From Cornus controversa (lineage: Eukaryota; Streptophyta; Magnoliopsida; Cornales; Cornaceae): DNA of 64,000 nucleotides. The DNA is taken from assembly GCA_026545225.1 (NCBI GenBank), contig CM048848.1, positions 48,578,306 through 48,642,305 of the forward strand, in the 5' to 3' direction. The position numbers and the translations under genes were made by a program. Position 1 is the stretch's first letter, and each line of letters begins with the position of its first letter. Below the pieces are notes generated by a model. That model searched no databases. It was not told the DNA's origin and saw only the letters and a list, made by a program, of their open reading frames with translations. Shown piece by piece: positions 1 to 64,000 of this stretch.

Positions 1-1100
1 TATATATATTTTGGTCTTTTCAAAAGAAATAATTTATTTAACATAGTTAACTTTTTTTGGGTCTTGGAAAAAGAGAGAATTTTTTTTTTGATTAATTTTT
101 TTCGAGTATTTTTTTTTGATTCGATCAAAAGAAACCAAAAAGATTAAAAATAAGAGGCAAATAAGATGTCTGAAAGAGTAATTTAGTATTTTAAAAAAAA
201 AATTAATCATTCACATTTGAAATGTTAGAAGTGACATTTTTTCTATCATTCTCATAAGCTTTGTGTCTTGTTCGGTGATTCAATTTAAATGAGACAATCA
301 TTTTCCTAAATAATTACACCATCTCAAGCAGGAACGAAATTTAAATTTTAAAAGTACATGACAGTTAACAAAATTAGCCTCCAACCTTAATTACCAATCA
401 ACTTTCACTCAAAACATTTAACAAATAAGTCCGAAATCACAATATGCAATGTCCATAGTTTACCATGCTCTCTGTCACAAGGTTGAATTTCAATTCAATT
501 TTTTTTGCTAGTGATGGTACTAAGTCAGCATGCTCTTTGTCACACGTCGAAATGACTATATATATATATATATATCTATATATATATATTGATTGTCATT
601 TATGTGACCCTAAACTGATTTTAGAGTGTATATTGTCACACGTAACCAAGTAACCAACCCATAGTGAAACCGAAACACAAGTAACTAAACAACTGTTCTT
701 TATACAACACAGGTTTTAATGGAGAGATTAGTGTATTTCAAGTGCTAAGAGAGAATGAAGCAATTAAGATAACTGAATCGGGTTTTAAATTATTATGTTT
801 TCTTAGAAAAACAAAAGATGTGGTGAGGATTACTCTCAACATAAATATCAAATAAGAAAAATTTGTAAATCCCCTTGCATAGTTTGGCTGCAGCTACCGT
901 GGATGTAAAATTACTACTTTATCCTTCATGAGAAAAAAACAACAAATTACAAAAATAGAAAAGAAAAAGTTTCCAAACTCCGCAGCTAATTATTTATTAC
1001 TATTATTTTTTAATTAAAAATTTTTTTTTTACAACAAACTCCCTTAAAGTATTTTCGACCCAAAAAACCTCCTTATCTTTAAGAAGTATAAAAAAAATTC
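1..1100. other. AT-rich intergenic DNA, no gene recognised
   Basis: The stretch is AT-rich with homopolymer runs and a short (AT)n tract near 556-590. The only open frame is short and encodes low-complexity Tyr/Ile runs from the microsatellite, so I do not call a gene. No transposon ends were recognised here. Confidence 0.6.
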
Positions 1101-1537
1101 TCCAATTAAATGACAATCAAGTTTTCATTAATTTGTAATGTAAAATTACTAAAGTGCCCCTAGTAATAAAATTTAGAACCACTCTATCAAAAAATTTTTT
1201 TTACCGCAAATAGGTTCGGAGACATGAGAGTTTATAATTAGATTATACATGTTTTTTATATTTGATTTTAAAGTAGATAGAACAATATCTCTGCTACGGA
1301 ATGCTCCTGCCAAAGTTCTAATTTCAATCAAATAAACTATATGTAATAGGATTAACATCTCAATCAAATAGCTTGTTATATGAAAACAACTTAAATCAAA
1401 TAGCTTACTGTTATTAGCAATGAATTGCAAGCTTTCCATATGCATTGATAGTTGATTTTACTCACCATTGGAATGATTCAAGCCAAGACTACAAGTTTAT
1501 CACAAGCACTTCACTTCATTCACTTCTCTTCACCCAC
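1101..1537 (-). repeat. Duplicated 3' flank of an RLP gene
   Basis: Two parts align by eye with the region downstream of the intact RLP gene: about 1120-1300 with 38420-38590, and about 1320-1537 with about 39230-39431. The block ends exactly at a broken RLP C-terminus (next entry), so it is the remains of another RLP gene copy in the same orientation. The material between the two parts in the intact locus is missing here. Confidence 0.65.
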
Positions 1538-1613
1538 TAAAGCCTTTGTATTGGATTTCTGTAAACTCCTCTTTGTGTTATTCTTCTCAGGAAACTCAAT
1601 CCATATGTTTGTA
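1538..1613 (-). pseudogene. C-terminal remnant of a receptor-like protein gene
   Basis: Read on the minus strand, this 76-bp piece matches the last ~25 codons and the stop of the intact RLP at 39432-42479, including the terminal Arg-Asn-Pro-Ile-x-Arg-Leu-stop. Relative to the intact copy, an Arg codon has become TGA and a one-base deletion shifts the frame just after it. Upstream coding sequence is gone: at 1614 the DNA switches abruptly to Rep-A. It is a dead fragment showing that at least one more RLP gene once lay about 38 kb away in the same orientation. Confidence 0.7.
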
Positions 1614-3882
1614 GGTATATTTCCTCCACCAAATAAAGCCTCCCATGGACCCGCACCAAGAGATAAACCATCTACACCAATCACTTATACACAACAGAAA
1701 TAAGTGTACACAAATAATGTAATCTACCAAAATCTGCCCTCAAACAAAAACCATCAGATCTCAACTACAAAGCATCTATATACTACAATATAAACGTAAA
1801 TCTCATTTTTATTTTTTATATACATTTTTAATTAATAATTAACCACATGATTACTTTCTTTCAACATCTATAGCTTTACAAGGTTTGGTAATTTGCATTT
1901 TCATAAACTTCTCATCACTCTAAAAATTTATCTTGACCAAATTTAATTTAGGGCAAATTACAAAAAATTCTCCCAAACTATTGAGATTTTACAAAAACCC
2001 CCTTTCAATTGGAAAAAAAAAAAAAAAAGAACCTTAAAACTATAAAATGTTAACAAATCAGGACATTACAATCTTTTGGCCTTTTGTTGGGTGGGTAAAA
2101 TGACTTATCCACCCTCAAAATATGTAATATTAGTATATAAATCAAAGAAAAATAGAAAATTTGAAATTATTAAAAACCTAATATGAGATGACATTTCATT
2201 AATTTGGCTACCTTTCTTGGACAACTTCACAACTCTCAACTCTCATGACTTAACACCCTCAACTCTCTCACCACTCTCAACCTCATACAACTCTAGTTTT
2301 ATAAGATTAAATAGACATGGGTATGGAATGTGTCCGACACTTTTGATTAGACATGCACCTCAAAAGTATATCATATAACTTAATTTTATTATATTATTGT
2401 TTTAAGAAGAGTGAAATGTCTATATTGGACAGTATGTTATATAAAGACATTATTTTAGCCTAAAAAAATAGAATAAATATATTTAAATATTTGATAGTGT
2501 CTCTATGTCCTTTTATTTTCGAATTTGACATGTCTAACGCTTGGACATGTACCCACACCCAACACACATATCCGAGTCCGTGTAACATAAAGTCATCACA
2601 TAGCTTCGAGAAGGACCTCTGCATTCGCGACAACTTGCCTCTTCCCATGCTCCATACAGCAAGGAATTTCTTCTCAAGGTATTCCAAGTTCTCAAAAGAA
2701 ACTTAAGATTGGGAGGTCAAGCTTGAGGAGGATACATGTCACACCCCTAAGTTGAGGTTAGGGTATTTCTGCCCTTTCACTCAACCTGTAATTGACTTAA
2801 TATCACAATAATCATAATCGAATCCACAACATAATCATAAAATTAATAATATCTTAACACAACCTGATCTCATAATGTTCCATATAAAAGAAGTAACGAC
2901 CATAACATATGTTTGATCATATGACAGAACCAACTGATATCCAGAAAATTCAATACAATCAAATCAAAGTGATTCATCTATAACAACCCTTACTACAAAA
3001 GTTTGTCTCAAAAACTGAAATAAAAGAAAACAATAACAAGGATCCACTAGAACAATCCTCACATGAAATCCTCCTCCAATACGCTATAGATGCTAATTTC
3101 ACACACCTGAAATGTGGGAAAAATAAGGGGTGAGCTTAACCACTATACTTCAGCAACTAGTACAATGAATTAGTTAATATAGATAATCATACGGTGCATT
3201 AATTTATGAAAAATGAAAGTATCTTCAACATCTTCAAGTACTTAACAATAAACTAACATGATATTGAGATTTCATCTCCTACTCCAACTCAAACATTTCA
3301 AGTATATTGGCCAATACGGAGTGCACCCTAAAAGTATGTTCGTGATGTACTTAAACTGAATGATTTTTTAACAAGTTTAGCACATCGCCTCATTAGACCT
3401 AACTTCCATTTAATCAATCTATATTCATGATAAGAATCCTTACAAGAGATCACTAGATACAATATATCCTAAAATGTGGAGGAACAATAATACAACTAAA
3501 GCTCTAACATGGAGTTAACAAGTACGAACCATGCCCAAATCATAAGATAAGTGATGTGGAGGGATACACACACTCCAAACCGGAGAAACACATACACTTT
3601 ACACAAAATGAGTAATATGGAGGGATACACGATCCACATCGGATGGACCCTCAACTCCATCGTAAAAATGAGTAATGTGGAAGGACACACACTCGTTGCC
3701 AGAAGGACTCAGAACTCCATGCTGGAGGAACATATACACACTCCATGAAAATATAAGTAATGTGGAAAGACACACACTCTGCTCTAGAGGGACCCACAAC
3801 TCCACGCTGGAGGGACACATACACATTCCAGTAATCTCAGCCATCACCACTCACCCCCCCCCCCACACACACACACACACTT
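1614..3882. repeat. Rep-A copy 1 (unclassified long repeat)
   Basis: This matches Rep-A copy 2 (20470-21912 continuing at 32013-33034) and, in its first ~1.1 kb, copy 3 (44672-45840). It includes the string TGTCACACCCC near 2738, which resembles a plant LTR start, but the homology runs through it, so it does not mark the repeat edge. It ends in a C-run followed by (CA)n, as copy 2 does. Copy 1 lacks the ~168-bp MITE present in copies 2 and 3. No coding sequence was recognised, so the class of the repeat is unknown. Confidence 0.65.
3550..3835. repeat. Degenerate tandem repeat inside Rep-A
   Basis: About three diverged units of roughly 90-105 bp repeat the phrases 'taatgtgga(g/a)gga(c/t)acacac' and 'ccacaactcca(c/t)gctgga'. 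The equivalent array in Rep-A copy 2 lies at 32700-32985. Open frames here on both strands are artefacts of the repeat. Confidence 0.6.
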
Positions 3883-4285
3883 GAACTCTTGACGTTTTGT
3901 TTGATTTTAAAATAAAACTTCTAAAAATTATATTATTATATGATTAAATTAACTATTTTAAAGTAGTATAGTGTACATATATTTACCGTGTATATATATA
4001 TATTATTTAAATTTGTGAAGGGTGAGACTCAAAACAACAACAAAATTCCTTTTCAAAAAATTGTTATTCATTTGTAGAGCAGGAAAAAGTAGAGAATCAT
4101 TGTGATAAAGATTTACTTCATGGATGTTCGTGATATTTGATTTATAATATTTCTCTTTTCTTGTCGTGAAAAGAAAAATCTAAACTAAAATAATGCATTA
4201 TAGAAAAGGACAATTGTGGTATAAAAATGTAAAAATCAAGTATAGTATGATTTAGGGACTCTTTCGTAATCTCATTTTAAACAAA
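3883..4285. other. AT-rich spacer, nothing recognised
   Basis: Begins after the (CA)n tract of Rep-A copy 1. It holds AT-rich sequence with no open frame, TIR or clear duplicate elsewhere in the window. Confidence 0.4.
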
Positions 4286-5036
4286 AAAAGGAGTGGAGTG
4301 CCTAAGGAGAGTAGTCGAGCGTTGATATCAACAGCCTATATATAGTCCTCTAATGTATCTTTTGACGAGGGAATTTTAAGCAATGGCCTTATACTATGAT
4401 GGGAATGCATCCTATAATCTAAAAGGAAAATGTGATACACCATTTTTTTTCTTTTTGGACAAGGACCCACCAATCTTTGTTTTCGTCATGAAGAGAAGTG
4501 TTGAAGTTCCTACCAATACAATGTCCTAATTTTTTATAGGGTAAATTACTCTAACCTTCCTTGAGATTTTGTTTAATTATCCTTGGATTAAAGTTCTAAA
4601 TATATGGTGATCAATCTTCCCTGAGATTTGGTTGACTTTACTCCGGGTACTTCTGTCGTTAATTGATATTCAATTCCGTTAAAGTTAATTAGAATAAAAA
4701 ACCAAATTGTTAAAACTATCTTCAGAACCATATGTTTTCATTAGTTGGCACATAGAAAGAGTACCCCCATTGGAATGGGGGGATCCATGTTCTTAAACCC
4801 TATTGTGCTGCTCATGTTGTGTGTGTGTATACAATAGTATTTATACATTTAAAATTATAATTATTAGAGAAGTAAAATTATAATTATTATAAAAGTAATG
4901 ACCAAAATTTAAGAGCACAAGTCATGTGAGCACCGAAGAGAATTTTGAGATCAACAGTATTTAATTTTAATATTTCTAATATTCTTCCCTTTTATAGCAG
5001 CCATGTGAATTGAGATTGTACTATGGTTACCCAAAT

Positions 5037-5068
<32 letters not shown>

Positions 5069-5217
5069 ACCTACTCCAATGCTTGCGGTTCAAACCCTAT
5101 AAAGCAATTCATGAATTATATGAAACAAACTGCAACAAATGTAAAAATAAACTATATGCAAAATGATTAATATCTCAAACATCTTGACAGTTATTAGATA
5201 GCCCCATATATATATTA
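4286..5217. repeat. Second duplicate of RLP-distal flanking DNA
   Basis: 4330-4540 aligns with 36930-37140. About 4930-5215 aligns with 37200-37490 and with 39000-39290, including a CAA-rich tract (5036-5069) and the phrase 'caaaccctataaagcaattcatg'. Homology stops abruptly at about 5217, where block X1 begins. This is DNA that normally lies beyond the 3' end of the RLP gene. Confidence 0.6.
5036..5069 (+). repeat. (ACA)n trinucleotide microsatellite
   Basis: About eleven perfect ACA/CAA units. A shorter, interrupted version occupies the equivalent place at 37300-37325 in the duplicated flank. Confidence 0.85.
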
Positions 5218-6734
5218 TGGGGCTGTATTCTCCTATTGTAACAAGAAATTATTTAGCGTCATTAATGCTTTGAGTGTTTTCTTGCGTGAAACAGGCTCCA
5301 AAGTTATTGTATCATTAATTGATTAGATGAATACAATACATTGAATCTTAATTGATTAAATAAGTACAATGCATTAATTTTTTAATACTATTGAAAAACT
5401 AAATGTTTTGAAAAAAATAAATAATGTACATAAAATATATTGTTAAATTAATAAGTTATTAATGTATTTATATATTACTATCTCGCTTAATTAATAGAAT
5501 TTATGTGATCCCAATGCTATTAATTTATAGAGGTTATCGATACCTAGTTCCTACTATACCACAAATCATTATTGTGTTGATGGTTCCTTTTATTTACTTT
5601 GATCTGCCATGCTAAATAACAATGTAGCTTCCTGTTTTGGCTTCAAAATCATTTATTTAATTAGTTTTTGTGACGTATCTTTTTGTAATAGACAATCTTC
5701 GGTGTCAAAAAAATACATAATCAATTTGTAATATTTTATTTATATTCATGTAATTGAAGAATCAGAGTGAGCATAGTGTTCTACACCAAGCATCCATATG
5801 ATCTTCAAAGACATGAAGCTTGAATCTTCGAAAAAAGGCATCAATGCATTGAACAATAATTTGATCAATTGAAATTTTCAGATGGTTTCAATTGCATGTG
5901 AGTATCATTGGTCAAGTATAAGAGTCACGTAGTCCAGGTAAAGTAGTGAGAACACATATATTTCGAAATTGGAGGTTTCAATTTTGAAAAATAGGATTTT
6001 TTAGCAAATTTTTAAAACTTTCAAGGATGGACTAGTCCAGCTCAAACTTTGAAATATCCCCCAGAAAATTTCGCGCATGAGGTGGCCAGTCTCATACACA
6101 AAACCTGAGGAATATTAACCACTGATAGCAACAAGCATAGATGCAAAAGACAGAAATAGAATTATTGCTAAAAGCTGAACAGAAATCCCATTGAATTGAA
6201 ATAATTGATAAATAAATAATTAAATTCTGGTAATACAATTTGGAAGTCCCGTAACCCAAGGACCCCTTAACCAAAAAGAATAAAAGTTTAACACTTAAAT
6301 TGAAATCCAAAACCAAAACATCTACATGAGTTCATAGTTTTACTCCTAAAGAAAAAGTAGATTCCTACCCTGAGACTGGTGAGAGTAGATGTCTGTCACA
6401 GCCCAACCCTAGTACTCTATCCTCGCGGGGGAAACTGCTTGGGACCTGAAATATCAACAAAGTGGGTTAAACCTACGAGCAAGTTCTATCTACTACATCC
6501 CAATCAGAGAATCAATATACATACCCTCAATGTGAGGGACACAAGAGATAAATATACGTGCAACCCCTCATATTATTCCTTATTCAGTTCATACTTTTAA
6601 AGATACAAATCATCTCATATATTTCCTCAATAACCCTTACAATGTAAAAACGATCCCCTTCTTTATGTTCACAAATAAAGATACATATGTATGCATTTTA
6701 TTAAATCTATGCAATCGTGATATGTCAATTATAA

Positions 6735-6945
6735 TGCATGAATACATTAATAGGTATGGCGATCCTGACACGCCGGGCAATCCTTACATGCCAAATAAAA
6801 AGTATAGATACCTTATTAGGTATGGGCGATCCTGACACACCGGGCAATCCTTACATGCCAAATAAAAAGTATATAGATACCTTATTAGGTATGGGCGATC
6901 CTGACACGCCGGACAATCCTTACATGCCAAATAAAAATACAAATG
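6735..6945. repeat. Tandem repeat inside the solo LTR (3 units of ~65 bp)
   Basis: Three near-identical units contain 'ggtatgg(g)cgatcctgacac' followed by 'caatccttacatgccaaata'. Short open frames in this interval only translate the repeat. Confidence 0.8.
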
Positions 6946-7309
6946 CATTCCCAATATGAAATAACAAATAAACAAGATGCATTATAATTTTTAATTTGCA
7001 CAGACTACAAATTTGAATTATCTGATATGCAATTATCACCATATGATAAATCATTCACAAGTGAACCTTAATCAAGTATCCCATGTGCATTTATATATAA
7101 AAATAAATACAATCGATTAATCAAAATAACCTAACATCCATTAGAGAAAACAATTTCCCAAACCAACCTCCAATGCACTCAAATCTCCGAGGGAATCTAA
7201 ACCTACTCTTATCTAGGTTTCTGGGCCTATTCTTCTTCTAAGAACACTAAGAAAACATTCTGGAATTTTCTGTAATTAAAAAATATTTTTAATAAACCAA
7301 AGAAGGTGA

Positions 7310-7770
7310 AAATCCAACTTTTAGGCACTTTAAAAATTAATTGAACACCAAGGGAAGCTCAATTTGAGGTGAAAATTTAAACCCAATGTCATTTAATCTC
7401 TAAACAGTTACAGAAAAATTTTGGGAATTTTTAAAATTTCAGAAGTATTTTCTAAAATTACAGAAAGTGAAAAACCCAGCTTTTGGACACTTTAAAATTC
7501 AATTGAACAACAAGGAAAGATCATTTTGAGTTTAAACTTTAAACCCAAGTGTATTTAACCTCCAGAGAGTTACAGTAAAAATTTTGGAATTTTTGGAGTT
7601 GTAAAAGTATTTTCTAAAATTACAAAAAGTGAAAAAGACAGCTTTTGGGTATTTTTAAAAATTATTTGGACAACAAGGGAAAATTTTTTTGAGTTGAAAA
7701 TTTAAAATTAAGTGTATTTAACATCCAATATCATACAATAAAATTTTCAGAATTTTTGGAATCACGAAAG
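7310..7770. repeat. Diverged tandem repeat inside the solo LTR (3 units of ~160 bp)
   Basis: Three units share 'gtgaaaa(a/t)ccagcttttggacac', 'ttgaacaacaagggaaa' and 'acagtaaaaattttggaatt'. They are more diverged than the 65-bp array. Confidence 0.6.
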
Positions 7771-7849
7771 TATTTTTAAAAAATGATTTTTCAAATTTTC
7801 AAATTTTTCCAAAAATTTCAAAAATTCAAAAAAAATATCAAAATATATC

Positions 7850-8095
7850 GGAATGGGCCCATAATGGACCCAGTGGTGGGCCCCCGCGAGTGGGGCCCAA
7901 ACATGTCCTTCCCGGCGCCGGCCCCAAGCGCCAGCCAGGCGCGTGGGGAAGTGCCCTGCGCTGGGGCTTCTTCCCCAGCGCGTCCAACAGCGCGCACAGC
8001 GTGCTGCCGGCGACGGTCCGGCCTCCTTCGGCCACCGTTCGCCTCCATTTTTGCGCCGTTCTTCTCCTCTCGACGCCGTCTACCTATTGGTGCAA
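7850..8095. promoter_or_regulatory. CpG-rich island inside the solo LTR
   Basis: This is the most GC- and CpG-rich stretch in the window, with runs such as CCGGCGCCGGCC, inside very AT-rich DNA. In long plant LTRs such a patch often lies near the promoter and transcription start. Overlapping open frames on both strands arise from lack of AT-rich stops and are not called genes. A promoter role is inferred from position only. Confidence 0.35.
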
Positions 8096-10244
8096 AAAGC
8101 CCCATCCGAAACAGCCCGAATCAAAAACCCCCAATTCACAAGTTCTAGGGTTCTTCGCAAAATTCAAAAATTTAAAACCAAATTATTCACGATCTGTTTT
8201 CCCTAGTATTCAGAGTTGTTTACAAGATAATCCCAACACAGTGGGTTCACAATTTAACATTTATTTACTTACAATTTTCATGCATAAATAATTTCTTTCT
8301 TAACACAATATACATATACATGAATACATATGCATATAACCTTACATGAACAAAATCAATCTAATCTATATACAATCATCACAGTTAAATCTCACAAAAT
8401 TTATCAATAACAGAAAAAAAATAAACATACGATTAACAACAACTTTTTAATATAATTAAATTCTCAAACCTAGATTATGCATACGGATTCAAGGGCGAAG
8501 AGAAGAATTAAACTTGCCTTTTTCCTGACAAATCAACTTGTTCACCCGATCGTCACTCCCTTCTCTCTTTCGTTTACTCTCTCTTAGTTTTGTGCGTAAA
8601 ACAACAGCAAACCCTAATTTCTTCTTCTTTTCTTTTCCTTTTTGTCTTAATTATTCTTTTATTGATTTTCCTAAAACTAATTAAAATCAAATTAATAATA
8701 CTAACAATAGCAATAATAATATTATTTCAACCCTAGGCCCATTACTTTAAACATAACCTTAGCCCACTCATACTAGCCCAAATTCCTCCCTAGCCTAACC
8801 CAAAACATTTAAATAAAATAACACACAATTAATATCAATTCACATAAAATGATAAAATGCATGTGTAAAAGACAAGCAACTCACCTACAATGATAATTTA
8901 TATATAAAAAAATATTTCACATGAATTAATAAAATAAAGTAATAATGTAAAGAGATTAAATTGACACCTAAATTTTCCGGGGTATTACAAACTTGGACAG
9001 GTCCAAGAGGTCTCAGGACTTCAAATTTTAATAGGCAGAAGCCTAAACCAGTCCAGCTATGGGTTGGACCATACCAAGCCTTCTAATGGCGCATTTTGGC
9101 TCTACAGTGTCCTGTTTTAAGTGAATTTTGACTCTAAAATTTTCTTAAATTTTGGGATTTGTTTTCTAATGATTTTAAAATTGATTTTCAAGAAAAATTA
9201 GGATTTTTAACATCTCTAAAAACCTCATATGATTTCTCTCTCAAAAAGTTGTAAATACACATTAAAAAGATTATTTTATAAAGAGAGAAAGCATAAAGAT
9301 ATTTTTAGGACAGAAAATTCTTTTTTTATATTTCTTTGAGAGATCACACACATATATACAAAATGAGTGATTTAGGATGTGTCTCTCTATTTGCTTGATC
9401 AATCATTTGAAGACTGCTTCAGAAATTTCTTATTGATCAAGACTATTGGATTGTTTGGTTTCTTTTATAATTGTTCGTTGGTGGGGAATGAGCAGAAGAT
9501 CGCACTACGAAGGGAACATAATATTTTCTGAGTGTTCGTGTTCGTGTGAGTTATGCTGTACGAAAATGGTTCAGTTAATTATATTAATCCTTAGACCTAG
9601 AGGGGGTGAATAGGTCTTTTTGCCCAACTTTTATGATTGATTAATTTACCTAGAACAATTAACAGTTATGCATCCCAACCAATTACAAAATAAATAAAGA
9701 AAGTAAGGAAAGTTAGAGATGATACCAAAAATTTTACATGAAAACTCTAGGAAGGGAAAAACCACGGGGGTGAGGCAGACGCCTCTAGAGAAACCAATCC
9801 ACTATCTCAAAACAAAGTACAACAAACTCTGTCCCAAACTCACACACACTCCACTTAGATAAGAACTTGATGCGGAACGCTTCAAGCATACTTTTGTGAC
9901 TCTTCGTCCAATTACTGCAGACTCCTAACTAACGTCACAATCCTTTCAGGAAGGTAGCTGAAAGAACACAAATACTCTGCAAGTATTTTGTTACTTTCAT
10001 AGTGATCATTTCTCCTCCTCTTTAAATAAAAATAAGTAGTATCAAGGAACCATCATTATTGCTCTGATCAAACTATGCAGAGTGATGATTTCTTTTAAGA
10101 ATCATGTGTGTTGTGAATGTAGAGTCATTTAAATGTCTTACAAAAAAGATGTTAGTGCAGTGTGCATTGTGTGTGAGAATTACGTGAATGGTGGGCTAAT
10201 GAAATTTGGGTGAATGAAGGCATGCAGTAATTGTTGACCAAAAA

Positions 10245-12185
10245 TTTATGGGGCTGTATATATTCCCCCATTGTAATAAGAAATTATTTAGCGTCAGTAA
10301 TGGTTTGAGTGTTTTCTTGCGTGAAACGGGCTCCAAAGTTGTTGTATCATTAATTAATTAAATGAGTACAATGCATTACATTTTTAATACTATTGAAAAA
10401 CTAAATGTTTTAAAATAAATAAATAATGTACATAAAATATTTTGTTAAATTAACAAGTTATTAATTTATTTATAAATTACTATCTCGCTCAATTAATAGA
10501 ATTTATGTGATCCCAACACTATTAATTTATAGAGGTTATCGATACCTAGTTCCTACTATACCACAAATCATTATTGTATTGATGGCTCCTTTAATTTACT
10601 TTGATTTGACATGCTAAATAACAAGGTAGCTTCCTATTTTGGCTACAAAATCATTTATTTAATTAGTTTTTGTGACATATCTTTTTGTAATAGGCAATCT
10701 TCGGTGTCAAAACTATACATGATCAATTTGTTATCTTTTATTTATATTCCTGTAATTGATCATGTAGTTGAAGACTCAGAATGAGCATAGTATTCTACAC
10801 CAAGCATCCATATGATTTTCAAAGGCATGAAGCTTGAATCTTCAAAAGAAGACATCAATGCATTGAACAATGATTTGATCAATTGAAGTTTTTAGATGGT
10901 TTCAATTGCATGTGGTTATCATTGGTCAAATATGAGAGTCACATAGTTTAAGTAAAGTGGTGACAACACATATTTCGAAATAGGAGGTTCTGACTTTGAA
11001 AAGTAGGATTTGTTAGCAAATTTTTAAAACTTTCAAGGTCAGACCGGTCCAGCTCAAACCTGGACTGGTCCAAGAGGTCTCAGGATTTCGAATTTTAATA
11101 GGCAAAAGTATGGACCGGTCCAGGTATGGGTTGTACCGGTCCAAGCCTTCTGATGGCGGATTTTGGCTTTGTAGTGTCCTATTTTGACCGGATTTTGACT
11201 CTGAAATTTTCTTAAATTTTGAAATTCGTTTTCTAATGATTTTAAAACTAATTTTCAAGGAAAATTAGAATTTTAACATCCATAAAAATCTCATATGATT
11301 TCTCTCTCAAAAAGCTATAAATACACATTAAAAAGATTATTTTCTAAAGAGAGAAAGCATAGAGATATTTTTAAGACAAAGAATTTTTTGTTTATATTTC
11401 TTTGAGATATCACACACATATATATATAATGAGTGATTTAGGATGTGTCTCTCTATTTGCTTGATCAATCATTCAAAGACTGCTTCAGCAATTTTTTATT
11501 GATCAAGACTACTGTATTGTTTGGTTTCTTCTACAACTGTTCGTTGGTGAGAAAGGAGAAGAAGATCACACTATGAATGATACATAATACTACCAGAGTG
11601 TTCGTGTTCTTTTGAGTTATGTTGTACGAAAATTGTTCAGTTAATTTAGCATGAGATGTTATTCCTTAGACCTAGGGGGTGAATAGGTCTTCTTCCCCAA
11701 CTTTGATGAGTGATAAATTTATCCACAACAATTAACAATTATGCATCCTAATCAATCACGAAATAAATAAAACAAGTAAAGAAACATAAAGATGACACCA
11801 GGAATTTTACATAGAAATCCTAGGAAGGGAAAAACCACGGGGGTGAGATAGACGCCTCCAGAGAAACCAATCCACTATCTCAAAATAAAGTATAACAAAC
11901 TCTGTCCCAGACTCACACCCACCCCACTCAGATAAGAACTTGATGCGGAACGCCTCAAGCTTACTTTTGTGACTCTTCGTCTAATTATTGCAAACTCCCG
12001 ACTAAGGTCACAATCCTTTTAGAAATGTAGCTGAAAGAACACAAATACTCTGCAAGTATTTTGTTTCCTTCATAGTGATCATTTCGCCTCCTCTTTAGAT
12101 AAAAACAAACTGTATCAAGGAACTATCACTGCTGTTCTGATCAAACTATGTAGACTGGTGATGCCTTTTGAGAATCCATTGATCA
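10245..12185. repeat. Block X2, second copy of the X duplication
   Basis: Collinear with X1 and lacking the solo LTR, so it shows the pre-insertion state of that site. The direct orientation and the gap of only ~150 bp suggest a tandem duplication. The content resembles non-coding LTR-retrotransposon DNA; no gag or pol motif was found. Confidence 0.6.
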
Positions 12186-14026
12186 GATTGAGAAGGGTAT
12201 CACAATTTAAACACTTCGTCTGTGTGTGCTCTCAAAAATAAAATCAATAGTTATTTTCTCTCATAAATCTCCCTTTTAGCTTCAAAAATATATTTATCTC
12301 TCTAACAATTAAAGCATTGGGAGTCTCTATTATGTTGGAGCATAAAGAGGTATTTATAAGTTTTAGAGTCCTCAGTATACCTGAAAAACAAGTTTAAAAC
12401 ACCTAAGAAATGTTTTAGAGAAGTCTAGGCTGATTAGGAAATAAATTCGGATCAATATGAAAATTTTCGCACATATCAGTGAAGTCGGACAAGTCCAAAA
12501 TATTGGAGACCGATGGGACTTTCGTGACTTGTAAGAATTTGAAAGTCTTTAGAAAATTCGAACCGGTCCTAAATATTAGGGACCAGTGAGACTTTCAGAC
12601 ATGTTGAAATCAAAAGTCTTGAAAGAAGTTGGACTTATCCTAAAAATTGGGAACCGGGACTTCCAAAAAATCAGATTTCAAGTTTGAAACATATTTTCTA
12701 AGTCTTAAGCCCAACGGACTTCAAAACATAGTGTTCTTACTCACATATTTGTACCAAGTGATGTCCTCATTAAATTCACGATATCAAGACACTTTTCGTT
12801 CAGCTCTTAAGATCGAAACATAAAATCAAACAAAATTACAACTCGATCAACAAGTTTTGACATTGAAATTTGCCAATTATAATTATATGTCTCACACTTG
12901 TAGAGATCGGGTCCAATTTTGACTAGTTTTCTTTTATTTTCATGTATTGCCATATAAATGATGTAAAATGATGTTACATGTATTATAAACATGAAATGCA
13001 TGTTTGGGACTTGTTTAGAGGTCCAAGAATGTTTTTGAGCCAATTGGCTCATTTTGGAGTTTTCGAGTCGATAGGGCCCGAGACACGGGTTCGGTGGGCT
13101 CGAAAAATCGAATATTTTTTTTTGTAAAACTTATTTTTACTTTTAAACCAAATGAAAATTTCAAAAATTTAGGAAATGATTTCGGAGCCGTAGCCACTTT
13201 CAAAATTGAAAACGAAAGTTGGGAGGGTATGTTAAGTGGCCTTGGGGTATTTTAGTCATTTTGCACCCCAATATATTATTCTCTTGACATTTTAGAGGCT
13301 TTGAGCTTTGGTTTGGAAGTTCCCGAAGGACTTTGTGTTCTACGGGTTAAGGGTTTAGGTTTGAATCAAACAAAGTGTGATTTGGACAAGGTGAAGCTTG
13401 AATGATTTGTAGGATTTTGTTAGAAGAAGTTTGAATCTTCCAGTAGGGGTGTTTCTTCTCTCTTAGTCATCGGTTTATAGGGTTTTGTTGAGTTTGAGAG
13501 GGTTTGGTTGAGTTGAGGGTGATATGGTGATTTATGATGTTTTTCCCTCTTTCATTGTAATTTAATGTTTGCTAAAGTTGTTCATATTGGGATATATGAT
13601 GTTTGTGAGCTTATACATGTTATTTGTATGGAATTATGAGCATATGATTGATATATGTGACTTTGTATGCATGTATGAGGTATATGTATGAATGTGGGCA
13701 TATATGTGTATATATGTGGTATGTGAGAATATGACACATGCTAGGATTGATATAAATATATGTAGGAGAGCATGAGAAATATGTTATGTGTGATATGTTA
13801 CCTAATGGGCATATATGTATCGGAGTTTCGTCCAAGTGAGCCATACATGGGATTCGGAGTTATCCAACCATATTATGAAAGTGATAAAATATCTAATATG
13901 GTATGACCGTCGGAGTTGTCCAATCATGCTAAGCCTAAAAATCGGAGTAGTTCAAAATCATGTAACCGTCATAGTCGTCTGATTACAATAGCAAGACTAA
14001 TATATTTCCACGAGTGTATGATCTTC
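12186..14026. other. Non-coding, LTR-like degenerate DNA
   Basis: 12186-12800 continues the style of the X block. 13010-13560 has a moderately GC-richer patch followed by T-rich leader-like sequence. 13810-13980 contains about four loose repeats of 'cggagtt(g/a)tccaa(c/t)cat'. This organisation is common in plant LTRs, but I found no paired end or target duplication. No gene recognised. Confidence 0.35.
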
Positions 14027-14640
14027 CACTACAAGAAATTTGGTCTTTTGCTACAAGTCATTTCGTGGCAAAAAAGTATACATTTCGTGGCTGAAACGTA
14101 TTCATGACGAGAAAGGTTTCGTGGCTTAGTCGTGGGCATAGGTCTGTCACGAAATGTCATTAAGCACGACTAAAAGTTTTCGTGGCAAAATGTGAATCAT
14201 ATTGCTACGAATTTGAACTCGTGGCGAAATAAATCCTATTGCCACAAACTATCTCGTCACAAAAATGTTAATGTTTTTGTTGCCATTATCTCTTTCAATG
14301 TGAGAATTAGTCATCGCTAATTCAAACATTTTTCCACAAATTTGACCTCGTGGCAAAATACATCCTATTGCCACAAATATACTCATTGTTATATGTTAGT
14401 GTTTTCATGGCCGTAACATTCTCAATGTAGAAACTAGTCATCGCTAATTCAACCCTTTTTCTACAGAGATATTAGTTGAAGTAAAAAATTTGTCTTTTGC
14501 CACAGAGTTGATTTGTGGCTATTCTATTATTAAAAATAAAAAATAAATTTGATCACCACAAATATATCTCGTGAAAATAAACAAAAATAAGTCACAAAAT
14601 TTATCTGTGGCAATAATGATTTTAATCGCCACGACTAGTT
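14027..14640 (+). mobile_element. Left end of a CACTA-type transposon with subterminal repeats
   Basis: It begins CACTACAAGAAATTTGG, the conserved terminus of plant CACTA (En/Spm-like) transposons. About 600 bp of clustered short motifs in both orientations follow ('ttcgtggc', 'cgtggcgaaat', 'gccacaaat'), as expected for transposase-binding subterminal repeats. No matching TTCTTGTAGTG terminus was found to the right, so the element is truncated or its right end has decayed. No transposase was recognised. Confidence 0.6.
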
Positions 14641-16435
14641 GACAAATGTTTTTATTAATTTTTTATTTATATATTAATAACCTGTTAATAATACCAATTA
14701 TAATACTATTATCTATAATTTATTAACAATATAATTGAAATAAATAATACCAAAAATAAAATTTACCACACTAAAGTGACAATGCAAATGTATTATATAT
14801 ATATGAATCATCCACAAGTCAAAAGAACCAGAACAATACCATCTGCAACATAAACAAATAAAGAGCATCGCGTTAAGAAAAGGTACTAAGTATCTAACAC
14901 AGTTTCAGTTTCAATAATCTAGAAAGAAAAAAAAAATTGGCTAGTATCCTAATCAGAATGTTCCAAGATCTTAGAGAAAAATAAGTTATAGAATCCTACA
15001 TAAAGAGATTCTAGATCTAAGACAAAAACATTTTATCACTCCCAATAAAAAAGAGCTTGACTTCTTGTAGGACTGGCATGTCAACAATCTGTAAAATTAA
15101 AAATGAATAAGTGCAATTAGTGCCTATGCTAATTTATAAATGAATCCAAAGCTGAATTCACATGTTAATTTACCATTAAAAAAAATCATGAAAATCAAAT
15201 CAATAGAAAAACAATTAAAATGCATCAACAATTTACAAAATCAAGGATGCTTGCGCAATGCTTTCAAATCAATTAACTTTTAAAATTTTGCACCACAAAT
15301 ATATCCAAAATGTAATTTACATGTTTTAAGAATTATATACAGAAAAACCAAATTATAGTACTAATACAACCCATCCCTCTCAATTTAAGCAACCATCATT
15401 GCATATCTAAAGATAAAGAATAACATGACCATCAATTAGGATATTCTAAGAAACATGTAAAATTAATTACAAGCAGAAAGTAATAAAATTAATACATCAC
15501 TGAGTGTAGCTTACTATACATATAAAAAGCAAATGATCTAAAACTCAAAATTAATGGGAATGATTATACGATCATCTTACACTAACCATGTCCACTATTT
15601 ACTTGCCAGAAACTAACACCTAGATTGTGGAGGGAAACACTAGACACAGAAAGAGCATCAAAGTGTGCTAGTAGATGTGCATAATTTAGATATGGGAATA
15701 ATAACTCCCAAATTTTAATTAGAAAATATAAATCAATATGGTGGTGTCATCATTCTTTTGCCATTTGCTAAAAATTATTAGAAATATATAAATTAATATG
15801 CAAAACAAGACAGCCATGCAGCTCATATAATTGGATCAAACTAAGAGTCATGCAAAAAAGCTAACATGTGAAATCAAAATACTAAAACTGCATAAAGCTT
15901 GGGAGATGGTAAATAGAGATCACCAAATTTTACACAGAGAGCATCTTAAGTTAGAGATCACTTAATTTCATGTGTAAATGTGATATGAAGGGGCATGTGA
16001 ATGTTTTCATCAAATAATGATATGAAGGGGCAAGTGATTGTTAGGATAAAATAATCTCTAATGACAATATGAAGGGGCATGTGAATGTTTTCATCAAAAA
16101 TTTATGACCTGAATTTTACTGATTATTTCTTTGGGCAATCTTCTCAAATATCTAGTGGAGAGCATTCGACTTTTTGGGTGCCTGTGATGGTGATAAGCTA
16201 TTTAGTCCCATCTCTTTAATTAATACAAGTTTACTTCCAATCAAATTAAAGCAAGAGCTATTAATGTTCTAAACCAAAACCAGTTACCAAAATTGCTTGA
16301 CTAATGCAAGAATATGAATTCTACAAGTTTTAAGACGGTCTACAAAGTACGTATATTTGCTGAGTGTAATTAAGACTAGTTAAGTAAACTAGATGGTGCC
16401 ATCAAATTATAATAAATGGACTCCGTGAAATGTGA
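14641..16435. other. AT-rich DNA, possible interior of the CACTA element
   Basis: No convincing gene. On the minus strand, about 15096 down to 15029, a polypyrimidine-ttttacag sequence is followed by an open stretch of about 23 codons ending in a stop, which could be the last exon of a captured gene that I do not recognise. 15965-16105 holds three loose copies of 'gatatgaaggggcatgtgaatgttttcatc'. Confidence 0.3.
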
Positions 16436-16690
16436 TTTATTTTTATTATTATTTTTTCAGTAATTAAAGTGTGTAACGAAGGGAGAAAAAACTAGTATAC
16501 AACATAACAAGACCCCAGGGGCCTACAAACAAACATAGCCAGAACCCCAAAGAAAGACTAAATTAAAGGCCGAACATAGGCAAAACACCAAGCACAAACC
16601 ACATGAAATCAGCCCAGCTCATATAGCCAGCTAAATGACTACCACAGACAATGCCTTATGCAAGAAAAACAATATCAAAGAACCCAGCAA
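16436..16690 (-). mobile_element. Possible 3' end of a LINE
   Basis: On the minus strand the sequence runs through 'gtaggcccctggggtcttgt', a T-rich stretch, and ends in an A-rich tail with TAA/AATAA units (16436-16470). This resembles the 3' ends of plant L1-type LINEs. No reverse-transcriptase coding sequence is present and target duplications were not found, so the call is tentative. Confidence 0.35.
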
Positions 16691-18114
16691 GAACAGGGCA
16701 GAGTTTGGGAAGTTGCTGATCAAAAGAGAAAAAAAATATTTCTAACAATGGGGTAAAAAAGAATTTTGATTTGGGAGGTTCCAAGTTGTGGCAAATATAG
16801 ATATGGGTATATTTCATAGAAATATAGATTTTTGAAAAAGTCAAATTTCTAAAAGAAATTAAAAAAAAAAATCCATTTTCAAATTTTTTTACACATTCAC
16901 TGACCATATGTATATCTACACACACTAATTGATAAAAATAAATCACCTGAGTGTTTTTAAGTATTAACATTTGGTTTTACTAGCTTGTTTAATAAATGTG
17001 AGACCAAAAGACTTCGTATTCTCTCTTCAATTACAACAATATAAGTTTCATTTACTATCACTTAGAAAAATTACATTATTAATTGTACTATTTTACGTTG
17101 ATCGATCAATAAAATTATCACAAATGAGCGTACATAAGTTGAATTATTATGTTACATTTCATACTATAATACGATTGGCTGATGATATATAATATGCAAA
17201 ACTGCTGACAACTTTCTAAGAGAAAATCTAAATAATGTTTACTTTTTTATTATAATTTATTTTAGAGTTTTATCAATAATTTATTTTCTTGTGTAAGCAG
17301 TGATTCTGTATATTATGGCTCTTTATTTAAGGAATTACAAAAATAAAAATAAAAATTAAAAATTAAAAAAAAAAAACCCCTTTCAACAAAGTTGTGAATT
17401 AGGGAGTATTGGTCAGTAAAATATGAACAAAGACTAAACTTAATATATCTCATTACAATACATTTTTGTTATCTTGTGACACTGTACCTTTTTACGTTGA
17501 TTGATCAATAGAATTGACTTAAATGAATGTACATTGGTGGAATTACCATGTTACATTTTTCTTTATAAATATTTCTAAAAAAATTTCATTGAATTGTGGT
17601 CTAATAGAGTACAAATAATTAATTCTTCTCCTTAGTGACACCAATTTAAGTTTCATTCATTATCTTTTAGAAAACTTATATTATTATGTCACTTTACTTC
17701 GTTACATTAATAAATTGGTTCAAAAGAACATTAGGTGGGATTATTGTGTTCCATTGTTTGACATATACATTAATGAATTCTCTAAGAACTAAAATCATGA
17801 AATTATTAATAATTAAAATTACTAGTAAAATCATAAAGTACTTAATTTTACTTCAAATTCTTTACTTAATTGATACTCAATATTTTATAGTATAATAAAC
17901 ATACATTAGGCATGGCTATAAATTAGAGTAGGAAAGCTGTATATAAAGAAGAATATGATTCTAAAATTATAAGATTAGTTGTCGATATACTAACCATTTT
18001 CTAAGAGAAAATCTAGAAATTGTTTTCTATTCCTGAATTTTTTTAAAGGTAGAAATGGGATTACAATTGTCGGTATACACATTTTAAGGGTACAAATGGG
18101 ATTACAATTGCAAT
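16691..18114. other. AT-rich DNA with loosely repeated segments
   Basis: Three diverged direct repeats near 17020-17160, 17450-17560 and 17620-17770 share 'ttacgttgat(c/t)gatcaata' and 'aagtttcattcattatc'-type phrases. Open frames are short and AT-driven. No gene or complete transposon recognised. Confidence 0.4.
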
Positions 18115-18142
18115 TACATTTCTACAGTGAAGGAAACATGTC

Positions 18143-19211
18143 TGTTGGGAGCAGTGGAAGCGAAATCAAATTTAAAATCCAATCACACACAAAACACAAG
18201 ATATACGTAATTCGGCACAACCTAGTCTACGTCCACAGATGAAAGAGATTTCAATATAATTTTGTAGAGATATTACAACAGTAGATAATCCACAAAATCG
18301 GATTGTGTATATAAGCTTTTGTCCCAGAACTCTTCACTATGTACCAATCCACGAAACTCCCTCTCGCCCTCAGTGTTTCACTCTACCAAACCTGTAACTC
18401 TCTTTATCCATCAACTCCCTCATAAGACTACATCTCTCTCAACTTATAAGTTTCAACCATACATTATAACTCTAAACCCAATTCCTTGTTGGACAAGGAT
18501 TACAATCGGTTGGAGCCCAAAACTTTCCTAACAATAAATTACCTAATAAATACAACTCTAAAATAGAAAACCTTAGTAGACTAGAATTAGAGACACAATA
18601 TATAACAATCTCCACATTGGCTCAATTTTATCACGTCAATCATCGTTTCTCACGGCATTGAATTAGACACTCATGTGGCTTCAATTTCGCACATGTGGTG
18701 ACCCTTGTGGGCGGGTGTAATGTAGGTCAGGTTATGTCGAACCACGTATATCTTGTGGTTTGTGTATGATTGTTTACATTTGCTTTCGCTTGTGGCTCAA
18801 CACAACCTGACCTACGTCCACGGATAAGAAAATATTATATTACAATTTCAGAGAGATATTACAACATTAGAGAATACACAAAATTGGACTGTGTACATAA
18901 GCTCTTGTCCCAGAGCTCTTCACTATGTACCAATCCACGAGACTCTCTCTTGCCCTCAGTGTTTCACTTTACCAAACATGTAATTCTCTCTACCCATCAA
19001 CTCCCTCATGAGGTTACATCTCTCTCAACTCATAAGTCTCAACCATACCCTAGGCATCTATTTATAGAGTCGATCTAAACCCAATTCCTTATTGGACAAG
19101 AATTAGAATCCTTTAGATTCCAAAACTTTTCTAACAAGAAATTACCTAATAAAATACAACTCTAAAATAGGAAACCTTATTAGACTAGAATTAGAGACAC
19201 AATACATAACA
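18143..19211 (+). mobile_element. Small non-coding LTR element with an internal inversion (1069 bp)
   Basis: The element starts TGTTGGGAGC, ends CATAACA, and is flanked by a perfect 5-bp duplication ATGTC (18138-18142 and 19212-19216). The left LTR is 18143-18607. A second LTR-like copy is collinear over about 18795-19211, but its first ~75 bp are present in inverted orientation at about 18721-18795, so the right LTR is rearranged. The interior is under 200 bp and non-coding. Rep-A copy 3 shows the empty site at 44215. Confidence 0.7.
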
Positions 19212-19316
19212 ATGTCAACCTACAATATGGTATGTGAGGGAAGTTATGAGGATTCGACCTCAAGATCTTCTCAAAGAATAAGAATGAGAGAGCAATGACT
19301 CCAATTATCGCATCAT

Positions 19317-19348
<32 letters not shown>

Positions 19349-19659
19349 CGCTCTTCTTAGTATATATAGCTTTTACAATTTACACTCAACTTAGGACAAA
19401 TCCCAAGGACTAGGAAAATGAATGAATCTAAATATGAATTGTGTAACTCTCGTACGGATGGAACCATTTTTTTTTGAAAATTTATGTCGGTTGGTTTCGT
19501 TCGTTGGTCACTGACTAGGTATCGATCGTATAGAATGAAAGTGGCTCTCGCCTCGTTGAGAGAAAGAAGTCAGCCAAAATGAAAACCAGTTGTTTTGTAG
19601 AAACTGCTTGAAAGATGTTGCAGCTTAATTAGGTGTTGCAATAATACCAGCAATACTAA

Positions 19660-20443
19660 GGACATCCGTTGAGGAGCTCTTTACATGGGTTCTTTACAAT
19701 TCAATTGGAGAGAGTCACATCAGCGTTTTGAGCTGATGTGGCTCTCCCAATTGTAAAGATTCTAGTCATTTAGTATAGTACCTCTCTATATTATTATTTT
19801 AATATTTTTTTATAAGAATAATTTTATACAAAAATTAAAAACTCAATTATTTCAATTGTTTATGATGAATAAAATATTATTTTTGCTTCTAATATATTTA
19901 TTGACAAATAAAAAGACATTACATATTTTTCGCACAAATAAAGAAATAAAACAAAAAGACATTTAATATATTTTCGCACAAATAAAGAAATAAAATAAAA
20001 ATACATTACATATTTTGTCACAAATAAATAAATAAAATAAAAAACATTACATATCACCATTGTCTTAATCTAATTCTATTATTTTAAATATTTTCTTCCC
20101 ACAAAATAATTATATGTTACATTATTAACTAATTTTATAATTTGATATATATAATAATATTTAAAACAATTTTTTCATATTTAAGACAATTGATTTCAAT
20201 ACAATTCTAATTAAAATAGAATTTGAACAGAGAAAGATAGAGATACAAAAAGAGAGAGGGAAGCTGAGAGGAGAGAAATTAAATAAACAAAAAAATAGAT
20301 GGGGCCCACATGTACTCTCTATACGAGTCCTATATGTAGAGAGCTTACAAACAAAAAACACATGAGGCCCAAATTTGAGAGAACCCCATACCATCTCAAA
20401 ATAATCTCTACATCTGTTGTAGAGAGTCCTACAACTGATGCCC
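19660..20443. mobile_element. 784-bp MITE, Tourist/Harbinger-like
   Basis: Imperfect terminal inverted repeats GGACATCCGTTG and, as reverse complement of the right end, GGGCATCAGTTG. About 15 of the first 21 positions match. Flanks are TAA (left) and TAG (right), consistent with a 3-bp TWA target duplication carrying one change. Rep-A copy 3 lacks it near 44650. It contains no transposase. Family assignment rests on TIR and target-site style only. Confidence 0.5.
19691..19759. repeat. Internal hairpin of the 784-bp MITE
   Basis: Two arms of about 26 bp (beginning TTTACAATT and, in reverse complement, the same) enclose a ~7-base loop. The arms differ by a 2-base insertion and one or two mismatches. 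Such hairpins can feed small-RNA production when transcribed, but nothing here shows expression. Confidence 0.7.
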
Positions 20444-20520
20444 TAGGGGCGCTTAAGGATGTCAAAAGAAATGGAGGTATATTATTATTTCCTCCACCAA
20501 AAAAAAGCATACCATGGACC

Positions 20521-20688
20521 AGAAAGTACACAATACCTTAGGATATTGCTGGTGTGGCACCATCAACAAGTGTAAGCCCTCCATCTATTTTGGAAACTAC
20601 TAATTTCTCTACAATCAAGAGAAATAGAGGGCTTACACATGTCGGGAATACCACATCATTAGTATCCCAAGGTATTGTATACTTCTCC
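20521..20688. mobile_element. Near-palindromic MITE, copy A (~168 bp)
   Basis: The two halves are near-perfect inverted repeats (AGAAAGTACACAATACC left; ...GGTATTGTATACTTCT right). The element is flanked by CCATGGACC (20512-20520) and CCATGTACC (20689-20697), a 9-bp duplication with one mismatch that suggests a Mutator-type MITE. Rep-A copy 1 near 1650 carries the site once, uninterrupted. Related copies lie at 33578 and 44721. Confidence 0.65.
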
Positions 20689-21912
20689 CCATGTACCCGC
20701 ACCAAGAGATACAATCATCTAGTCAATATCATAAACGCATTAGAAATTAGTGTATAAAAAAATAATGTAATCCACCAAAATCTGCCCTCAAACAAAAACG
20801 ATCTGATCTCAACTTAAAGCATTTATACTACTATATAAATGTAAATCTCATTTTTATTTTTATATGCATTTTTAATTAATAATTAACCACATGATTACTT
20901 TTTTTCAACATCTATAGCTCTACAAAGTTTGGTAATTCACATTTTCATAAACTTCTCATCACTCTAAAAATTTATATTAACCAAATTTAATTTAGGTAAA
21001 ATTACAAAAAATTCTCCCAAACTATTGAGATGTTGCGAATAACCCCTTTCAATGCAAAAAAAAAAAAACTATAAAATGTTAACAAATCAGGACATTGCGA
21101 TATTTTGGCCTTGTGTTGGATGGGTAAAAGACTTATCCACCCTCAAAATATCTAATATTATTATATAAATCAAAGAAAAATAAAAAGTTTGAAATTATTA
21201 AAAACCTCATATGAGATGACATTTCATTAATTTGGCTACCTTTCTTGGACAACTTCACAACTCTCAACTCTCACAACTCAACACCCTTAACCCTTTCACC
21301 ACTCTCAACTTCATACAACACCAGTTTTTATATGACTACACAGACATGGGTATGGGATGTGTCTGACACTTTTGATTACACATACACCTCAAAAGTATAT
21401 CGTATAATTCAATTTCATTATGTTATTGTTTTAAGAAAATTGAAATGCCTATATTCGACAATATGTTATATAAAGACATTATTTTAGTCTAAAAAATAGA
21501 ACAAAAATATTTAAATATTTGACAGTGTCTCTGTGTCCTTTTATTTTTAGATTTGACATGCCAACTCTTCGACATGTACCCACACCCAACACATATACCT
21601 GAGTCCATGTAAATAAAATCACCACGCAGATCTACATAACCATCAAGAGTGCAGCTTCGAGCAGGACCTTCTACATCCACGACAACTTGCCTCTTGCTAT
21701 ATTTCGTACAACAGGAAATTTCTTCTCAAAGACTTCCAAGTTCTCAAAAGAGACTTAAGATTGGGAGGTCAAGCTTGAGGAGGAGACGCGTCATATCCAC
21801 AAATTGAGGTCGGGGTATTTCTGACCTTTCACTCAACCTGTGATTGACTTAATATCACAATCATTGTAATCGAATTCACAACTTAACCATAGAATTAATA
21901 ATATCATAATAC

Positions 21913-22175
21913 TATTAAGGATGATTGCACAAATTTTGCCTAGCAATTATTTAGCATCAACTCTGCCCAATCAACAGATTACTATCCAAGTTTAGCATTC
22001 TAGCTGTTACGAACCTTTTCATTCATTGTAAATCATTTTCCTGCCAAATTACAGCAAACATTCATATATACTAGTTACCTAAAATAGGTTCTGTTTTTGT
22101 ATATATTTCATTCAATAGTCAATAAAATGTGTGGTGGTTTTTCCATTGAAAACGTGTGTATCTTAAGTTTCTATA
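21913..22175 (+). repeat. 5' LTR of the outer copia element
   Basis: 263 bp, equal in length to the 3' LTR. Ends in CTATA immediately before TGGTATCAG. It includes an AT-rich TATATATT-type stretch and a polypyrimidine-rich right half, but I cannot place a transcription start. Confidence 0.9.
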
Positions 22176-22191
22176 TGGTATCAGTAGAGCC
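22176..22191 (+). other. Primer binding site, outer copia
   Basis: TGGTATCAGTAGAGCC directly follows the 5' LTR. It matches the complement of the initiator Met-tRNA 3' end used by most plant copia elements, apart from a two-base insertion (TA). Confidence 0.8.
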
Positions 22192-22226
22192 TTTCTCCTA
22201 CGAGCAAAAAGATCCTCTTCTCTAAA

Positions 22227-22397
22227 ATGTCGTCTTCTGCAGATCAAACCTCTGAACAAAACCCAAACCCTCACCCCATTTTTTCCACCGAAAATGCCTT
22301 CATTGCTCTCAACATTACTACACAAATCAATGAGAAACTGAAGCCATCCACCTTTCCTCAATGGAGAGCACAATTTGAAGCCCTCTTTATAGGATAC
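22227..22397 (+). pseudogene. Outer copia gag, 5' part
   Basis: An ATG 51 bases after the 5' LTR opens 57 codons of a copia gag N-terminus, with the motif Phe-Pro-Gln-Trp-Arg-Ala typical of the UBN2/gag domain. The frame is cut by insertion of the inner copia element after a Gly-Tyr codon pair, and resumes in the same frame at 27101 beyond the duplicated GATAC. The inner element, not a point mutation, broke this part. Confidence 0.8.
22393..22397 (+). repeat. Target duplication GATAC, left (inner copia)
   Basis: GATAC immediately precedes the inner 5' LTR and is repeated exactly at 27096-27100 after the inner 3' LTR. Confidence 0.9.
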
Positions 22398-22669
22398 TAT
22401 TGAAGATGATATCCACGAGGAGAAGGCTAAGGATTAAGCTATACTTATCTTTTCCTATTACTTCTCTCAACAGGATTCTCTTTTAACAAAAATCCTCATC
22501 TGATCTTCTATCATATTTTGAATTCCTATAATGTCTTATTTTGTATCCCAAAGTAGTATATAAATATGTGAAACTCTCTCTCAATAAAATATTGAGATAG
22601 AGTGATAATTCAACTATTGAGTCTTTTGCTTGTCTAAGACTCTTGCCTCTGTTTTTCAATAGTTCTATA
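22398..22669 (+). repeat. 5' LTR of the inner copia element
   Basis: 272 bp, from TATTGAAG to TTCTATA. It lacks the 18-bp duplicated segment found in the 3' LTR. The primer binding site TGGTATCAAAGCAG follows directly at 22670. Confidence 0.92.
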
Positions 22670-22741
22670 TGGTATCAAAGCAGTTCGCAATCAACACGAA
22701 TTATTGATTCGAATCACCATTTTTTTTATCACAAGATCATC

Positions 22742-25700
22742 ATGGCATCCAAATTTCCTTACCCATCAACGTTGAATGTCGGAAACTTTGTTTCAATCAA
22801 ATTAACCCAATACAATTATAGGTTATAGGTGACACAAATTCTGGGACTTATAAAAAGTCAAGATATGATGGGCTTTATCATTGGAGAAACACCAGCACCG
22901 ACTCAATTTATCTCCACCCCGAGTGGTGACTCTACCACCAGCCAGAATGAGAGTGATAATCCAGACTATTCGTCATGGAGAAGATCAGATAAATTGCTGC
23001 GTGGTTGGATTACTGGAACTCTAAATGAAGATGTTCTCAGTATTGTTGTTGGATTAAACACATCCAGAGAAGTGTGGACAGCTCTTACCGATGCCTTTGC
23101 GCAAGGCTCCACTGAGAGAGAGTTCCATTTGGAGCAAAAGTTGCAAGCCATACGCAAGGGTACGTCATCACTCTCTGATTATATTTGTCAATTTAAATCC
23201 ATATGTGATGATTTAGCTGCCATTGGTAAGCCTATTGAAGATCGTAAAAAGGTTTTTTGGTTACTAAACGGCCTTGGGAGGGAATATAAATCATTTGTTA
23301 CCACAATGCTCAAGCCGCCAATTCCCACGTATAAGGATATTATTACTCTCCTACAAAGCCATGAAACATGGACTATGATCTATGAACCTGAACATATCTC
23401 TCAACCTGTTGCATTTGTCGGACAACGGAATAAACCAAAATACAATAATAAGAAAGGGCAACAGGGGGATGCAACACACTACGGAAGCGAGAACTTTAAT
23501 TCAAAAGGACGTGGTTTCACATAATACAGCTCAAGGGGTAATACATCTGTTGATTCAACACAAGAAATAAAGAAGTTCAATTTCAACCCATCATCAAATA
23601 GATTCTCTAGTGACGTTCCAACTTGTCAGATTTATGCCAAGAAAGGACACATTGCTTTGAAATGTTGGCACAGATTTAACCAGAGTTTTAGTACAGATGA
23701 TGTTCCAAAAGCACTAGTTGCTATCACCATTAGTGATAACCAAGATGCCGAATGGTTTCCTAACACTGGAGCATCCTCACACATGACAGGAGACCCAGGT
23801 AATTTAATTAATTTTTGCAAATACAATGGATCTGATTCAGTGATGATTGGTGATGGACATAATCTTAAAATAAGTCACACATGTGATACTATTTTGCAGA
23901 CAGAAAATGGTGAGTTTAGAATAAAAAATGTTTTGCTAGTTCCTGAATTAAAGAAAAATTTGCTTTCTATTAGTCAGTTTACTACAGATTACCCTTGTAT
24001 TTTTGAATTCTCTTCTGGTCATTTTGTGGTAAAGGACAGGGACAACCAGAAAATAATAATGGAAGGGACTAGAAAAGGTGGCCTCTACACCCTTGGTGTG
24101 TCCTCTCACCAGGCTTTATTCTCAAATATGAATCAAGGGGTTTCTGAAGAAGTTTGGCACTGGCGGTTGGGTCATCCACAATCAAAAATAGTTCATCATT
24201 TAAATAAATCCAATTTTATTAAAGTTGGATCTTGGAATAAAGGCAACACTATATGTGGTAGTTGTCAAATTGGTAAATCTTGTCGATTACCTTTTATTTC
24301 ATCTCATAACCCTTGTAATGAGCCATTGAGTATTATTCACTCAGATCTCTGGGGTCCTGCACCCATTTTCTCTAATGGTTATCGCTATTATGTTATTTTC
24401 ATTGATGAATGCACTCGGTTTACTTGGTTTTATCCTCTAAAAAAGAAGTCTGATTTTTTCCAGTGCTTTCTCACATTTCAAGCCTTGGTTGAAAGACAAT
24501 TTAATACAAAAATACGGATTTTTCAGTCTGATGGTGGCAGAGAATATAATGATATGAAATTCTTGCATCATTTAGAAAGAATGGGTATTCTTCCTCATAC
24601 ATCGTGCCCTCATACACCTGAGCAGAATGGAATTGCTAAACGAAAACACAGAAATATTACTGAATTGGGACTCACTATGTTGAATCATGGTAGCATTCCA
24701 AAATGTTATTGGGTTGATGCTTTCTCCACAGCGGTTTTTCTAATTAACTGACTACCTTCTATTACATTGAATATGGAGTCCCCATTTCACAAGCTATTAC
24801 AAAAATGACCAGATTTTAATTCCTTTCGGGTCTTTGGGAGTCGATGTTACCTCTATCTTCGTGATTATGCACATAATAAATTCGGGCCTAAATCTTTTCC
24901 CTGTGTTTTTATGGGATATAGCACTCGTCATAAAGGATATCGTTGTCTTTATCCATCAACAGGACGTGTATATATTTCTCGACATGTCATTTTTGATGAG
25001 TATACCTTTCCATATGCTAATCCCACTACTCTTCATGCCTCTTTTCATCTTCTCCTACCATGTCACCAAATACTGAATTTCAACATGATAATGGGTCCTC
25101 TACAATTGCTTCCTCTCTCAACTCACTTGTGGACAATACAACAAATCCATGTCACGTGAATGCAACAAATCCATGTCACACGATGGTCACTCGTCTTCGC
25201 GATGGCATCACAAAACCAAATCCAAAATATGCCAACATTGCTTCTACATCTCTTTCACCTGAACCCAAATCTGTGAGATCAGCACTTAATCATCCTGGAT
25301 GGGCAGCTACTATGCGTGCGGAGCTTCAAGCTCTGTATGACAAAAACACTTGGGATCTTGTACCACATACCCCAGACATGAATATAGTTGGAAGCAAGTG
25401 GGTTTTTAAAACTAAATTGAGGGCAGATAGAAGCATCGAACGACTAAAGGCTCGTCTTGTGGCAAAGGGTTACAATCAGATTGAAGGTTTGGATTTTGCT
25501 GAGACCTTCTCTCCTATGATTAAGCTTGCTATCATTCGTATTGTTTTAATTTTGGCCACAATGAAAAATTGGGACATACGCCAACTTGACGTAAAGAATG
25601 CTTTTCTTCACGGTTATCTTCACGAACCTGTGTTCATGACCCAACCTTCTGGATTTGTGGATTCTACTCGGCCTAATCATGTATGTCGATTAAAAAAGGC

Positions 25701-26740
25701 ATTATATGGCTTGAGGCAAGCTCCTCGAGTATGGTTTGATCGCTTTAGTGGATTTCTTCTCACACTTGGATTCTTTTGCAGCACTGTTGATTCCTCCATG
25801 TTTATTCGTAAATTTGGAGATAACGTTCTTATTCTTTTACTCTACGTTGATGATATTATTATCACCTGTAATAACCAGCAACATCTCACCCAACTTATAT
25901 CTACTTTAAGTAGTGAGTTTGCTATGAAAGACTTGGGTTTCATACACTATTTTCTTGGTGTTGAAGTTACACGACAATCTGATGGACTACACTTATCACA
26001 AACCAAGTATGCGACTGACCTTCTAGACCGGGCTGGTATGGTTGATTGCAAACCCATTTCTACACCCATAGCACAGAAGAAACCTCCTGACATAGATACT
26101 TCTGAATTTGACAACCCAAATCTATATCGCAGTCTTGTTGGTGGTTTACAATATTTAACTATGACAAGACCTGATTTATCCTTCAGTGTTAACTTTGTGA
26201 GTCAATTCATGAATAACCCAACTGTTGCAAACTTTCAGGCTGTCAAACGCATCTTACGTTATGTTAAAGGAACCATTTCACATAGCATTCAACTCTTTAA
26301 CAATGACTCTCTTGATTTGTTTGCTTATTCAGATGCCGACTGGGCAGGATGTTCATTCTCTAGGCGCTCCACCACTGGTTTTTGTACATTTTTAGGTGCG
26401 ACTTGCATCTCTTGGAGTGCAAAAAAAGTAACCCACAGTTGCTCGGTCAAGTACTGAAGCAGAGTATCGTTTAATGGCAGCTACAGCAGCAGAACTTACT
26501 TGGTTGTCATTTGTTCTTCGAGATCTTGGCGTTCCTCTTTTCAAAGCACCAATTCTCTATTGTGACAATCTAAGTGCACTTCACATGATTGTCAACCAAG
26601 TGTTCCATGCAAGAACGAAACATATAGAGGTTGACTATCACTATGTTCGTGAGAAGGTTGCTGTTGGAGCCTTTGTGACTTACTTTGTCTATTCCTCCAA
26701 TCAACTTGCAGATATTTTTACAAAGCCCCTCTCCAAATAA
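22742..26740 (+). pseudogene. Inner copia gag-pol polyprotein, degenerate
   Basis: gag runs from ATG 22742 to about 23670. Protease is near 23750, integrase 24150-24770, reverse transcriptase 25290-26040 with Tyr-Val-Asp-Asp at 25843-25854, and RNase H 26320-26740. In-frame stops lie at 22826, 23522, 24749 and about 24808. Frameshifts are near 25050 (between integrase and RT) and 26430 (in RNase H). The protease reads Asn-Thr-Gly where Asp-Ser-Gly is expected, and the gag zinc knuckle has lost its second Cys (Cys-Gln-Ile-Tyr). RT itself is a long open stretch of 465 codons. The element cannot make its own full set of proteins. Confidence 0.88.
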
Positions 26741-26796
26741 CACTTTCGGTGGCTTTGTTTCAAACTGGGTCTCCAAGCTTCACCTGGACCTAGTTT

Positions 26797-26805
26797 GAGG
26801 GGAAG
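26797..26805 (+). other. Polypurine tract, inner copia
   Basis: GAGGGGAAG lies immediately before the 3' LTR, the usual place for second-strand priming. Confidence 0.8.
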
Positions 26806-27095
26806 TATTGAAGATGATATCCACAAGGAGAAGGCTAAGGATTAAGCTATACTTATCTTTTCCTATTACTTCTCTCAACAGGATTCTCTCTTAACAGAAA
26901 TCCTCCTCTGTAACAGAATCCTCCTCTGATCTTCTATCATATTTTGAATTCCTATAATGTCTCATTTTGTATCCCAAAGTAGTATATAAATATGTGAAAC
27001 TCTCTCTCAATATAACATTGAGATAGAGTGATAATTCAACTATTGAGTCTTTTACTTGTCTAAGACTCTTGCCTCTGTTTTTCAATAGTTCTATA
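26806..27095 (+). repeat. 3' LTR of the inner copia element
   Basis: 290 bp. Contains an 18-bp segment (repeating 'gaatcctcctctg') absent from the 5' LTR. It is followed at once by the GATAC target duplication at 27096-27100. Confidence 0.92.
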
Positions 27096-27100
27096 GATAC

Positions 27101-30100
27101 AACCTCCTTGACTATGTTCTTGGAATTTCCCAGTGCCCCTTCCCTGCCGGCACCTCTCCCACCGAGTTGAATAAAACTCATTGGGTTCGTCAGGACAAAT
27201 TAATTTTGAGTGTTATTCTGGCTTCCACCTCAACCACCATTACTCCTCTCATCGCCACTACCAAAACATCTCATAAGGCTTAGAAGAAACTTCACCACAT
27301 ATATGCCAGTAAATCTAGAACCCGAGCCATGCAACTAAAGGAAGAACTTACCTTGATTCAGCGAGGAAATCGTTTCATTCCTGATTATTTGTATGCAGTG
27401 AAAGCCCTCGCCGATGAGATCGCACTCATCGATCATCCAATATCCGATGATGATCTTACCCTTTATATTCTTAATGGATTGGGTTCTGATTTCAGGGAAA
27501 TTGCTTCACCAATTCGAGCACGGGAAACATCTCTGGCCTTCGAAGAGCTTCACGATATTCTTGTGGGGTATGAAAGTTACCTGCGGCGGTTGGAGTCTTC
27601 CACTCAGCAACTTGTGGCCTCTGCAAATTATTCTCATCGTCACAAGCAGAACTCTGGTTCCCATGGTGGGTCTCATCCAAAGGGCTCTTATAAGACTAAT
27701 GGGTCTTCTCAGTTTTCAGGCCAAAATAAAACTCCTTAAGGCCCATCCAAGGACAATCGCAAGTTTTCAACTAATCGGTCCACCCAAAGGTGTTACCAAC
27801 CGAAATATCAATTATGTGATCAAATAGGCCATACAGCCAAGTCTTGCTCGCAGCTTCGTCAATCAAATGTCATGGCTAACTATGCAAATACATCCAATCA
27901 ACAAAATCAGAAATGGCTTCTTGACTTTGTTGCCTCTCATAATATTACTGGTGACTTGGCAAATTTATCTATTCATTCTGAGTATGATGGCACTGATGAA
28001 GTTGTTATCGGTGATGGGTCAGGTTTGGCAGTCTCACATATTGGTTCTTTGACTTTAAAATCACCAACACGGACATTTGTTCTTCGTGATACTCTTTGTG
28101 TTCCCAATATTTGCAAAAATTTAATTTTTGTTCATCATTTTACATCTCAAAATAATGTTTTTCTTGAGTTTCACCCCTCTCATTTTCTTGTGAAGGATCG
28201 GACTACATGGGCGATCTTACTAAGAGGTGCATGTGAAAGTGGTGTCTATCATTTTTTGAATTCACTGGTGGGCTCCCCCTCTAAAATTGTTGCAAATGTG
28301 CATGAACGAAGCTCGTTTGATGGGTGGCACAAACGTCTTGGACATCCGTCTTTCAAAGTTGTTCAAAGTCTTTTTAATCATTTTTCTCTTCCTATTGTGA
28401 ACAATAAAATGAATTCTCTGTGTTCATCTTGTTCTATTAATAAAGCCCATCAACTTCCTTTTCGGCCCACAAGTTTTCAAAGTCGTGTTCCTCTTAATAT
28501 TATTTATACTGATGTGTGGGGACCCGCTCATTGTGTTAGTCTAGATGGTTCTCGCTATTATTTAATTTTTGTTGACCATTACACAAAATATATGTGGTTT
28601 TATCCCATTAATGCAAAATCTTGTGTTAAGAGCATTTTTCCTCAATTCAAAAATCTTGTTGAAAAATGGTTTCAAGTTAAAATAAAAAGTATTTACTCTG
28701 ATAATGGTGGCGAATTTATCAGTCTCAAACCGTTTCTCTCTCTTCATGGGATTAGTCACTACACAACTGCCCCTAAAACACCTCAACAAAATGGTGTATC
28801 TGAACGTCGTCATCATCACTTAGTTGAGACTGGTCTCACCTTACTTCACGATGCTAATCTTCCTCTTTCATATTGGCCACATGCTTTCCATACTGCCACG
28901 TATCTAATAAACCATCAACCAACTCCTCTCCTTCAAAACAAATCACCTTTTGAGGCTCTTTTTGGCCAAAAGCCCAATTATCTCAAATTAAAAACTTCTG
29001 GGTGTATTTATTATCCCTTAACCAGGCCTTACAATACACACAAAATCCAGTCCAAGTTCATTCTGTGTGTCTTCATCGGGTATTCTCTAACCCAAAATGT
29101 TTACCATTGTCTCGAGCCCACAACAAATAGAGTTTATCTCTCTCGACATGTGCTTTTTGATGAAAAAAAACTATAGCCTCCATCGAATCCTCTTCTTCTC
29201 CGTCTGCATCATCTTCTTCGAATGCTACCCAACCTGCATCTGTTCCAGTGGCTCCACCGGCTACACCAGTGTTTTCGGAACCTGTTATCACTGCGGATCC
29301 ATCTCCTCCAGGTAATTTCTCTTCCTCTTCCTCTCCGATTTCAAATTCTTTAGATCTTTTCAATACTTCATCTTCGTCGGCCCCTTATGTGATTGAAAAT
29401 AATTGTGAATCTGCTCATTCATGCACCTTATCCTGCTTCACAATCCGGTCTGATAGATACACAATTGTCTCCTTCACCTCACTCTGTTTCTTCCTTAGGT
29501 CTGATAGACATACCACCATCCCCAAATCGCCGAACACACTCTATGACTACCCGATCCATGAATAATATTTTCAAACCCAAACAACTCAATATTGTCACTA
29601 AACACCCTCTTCCTCAAAGTCTAGAACCAACATGTGTGACCCAGGCCTTATCTATGCCACTGTGGCGTGCAGCCATGTCTAATGAGCTCACTGCTCTCAT
29701 GAGACATGGCACTTGGGACTTAGTTCCACCACCAGCAGGTTGTAACCCCGTGAGTTGTAAGTGGATTTTTTGTGTTAAGAGAAAAGCCAATGGCTCAATC
29801 AATCGCTTTAAAGCTCGACTTGTTGCCAAAGGGTATCATCAAAGACCTGGGATTGATTAAACAGAAACCTTCAGTCCTGTTGTAAAACCAGCAACCATTC
29901 GGTCTGTGCTTACTGTTGCTGTCATGCAAGGTTGGACTTTAAGACAAATGGATGTTAACAATGCATTTTTGCATGGTCAGCTTACTGAAGATATTTATAT
30001 GAGCTAACCTCCAAGGTTTAAGGATCAGTCAAAACCCAATCATGTGTGCAGGTTACGTAAAGCCATCTATGGGCTTAAACAGGCCCCTCGGGCTTGGTAT

Positions 30101-30165
30101 TCAACTCTTAAGGATGCTCTTATTCATCTTGGCTTTCATAACTCTAAGGTTGACTCCTCTATGTT
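27101..30165 (+). pseudogene. Outer copia gag-pol, middle part
   Basis: gag resumes at 27101 in the original frame, with a TAG in place of a conserved Trp codon near 27281. A zinc-knuckle remnant lies at 27790-27850 with its first Cys replaced by Tyr. The protease motif near 27930 reads Asp-Phe-Val-Ala-Ser-His where Asp-Ser-Gly-Ala-Ser-His is expected. The integrase GAG-pre and DDE core (28320-28930) are open, with Ser-Asp-Asn-Gly-Gly-Glu near 28700. A frameshift near 29170 ends that frame. RT begins near 29620, has stops near 29859 and 30004, and is cut at 30165 by the TRIM. Confidence 0.85.
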
Positions 30166-30416
30166 TGTAATACCCCGCTCCAACACATGGTATGATATTG
30201 TCCGCTTTGGGCCTAAGCCCGCACGGTTTTGCTATTGGGTTTTTACCCCAAAAGGCCTCATACCATTTGAAGAGAACATACTACATATAAGCACATCCCC
30301 TTTTCCACACCCAGGCGATGTGGGATTGAGCACCCTGTACCCTGTCAGTGTGGTAGCTCAGCCCAGTGTCTGTCTATGCACCCGCCCACTCACACCCGTC
30401 CACAAGGGTTACTACA
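30166..30416 (-). repeat. TRIM LTR (left on the plus strand)
   Basis: 251 bp with TG...CA ends on both strands. On the minus strand it contains 'aatcccacatcgcc' upstream of a 'ttatatgta' TATA-like motif, an arrangement seen in plant TRIM LTR promoters. Confidence 0.9.
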
Positions 30417-30490
30417 ATCCACCCCCCTACGAGGCCCGACGCCCTCGTCGGCACACTTACTTCCGGCTGGGTTCAGGCTCTGATACCAAC

Positions 30491-30741
30491 TGTAATACCC
30501 CGCTCCAACACATGGTATGATATTGTCCGCTTTGGGCCTGAGCCCGCACGGTTTTGCTATTGGGTTTTTACCCCAAAAGGCCTCATACCATTTGAAGAGA
30601 ACATACTACATATAAGCACATCCCCTTTTCCACACCCAGGCGATGTGGGATTGAGCACCCTGTACCCTGTCAGTGTGGTAGCTCAGCCCAGTGTCTGTCT
30701 ATGCACCCGCCCACTCACACCCGTCCACAAGGGTTACTACA
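30491..30741 (-). repeat. TRIM LTR (right on the plus strand)
   Basis: 251 bp, differing from the left copy only at the 'gcct(a/g)agccc' position. Followed directly by the ATGTT target duplication. Confidence 0.9.
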
Positions 30742-31745
30742 ATGTTCATTTATCGAAGTGGCTCACCTTATATGTTATTTGTTGGTATATGTGGATGATC
30801 TTGTGCTTATTGGGAATGATTCAAGTTTTGTGCAATCCATTATCCAGCAACTTGGTGCTAAATTTTCATTGAAAGATATGGGCAATCTTCACTATTTTTT
30901 GGGAGTGGAAGTTATCCCAACTCGTGCAGGTTTATTCTTGTCACAGCATAAATATGTTCGTGACTTGCTGTCCAAAACAAACATGGTTGGTGGTAAGGAT
31001 GTTTTAACTCCTTTATCTACTAGTACATCCTTAAAAGTGGTTGATGGTACTGCTTCTTTTGATAGTACTGAATTTCGTCGTGTAATTGGGAGTCTTCAAT
31101 ATCTTTCACTTACTCGTCTTGATATTTCTTTTGCCGTTAACAAGTTGTCTCAATTTATGCACAAGCCCACAAATACACACTGGACAGCAGTTAAAAGACT
31201 ACTTCGTTACCTAAAACAGACTATATTCCACGGTATTCAGCTCCAAAAGGATACCACTTGGAACCTCACAACGTATTCTGACGTTGATTGGGTTGGGAAT
31301 ATTGATGATCGTACCTCTACTTCAGCTTATATCAGCTTTCTAGGCCACAATCCCATCTCCTGGAGCTCCAAGAAACAACAGGCTGTTGCACGCTCATCTA
31401 CAGAGGCTGAATACAGATCACTAGCTAATGCAACCTCGGAAACAATGTGGTTACTTAGTCTTCTCAATGAACTCGGATTCCCACTTAAAGCTCCCCCTTC
31501 TTTGTTGTGTGACAACCTTGGTGCCACTCATCTCAGCTTCAATCCAGTTCATCACTCTCGAATGAAGCACATCCAAATTGATCTTCATTCTGTACGTGAC
31601 TTGGTTCAAAAGGGCACTCTTAATGTCAAGCATGTTCATACCTAGGACCAGCTTGCGAATTTGCTGACCAAACCTTTGTCTAGGCAGCGTACTGAAATTC
31701 TCAGATCCAAGATTAGCCTTACTAACGGAAGTCCTATCTTGCGGG
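30742..31745 (+). pseudogene. Outer copia RT-RNase H, 3' part
   Basis: This continues RT after the TRIM, with Tyr-Val-Asp-Asp at 30788-30799, the conserved Tyr-Phe-Leu-Gly-Val-Glu-Val motif near 30890, and RNase H from about 31260 to 31680. RNase H landmarks seen are Ser-Ser-Thr-Glu-Ala-Glu-Tyr near 31397, Cys-Asp-Asn near 31510, and the terminal Leu-Leu-Thr-Lys-Pro-Leu-Ser near 31665. A TAG near 31643 interrupts the end. Apart from that, this stretch is open over about 300 codons. Confidence 0.85.
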
Positions 31746-31749
31746 GGCA
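31741..31749 (+). other. Polypurine tract, outer copia
   Basis: GCGGGGGCA immediately precedes the 3' LTR; the G-run is the likely plus-strand primer site. Confidence 0.65.
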
Positions 31750-32012
31750 TATTAAGGATGATTGCACAAATTCTGCCTAGCAATTATTTAGCATCAATTC
31801 TGTCCAACCAACAGATTACTATCCAAGTTTAGCATTCTAGTTGTTACGAACCTTTTCATTCATTGTAAATCATTTTCCTGCCAAATTATAGCAAACGTTC
31901 ATATGTACTAGTTACCTAAAATAGGTTATGTTTTTGTATATATTTCATTCAATAGTCAATGAAATGTGTGGTGGTTTTTCCATTGAAAAGGTGTGTATCT
32001 TAAGTTTCTATA
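31750..32012 (+). repeat. 3' LTR of the outer copia element
   Basis: 263 bp, collinear with the 5' LTR with no indels; differences are mostly C/T and A/G transitions. Confidence 0.92.
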
Positions 32013-33034
32013 CAACATGATCTCATAATTTTTCCATATAAAAGAAGGAACAACTATAATAAATATTCATATGACATAACCAACTAAGATCCTCAAAATT
32101 TAATACAACCAAATCAAAGTTATCCATCTATAACAATTCTTACTACAAAAGTTTGTCTCAAGAACTAAAATAAAAGAAAACAATAACAAGCATTCACTGA
32201 GACAATCCTCACACGGAATCCTCCTTCAATATGCTATAGATGCTGATTTTACACACCTAAAATGTGAAAAAAATAAGGGGTGAGCTTAAAATCCCAGTAA
32301 GTAATGTTCTAACTAACCGACAATAATCACTATACTTCAGCAACTAGTACAGTAAATTAATTAATATAGGTAATCATACGGTGCATTAATTTATGAAAAA
32401 TGAAAATATCTTCAACATCTTCAAGTACTTAACAATAACCCCAACACAAACATTTCAAGTCTACTAGCCAATACGGAGTGCACACTAAAAATATGTTCGT
32501 GATGTAATTGAACTGAAAGGTTCTTTAACAAGTTTAGCCCATGGCCTCATCAGACCCAACTTCTATTTAATCAATTTATATTCATGACAATAATTCTCAC
32601 AAGAGATCACTAGTTACAATATATCTTGAAATGTGGAGGAACAACAATACAACTCAAGCTGCAACATAAAGTTAACAAGTACGAACCATGTCCAAATCGT
32701 AAGATAAGTGATGTGGAAGGACAAATACACTCCAAATCGGAGAAACACACACTCCACACAAAATGAGTAATATGGAGGGACACACGTTCCACATCGGAGG
32801 GACCCACAACTCCATCGTAAAAATAAATAATGTAGAGGGACACACACTCTGTGCCAAAAGGACCCGCAATTCCACGCTGGAGGGGCATATACACACTCCA
32901 TGAAAATATAAGTAATGTGTAGGGACACACTCTGAGCCAGAGGGACTCGCAACTCCACGCTAGAGGGATACATACACACTCCAGTAATCTCAACCATCAC
33001 CATCAGTCAACCCCCCCCCCCCACACACACACAC

Positions 33035-33577
33035 AATGCATGCGTGCTCTATACATAATCTAAATTTTATTTCTAATCTACAGACCCAATTTAGAGAGAG
33101 TATTGTACCTAAGAACGTGTCATTCCATCTATCTTAGCTACCGGTAAAATTTCAGAACCCAGCTGTTCACGAATAGTTCGTACTCTCGATCTTCGTGCAT
33201 AAAAGACTACTTTTCGTACTAAATAAATAACTAATGTGACTAAATTTAGCCCAAACATATAACTTCAAGCATATTCTGCCCTAAAAAGACTAATTTGATT
33301 TTTTTTCAAAATTTTCCAGCATTTTTCAGTATTTTTAAAATATTTTTCCTCTTTTTCCACATTTTTAATCATTTAAAAAATATATAAAATATATTTTTAT
33401 TTTCTGGATGGGACCAAAACTAGGCCCAGAGGTTGGGCTTAGCAAGTGGGATCGGACCCAACTTTTTCCATCATTAGAAGATTGCCCAACGCGCCCCCCA
33501 CATGCTGACAGTGTGCGCGGGCTAATGCAGCCCACGCTTCATCTTCTTCCTCTTCATTTTTCATGCCCAGAACGTGG
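33035..33577. other. Non-coding AT-rich DNA after Rep-A copy 2
   Basis: A T-rich stretch (33295-33400) is followed by a GC-richer patch (33410-33560). The style resembles the LTR-like DNA near 7800-8100, but I could not align the two reliably. No gene recognised. Confidence 0.4.
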
Positions 33578-33748
33578 ACAAATTATACACTATCTTAGGG
33601 GTATTGATGATGTGGCATCTTTGGCTGGTGTAAGCCCTCCATTTATTTTGAAAACTACCAATTCCATACAATCAAGAAGAAATGAAAGGCTTACACTTCC
33701 CAGGGATACCACATCATCAGTATCCTCAGGGTATTGTATACTTTCTCC
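33578..33748. mobile_element. Near-palindromic MITE, copy B (~171 bp)
   Basis: Same family as 20521-20688: left 'attatacactatcttagggg', right '...gggtattgtatactttctcc', with inverted halves containing 'gtaagccctcc' and 'aggcttac'. A partly matching AGAACGTGG / AGAACCTAC pair flanks it (6 of 9). It lies outside Rep-A, so it is an independent insertion. Confidence 0.6.
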
Positions 33749-34084
33749 AGAACCTACTCCTTTGCGCCGACATTCTCTTCTGACTCCATTTTCGGCCATT
33801 TTCGACCACCAATAAACACAAAAAATCACCAATAATAAACTTGCCAAGGCTTGCTCTACCATTTGCACCAAAATCATCAAGAATCTTAGCCTGGTTTGGT
33901 TTTCCCCAATTTTGAAATTCTAGGGTTCATGTTACAAATCGCACAAATTCTTCAATTCGGCCATCCAAACACCTCAATTAACGCAAGGGAACATGTTTAC
34001 TAGATAAGGCCACACTGATTCCTTCTCAAAAAGCAATCAAATAATACCATTTCATCTTTCAACTTCAAGTAACACCTATTCATT

Positions 34085-34123
<39 letters not shown>

Positions 34124-34458
34124 CTGCACATACACGCTTATTCAAAACAACAACCCAAGCCACCATTGCAAATCAACTACTATCTTTCATTCTCGGAATC
34201 AACCATGTATCCGACTATATATGTGCGTATATCTATATAGCTACAAATCAATTTCTAATCTACCATTAGCCCACATGAAGTTAGAACAAAAAACCTCAAT
34301 ACAACATATACTGTTTTGGGCACTCATTTGGCCTTTTAACGGACAACAGCTCCACGAGCAACAAAGATTTGTTTCCATGTTTGTAAAACAAAAAAAAAAT
34401 CACAGTTAAATGCATATATCCATATTTATAATTGTGAATGAACTCATGGATCCATAGT
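33749..34458. other. Non-coding spacer with an (AT)n tract
   Basis: Includes an (AT)n microsatellite at 34088-34121. No open frame with recognisable protein character. It ends at the hAT target site TCCATAGT (34451-34458). Confidence 0.5.
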
Positions 34459-36034
34459 CAAGGGCGGAGCCAGGATTGCAAAGTGGGGAGGGCTAAATAT
34501 ATATATATAGGTGACAAAAAAAGTCCTTGAATTTTGCGTACAAAATTCAATCCACAATTTCATTCATAAACAAGATTTATAGATAATCATAAATTATACA
34601 TACTAAACCTATTGTTGATATTGTGGGTTCAAAGAAAAATTTTCTCCTAACACCTCATTAGGATTCGCCATCATATTCACACCTCTCCAGGGTTAATATT
34701 GGGGTTGAAAAGAAGAATTTCCTCGTAATGTAGCATTGTTTGTCATCACGTTCACATCTCCCTAGTTTTGATATTGGGGTTGTGAAGATGAACTCTCCCC
34801 TATCATGATATTAGACAAAGTTACTTGGAGCACTCTGAGTCGCTATCTGCCTGTAGTATGCCAACTCAGCTTGTACTAAGGCACACCGCTATTCCAGATC
34901 AATAATTCTTGATGTGCAGCCCCAAATGGGATCCATGAGCCTAGTGTGGGTTTCATATGACATAGAGAAAGCAGCTATAATCCGATTTTCTCTATCGATA
35001 CTAAAATGAATTTTGAAGAAATTATTGTCACCATAAATTTTGTGAATGGCTATAAAATGCTCCTCACCTAGCTTATGGCTAAAGTAAGGCACATATTCAC
35101 AATCACCGAAAAAGTTTTTAAAATTTTTCATTTCTTTTTGTCGATATACATATACATATACATATATATATATATATGTATACATCTCCTGCACCTCATT
35201 TTCAATGTCCACTCTCTATTTCTTTTCCATCATTGGACCGACACTCACTGTGAGATAGTTGTATGTATATATTGAAAATTGTATATAAAACATGTGTACA
35301 AATGTTATGGGTACATATTTATGTACATATCTTGTTTTTATATGGAACTGTGATTTAAATTGAGTACGCAAATTTCGAGGACAATTTTTTTTAAGGTGGG
35401 AAGATTGTAAAGACCGGTTTATTTTTTACCAGAAATTTTTTTATTATTTAATGGTGGATATATATATATATATATATATAATTATATATATGGTGGATAT
35501 ATATATATAATTATACATAGATAGAGATATATAATAATATTTTTCAATAAGTTTCAAATTGTATTAAGCTAAAATATTTTATTCACACATGCTTGAATAG
35601 TGTACATGTATACAATGGGTACTTAAAATCGATCGATGTTATTACTAATACATTCTCATTTTTACTGAAGCTAATTAGTCTTTGGAGATAAACCGCAGAT
35701 TAAAAATATTTGCAGTTCAAATTATAAACCGGTTATTCACTTTTGTCACTGTCATTGCCACAATCCACCCATGAAGTCAATATATTTGCCTCTTTTTTTT
35801 TTGTAAAAAAGTTTGTTTTGAAATATTGTATGGCTTGGGAATCTCTTTAATTAAGTGAAAGAAAACAAGTTTTAGAGATAAGTATAAGCTCTATGGGCTA
35901 GGCTTTTGACCATATTTTTTATAGGCTGGGCTGGGATGGACAATTAACTTAACACAATACTAGTAAAAAAAAAATTTTTTTTTTTTTGGACCTGTGCTAT
36001 AGTCCACGTTAGCCCATGCCTAGTTCCGCCTCTC
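34459..36034. mobile_element. Non-autonomous hAT element (1576 bp)
   Basis: The left end CAAGGGCGGAGCCAGG and the reverse complement of the right end GAGAGGCGGAACTAGG form imperfect terminal inverted repeats. A perfect 8-bp duplication TCCATAGT flanks them (34451-34458, 36035-36042), diagnostic of hAT insertion. The left terminus is close to that of the larger hAT at 55123 (CAGGGGCGGAGCCAGG), suggesting the same family supplied transposase. There is no transposase inside; instead it carries a LOB-domain gene fragment. Confidence 0.8.
34811..35131 (-). pseudogene. LOB-domain (LBD) transcription factor fragment inside hAT
   Basis: LBD proteins are plant DNA-binding regulators with a Cys-rich zinc block, a GAS block and a coiled coil. 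On the minus strand this piece shows the end of the Cys block (Asp-Cys-Glu-Tyr-Val-Pro-Tyr-Phe), then His-Lys-Ile-Tyr-Gly-x-x-Asn, then Ser-Tyr-Glu-x-x-x-Arg-x-x-Asp-Pro-x-x-Gly-Cys, and a leucine-rich tail (Leu-Val-Gln-Ala-Glu-Leu-Ala-Tyr). The first Cys residues of the zinc finger are missing. A TAG interrupts the coiled-coil start near 34887, and the tail ends at a TAA at 34811. There is no intron in this piece. The target-duplication-bounded hAT encloses it, so it was probably captured. Assignment is by motif order only. Confidence 0.7.
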
Positions 36035-36042
36035 TCCATAGT

Positions 36043-36880
36043 GATTTTCTAACTTTTTAAAAAAAAGCATTACTAAATGATAATTAATGCTAAAAATATC
36101 AATTATTGAGGGAAAGATAGAAAAAGACTTACTAATTGAGAGATGATTTATCTCTCCTTGCTATAGTCACTTCTTCAAGCTTTATTTTTCTCTTATTTCT
36201 TCATTTGATCTTCTTCTTCCTTTAATTTAGGGTTGTCAATACATGAACCCTACTTACATATTTGACGACCCACATAAGAATAACTTATTTTCACATAGAA
36301 TAAGTTCAATCATTAACTAGATATCACTTAAATCCCTTTACAAAAGGGTTTTTACCATATTATCTTAAATGAAAAATTATATGTTTTTAATAAAAAATTT
36401 GGGTCATTACAAGACAATCTTTCGTGGACCCAATGTCGACGAGCTCGGCATTTGAGTTTGGGATCTATTTTTGGAACCCAACGTTCGGCATTTGAGTTTG
36501 GCATCTATTTTTGGAACCCAACGTTCTGTCAGCTCACCCGTGTTGTGAAGAAGAAGATTAGAGGGAGATGAAGAAGATTAGAGGGAGATGGGAGTCGATT
36601 TGTATATAAGGTGGGTGATTAGTACACATTTCAATTTCGGGTTAAAATAATATGGGTCCAAATCCTATAAGAGCAAAATAATCCAAGGACATTTACTATT
36701 TGTTGATTGGAACATGAGGTGACATTATTTCCGTTCCCTTGGACAACAGACCACAAGGTCGACAAGGAAACCTCTAATAGTTTTGCGGGTATTCTAAAAG
36801 AAAAAATTCACAGACTAAGAGGCTTTTTGCAATTTTTGCTTTAATTTATAATAGATTTTATAACGTGCGTCCATCCCCAT
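36043..36880. other. AT-rich spacer, nothing genic
   Basis: Contains a perfect-looking two-copy tandem repeat of 40 bp (36446-36485, 36486-36525; 'cggcatttgagtttgg...') with one mismatch. No open frame of note. Confidence 0.5.
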
Positions 36881-37627
36881 ACCTATTCTATTTGGGAAGG
36901 AGGCTTAGGAGGAAAATGTAATATAATATATATATATAGTCCTCTAATGTATCTTTTAACGAGGAAATTTTAGCAATGGCCTTAATTCTAGAATGGGAAT
37001 GCATCCTTTAATCAAAAAGGAAAATGGGACCCACCATTTTTATCTTTTTGCGCAAGGACCCACCAATCTTTGTTTTGGTGATGAAGAGAAATATTGAACT
37101 TCCTACAAATACAATGTCCTGATTTTGTATATTGGCCCAAGACAAACAACTCTCAGGGAACTACATGACTTTGATGGGGGTACTCAATACCAACTAATAA
37201 AGTCATGTAATGACAGAAGAGAATTTTGAGATCACCAGTATTTAATTTTAATATATCTGATTTTTTTTTCCTTTGATAATGTACTGTGCTTACCCAAACA
37301 ACAACAATAACAACAACAAAAAAACAAATCCTACTCCAATTGAACTGAATACGCTTGCAGTTCAAACCCTATAAAGCAATTCATGAATTATATGAAACAA
37401 ATTGCAACAAAAGTTAAAATAAACTATATGTAATAGGATTAATATCTCAAACATCTCAACAGTTATTAGATAGTCACATATATATATATATAAAGATATA
37501 TATATATATATATGAAAACAACTTCAATCAATTATCTTACTGTTATTGTGCAATGAATTACAAACTTACGGTTATGCATTGATAGTTGATTTTACTCTCC
37601 ATTGGAATGACTCAAGCCGAGACTTCA
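36881..37627. repeat. Duplicated RLP 3'-distal flank (truncated)
   Basis: 36930-37300 matches 4330-4990. 37300-37627 matches the DNA just past the intact RLP stop (39110-39390), including 'gatagttgattttactctccattggaatga'. Homology stops at 37627, about 40 bp before the position where an RLP stop codon would lie. The RLP copy this flank once served is therefore deleted. Confidence 0.65.
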
Positions 37628-38400
37628 AATTATTCTTTAATGATAATATTAAAATTAATACAAATAACTCATTTGGCATGGTGTTGCTAAAAATTATTTT
37701 CCACTGAAAATTATTTAAGTGGGTTATATTTGTATAAAAAAAAAACTATTAGATGCGTCTATAAGAAAATGAAAATAACTTGTAACAATTTTCAAAATTT
37801 TCTTAAATTTCTATTTTAAAAAAAATTAAAAAGGAAAAGAAAACCTAAAATAAAAATCATTTTAAAGAAAACCTATTTTTTTAAAAAAATTCTATTAAGG
37901 GACATTTTCATCATTGTAACATCACTTTAATGGTGTGTAATCTTCAAAATTTTCTTAAATTCCTATTTTTTGAAAATTAAAAAGGAAAAGAAAACCTAGA
38001 TTTTCTTAAATTTTTATTAAGGGACAATTTTGTCATTATAACATCACTTTAAAGTTGCGTAATCTTCAAATTTTTCTTAAATTTAGTTTTTTGGGAATTA
38101 AAAGGGAAAATGAAACTTAAAATGAAAATCATTTTAAAGAAAACCTAAATTTTCTTAAATACTATCAAGGGGGTTTTGTGCAAAAATCTGATAGTCCAAG
38201 GAAGTTTTATGCAATTTGCTCTTTCTTAATTTTCTATTGAGGGGCATTTTTGTCATTGTAATAATACTTTATGGGCGCATGAAACTCACGTGCCCTTTAA
38301 CTGTTAATTTTGGGAGGTTAGTCTGAAGATTGCAATAAGTGATGGTTTAAGTCAAATTATTAGTCAAGGGAGAATTTATGTTAATTTTGAATAGTTAAAT
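37628..38400. repeat. AT-rich region with three ~130-bp tandem units
   Basis: About 37790-38180 contains three diverged units sharing 'ggaaaagaaaacct(a/t)aa', 'gtcattgtaacatcacttta' and 'gtaatcttcaaa(a/t)tttt'. No coding content. Confidence 0.55.
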
Positions 38401-39431
38401 AGGATTTTTTGCAATTTGCTCAATTTGTAAGGTAAAACTACTAAAGTTCCTGTAATAATGAAGTTGAGTTTTATCATTCTTTTTACCGTAAAAATAGGTT
38501 TGGAGACAAAAGAGTTTATAATTAGATTCTATATATGTTTTTAATAATTTGATTTTAAAGTAGCCAAAACAATATGTCTGCTACCGAAAACTCCAAACTG
38601 GGAGCTTCGGATATCAAGTCCAAGCTCACTAATCAGTCCAAACTGGGAGTTTCGGATCTCAATGTTTTGTCCATGGTTAGCCCAAAATATAAAAATAGTA
38701 CCATTGGGCTTTGCTCAGATGGTCTGATGATGCGTCAATGTTTGATTAGGTATTAAGTTTGAATTTCTGCATAGTTTTGAAACTCAGCTTTTTTTTTTAT
38801 TATTATTTTTTATATTTCAGAAATTTTTATGGTTATATTTTGTTTTTTATCAATAAAGTACACTCTTTTTCTTTTATTCTTTTTTAACAGCATTCATTTG
38901 AAAGGAAATTATGTATTAACTTATATAGTAAGAAGAAAATTTATGGTATATAAATTGTGGGTGTGTACGCTTTGCTTGAACTTTTGAAAAAAAAAATTGA
39001 AGAAGAAGAAAATTTATGACCAAAATTTAAGAGCACAAGTATTTTATTTTAATATTTCTGATTTTCTTTTTCCTTTTATGGCTGCCATGTGAATTGAGAT
39101 TGTATAAAGCAACAACAAAAATAGGATTAACATCTCAAACAACAACAAAAATAAATCCAGGACTTCAAGTTCAAACCCTATAAAGCAATTCATGGATTAT
39201 ATGAAACAAACTGCAACAAATGTCAAAATAAACTATATGTAATAGGATTAAGATCTCCACAGTTATTAGATAGTCCCATATATATATTATATGAAAAAAA
39301 CTTCAATCAAATAGCTTACTATTATTACCCAATGAATTGCAAGCTTACCTGATAGTTGATTTTACTCTCCATTGGAATGATTCAAGCCAAGACTTCAAGT
39401 TTATCACAACCACTTCACTTCACTCCACACA
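38401..39431 (-). other. 3' flank of the intact RLP gene
   Basis: Non-coding DNA downstream of the RLP stop. Parts of it recur at 1101-1537, 4930-5215 and 37300-37627, so it was copied together with RLP gene ends. A 3' UTR must lie at its right end, but no cleavage site can be assigned. Confidence 0.6.
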
Positions 39432-42400
39432 CTAAAGCCTTCGAATTGGATTTCTGTAAGCTCCTCTCTTCTGTATTATTCTTCTCAGAAAAACTCGATC
39501 CATATGTTTGTAGTACCATTGTCTCCATCTTCTAGAGAACACAAGTGGCCAAATGATAATTGCTAAGCCCACCATAAATCCCAATGTTGCATTTAAGTAC
39601 ACCTCTGTCTCCAAGATTGAATGCCCATCTTTGAATATTGGGGGTGGATCTTGTGCGACTTCAACATTATTGCAACACAAGTTCAAAGGGAAGCCGCATA
39701 GTCCAGGATTCCCTAAAAAGGATGTGTCTGAGAATGTCTGAAACTGGGAACCTGTCGGAATTCTTCCAACCAAAAGATTGTATGACACATTCAAGAGCGA
39801 AAGAAATGTAAGACTTGCAAGTTGTGTCGGGATCATCTCGATTAGCATGTTCCATGAAAGGTCTAATGACTCGAGATTCTTCAAGTTTCCTAATGACGTT
39901 GGAATTGAGTTGTTTAGCATGTTGTGCGATAAGTTTAGAACAACAAGCACTTTGAGATTTCCAACCGTATCTGGTATTTTTCCATCAAATCTGTTGCTTG
40001 AAAAATCAATAGATGTAAAGATAGTTAAAATTTTCACCAGCTCCACGGATATCCCTTTGTAGATGACATCCACTCGATTTGAATAGTACTCAGAAAATCC
40101 AAAAAAATAACCCAGATTATTGAACTTTGGTTGGGCATTATCCTCGTCAGTCATCATTGCTTTCAAATTTGAGAAGAAACTTGATGATAGAGCGCCGCCA
40201 AAGTTGTTGAAAGCTAAGTCAATGATATGAAGATTCCACAAGCTTTTAATATTTCCCCCTTGGCAGTTAATGTCTCCTTCGAACCTATTAGAGCGCAAAA
40301 CTAAAATACGTAGACTAGATAAGTTCTCCAAAAAGCAAGGAAATCTGTCACTTATCATGTTATTGCCAAGGTTTAAAACCTCCATCCCTCTACAATTTGA
40401 CAATGATTTCGGAACCCGCCCTTGCAAATGATTACCATTGAGATCCAGACTCTGTAGACTACAGTTTTTCGGAAATATACTCAAAATATTTTCACTAAAT
40501 CTGTTATTTCGCAGATTTAATACTCCAAGAGTACTAGTACTCCTTTGGATCAAACATGCTGGTATTGTGCCATTTAGACGATTATTAGACAAATCTAGAA
40601 CTTCAAGGTTTTCCATCCTGCATATTGATTGAGGAATGTTTCCATTGATATTGTTATTTGAAAGAGAGAAGAAATAAGGATTGGTGAGGACATTACCAAT
40701 AGTAGGAGGGATAGAAGAGCTAAAACTATTATTTGAGAAGTCTAGGTAATTAACTGGTCCTCTTGGTATTGGGATTTCTCCATGGAGTTGGTTTGAGTGT
40801 AGGTCAAGGATACTCAAATCAGATAGGAGAATAACATAGGGTTCTTGAAAATGAGATAGGAGATTGTGAGAGAGATTCAAGTAATAAAACCCTCCATTCC
40901 CAACATCCCAAAACCAGTTTGGTATTTCCCCTTCAATTTGGTTGTCCGAAAGGTCCAAGTCAGCCAGCAATGGTTGCTTCCTTAGATGAGGAAAACTTTG
41001 TAGCTTGCATGAAGCCAATTTCAATATTTTAAACTGAGGTATGGAAGACAAGCTTGAACTATTGGCACTTGTTGTATGGATTGACAAGCTGTTGTATGAA
41101 AGGTCAAGGACAGAAAGATTGGTCAGCCTATAAAACTTTTCCAGTTGTATTGTGCCACTGAAGTTGTTGGAATTGATTACAAGGTAATAAAGGCTTCCGA
41201 GCTCAAAGAAAGACATGGGTACCGATCCTTGTAACTTGTTATTGTTCAAAACAATAAATTGGAGCAGAGAGGAGGAAGCATTAGAAAATTCATCAACTTG
41301 ACCATCAAATTGGTTAAATGAAAGATCAATGGTTTCCAGCAATGGGAGTTCAAAAAGAGATGATGGAATGCTTCCACTAAACATGTTATTCGACAAATCC
41401 AAATAAACAAGTTGAGTAAGGTTTGCCATTGAACTTGGGATTGGTCCACTGAATCTGCAATTTTGAACATCTATCGAAGACAACATCTGAAGGTTACCAA
41501 TAGAATCTGGTAATCTCCCAGAAAAATTTGTGTCGCTAAGAATCAAGGTCTGAAGAGGTCCATTTTGCGAAAATTCTGGAAAAGAACCCTCAAGTAATTC
41601 ATTGCCGGATAAAACAAGCGTACGTAGAGTTGGTATGTGGAAGATATTTTTCGAAAATGCTCCTTGCAAATTACAATCGTCGAGATATAATTGTGTCAAA
41701 TTGGTGAATTTTGCAAAGAAATTTGGAACTGGGGAGGGGAAATTGTTCCCGCTAAGATCGATCAGAGAAATGGACCGGAGATTCTCAAGGGAAGAACAAA
41801 GGGGGCCTGAGAGATCACAATAAGGCAAGCTCAAGACTTGCAGATTAGGGAGTGAAGAAGATATGGCTTCACACCATTCCTCTCCCTTGGACGATATCTT
41901 TACTTTACCAAGACGGAGTTCCGTGAGCTTTGTCAGATTCTGAACAAGCAATTTTAGATTTGAGTTGCCAAGTTCTAAACCGTCGTTCAAAGACAAATCC
42001 AGAGAAACTAACCTTGTCAAGTGCGAAATTCCAATAGGAATTTGCCCGGTGAACCAAGCATTTGACAAATTAAGATATGTCAAACTAGTTAGCTTCTCAA
42101 ACCCAGAAGGAGAGGAGTTGAAGAAATTATTAGCAAGATTCAAACCTTGAAGATGTCGGAGACGGAAGAGACTAGTTGAATTGTTAATGATTCCTCCAGA
42201 AATTGATTCATCGCTCAAGTCGAGACCAACAACATAACCATAACCCGTATCATCATCGCACGTTACACCACCCCACTCGCAACAATCCGTGTTATGATTC
42301 CAGAGCACCAGCTTGGTTGAATATGAAGAGTCGAATATGAGACTCTTCTTGAACTGGAGCAACAAACTTTTCTGATGCTCTAAACATTGGCTCTCAACTG

Positions 42401-42479
42401 GAATACAGAAGAAGATTGAGACTACTGTGATTGTGGTTGTGGTGATAAAGAAAAGCCATGGCAAGACTGAATACCTCAT
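39432..42479 (-). CDS. Receptor-like protein with extracellular LRRs (RLP, Cf/Ve1-like)
   Basis: A single-exon gene of 1015 codons, apparently intact. The layout is that of plant RLPs, cell-surface immune or developmental receptors without a kinase domain. It has a hydrophobic signal peptide (residues 1-30), a Cys-rich N-cap with Cys-Cys-x-Trp-x-Gly-Val-x-Cys, and about 31 LRR units by hand count. The island domain (about 770-815) has Tyr-Tyr...Lys-Gly, and four closing LRRs follow. Then come a short C-cap, an acidic spacer, one transmembrane helix (about 960-981) with a Gly-x-x-x-Gly motif, and a basic 33-residue tail (Arg-Arg-Trp-Arg-Gln-Trp-Tyr). Length is normal for the family. RLPs of this kind usually signal with SOBIR1-type kinases; ligand and partner here are unknown. 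Broken copies nearby mark it as the survivor of a cluster. Confidence 0.93.
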   Translation of the reverse strand: MRYSVLPWLFFITTTTITVVSIFFCIPVESQCLEHQKSLLLQFKKSLIFDSSYSTKLVLWNHNTDCCEWGGVTCDDDTGYGYVVGLDLSDESISGGIINNSTSLFRLRHLQGLNLANNFFNSSPSGFEKLTSLTYLNLSNAWFTGQIPIGISHLTRLVSLDLSLNDGLELGNSNLKLLVQNLTKLTELRLGKVKISSKGEEWCEAISSSLPNLQVLSLPYCDLSGPLCSSLENLRSISLIDLSGNNFPSPVPNFFAKFTNLTQLYLDDCNLQGAFSKNIFHIPTLRTLVLSGNELLEGSFPEFSQNGPLQTLILSDTNFSGRLPDSIGNLQMLSSIDVQNCRFSGPIPSSMANLTQLVYLDLSNNMFSGSIPSSLFELPLLETIDLSFNQFDGQVDEFSNASSSLLQFIVLNNNKLQGSVPMSFFELGSLYYLVINSNNFSGTIQLEKFYRLTNLSVLDLSYNSLSIHTTSANSSSLSSIPQFKILKLASCKLQSFPHLRKQPLLADLDLSDNQIEGEIPNWFWDVGNGGFYYLNLSHNLLSHFQEPYVILLSDLSILDLHSNQLHGEIPIPRGPVNYLDFSNNSFSSSIPPTIGNVLTNPYFFSLSNNNINGNIPQSICRMENLEVLDLSNNRLNGTIPACLIQRSTSTLGVLNLRNNRFSENILSIFPKNCSLQSLDLNGNHLQGRVPKSLSNCRGMEVLNLGNNMISDRFPCFLENLSSLRILVLRSNRFEGDINCQGGNIKSLWNLHIIDLAFNNFGGALSSSFFSNLKAMMTDEDNAQPKFNNLGYFFGFSEYYSNRVDVIYKGISVELVKILTIFTSIDFSSNRFDGKIPDTVGNLKVLVVLNLSHNMLNNSIPTSLGNLKNLESLDLSWNMLIEMIPTQLASLTFLSLLNVSYNLLVGRIPTGSQFQTFSDTSFLGNPGLCGFPLNLCCNNVEVAQDPPPIFKDGHSILETEVYLNATLGFMVGLAIIIWPLVFSRRWRQWYYKHMDRVFLRRIIQKRGAYRNPIRRL

Positions 42480-42534
42480 CTTTTAGGCAACAATAAGTGA
42501 AGTTGAAGTGAAGAGCTATGGTTACGGGTGGTTG

Positions 42535-42542
42535 CTTTATAG
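42535..42542 (-). promoter_or_regulatory. Candidate TATA box of the RLP gene
   Basis: On the minus strand CTATAAAG lies about 56-63 bases before the ATG, leaving room for a leader of about 25-35 bases. The surrounding block is repeated upstream with its TATA changed to 'ctttaagatagag'. Confidence 0.6.
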
Positions 42543-42550
42543 AGCTGGGG

Positions 42551-42556
42551 TTGACT
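42551..42556 (+). promoter_or_regulatory. W-box-like TTGACT in the RLP promoter
   Basis: TTGACT just upstream of the TATA box fits the WRKY-binding core TTGAC(C/T). Further TTGAC cores lie at 42577 and 42989. WRKY control is common for immune receptors, but the short motif also occurs by chance. Confidence 0.35.
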
Positions 42557-42854
42557 CCAAGTCTTTGGAGAACTACTTGACAAAGTCTTCAAAAACTATA
42601 TATTAATGAGACTTGTCAAATTTATACGGATAACACTTGACACCATGGTGACCACAGAATATTTTTAATAATATTTTATTTTATATTAATAATCTCTTTA
42701 CTTATTATAGTATTTTTTATATAATTTTTTAAAATTTGTAATTAATTAGTATATAAATATACTTTATGAATCTTAGTTACAAATTAAATTAAAGAACATA
42801 TTGTTTAAAAAAAATTAAAGAACGGCTTTATGATCATCAAAGTTTTTCAGTCAA

Positions 42855-42930
42855 GAAAAATCATGGCAAGACTGAATACCTTCATTATTTTTCAAGACTG
42901 AATACCTTCATTATTTTTAGTCAACAATAA
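42855..42930 (-). pseudogene. 5'-end stub of another RLP copy
   Basis: It matches the start-codon region of the intact RLP (its first eight codons, 'cat ggcaagactgaatacct'), but with a one-base insertion that shifts the frame right after the ATG, and the start region is duplicated in tandem as a ~27-bp unit. Coding sequence beyond codon ~8 is missing. It continues into the same leader sequence as the live gene (to ~42930). Confidence 0.6.
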
Positions 42931-44195
42931 GTGAAGTTGAAATTAAGAGCTGGGGATGACTCCAAGTCATCATATATAAAACAAGAACTTGACTCAAAGT
43001 CTTTGGAGAACTTGTCGAATGAGGAGAATGCATTTAATGTATTTATACTTTATTTGTGTTAAAATTTCAAAAAGTTACACTTTTGCTAACACATTCACAT
43101 GAACTACACTTTGACAAAGTCTTCAAAAACTATATATTAGATTTTTCTTGTGTACCTGGTGGAAGAAGTAAGACTTGTCAAATTTATTCTGGTAACACTT
43201 AAAACTATGGCCACCATAGAATATTTTTAATAATACTTTATTTTATATTAATCTATTTACTTATTATTATCATTTTCTATATATTTTTTAGAAATTTGTA
43301 ATTAATTAGTACGGAAAAATACTTTATGAATCTTAGTTTCTAATTAAATTAAAGAATATATTTTTTTTAAAAAAATTGAAAAATGACTTTATAGTTATCA
43401 TAGTTTTATTTTGTTGACGACACTAATGAAAATATATTAAAATTACAATGGCATATTTTTTGATGAAAAAATATGGCCGTTTATTGTACGAAAAGATTGA
43501 ATTGTTATGATTGAGTATCATTTTAACAAAAGTGCGCGCTCTCTCTCTCTCTTATTCATTCTCTTTAAATTAGTTATATCTCTTATTTATTTTTCTATCA
43601 TTAGTCATTAGACACTATCACATCTCACCTTATATTTAGAAAAATTTGCAATTTTTACTGCCGGTAAGAAATGGGACTTATCAAACTTGTTGAATGATAA
43701 GACAATGCATTCAATACATTCATATCTTATTTGTACTTAAATTTTATCGACCCACTATTAGACTAGTGCTAACAGTCGATTCACGTGAACTACACTTTGA
43801 CAAAGTCTTCAAAAACTATACATTAGATTTTTCTTGTGGATGAGACTTATCAAAAACTTGTTGAATTATAAGACAATGCATTTAATGCATTCATACCTAA
43901 TTTGTTCTCAAATTTCATTGACCCACCATTAGGCTTGTGCTAACAATCTTGTGTACCGGATGGTGTAGGAAATGAGACTAGTCAAATTTATAGTGTTAAC
44001 ACTTAAAACTATGGTGGCCATACAATATTTTTAATAATGCGGGTGTCCATCCATAGAGCTGGCGGCTTTAAGATAGAGATGAGGTTGACTCCAAGTCATC
44101 TCATCGAAGAAAAGATCATAGCAAGAATCAAGACATTCGAAATAAATGTTTTATTTAATATTACAAGCTCGTGGAAAAGCAGGCTCAACTACATT

Positions 44196-44319
44196 TCTAT
44201 ACTGAAGGAAACATGTCAACAATAAGGTACGTGAGGGAAGTTATGTGGATCCGGCCTCAGGATCCTCTCAAAGAATAAGAATGAGAGAGCAAGGACTCCA
44301 ACTATCCCATCATTATATA

Positions 44320-44360
<41 letters not shown>

Positions 44361-45840
44361 GCTCTTCTTAGTATATATAACTTTTACAATTTACACTCAA
44401 CTTAGGACAGATCCCAGGAACTGGGAAATGAATGAATCTGAATATGAAACGTGCAACACTCGTATGATAACAAATATACTGTGCATATGCCTAGAATCGG
44501 AACCATTTTTCTCTGGAAAGTTATCGCTTGGTTCCGTCCATTGGAACCATCGCCTTGTTGAGAGAAGGAGAAGTCAGCCAAAATGAAAACCAGTTGCAAC
44601 CAATTGAAACATCTGGCAGCTTGAGAGTTGCAATAATAGCAGTAGCAAGGGTGTTTAAGGATGCCAAAACAAATGCAGGTATATTATTATTTCCTCCACC
44701 AAATAAAAGCATAACATGGACAAGAAATTATACAATACTTTAGGAATATTGACGGTGTGACACTCTCATCAAGTGTAAGTCGTCCATTTCTTTTGAAAAC
44801 TATTAATTTCTCTACAATTAAGAGAAATAGAAGACTTACCCTTGTCGGAAATACCATATCACTAGTATTCCGGGGTATTGTATACTTTCTCCCCATAGAC
44901 CCGCACCAAGAGATACAATCATCTAGCCAAAATCACTTATACACATTAGAAGTAAGTGTATACACAAATAATGTAATCCAACAAAATTTGCCTTCAAACA
45001 AATACGATCCATTCAACTTAAAGCATCTATACTACTATATGATCATATGTAAATCTCATTTTTATTTTTTATATACATTTTTAATTAATAATTAATCACA
45101 TGATTACTTTCTTTCAACATCTATAGCTCTACAGGTTTGGTAATTCGCATTTTCATAAACTTCTCACCACTCTAAAAATTTATCTTGACCAAACTTAATT
45201 TAGGAAAAATTACAAAAAATTATCCCAAACTATTGAGATTTTGCAGATACCCCCTTACAATGCAAAAAAAAAACCCCTTAAAACTATAAAATGTTGGGTG
45301 GGTAAATGCATTACGATTAGGACGTTGCGATCTTCTGGCCTTTTGTTGGGTGGGTAAATGACTTATCCACCCTCAAAATATCTAATATTATTATATAAAT
45401 CAAAGAAATATAGAAAATTTGAAATTATTAAAAATCTCATGTGAGCTGACATTTCATTAATTTGGCTACCTTTCTTGGACAACTTCACAACTCTCACTAC
45501 TCAACACCGTCAACCATTTCACCACTCTCAACCTCGTACGATTATACAGACATGGGTGTGGGATGTGTCTGATACTTTTGATTTGACATGCACCTCAAAA
45601 GTATATCATATAATTCAATTTCATTATATATATTTTTTAAGTAGAGTGAAATGCCTATATTCGAAAATATGTTATATAAAGACATTATTTTAGTCTAAAA
45701 ATAGAATAAAAATATTTGAATATTTGACAGTGTCTTTGTGTCCTTTTATTTTCGGATTTGATATGTCTAACGCTTGGACATGTACCCACACCCAACACAC
45801 ATACCCGAGTCCATGTAACATAAAGTCAGGGTTGACCCTG
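44196..45840. repeat. Rep-A copy 3
   Basis: Collinear with Rep-A copy 2 from its left end, with empty sites for the 1069-bp LTR element (at 44215) and the 784-bp MITE (near 44650), but carrying the ~172-bp MITE. It ends near 45840 at 'aacataaagtcagggttgacc', where copies 1 and 2 continue. An (AT)n tract lies at 44312-44360. No coding sequence recognised. Confidence 0.7.
44721..44892. mobile_element. Near-palindromic MITE, copy C (~172 bp)
   Basis: Same position within Rep-A as copy A, so one insertion predates the split of Rep-A copies 2 and 3. The ends pair as 'aagaaattatacaatac' and '...gtattgtatactttct'. The target duplication is decayed (6 of 9). Confidence 0.65.
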
Positions 45841-46712
45841 AGATTCCAAAAATTTTGAGAGACCCTAGAAAGACTTTCAAATGGGTGCCCTTTATATATA
45901 AAGTTTAACATGCGCATAAATTTTATAGGGGTGCAAAAATTTTCTTATTGCTAGGTCCTGATAACTCATAAGCATTTATTATCCATGATTGAATTAGTGA
46001 ATTAGCTTATTAGATTATAGCTAATGGCCTATATATGCAGCTGTTATAGTACTGAAAACAAATCTATTAATATATTATATATATGTATGAATGTCTTTAT
46101 GCATATTCAATTACACAATTGTAACAAAATTAATGGAAAGGTAATTAAATATGAAATCTAAAACATAATTAACCATAAAATAACCTTAACAACTTGAATC
46201 ACAGTAAACAACTTTTGTGCATTCAATATCCAAAAGAAACACATTAATTAAGCTGATAGAGAAAACGAACCAAATCAAAGGATTGAAAATTTTAAACCCT
46301 TAATTTTTGAAGAAAAAAAATTTTCAAACCCTAAATACCAAATCAAATTATGATCAAAACTCCCCCTTTTCAAACCCCAAATAAAATAACCTTAACAACT
46401 TAAATCACAACAAACAACTTTTGTGCATTCAATAGCCAAAACAAACACATTAATTAAGCTAATAGAGAAAACGAACCAAATCAAAGGATTGAAAATTTTA
46501 AATTCTTAATTTCTGAAGAAAAAAAAAATTCAAACCCTAAACCACAAATGATCAAAGTTCCCCCTTACCTAAGAGACCAAAATGAGTTGTTTGCTGCTGG
46601 AATAAAGAAAGAAGAAGAAAAATGAGAGAAAACGAGTTGCTTGCTGCTGGCGTGAAAAAGGAAGTAAAAAACAAGTTATAAGGAAAAAAGAAGAAAAAAA
46701 CAAGTTATTAGT
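45841..46712. repeat. Spacer with a ~150-bp direct repeat
   Basis: 46180-46320 and 46384-46530 are near-identical ('aacaacttttgtgcattcaata', 'gagaaaacgaaccaaatcaaa'). The rest is AT-rich, and 46590-46700 is purine-rich. No gene recognised. Confidence 0.55.
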
Positions 46713-47110
46713 CTTCTGCGGGTGTCCATCCATACGTGGTGGCTTTAAGATAGAGATGGGGGTTTCCATCTCTTGTTAGTCTAATGCGGTTGTCCATCCA
46801 TACGGGTGGTGGCTTTAAGATAGAGATGGGGGTTTCCATCTCTTTTTAGTCTAATGGGGGTGTCCATCCATACGGGTGGTGGGTTTAAGATAGAGATGGG
46901 GGTTTCCATCTCTTATTAGTCTAATGCGGGTGTCCATTCATACGTGGTGGCTTTAAGATAGAGATGGGGGTTTCCATCTCTTTTTAGTCTAATGGGGGTG
47001 TCCATCCATACGGGTGGTGGCTTGGAGTTTCCATCTCTTATTAGTCTAATGCGGGTGTCCATCCATACGGGTGGTGGCTTTAAGATAGAGATGGGATTGA
47101 CTCCAAGTCT
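46713..47110. repeat. Minisatellite derived from the RLP promoter (6 units of ~66 bp)
   Basis: Six units read roughly 'gcgggtgtccatccatacgggtggtggctttaagatagagatggg...' and end 'ccatctct(t/a)ttagtctaat'. The core 'tacgggtggt(g)gcttta' and the closing 'ttgactccaagtc' match the TATA-proximal promoter of the intact RLP (42521-42565). One unit lacks about 20 bp. A single diverged unit stands alone at 44037-44110. Confidence 0.75.
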
Positions 47111-47638
47111 TCTTCTTTTTTTTGTTTTGGTTAGAACTTGACTCCAAGTCTTCATATATAAAACAAAAACTTGACTCGAAGTTTTTTTTGGTTAGAACTT
47201 GACTCCAAGTCTTTGGAGAACAGCACTGTCGATAGTCATGTGCTATTTTTAGTGTCAAAGTCTTGTTTACCTGGTGTAAGAAATGAGGCTTATCAAATTG
47301 ATAGTGATACATCACTTATTTTATGCTAAATAATGTCAGTGTAGATCCATCTACAATCATTTTCTAAGACTCCATCTAGACAAAATACTAGGAAATGCAA
47401 TATTTTTTCCTTTAATTCTAATTTTTTTTATCATTACTCACGTGGTAAGAACTTAGTAGCAACTAGAAAATAATAATGCACAGGTCAGCATCAGATTGTC
47501 CTCTGCTCGGCTTATTCATTAAAAAGTTTAGAATATAATTTTTTTTCACAATTTGCTTTTTAAAAATTGTTTAAAACCATGCCTTTTTTGAGTGAACAGT
47601 CTTTCATACATAACAGATTTTTATGTATGTGTGTGTGT

Positions 47639-47682
<44 letters not shown>
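47111..47682. other. RLP upstream-like DNA, then AT-rich spacer and (AT)n
   Basis: 47130-47215 repeats 'acttgactccaagtct' three times, and 47240-47330 resembles 43955-44000, so RLP upstream DNA continues to about 47330. The rest is AT-rich, ending in a perfect (AT)n tract (47640-47682) directly before the CACTA terminus. Confidence 0.5.
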
Positions 47683-47685
<3 letters not shown>

Positions 47686-47718
47686 TACAAGAATTTTAGC
47701 TTTCAGCGACACGCTTTT

Positions 47719-47908
47719 TACGGCGGGCTCGTGTAGCCCGTGGTGGAAAGTAATTTTTTACGGCGGGCCCATGCAGCCCGTGGTAGAAAGTGATTTTCTA
47801 CATCGGGCCTAAGTAGCCTGTCATAGAAAGAATTTTTTACCACGGTCGACTTGGCCCGTCGTAGAAAGTCACTTTCCACCACGGGCTTAGCCCGTGGTGG
47901 AAAGTTTT
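47719..47908. repeat. Left subterminal repeats of the CACTA element
   Basis: About four units of 'gggc...agcccgt(g)gt(g/a)gaaagt' in alternating orientation, GC- and CpG-rich against an AT-rich background. Confidence 0.8.
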
Positions 47909-48856
47909 ATTTTTTATTGTAATGAGTTCAATTGTTCCCTAAATATGGATCTAAATATGGAGAATTCTCCCCCTCTGTCCTCCTTCGTCTTGTGCGCCAG
48001 CTACGTCTTCTACTTCATTTGAATCTTTCTACTTCGCCCCTTCCCTATTTACTCCATGAATTAGCGTCGACCTCTCTTTTTTTCTCTCTCTTCTGTCTTT
48101 CTCTTCCTTCGGAGATAAGGGTCCAATGGTTTCCTATCCTAGTGGGCTCGTCGCCACTAGGCAGTCATCTTTGATCCTGATCGGCCGAACTACCACTGCA
48201 AGAAATGAGGTTATGGCGCTAAAATTTTGGCCCATGTTGATCTCCCACCTTCTAACAGTTGTGAAGCCCTAGCTACTAAAAATCCCCAATTCGCCGCCTC
48301 CTCTGTCTCAGGATCAAGATGCCAGGGCGAAACCCCTTTCTCGTCGCCAATCGAGATGCTAGGGCCAGACGCTAGGTTGCATCAATTCTGCTTCCAGGGG
48401 TGATCCCGTCGCCGATCGAGACGCTAGGGCGAAATCCCTTTCTCGTCACCGATCGAGATGCTAGGGCCAGCTTGGAGCGCCTTTTCCAACCTTTATGTAC
48501 TGGTATCTTTAGAATAGGGCTGATTGATCCAACTCGTAAGTTTTCAGATTCAATCTTCTTGTTTTTCTGTCCTTGTGTAGGTTCCATCTCTTTTCTCTCT
48601 CATTCTCATCGCTGAACCCAAATCGAATGGTTCTTTGAAGAAGTAGCAAGAAATCTCTCTCATAATTAACAGATTTTGATTTTAGTATTTAGATACTCTA
48701 ATTTGATGTGAGAAATGTGGGATTGTTTGGAAATTATTTCATATTCTGATACCCCACCCCCCACACATACACATATATATATGCAATCTCTTGCTTAGGG
48801 TTTGTTCGGATTTTTTTTGAATTTTGTTGGTTATTTCCTGGAATTCTTATTAATTT

Positions 48857-48908
<52 letters not shown>

Positions 48909-49084
48909 CAGCAATAGTTAATTTTTATCATAGCATCTTATGACCAATTCATACCTTCAGTGTCGACCAGCTCACTTTTCTCTGTTTGTTTTTCTGCTCA
49001 ATGTTAATCATAGGCATTTCTTCTTCTGATAATCATATAACGGAGATCTTCTAAAAGAAATATAACTTTTTGGGTGGATTTTTC
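47909..49084. other. Leader-like interior of the CACTA element
   Basis: Pyrimidine-rich sequence (47960-48120) is followed by a GC-richer part with two copies of 'cgccgatcgaga(t/c)gctagggc(g/c)' (48318-48375 and 48405-48475). A CACTGCAAGAAATGAGG near 48194 resembles a mutated CACTA terminus. An (AT)n tract lies at 48859-48906. It could be a captured 5' leader, but no exon is recognised. Confidence 0.35.
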
Positions 49085-51365
49085 AATAACAAGAGTTCTA
49101 GTTCTAACCTCAACCATGTTTAGAAGTTCAAGAAATCTTTTGAGTTTTCAAAGACTAGTACTTCTATTGTTCAAGTTTCCATAAATAGAAAAGATTTGTT
49201 ATCTATAAAAATGTGAAGGGAGACACCAAGGGTGATAAACATTCAGGAAATGGAATTAATCCTACTATCAGGTATACATCAGTGACTTTGGCATGGCACA
49301 AACACTTCTAGTTCCTCATTTCTTCACTAAATCTATAGAGTAATTAGAGGTCATATTATACTGATACGATCTTTAATTAATTTCTTTAATCAAGCAGGGA
49401 GTGGTTTCAATCCATTTTGGATTTTTGGGTATCGAAGAAAGAATAAGAACACAAGTTTCTCAACAAATACTTGCTGCAGATGAAAATCTTCCCTCGTCTG
49501 ATATTGCATTTGAGAAGGGAAAAATGGTGATTGAGCAAGGTAATCAGTCCTTTATTCTGTCCAGCTCATTTTTAGGACTCTTGGAGTATCCACTATTATT
49601 GGATTATTTTTCCAGTGCCTATAGTTACTTTATGCTGCAACAAGTTGCATATTACTCATTAGTAACTAAAAAAATTTCTTGATCTCATGCTTATTTTCCT
49701 TGGTCTACTTTGTGCTTGATATGCTTTTTCAAAAAATGATCATAAGCAGCATGTGAACAAAAATGACTTTGCGGCACCAGATCCATCTCATATCTCGAAT
49801 GCAACACTGCCTGATCAAAATGTTGTAAGCGGTGGGACCACTGAATTGGTGGAAGGCACAGAACATGGAACATCTACTGTTCAAGGACTTGTGTTGCCCG
49901 GTCATCATATAATCAATGTAGGAGAGGAACCAGGCGATGCAATTAAACAGAAAATACAGGTTAAGGACTCTTAAGTAATGATTTTAGTCTTTTAAGGGAG
50001 TAATGTTAAGAAATTGTCATTTGGAGATACATTCCAGAAACTCTGAAGTGTATATATATATATATTCTATAATCTTCTATTTAGTATCTTATCACTTTAA
50101 GGTTGGCAGCTATCACCAACATTAGTAAGAATTTTTTTAGGAAGTTGTGATACATATTGAATAAAAAATTGGAACTTGTGTAGATGAAAACCCCATTAAA
50201 GGGGCTGCACTTCCCACAAAACCAGAGAGTGAAATTAAAGAGAGAAAGAATGTTGAAGCTAAAAGCCTGAAGGTATTTAAACTATAATCTCTCTGCAACT
50301 CTTGCTAACTGTGTCTAGTTGTGCTATTCTTCTCCAATTCCCATTTAGTCTTATATTTGACAATAGGATATTTCAGAAGTGGATTATTAGTACGTACTTA
50401 TGAATCAGAACTGGATTAGCCATGTGTATCATATATCAAAACACAGTCCAATGTGAAATTTAGTCTTGACCTGCTCGAGATTAAATCATTAGTTTATAGT
50501 GCCAATTGATTGAAGTTCCAATGTTCTGCTAAGATTATCATGTATAAATTAGTTACAATTTTCAATTGAGATTAGTGTAGATGGTAAGTTAATGGTTAAG
50601 GGCTTCTGTTAATATTCATTTGCATATTTTTCTTATTACAATCATTTGCCATTTAGTCTAATGCATCATGCACATGACTTCCTTAACATATATTTGATAT
50701 ATCAGACATTATTTCAAAACATATATAATAATGCAGGAGATGGTGCAACGAGTCTTGAAGCACGGCAAGTCAAACCAGTAAAACCAATACCTACTGTAAG
50801 TGAAAGAAAAGGTTTTGATACCATAAAAAGCATTGTCTATGGTGGTTTAGTGGAATCAATTGCAAGCCTAAGTGTTGTGTCATTTGCCGCTGCTGCTGAT
50901 GCTACCACATGTAAGTGTTCAGAACATCTGTTTTCATTATGTTTCATTTCCAAGTCAATTACTCATCAGCTTCCTTTATATCGATGTTATACATTTTAGC
51001 CCGTGTTTACATTCAACAGAGAGGTAATAATATATCAAAGAAGTCTCTGATAAATTAAAGCAGCAGTTGGTAATTGTGTTCAAAAGATTATATTAATGCC
51101 AATCTTTAGGTTATTTGTATCAGCTAAATAAGTTATTTGTAACTAACAAAATGAGATGCCATGTGTCATGGAATATATCTGTAATACAAATTGGTGGAAC
51201 TCAAATTTGTTGTAGTTGTTCATATTCCGTTTTTCTGTCCTTTGATTTCATGAAATAGTTTACATTAATTTGCTTAAAGATTTTGTCAAGTGGTTGCAGT
51301 GAACGTACATTGTAGCTTTGGGATTGGCAAATCTGATTGGTGGAATTTTCATCATTGGTCATAAT
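49085..51365 (+). pseudogene. MEB/vacuolar iron transporter-like gene fragment, multi-exon
   Basis: Six exon-like blocks separated by GT...AG introns: about 49085-49271, 49398-49539, 49750-49959, 50184-50272, 50737-50910 and 51300-51365. The first four encode a hydrophilic acidic region. The fifth ends in Ser-Ile-Val-Tyr-Gly-Gly-Leu-Val-Glu-Ser and a Ser/Ala-rich helix. The sixth reads Leu-Gly-Leu-Ala-Asn-Leu-Ile-Gly-Gly then Ile-Ile-Gly-His-Asn. This matches the start of the CCC1/VIT membrane domain as found in 'membrane protein of ER body' (MEB)-like proteins. The first block has a TAG and a frameshift. The remaining membrane helices are absent, so no transporter can be made. The assignment is from memory of the family and should be tested by search. 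Confidence 0.6.
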
Positions 51366-51390
51366 GTGAGTAAGATTCCATGCCAACATT

Positions 51391-51391
<1 letters not shown>

Positions 51392-51450
<59 letters not shown>
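51392..51450 (+). repeat. (CT)n(AT)n compound microsatellite
   Basis: About 17 CT units followed by about 12 AT units, directly after the last MEB-like exon. It may mark the junction between captured segments. Confidence 0.9.
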
Positions 51451-52192
51451 AAGCAGTTTTATATAAGGCTGCATTTTATATATATATGAAATGCAGATGT
51501 GGTTTATGAAAAACTCTGATTGACATGTCATAATCTTTCTATAATTCTGTGTCAACATGTATGATTTACATTTCAGGCTCTTTGAGATTATTATTTAGAT
51601 ATCTTGTCCAATTAGAGCACTGACAGATCTACATGGGGCTGAGTGGGGGCACGCTCCACTGATTATGTATTTATTTATTTATATTAAACACCTAAAATTT
51701 TATTAAATTCTAGTAATCTTCCCCACTGAATTTTTACTAAAACAATCCTTTTTTGGTAGTTTGAATTTTTATTTTATTTTATTGTTTTTCAAGGGAACTG
51801 TCACTGAATTAGATTGTCAATCTTGATTCCATGTCGACATTTGCATTGAAAGGAGTTAAGCTATGTCCAATTTGTGGTCCTAAGTTACTCGCAATTGTGT
51901 TCTCTAGCAACATGTGAGTGGTGCTATAACATGCAACTTGTCAGAGGAACCACTTCTTGTGTGCTCATCTGCTAGTAATTTTGCTTGTATTAGTGAATTA
52001 TTGTGTTCTTAGATTTTTTATTGTTTTTTCGCAACTTATCTTGTTGCTTCACTTTAGCATTGGGTTTTTCTTTTTGTTGACTTACTTTAAATGCCCGCTG
52101 AAAATAGTTCAAAATTAGTAAGCCTAGTATATAAATATTTTCTGATAGTTGTTCCACAAAATGGAATTTTGACGCCTTTCTTCTTATCCCCC
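51451..52192. other. Non-coding link between captured gene pieces
   Basis: T-rich, intron-like DNA without a recognisable exon. 51600-51730 resembles the 'ggggctgagtgggggcacgctccact...' text seen at hAT-type ends, but no paired end was found. Confidence 0.35.
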
Positions 52193-52269
52193 ATGGCAGC
52201 AGACACTGCTTTTGACTGGATTGTCATAACTTCTCCTGAAGCAGGTTTAGTTTTTCTCGATGCTTGGAA
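52193..52269 (+). pseudogene. Uroporphyrinogen-III synthase (HEMD) exon fragment
   Basis: One exon-like block reads [12 protein letters not shown], then Val-Phe-Leu-Asp-Ala-Trp-Lys, followed by a GTAAGG donor. This is a strongly conserved segment of plant chloroplast uroporphyrinogen-III synthase, which closes the tetrapyrrole ring in heme and chlorophyll synthesis. A pyrimidine tract and 'ccatggcag' precede it as a possible acceptor. No other HEMD exon was recognised up to 53000, so the fragment is non-functional. It lies in the same orientation as the MEB-like and DXS pieces. Confidence 0.7.
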
Positions 52270-53026
52270 GTAAGGATTACTTGCTCATGAAACACTTCCC
52301 TTAAAGGGGATTTTTTTTTTCTAAATATATATTTGGGTGCTCTGTGATCCTGAGTAGCTTCTGCACTCTCGGAAACTTATGAACTGGCTGAAGTATAGAA
52401 GTATGTGTTCACATCATTGATTTAAGATGTATTTCCTAGATACTTGTTTTGTTATACAGTAACAGTGTTAAAGAAAGTGAAACATAATTCTAAATTTGGA
52501 GCTGAATAGATCCAAACAATTGCAATTGCCGCTAAATACTTTGGTTCTGCTGCATAGAAGCCCAGGAAGTAGTGATGCTAACTATCACTCTGTATTCTTA
52601 TTGCTTGCTTTAGAGATAAAAAGAAAGAGAATAACTTGCTTGCTTCTGCCTCATTTTTTTCCATTCTCAATAATACCAGAGAATCCAAAATTCCTTTTCT
52701 TTTCTTTTTTTCCTCCGTCCTCAGAAACCAAGATGAATCCATGTAGTACGTCACAGTTTAGTTGGAGTAAGGCTTGTTGGGTTGAATGTTCTCATCAAGC
52801 ATACAAGTAATCAGTTCTTATTGAACCCATTGGTTTATTTGAATGCTTTTTTTTATAACAGACACTTTATTTTACATGTGCATTTGGAGAGTTCTTGAAT
52901 CTCTTCTTCATTAATGGATTAGGAACCAGATAGATAATATCTAATTTGACATTTTTGTAATTAGGTACACACTCTTGTTCAAATTTTGATCTCTATTCTG
53001 ATCCTTCTCTGAATCAACTTTTTCAG
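52270..53026. other. Intron-like DNA, possible unrecognised exons
   Basis: T-rich sequence with two short exon-like islands (about 52500-52552 and 52728-52808, the second preceded by 'cctccgtcctcag'). I could not match either to HEMD or DXS. The last 50 bases form a good polypyrimidine tract ending TTTTTCAG at 53026. Confidence 0.35.
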
Positions 53027-53176
53027 TGGCGACTGATTGTTTTACCAGACAACTACATAGAGCATGCTTCACCAAAGGAGCAGCTTGCTCTTGCAGGGCT
53101 AAGTGGACACCACATTGCTGCAACAGCATTGAGTCTGCTCGGACGTACCCGTGAAGCTCTCCTTTTGATGTGCTAG
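53027..53176 (+). pseudogene. 1-deoxy-D-xylulose-5-phosphate synthase (DXS), last exon
   Basis: After the acceptor TTTTTCAG, 49 codons plus a TAG are fully open. They read Trp-Arg-Leu-Ile-Val-Leu-Pro-Asp-Asn-Tyr-Ile-Glu-His, later Glu-Gln-Leu-Ala-x-Ala-Gly-Leu-Ser, His-Ile-Ala-Ala-Thr and Leu-Leu-Gly-Arg-Thr-Arg-Glu-Ala-Leu. This is the conserved C-terminus of DXS, the first enzyme of the plastid MEP isoprenoid pathway. Only the final exon of an enzyme of roughly 700 residues is present, so it has no catalytic capacity. The sequence after the stop (to about 53270) looks like captured 3' UTR. The frame is undamaged, suggesting recent capture or chance. Confidence 0.85.
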
Positions 53177-53892
53177 GGGAGTGGTTTCTTTCTATCACTG
53201 TGGATAAACCAAATAGATTGAAGCTGTAGAGCAAGAAAGAGGGAAAGGTGGATCAAAGCTCAAGAGTAACATTTACTCTACTGATGCCTATTTTTACATT
53301 TTGGAATTCATCAATTATGTCTATTCTTTCATCATCTTTTGTCAGTCACACAATTCTCTAGAACCCCCAAAAACAAAGGAACTCAAAAAAAAAAAAAAAT
53401 CTTTGTTCGTCTGCAGCTGAAAAAGAAAATTTTGTTTGTTTGAAGAAGCACAATGCATTGTATTGGCATGTAATTAGCTGGAAAGTTGTGGCTCAAAGAA
53501 AGGTGGAACTCTGGTGTAGTTGGTGCAACTTTTTGTAATTACATGAAATGTATGTTTTATATCTCTTAACATAGTGAAAGCAACTACTCTTTCTAACACA
53601 ACTACTCTTGTATTGTGAGATCTAAATTAGTTTTTATTTTAATTTTTTGAGTGTTACAATAATTATTTTAGTATAGTTGTGTTATGCATTTAAGCAAAGT
53701 ATTTTAGTTTTTTAATGTAGTTTTGATATAGCTTAATGGCCTTTTTAAGCTACAGGTTTTTTTAATTGAATTTGGTTCTTTAAATTAGATTGAGCAGAAT
53801 TATTTTATGCCCTCATGTATGCATATACTCTGGTTAAGGTGTTAGGAACCACCAGGCATATAATTTTTTTTAAAAATTAATAAACTTTCAAC
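53177..53892. other. 3' UTR-like and AT-rich DNA before the right subterminal repeats
   Basis: 53177-53560 reads like a plant 3' UTR (T-rich, with a 'ttttgtaattacatgaaatg' stretch). The rest is AT-rich. No exon recognised. Confidence 0.4.
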
Positions 53893-54190
53893 CACGGGCT
53901 TAGCTCGTGGTAGAAAAATACTTTCCACCACGGGCTCAGCCCGTGGTAGAAAGGTTTTAACAGTAGCAAAAAAATACTTTCTACCACGGGCCTAACCTGT
54001 GGTGGAAAATGAACTTTTTACCACGGGCGCAGCCCGTGGTAGAAAGTCCATTTTCCACCACGGGCTGGGCCCGTGGTAGAAAGTCAATTTTCCACCACGG
54101 GCTGGGCCCGTGGTAGAAAGTCTATTGGCAACTACGACACCGGATACCACGGCGGGCCAAGCCCGTGGTAAAAGCCCTTTTTGCCCGCCG
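53893..54190. repeat. Right subterminal repeats of the CACTA element
   Basis: About seven units of 'ccaccacgggc...gcccgtggtagaaagt', each palindromic, more numerous and better preserved than on the left. The motif series ends at GCCCGCCGTA near 54190. Confidence 0.85.
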
Positions 54191-54762
54191 TATATATTCT
54201 CAGAATCATAGCCCTTTATTTCATTAATTGGACAAATTATTTACAGAGAAATTTTATAGCAAAGATCTTTGCCTCTTAACTATTTTGATTTGGGTCTGTT
54301 TGCAACAACGACCCAAATCAATTAAGTACATTTAATATGACATTGTTTTATTGGGAGTTGTTTTGATATTTTACATATTACTTTATTCGTTTCAACTCCA
54401 TAATAGGGGCAATTTAGTAATTTTATATTATAAATTAATGAAGATTTTAACCATCGTATGATAAAAGGGGCTGGCATTTTGCACAATTTGGAAGATGAAG
54501 ATGGTTTTTGGCTCCAAAATAGTTCACTAGGTTTGTTGCAAAAGGTTAATAGTTAAAGAGAGTTTGTTAAAATAGCGTAATGTGTCAAAAGGGTAATTTC
54601 GTCATTATCAAAGTCACTTGAAGGGGGTAATTTGTCAAAAACAAAATAGTACAAAGAGTTTTAATGCAAAATTGTAAGTTGAGGGGGATTTTCAGTAACT
54701 TGAGGTATAATTAGGGGGTTTATCTGTAATTTATCCAACAAAATATGACAGGGCAATTCAAT

Positions 54763-54793
<31 letters not shown>

Positions 54794-54811
54794 CTAACTT
54801 TTAACATTAAA
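54191..54811. other. AT-rich spacer, nothing genic
   Basis: Contains phrases frequent in plant intergenic DNA ('gggggtaatttgtcaaaaac', 'gtttatctgtaatttatcc') and a (GA)n tract at 54766-54787. No gene recognised. Confidence 0.5.
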
Positions 54812-54919
54812 CTCTGAGACATGTCAACAATAAGGTACGTGAGGGAAGTTATGAGGACCCGACCTCAGGATCCTCTCAAAGAATAAGAATGAGAGAGCAA
54901 GGACTCCAACTATTGCATC

Positions 54920-54969
<50 letters not shown>

Positions 54970-54980
54970 TTCACATCATC
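54812..54980. repeat. Rep-A copy 4, short left-end fragment
   Basis: 'acatgtcaacaataaggtacgtgaggg' through 'gagagagcaaggactccaacta' matches 44212-44310 almost exactly, followed by the same (AT)n tract (54924-54964). The homology then stops. Confidence 0.75.
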
Positions 54981-55651
54981 TGGGGAGAGTTAGTTGAAGT
55001 TTATATATGTGTGGACATCTCTTAATTATATAGACGCTTTTGGAGTAAACTTGTGAGCACCGAGAAGAAAGTGTGCAAAGTGAACAATATCTATAAAGTG
55101 TGGGCGGGTCGTGAGGCTGGACCAGGGGCGGAGCCAGGATTTTAGTTCAGGGAGAGCATAGTGTATTTGATTGGAGAAAAAAAAAACTAGCATGACAAAT
55201 ATAAAATTTTCAAGTAAATGGCAAACAAGAAATAAAAAAATAACAAAATCACTATCTTTCAAGGAGTAGTATAGTATTCGTAATCTAATTTCATATAAAT
55301 ACTCATTTAAAGTAGAACAAAAATCACCTAAAATATTGGTTGAACTATGAGTTATGTCAAAGCAACTAGTGCTTAATAAATCATAACAATTAAAGCAAAC
55401 ATAATGTTCTTTAGTAATCCGAATTAAAAATTCAGATAAAAGAACTTATTATTCAACTTCAAAACCCAACAGTTGATATGATATTCAAATAAAAAGAACA
55501 ATAGTAGAATACTTGACTTGACAAATATAAAAACCATAATATCGATTGATAATTCAATATTGAATACAATTACAACTGTCCTCGACGAAATTTTATATTT
55601 TGAAAGTGATGCATGATAGCCTCATTATCTATGCCCTTAAATATATATATC

Positions 55652-56824
55652 TTATTCTATATATTCAACCAATCTATCATTCATAAATTGATCTCCCATT
55701 TGATTACGCAATTCATTCCTTACAATGTTCATAGCAGAAAATATCCTCTCCACAGTGGCAGTCGCGACTGGTAAGATAAATGCCAACGTCAAAAGAAAAT
55801 ACACCAATGGATACTCCTTGTCTTTTTTTGTCTCAACCATTCTTCTTGCAAAAGCGAAAATTACTTTCAACCCTTCAAAACCACCAGAGCACACATCAAG
55901 AATATAAATATGAAGCTGAATATCAAGTTCTATGAGCTTGTTTGCAGAAAATTCATTTTGATAATATTTGGCAAGACAAATTATCTTTTGATTGTCAAAA
56001 GTAAAGAATGCATCATTTGAACATAGACATGCCACACAAAGAAGTAACTCAGTATTTGCCTCACTGAAATGATTATTTAGCTCTTAAAGTTGCATATTTA
56101 TGACAGAATCAAACAACTCAACACGATAGTAATGCAAGTTTGTCATTTCTTGCACATTACGTTGTGGTCATCCCTGAACAAAGAACACATCATCAATGTT
56201 GGAAACATCAATCCCATTTTTCTCACAAAAAGAAGAAACTTCATCAAGTAAAGAATCTCATCCATCTTCCCTCATCATTTGTAGACATTGCTTACATACT
56301 TTGACTAAAGACATGGCTTTCACGATATCTTGATCTTTTCTTTGTAGTGTTTTTGACAATTCATTTGTAAATCCCTACATTGTCTTCATCAAATGGAGAC
56401 TGAATACAAAATTAAAGGATTGTATCTACTCAAGTAGAATAACTGCTTTATCTCTTTGATCGAATTTCACTCCATCCACTTCAATAATCTCAAGAACACC
56501 AATTACAGATGAGAATATTGTAATCAAACTAATCAAAGTACCATAATGTGAGCCCCAACGGGTGTCTCCTGCACGTATAAGAGAAGTACTTTAATTTAGG
56601 CCTTTTCCACTTCAAAGCTCGCCATTGTTACGTCCCTCAATAACTTCGGCAATTTTTTTCTCTCGAATCATATCATAACATTTACATGAGACTCCAACTA
56701 CATTCACCACATTAGCAACTCATACGAAAACAGCAACAAGAGCCAACTGAAGTTGGTGAGCAAAATAATGAACATAAAATGCAATTTCATTCTCTTTTAG
56801 AATAAGTGTTTTGAGACCAATTAA
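55652..56824 (-). pseudogene. hAT transposase, C-terminal half
   Basis: The last ~127 codons (56035-55652) form the hAT dimerisation region, with Ala-Thr-Val-Glu-Arg-Ile-Phe-Ser-Ala-Met and a stop after Val-Glu-Tyr-Ile-Glu. Further left in the protein (56820-56650) the minus strand reads Gly-Leu-Lys-Thr-Leu-Ile and Tyr-Phe-Ala-His-Gln-Leu-Gln-Leu-Ala-Leu-Val, the conserved middle of TTF-finger/DUF4371-type hAT transposases. The stretch between them contains stops, for example near 56710 and 56085, so the gene is dead even without the insertion. Confidence 0.8.
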
Positions 56825-56844
56825 GGGTATGTTTGGGAGGGCTT

Positions 56845-59609
56845 CCTGGAGCTTCTAAAAGGGCTTCCATGCCCCAAAAAGTCATTTCCCAAAAAATAGG
56901 TTGTTTGGTGAGATTTTGTAAATGGGCTTTTTAAAAAAATTACGCACTCCGAAAGCCCGTTAGACTGAAGCCATGTTTTGAGGCTTTTGAGAACCACTTT
57001 TCGGGAAGCTAGAGGCTAATTTAAGTAATAATTTTTCTTTCTCTATTTTACCCTGTGTTATTTTATTTAATTACATCCGTATATGTAGGGTCTGTTTACT
57101 CTCTCTCTCTCAACTTTCTCTACGTTTTTCTGGTTCCAATAACAATGGCGATTTTGTGGTGAGGCAGAAGATAGAGCTGACGGGGTGCAATAGAGTGGAA
57201 GATGGTGTTCAAAGGTGATTGTACTGTCTTTCGCACAACATACTCTACTTTACAGCGCACCATCACCAACCGGAGTGTTTGCGATTAAAATTATGGTATA
57301 TATTGTCATAGTTTCAGCGAAGAAGTTCGTTCCATTTGAAGGATGCAACCATAGCAATGCGGGTTGGGATGGCGACTACAAAGTTCTAATCCTCGTTGGA
57401 GCCGGTAATTCCACTATCTCTTTCTCTCAGCCTTTGTAGTGTGTGAGATTGAAGTTAGGGTTTGAAAGGAACATATAAAAGAGGTGTATTAAAATGTCGA
57501 CGAATATATATTGATGAATTTAAGTTCTAACCCTTGTTGATACCCTACTCAATTTTATCTCTATAACATTTTGGAATGCCCAATTCAATTTTATGCTTAC
57601 TGTTCTGATTTCTATTTTGAGGAGTTAGAGATAGAATAGAATTGGAGATGGTTTAAAATGTGTTTCACTCTCCTATTCAATGTCTAACACTATTACAACA
57701 ATCCCACTCAAATAACTTTGCTGATCAAAATTTTGAACTCTATAAATTATCCGGATATCTTCCTGAATAGACGTCCATCTTTCAATGTAATAACTGATTT
57801 CTTATATATATAATAATGTATTATATTTATAATTATATATTTGTAGTTGAGCAGATGAAGTATAGTATTTTAAATTTCAAAACTGATTCTCTCAATTACT
57901 TTGATAACAAATCAGTAATAGGATAATGAATTTAAATTTTGAAGTAGAGATATGTTCGAAGTAATAGGATAATAAACATTGAAATTTAAATTTTGAAGTA
58001 AAGGATATGTTAACGAAATTATATTCTTAGCTTAGTATAAAACTGCAAACAAATGTCAATTAAGGGGAGTTCCTTTTCAGTTCTTAGAGTGTTTATATAC
58101 TGAGAAATAATAGTGTTTTTAGTGTAGAGAGAGTTCTCTATGAGGAGAAGCTTTGAAGGAGTTTCAATCAGAGGAAATCATTCTCAAAATCACCAGGTAT
58201 ACTACAGTATTATTAATTCTAGTTGAATAAGTATTCTTAATTTCTAAGTGAATATATTTTAGGCTATTAATATGTTGGTAATTCTTTTGAGATTGATAGT
58301 AGTCCAAGAGATGGCCAAAGAGAGTAATCAGATTGTTGAGTTTAATACAAAAGCCTGGTACAAGTTAGATATTTTCTGTTATAAGTTGTTTAATCACTAA
58401 TGTGCATTTTATCAATTGATAGACAGTGATTTTGTCTTATATTTAGTTCTATGTAATAATAGAATAACAAAAAATATGGATAAAGAGATGAGAGACTCAT
58501 ACTATATCAACTGGCCTGGGTACTTCCCATAGATTGTTGTTTCAATGTTCTTTTTTTATGAACTTCAAGAGTAATTGTATCTAGAACCCATCCTTCTCTC
58601 TTTTATTTACAGATTTATACCTTTCTAAAATTCATTATGAGATGATATGTGAAATGATGATGAATGGATTTTCTCTGCCCTCCCTTGTTCTAAAGATAAT
58701 TTATAATGTAAACAGGTGGGGATGAAAATGAGAGGAACAGTATGTGTTGAAGATTGAACAACAATTGTGTGATATGCCCCCTTTGAACAATATGCTAATG
58801 CTTGTATTGTAGATCTTCACCTTGTCTTGTCTTTAGCCAACCTCTATCTTACTTGTGATAGTATTTTAGCATGTTTTCCTTGAATGAAACATAAAACACT
58901 CTAGGAACTTTAATTTTAAGTAAAGTCTAGTTTATTATATGTAGTAGTCCTTGAACATTAAGCAACTGGTTGTGTCTTGAAATTTCTTGTTTTGGTTGAT
59001 GCTAATAGAGCTGTGAAGGTTGAATAGAGTCCTCAAATTGGGGACTGTAACAAGACAACAATTACATATGAAAATATTCTTTGTTATTCTATTATTTAAC
59101 CATAGATGAGTCATCCCATCATGACATTACTCTTTAAAATTAGTCCCAAACCAAGGAAGGGTCCTAAGAGTATACGTAGATGGGGATACAAAATTAAATT
59201 TGACATTTCATTATCATCATCTATGTTTTTTTGTCAAAATAATGGAATAGGTGAAATGAATTATTTTTTTCGATTGTATTCCATCATATGCCATGTTTCC
59301 TCCAATATTTAATTTTTGAATTCTTTTTTTTCAATTGTATCTATGCTTTAAGATTGAAGAGTATTGAAACTGACTAATACAGGCAATGTTTTCCTTGTTA
59401 CAATACTAATATGCTTCGGGTTCATAATGCTTTGACAAGGCATGTTCGTAGGAATGTTACATCTCTGTTTGTTTGATTTTGGTAATGCCTTATCCCCTCG
59501 TCGAAGCAGTTAAATGGACATTACATCAAATTAAGATCAACTTATACATTCTGATTTACTATCAAAAAGTTGATTTTTTTATCTTATTTTATTATAAATT
59601 TTTTGATAG
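56845..59609 (+). other. Long 5' region of the PIF/Harbinger element
   Basis: 2.7 kb without a recognisable coding exon. 57095-57130 (CT-rich) is followed by a short open frame that does not resemble a known protein. Such elements often have leader exons and introns before ORF1, but none can be placed reliably. Confidence 0.4.
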
Positions 59610-60661
59610 ATGGAAAATAGTCAGGCTGCTTCCTCATCAGTGCCAAATCAAAGGATTGAAAAAAGGGACAAAGCTGTTTGGAATAATGATTTACATAAAA
59701 TCTTTGTTGAATTATGTTATAATCAAATGTTAAAAGGGAATAAGAAAGGCACAGTTCTCACAAAAGAATGATGGAATAATGTAATTGCAACTTTTCAAAA
59801 TAAAACTGGAAGAACTTATGATAAAAAGCAAATGAAAAATCATTGGGATGGTGTTAAGGGTGAATGGAAGATATGGTATCGGTTAAAAAGTCAAGAGATT
59901 GGCCTTGGATGGGATTACGATAAAAATACGGTCACTCCTGACAATGATTGGTGGAAGAACTACTTAGAGGTATATCTTAAATATCTATTTTGTTCACCCA
60001 TTTGTAAGATTTTACATTGAGTAATTATCGATAAATTTGTTTTCCTCTTAAATAGTCTTACCCTGAGGCAGCTAAGTTTCGTGATAAAGGACTAGATCAC
60101 TCAGATCAATTAACCACATTATTCAAAGATGGGGTGGCAACTGGCAATATGGCATGGGCACCTTCACAAGGAACATTACTAGAAGATAGTATTGGAGCAT
60201 GTCAATTTCAGGAAGATACGTTGCATAGTCAAGCAGAGACAACCATGAGAAGGGAAGAGGATCCTATCTTGCACAATGGAGAAGAAAGTAGGCCAACTGA
60301 TGATGATGATATTAGAGATACAAATGATACCAATCGTCGTAGGAGATCAGGAGATTTGATTCCGCCCCCTCAGAAACCTCAAAAAGTCTCTGCTGCTGCA
60401 AACATGAACAAATTTCTTGATAGAATATGTGTGACATTAGAGTCAAGGGCAGCTGAGACTACATGTTGCAAAATTAAAGATTGCATAGAACTATTGAATA
60501 AAATGCCAGAAGTACCAAGAGGAAGTGAACTTTACCTGTTTGCTTGTAGGACATTTGAAAAAAAAGAAAAGCGAGAAATATTTGTGGCACTAGGAGATTT
60601 TGATCTACGCATGACTTGGCTTGAAAATGAACAAACAGTCAACAATATACCCAATCCATGA
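59610..60661 (+). pseudogene. PIF/Harbinger ORF1, Myb/SANT-like DNA-binding protein
   Basis: Two exons, 59610-59969 and 60056-60661, joined across a GTATAT...AATAG intron. Exon 1 holds the trihelix/SANT-like domain (Trp-Asn-Asn-Asp, later His-Trp-Asp-Gly-Val-Lys and Lys-Ile-Trp-Tyr). Exon 2 encodes an acidic linker, a basic Arg-Arg-Arg-Arg patch that could be a nuclear signal, and a conserved C-terminal domain. In these elements ORF1 helps the transposase reach element ends. An in-frame TGA at 59769-59771 interrupts the SANT-like domain; otherwise both exons are open. Confidence 0.82.
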
Positions 60662-60884
60662 GCTATTTAATTTTGATATGACATTTTTTATGCATATTTT
60701 TCTTTGGTTATGAAAATTAGGAGTAAGAAGGTAGATAATATATATTTTTTTTATGGTTTATGTGTTTCCTTTACTTTTATGTTCTTTTATTCGTAAAATA
60801 TATAAATTACAAATTTCAATACATAATGATTAATTCTTATGTTTTATGATTTTACTAAATGGTATTTTTTTTAACAGCTATAAT

Positions 60885-62225
60885 ATGGAATCAAATCAAG
60901 AGGAATTTGAAGAGATGGAAACACATGCATTACTTGCTATTGCAGTTTGCGGAGTGACTACCTATTATCAAACTTTTATTGTAAAAGAACCATGCAGGAA
61001 TTCAATTTATATTGGACACCAATTTGTAATGGACGTATTAAATGAACATCATAAACGCTGTCATGAATTATTTCGAATGGAAAGACACGTGTTTAGGCGA
61101 TTTTGTCAAGAGTTTAGACAAAGAGATTTATTAGAGGATAGTCGTGAGCTTACTGTTGAAGAGCAAATGGCCATATTTCTTATGACCATTGGTCATAACT
61201 CAAGAAATAGAATGTTGCAAGAGCGATTTCAACACTCTGGTGAGACTATCAGTAGACATTTTAACAATGTCTTAAAATCGGTCATAATATTTGCCATGTC
61301 GGTTATTGTTCCTCCTTCTTTTGATAATATCCCTAGTCATATACGCAACAATCATAAGTATTGACCTCATTTTTGGGTAATTGATTTATATTTTAAAAGT
61401 TTTTTCATGATTATTTATATACTTATTTCAACCATGTAACATATATCAATTTATGTTTAGGGTTGTGTTGGTGCAATTGATGGAACACATGTTGATGCAG
61501 TCATTCCAGTAGATAAGCAACTTGCATTCCGTGGACGTAAAGGAGATTGCACACAAAATGTCATGGTTGCTTGTTCATTTGACATGCGATTCACATTTGT
61601 TTGGGCTGGGTAGGAGGGCTCAGCTCATGATTCTCGCATATTTAATGAAGCCATTCGTAGGCCAGAAATCAACTTTCCAAAACCTCCAAGTGGTTCGTAT
61701 TGTCATCCTAAAAATAAAATTTATATACTTAAATATTTTATTTTGTTAACCACAATATTTTCTTTTATAGGTAAATATTATGTTGTTGACGCTGGATACC
61801 CTAATATGGAAGGATATTTAGCACCATATAAAGGAGTGCGTTATCATTTCCAAGAATTCCAAAGAAGTCGCCAGCTAAGAGGAATTAGATAATCTTTTAA
61901 TTATGTTCATTCGTCATTAAGAAATGTAGTTGAACGTTGTTTTGGTGTATGGAAAGCTCGTTGGTCACTTTTAAAATGTATGGCTCCTTTTTCATTCGAG
62001 ACACAAAGATTGATTGTAGTTGCGTCAATGGCACTACACAACTATATAAGGCAAGAAGCAATAGCCGATACTGAACTTCGACAGTATGATGAGGATGAAG
62101 GTTATCTTGGTGACAATGATAATATTGACAGACAAACTTATGGCACAGTGGACCCACAATATCAGACTGAAATGAGCATTATACATGATGGAATCGCCGC
62201 ATCAATATGGGAAGCAACTCAATAA
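60885..62225 (+). pseudogene. PIF/Harbinger transposase (DDE_Tnp_4)
   Basis: Three exons: 60885-61376, 61461-61692 and 61771-62225, with good donors and acceptors. Exon 1 has the N-terminal helix-turn-helix region (Phe-Arg-Arg-Phe-Cys, Val-Glu-Glu-Gln-Met-Ala). The catalytic triad is visible: Asp in Ile-Asp-Gly-Thr-His (61479-61481), Asp in Ser-Ala-His-Asp-Ser-Arg (61629-61631), and Glu in Val-Glu-Arg-Cys-Phe-Gly (61932-61934). Stops at 61362 (TGA), 61611 (TAG) and 61890 (TAA) inactivate it, but there is no obvious frameshift. The acceptor 'ttaacag' at 60876 suggests a leader intron. Confidence 0.9.
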
Positions 62226-62762
62226 ATTATTTGTTACTATTTCTCATTCGTTCAAATTAGTATTGAATTTATTTTTATTTTACTAATTGAATTTTTATTT
62301 TTGAACTAGTAGTTAAACTTTAGATACAATTGACATGTTTAAATTATATATAGGGACATTTAATTTTTTTCTTTAAATAAATTTATATATTTATTGTTTG
62401 GTGAGTTATTTATACATATTCGAGCTTTGTGGATGACACAATTCTGAGTAAATGTTGTTGGTTTCCTTTCTTCCTAATAATTTTTATATGGTTCAATTTA
62501 AATTCATCTACATAAAATGAAATAAAAGTAACAATTGATTATAAAGGGTAACATTGTAAAGTGGAAAGTATTTTTACTCATGAAAGGACTTTTTAAATTT
62601 TGTCACCAAACACATGAAATGACTTTTTGATTTAAACGGACTTATCAAATTGACGTTCGCCAAACATCTTTTCTGTGATAAAGGCCTTCCTCTAACCTCC
62701 TTCTATAAAGTCCTTCTTATTAAAAGGCCTTTTGATATCAGAAAGCTCTCCCAAACGCTACC
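62226..62762 (+). other. 3' region of the PIF/Harbinger element
   Basis: AT-rich tail with no exon, ending in the right inverted repeat (62743-62762). 62600-62640 contains 'aaatgactttttgatttaaacggac', loosely related to text near the left end. Confidence 0.5.
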
Positions 62763-62765
62763 TAA

Positions 62766-63839
62766 TTCACTTTACATATTGCTAGCTCCATCATAACCTT
62801 GCCCACACAGTCTAGAAATGCTCAATCCATGTGTAAAAAATACATTATCAATCGCTGTCTTAAGTAAAAGAACAGTTGTATCTGTAACATGTACCATACC
62901 AATAAGACGCTCAATGATACTCCCATTATTCACATAACGCAATACAATAGTCATTTGCTCATTTATCGATACATCACGAGACTCATCAATTAAAATAGAA
63001 AAAAATGCATCTCTAATGTCTTTGATAGTAACATTGATGATCTCTATTGCAATGGCATTGACAATGTCTTTTTGAATCTCAAGTGATGTTCATTTCATAT
63101 TTTTAGGATTTTTTCCAATACAACTGCTTTGACATCCTCATTCTGATGGGCAGTGTATCTCAAAAGTTCAAGAAAGCTTCTTTGATTGTTTGAATCCTCA
63201 GATTCATCATGGCCATGAAATGCAAATCCTTGGTGAAAAAGAAATCGGACATATTCAATTGATGCATTCAAACAAGTTCGATATTCACATTTAGCTTGGT
63301 CCGACTGCTTGACGAAATTAAACTGTTTGAATGTGCTACTTTTAGTTCATCAAAGCTTCACACGATCTCAAAACTTGGTTGTGGGCACTATTGGGGCCTC
63401 CAACATAAGTTTTGAGCTTATATTTTTTCTTCTAATTTGAAAACCCTTCACCCATAAAGGAGTCACCTCATGTTTGTTCCCCAATATCTAGCCTGAAAAG
63501 ATAGCATTTTAGGCAAAATGTCACATCTTTGGCTATGCTATATTCTAGCCAAAAAAAATCAATAAACCAACCAGAGTTGAATCGTCGTGACCCATTCCCA
63601 AAATCCTTAAAGGGAAAAGAATGAGTTATAGGCTGACAAGCACCTTTTTGAAGATATGCTCTATGAATTAGGTTTTGAATATTAGGATTGTAATCCAAGA
63701 TTCGAGGCCATAGTCCTGGATCTGCTGGAAGATCCTTGGAGTTAATGTCAGAGGACGCAGAACGACTTCTCTTTAAACTATCATCATTTCTCTCTATAGG
63801 AGCTCTCAACCTTAATGTTCTTGGAAAGTATTTCTCCAT
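62766..63839 (-). pseudogene. hAT transposase, N-terminal half
   Basis: The ATG at 63837-63839 opens Met-Glu-Lys-Tyr-Phe, then Trp-Pro-Arg-Ile-Leu-Asp-Tyr and a TTF-type zinc-finger region with Cys-Leu-Lys-Cys-Tyr-Leu-Phe. After a degenerate stretch with stops (63460-62960), 62954-62772 reads Val-Leu-Arg-Tyr-Val, Val-His-Val-x-Asp-Thr-Thr and Gly-Gln-Gly-Tyr-Asp-Gly-Ala-Ser-Asn-Met, the conserved DUF4371 core. A TAA follows that Met, and the PIF/Harbinger insertion point lies three codons further. The protein continues at 56824 downward. Confidence 0.82.
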
Positions 63840-64000
63840 AACTGTTTAAAAATAAATTATGATTAAAAAATTTATACTACGATTTTAAAGTTATCTCCTC
63901 CATCTAATTCATTAACACATTATGATTTACTTAAGCCAAGGACCATTACTTAGTGCCGCTTTCACCTATGTGTGATGCTGAGAGAGAGACTGAGTTGCCC

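Follow-up and report, generated by a model that had tools for sequence, protein, structure and literature searches.

The 64-kb stretch of Cornus controversa DNA analyzed here, which we refer to as the window, contains at 47683-54191 a sequence of ~6.5 kb with a CACTA-type left end, a subterminal repeat array on either side, and three plus-strand exon-intron pieces of host genes between the arrays. The pieces come from genes for a membrane-protein-of-ER-body-like protein (MEBL/VIT), uroporphyrinogen-III synthase (UROS), and 1-deoxy-D-xylulose-5-phosphate synthase (DXS), and they comprise five collinear MEBL exons, one UROS exon, and the DXS 3' exon (Table 1).

Table 1. Features of the element, in window coordinates
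Feature	Position	Strand	Evidence
Left terminal inverted repeat (TIR), CACTACAAGAA	47683..47693	+	Exact match, directly 3' of (AT)21 microsatellite
Left subterminal array, palindromic units	47715..47907 (end approximate)	.	Repeat and motif searches, folding
57-bp direct repeat pair (48312-48368 and 48414-48470)	48312..48470	.	89.5% identity; probably element sequence
MEBL exon A, internal frameshift	49398..49539	+	P0193 residues 210-231 and 228-259, two different frames
MEBL exon B	49750..49959	+	P0193 residues 259-339, E 3.6e-9
MEBL exon C, 3' end out of frame with exon D	50184..50272	+	P0001 residues 216-245, E 5.2e-6
MEBL exon D	50737..50910	+	P0001 residues 252-298, E 8.7e-12; P0193 residues 402-459, E 2.7e-9
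MEBL exon E from native acceptor, apparent 4-bp insertion	51300..51365	+	P0001 residues 301-323, E 1.4e-4
UROS, one internal exon	52200..52269	+	P0025 residues ~101-123 of 305; E 9.8e-11 for 52184-52270
DXS 3' exon including stop codon	53027..53176	+	P0003 through residue 477 of 477, E 2.9e-23
Right subterminal array, ending in GCCCGCCGT (54183-54191)	53884..54191	.	Repeat and motif searches
Junction, expected place of right TIR; AT-rich instead	54192..54203	.	No TIR; anchor distances

The left end has the exact TIR expected of the CACTA (En/Spm) superfamily and adjoins an (AT)21 microsatellite at 47641-47682. Exact copies of CACTACAAGAA occur only twice in the window, at 14027 and 47683, and each is followed by a repeat array. 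Allowing up to two mismatches, we found 31 sites in the window against 25.3 expected; because this is chance level, near-matches are uninformative, and the case for the left end therefore rests on its exactness and on the array behind it. One such near-match, CACTGCAAGAA at 48194-48204 inside the element, differs from the TIR at one position and could be a nested end, yet near-matches of this kind are at chance level. The left part of the element also holds the 57-bp direct repeat listed in Table 1. The second exact end (14027-14200) carries a different subterminal unit, of the TTTCGTGGC type, with a tandem row at 14059-14105, and probably belongs to another CACTA family.

Subterminal arrays, a further hallmark of CACTA (En/Spm) elements, are present on both sides, and both are built of palindromic units of ~37 to 40 bp around CACGGGC..GCCCGTG. 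With up to three mismatches, this palindrome occurs eight times in the window against 0.04 expected, and all eight copies lie within the two arrays. When six array stretches were folded as DNA, four folded better than all 200 of their shuffles, and the other two were equaled by 12 and 4 shuffles. The exact left end, together with CACTA-type arrays on both sides, thus bears out the sequence-only reading that a CACTA-type element occupies 47683-54191, and its outer coordinates fit apart from a missing right terminus.

That reading had implied a complete element, which the right border does not support. The closing sequence of the right array, GCCCGCCGT, mirrors ACGGCGGGC, which begins 37 bp inside the left end, and the sequence that follows it is AT-rich (ATATATTCTCAG) with no CACTA terminus. 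We found no TTCTTGTAGTG-like end near 54191, and when the reverse complement of the first 45 bp was aligned to the downstream sequence, its best score was equaled by 184 of 300 shuffles. A TIR-like site at 56339-56349, considered as a right end, has two mismatches, lies 2.1 kb away, and has no array before it, and we regard it as a chance match. As to a 3-bp target site duplication, the left flank is the (AT)21 tract and the right border is missing. The simplest reading would be that the element inserted into an (AT)n microsatellite and that ~37 bp at the right terminus were lost later. Since a matching right TIR is absent, we place the element within the CACTA superfamily as a truncated remnant only.

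The element is probably nonautonomous. A Pfam search (E ≤ 1) of all 31 stop-to-stop frames of at least 55 amino acids detected no transposase, returning a weak HEM4 match and chance-level families only. Absence of its own transposase in frames of that size, with coding DNA from host genes enclosed by the ends, is what is expected of a Pack-CACTA or Pack-TYPE element. Its ends could formerly have been mobilized by a transposase supplied from another locus; because ~37 bp of the right terminus have apparently been lost, it is probably immobile now.

Without a right TIR or a target site duplication, the shared repeat unit is all that ties both arrays to one element, and this counts against our reading. 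Two different CACTA elements or ends might instead flank a patch of gene fragments assembled in another way, such as capture by a Helitron or a mutator-like element (MULE), or repair that drew on ectopic DNA. Consistent with this, nothing at the right border links the two ends, and the left array has a period of 40 bp with CGGCGGGC variants, whereas the right array has mostly a period of 36 to 37 bp. However, units of the left and right arrays match one another at 67 to 79% in either orientation (best E 4e-19), and the gene fragments take up the greater part of the interval that separates the arrays. We therefore consider two separate elements improbable, and we conclude that the locus is very probably one nonautonomous Pack-type CACTA transposon remnant, truncated at its right end, whose cargo stems from three separate captures at the DNA level.

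The gene matches themselves were examined by searching proteins of relatives (six queries) against the element with tblastn. The E values obtained were 8.7e-12 and 1.5e-10 for MEBL, 8.6e-11 and 9.8e-11 for UROS, and 2.5e-23 and 2.9e-23 for DXS, compared with best control values of 0.16 in the rest of the window and 0.15 in 50 dinucleotide shuffles of the element. We also compared the joined exon translations with ~5.8 billion proteins, scoring the 7,996 candidates that shared the most words. Among these scored candidates, 79 matched at E ≤ 10: 6 aligned to the MEBL part, 17 to the DXS part (one of them unlabeled), and 56 carried the UROS domain PF02602. The best match to the MEBL part was from Cornus florida (E 5.3e-22). 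Over the respective pieces, DXS identity was 92% in Citrus and 94% in Actinidia, and UROS identity was 96% in both Fraxinus and Olea (E 0.001 to 0.002). Cornus and Nyssa provided the top MEBL matches in a search seeded with a Cornus protein, and Cornus also came first for the window's own pieces, a pattern that would by itself suggest an asterid host, perhaps near Cornales. A solved DXS structure, 7bzx, matched the DXS piece at E 6.5e-12; a Protein Data Bank search with the UROS piece retrieved no UROS. In family scans of the short pieces, HEM4 matched the UROS piece without reaching the family cutoff (E 0.013 and 0.044), and the other families were at chance level. The protein search, which had full-length relatives among its targets, settled the donor identities. 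The three matches, first recognized from the sequence alone, withstood both proper searches and shuffled controls.

Only parts of each donor gene are present, and they span 3.8 kb of the interval between the arrays. MEBL exons A, B, and D follow the donor order in the C. florida MEBL protein P0193 (residues 210-259, 259-339, and 402-459, respectively). As the exons match internal residues of P0193 and P0001 in order, the captured MEBL stretch is a mid-gene segment with introns, lacking both the start of the gene and the part encoding the C-terminal membrane portion. Exon C has a second match at residues 179-206 of P0193, in a copy of the segment that lies further upstream, because P0193 carries repeated segments; exon A- and exon C-type segments recur in the N-terminal half of this protein, as if pairs of exons had been duplicated within the gene. 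Judging from their splice-like borders, the UROS and DXS pieces are presumably single exons in their donors. Retention of the introns supports capture at the DNA level.

Most splice sites of the pieces are canonical. The acceptor proposed for an exon at 51316 is an AG inside coding sequence that restores the frame by chance, the native acceptor being at 51300. Read from there, exon E has its apparent 4-bp insertion and then a stop codon. The MEBL piece as a whole carries two or three frameshifts. The match of exon A to P0193 is split over two frames, and the break between exons C and D is probably a single base in a run of A residues, to judge from P0193. With the sites used, exon B joins neither A nor C in frame, which may point to other splice sites. 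Neither the join of exon E to UROS nor that of UROS to DXS keeps the frame, and the second of these reads DAWNGD and then a stop. Of the five MEBL exons tried, only exon D enters UROS in frame, with exon E skipped; exon A was tried with the frame of its first half only, and that of its second half would fit as well. No route through the sites used keeps all three frames, and because the UROS-DXS join is out of frame, these sites yield no three-part fusion protein, contrary to the idea of an in-frame fusion of the three pieces. The gene pieces are pseudogene fragments; if the element were read through, they could be spliced into a noncoding chimeric RNA or could feed small RNAs.

These results bear on whether the locus might be a transcribed chimeric gene, kept by selection, that makes a new protein from the captured exons. 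The mostly canonical splice sites and the open path from exon D into UROS would suit such a gene, but it is made highly unlikely by the frame break between UROS and DXS, by the frameshifts in exons A and E, and by the fact that no database protein, judged by its label, joins all three pieces among the 79 matches from the 7,996 scored candidates. It is also highly unlikely that a transcribed same-sense array feeds small RNAs from the UROS and DXS pieces that jointly dampen the donor genes for tetrapyrrole and plastid isoprenoid (MEP) synthesis; were this so, one dead element would act as a regulator of two pathways.

All three pieces lie on the plus strand, as had been noted from the sequence; three independent pieces would share one orientation by chance in 1 case in 4. 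The donors had also been described as unrelated genes that are not known to be neighbors, and we compared their positions in relatives. Linkage was judged by eye where two families seemed to come from one assembly, with sequences told apart by length alone; the entries compared were 90% clusters, and two of the sets were the best 120 of 300 and the best 120 of 272. In chromosome-scale assemblies, UROS and DXS were on different sequences in seven of seven cases (Camellia CsSME, Malania, Telopea, Macadamia, Smallanthus, Liquidambar, and Sesamum calycinum), as were MEBL and UROS in six of six (Cornus florida, Malania, Smallanthus, Fraxinus, Actinidia eriantha, and a Camellia sinensis assembly). 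MEBL and DXS differed in eight of nine (Malania, Smallanthus, Bertholletia, Juglans regia, Juglans microcarpa x regia, Magnolia sinica, Cichorium endivia, and Salix purpurea), the exception being Diospyros lotus, in which both were on sequences of equal length (54,509,687), with their separation not given. All three families were listed only in Malania and Smallanthus, on different sequences in each. Scaffold-level cases (Macleaya, Papaver bracteatum, Olea var. sylvestris, Actinidia rufa, Sesbania, and Ambrosia) also differed and say little; Papaver somniferum, Populus alba hybrids, Olea subsp. europaea, and Helianthus, apparently represented by different assemblies or merged clusters, were left out of the count.

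Because every pairing compared except one places the genes on different sequences, separate captures are likely, whatever their order and mechanism, which we infer rather than observe. That the pieces are instead remnants of a native gene cluster has next to no chance of being true: the Diospyros lotus pairing could speak for it, but the other assemblies compared place the genes on different sequences, and the locus holds partial genes only, packed between CACTA arrays. The lesions give no basis for assigning different ages to the captures: the UROS and DXS pieces (220 bp) carry none, compared with ~3 (2 of them inferred) in 681 bp of MEBL exons, and the probability of finding none at equal rates is 0.38.

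Multidonor capture by CACTA elements has precedents, so that the three-gene combination is not in itself the novelty it was first taken for (PMC1947982 and PMC8903248). In soybean, Tgm-Express1 is a 5.7-kb CACTA element made up of five unrelated gene fragments and giving rise to many chimeric transcripts (PMC1947982). It resembles the Cornus element in combining several unrelated gene fragments with exons and introns kept, at a similar scale (5.7 versus 6.5 kb). However, the gene that hosts Tgm-Express1 in one of its introns is expressed, and chimeric transcripts of the element were cloned, whereas the Cornus element has other donors, lacks a right TIR, and is known from its sequence alone. 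Pack-CACTA elements of maize, rice, and Arabidopsis likewise enclose coding DNA from several loci between nonautonomous CACTA-type ends, but they were recognized through paired TIRs, target duplications, and clustering of copies (PMC8903248), and the present element is placed without these. CACTA-like elements that have subterminal repeats and contain pieces of host genes are also described in the consulted sections on Chenopodium, where these pieces occupy the 5' region, ahead of the coding sequence for the transposase (PMC8978399); no such coding sequence was seen here.

As to mechanism, PMC13317346 proposes that aberrant excision of neighboring elements creates a hybrid element around chromosomal DNA and that a different route, as yet undiscovered, may be required when the captured genes are unlinked. 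The CACTA mention in PMC12549080, the only one among the papers listed on this combination, concerns another insertion. Among the papers listed, our literature search found no report of a MEBL, UROS, and DXS mix in a CACTA element, nor of CACTA gene capture in Cornus. The Cornus element clearly exemplifies a type of gene shuffling that was already known, multidonor CACTA capture, and is not a new phenomenon. It would represent a clean instance in which a single CACTA-type element took up pieces serially, retaining introns and splice sites, from three donors of nameable families. It adds a case whose exact junctions are places to look for chimeric splicing, and it leaves the general picture unchanged.

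The neighborhood of the element holds other repeats and one gene-like frame. Just upstream, at 46708-47095, is a tandem array of a 70-bp unit (~4.6 copies, 92% matches), and pieces of copia-type long terminal repeat retrotransposons with gag, integrase, and reverse transcriptase domains lie at 22829-31645. Downstream, a hAT dimerization domain at 55652-56083 on the minus strand (E 2e-5) and a DDE_Tnp_4 endonuclease at 61893-62225 on the plus strand (E 8.5e-8) mark remnants of two further DNA transposons. On the minus strand at 39432-42482, a 1,016-amino-acid stop-to-stop frame has leucine-rich repeats and a leucine-rich repeat N-terminal domain and resembles a plant receptor-like protein.
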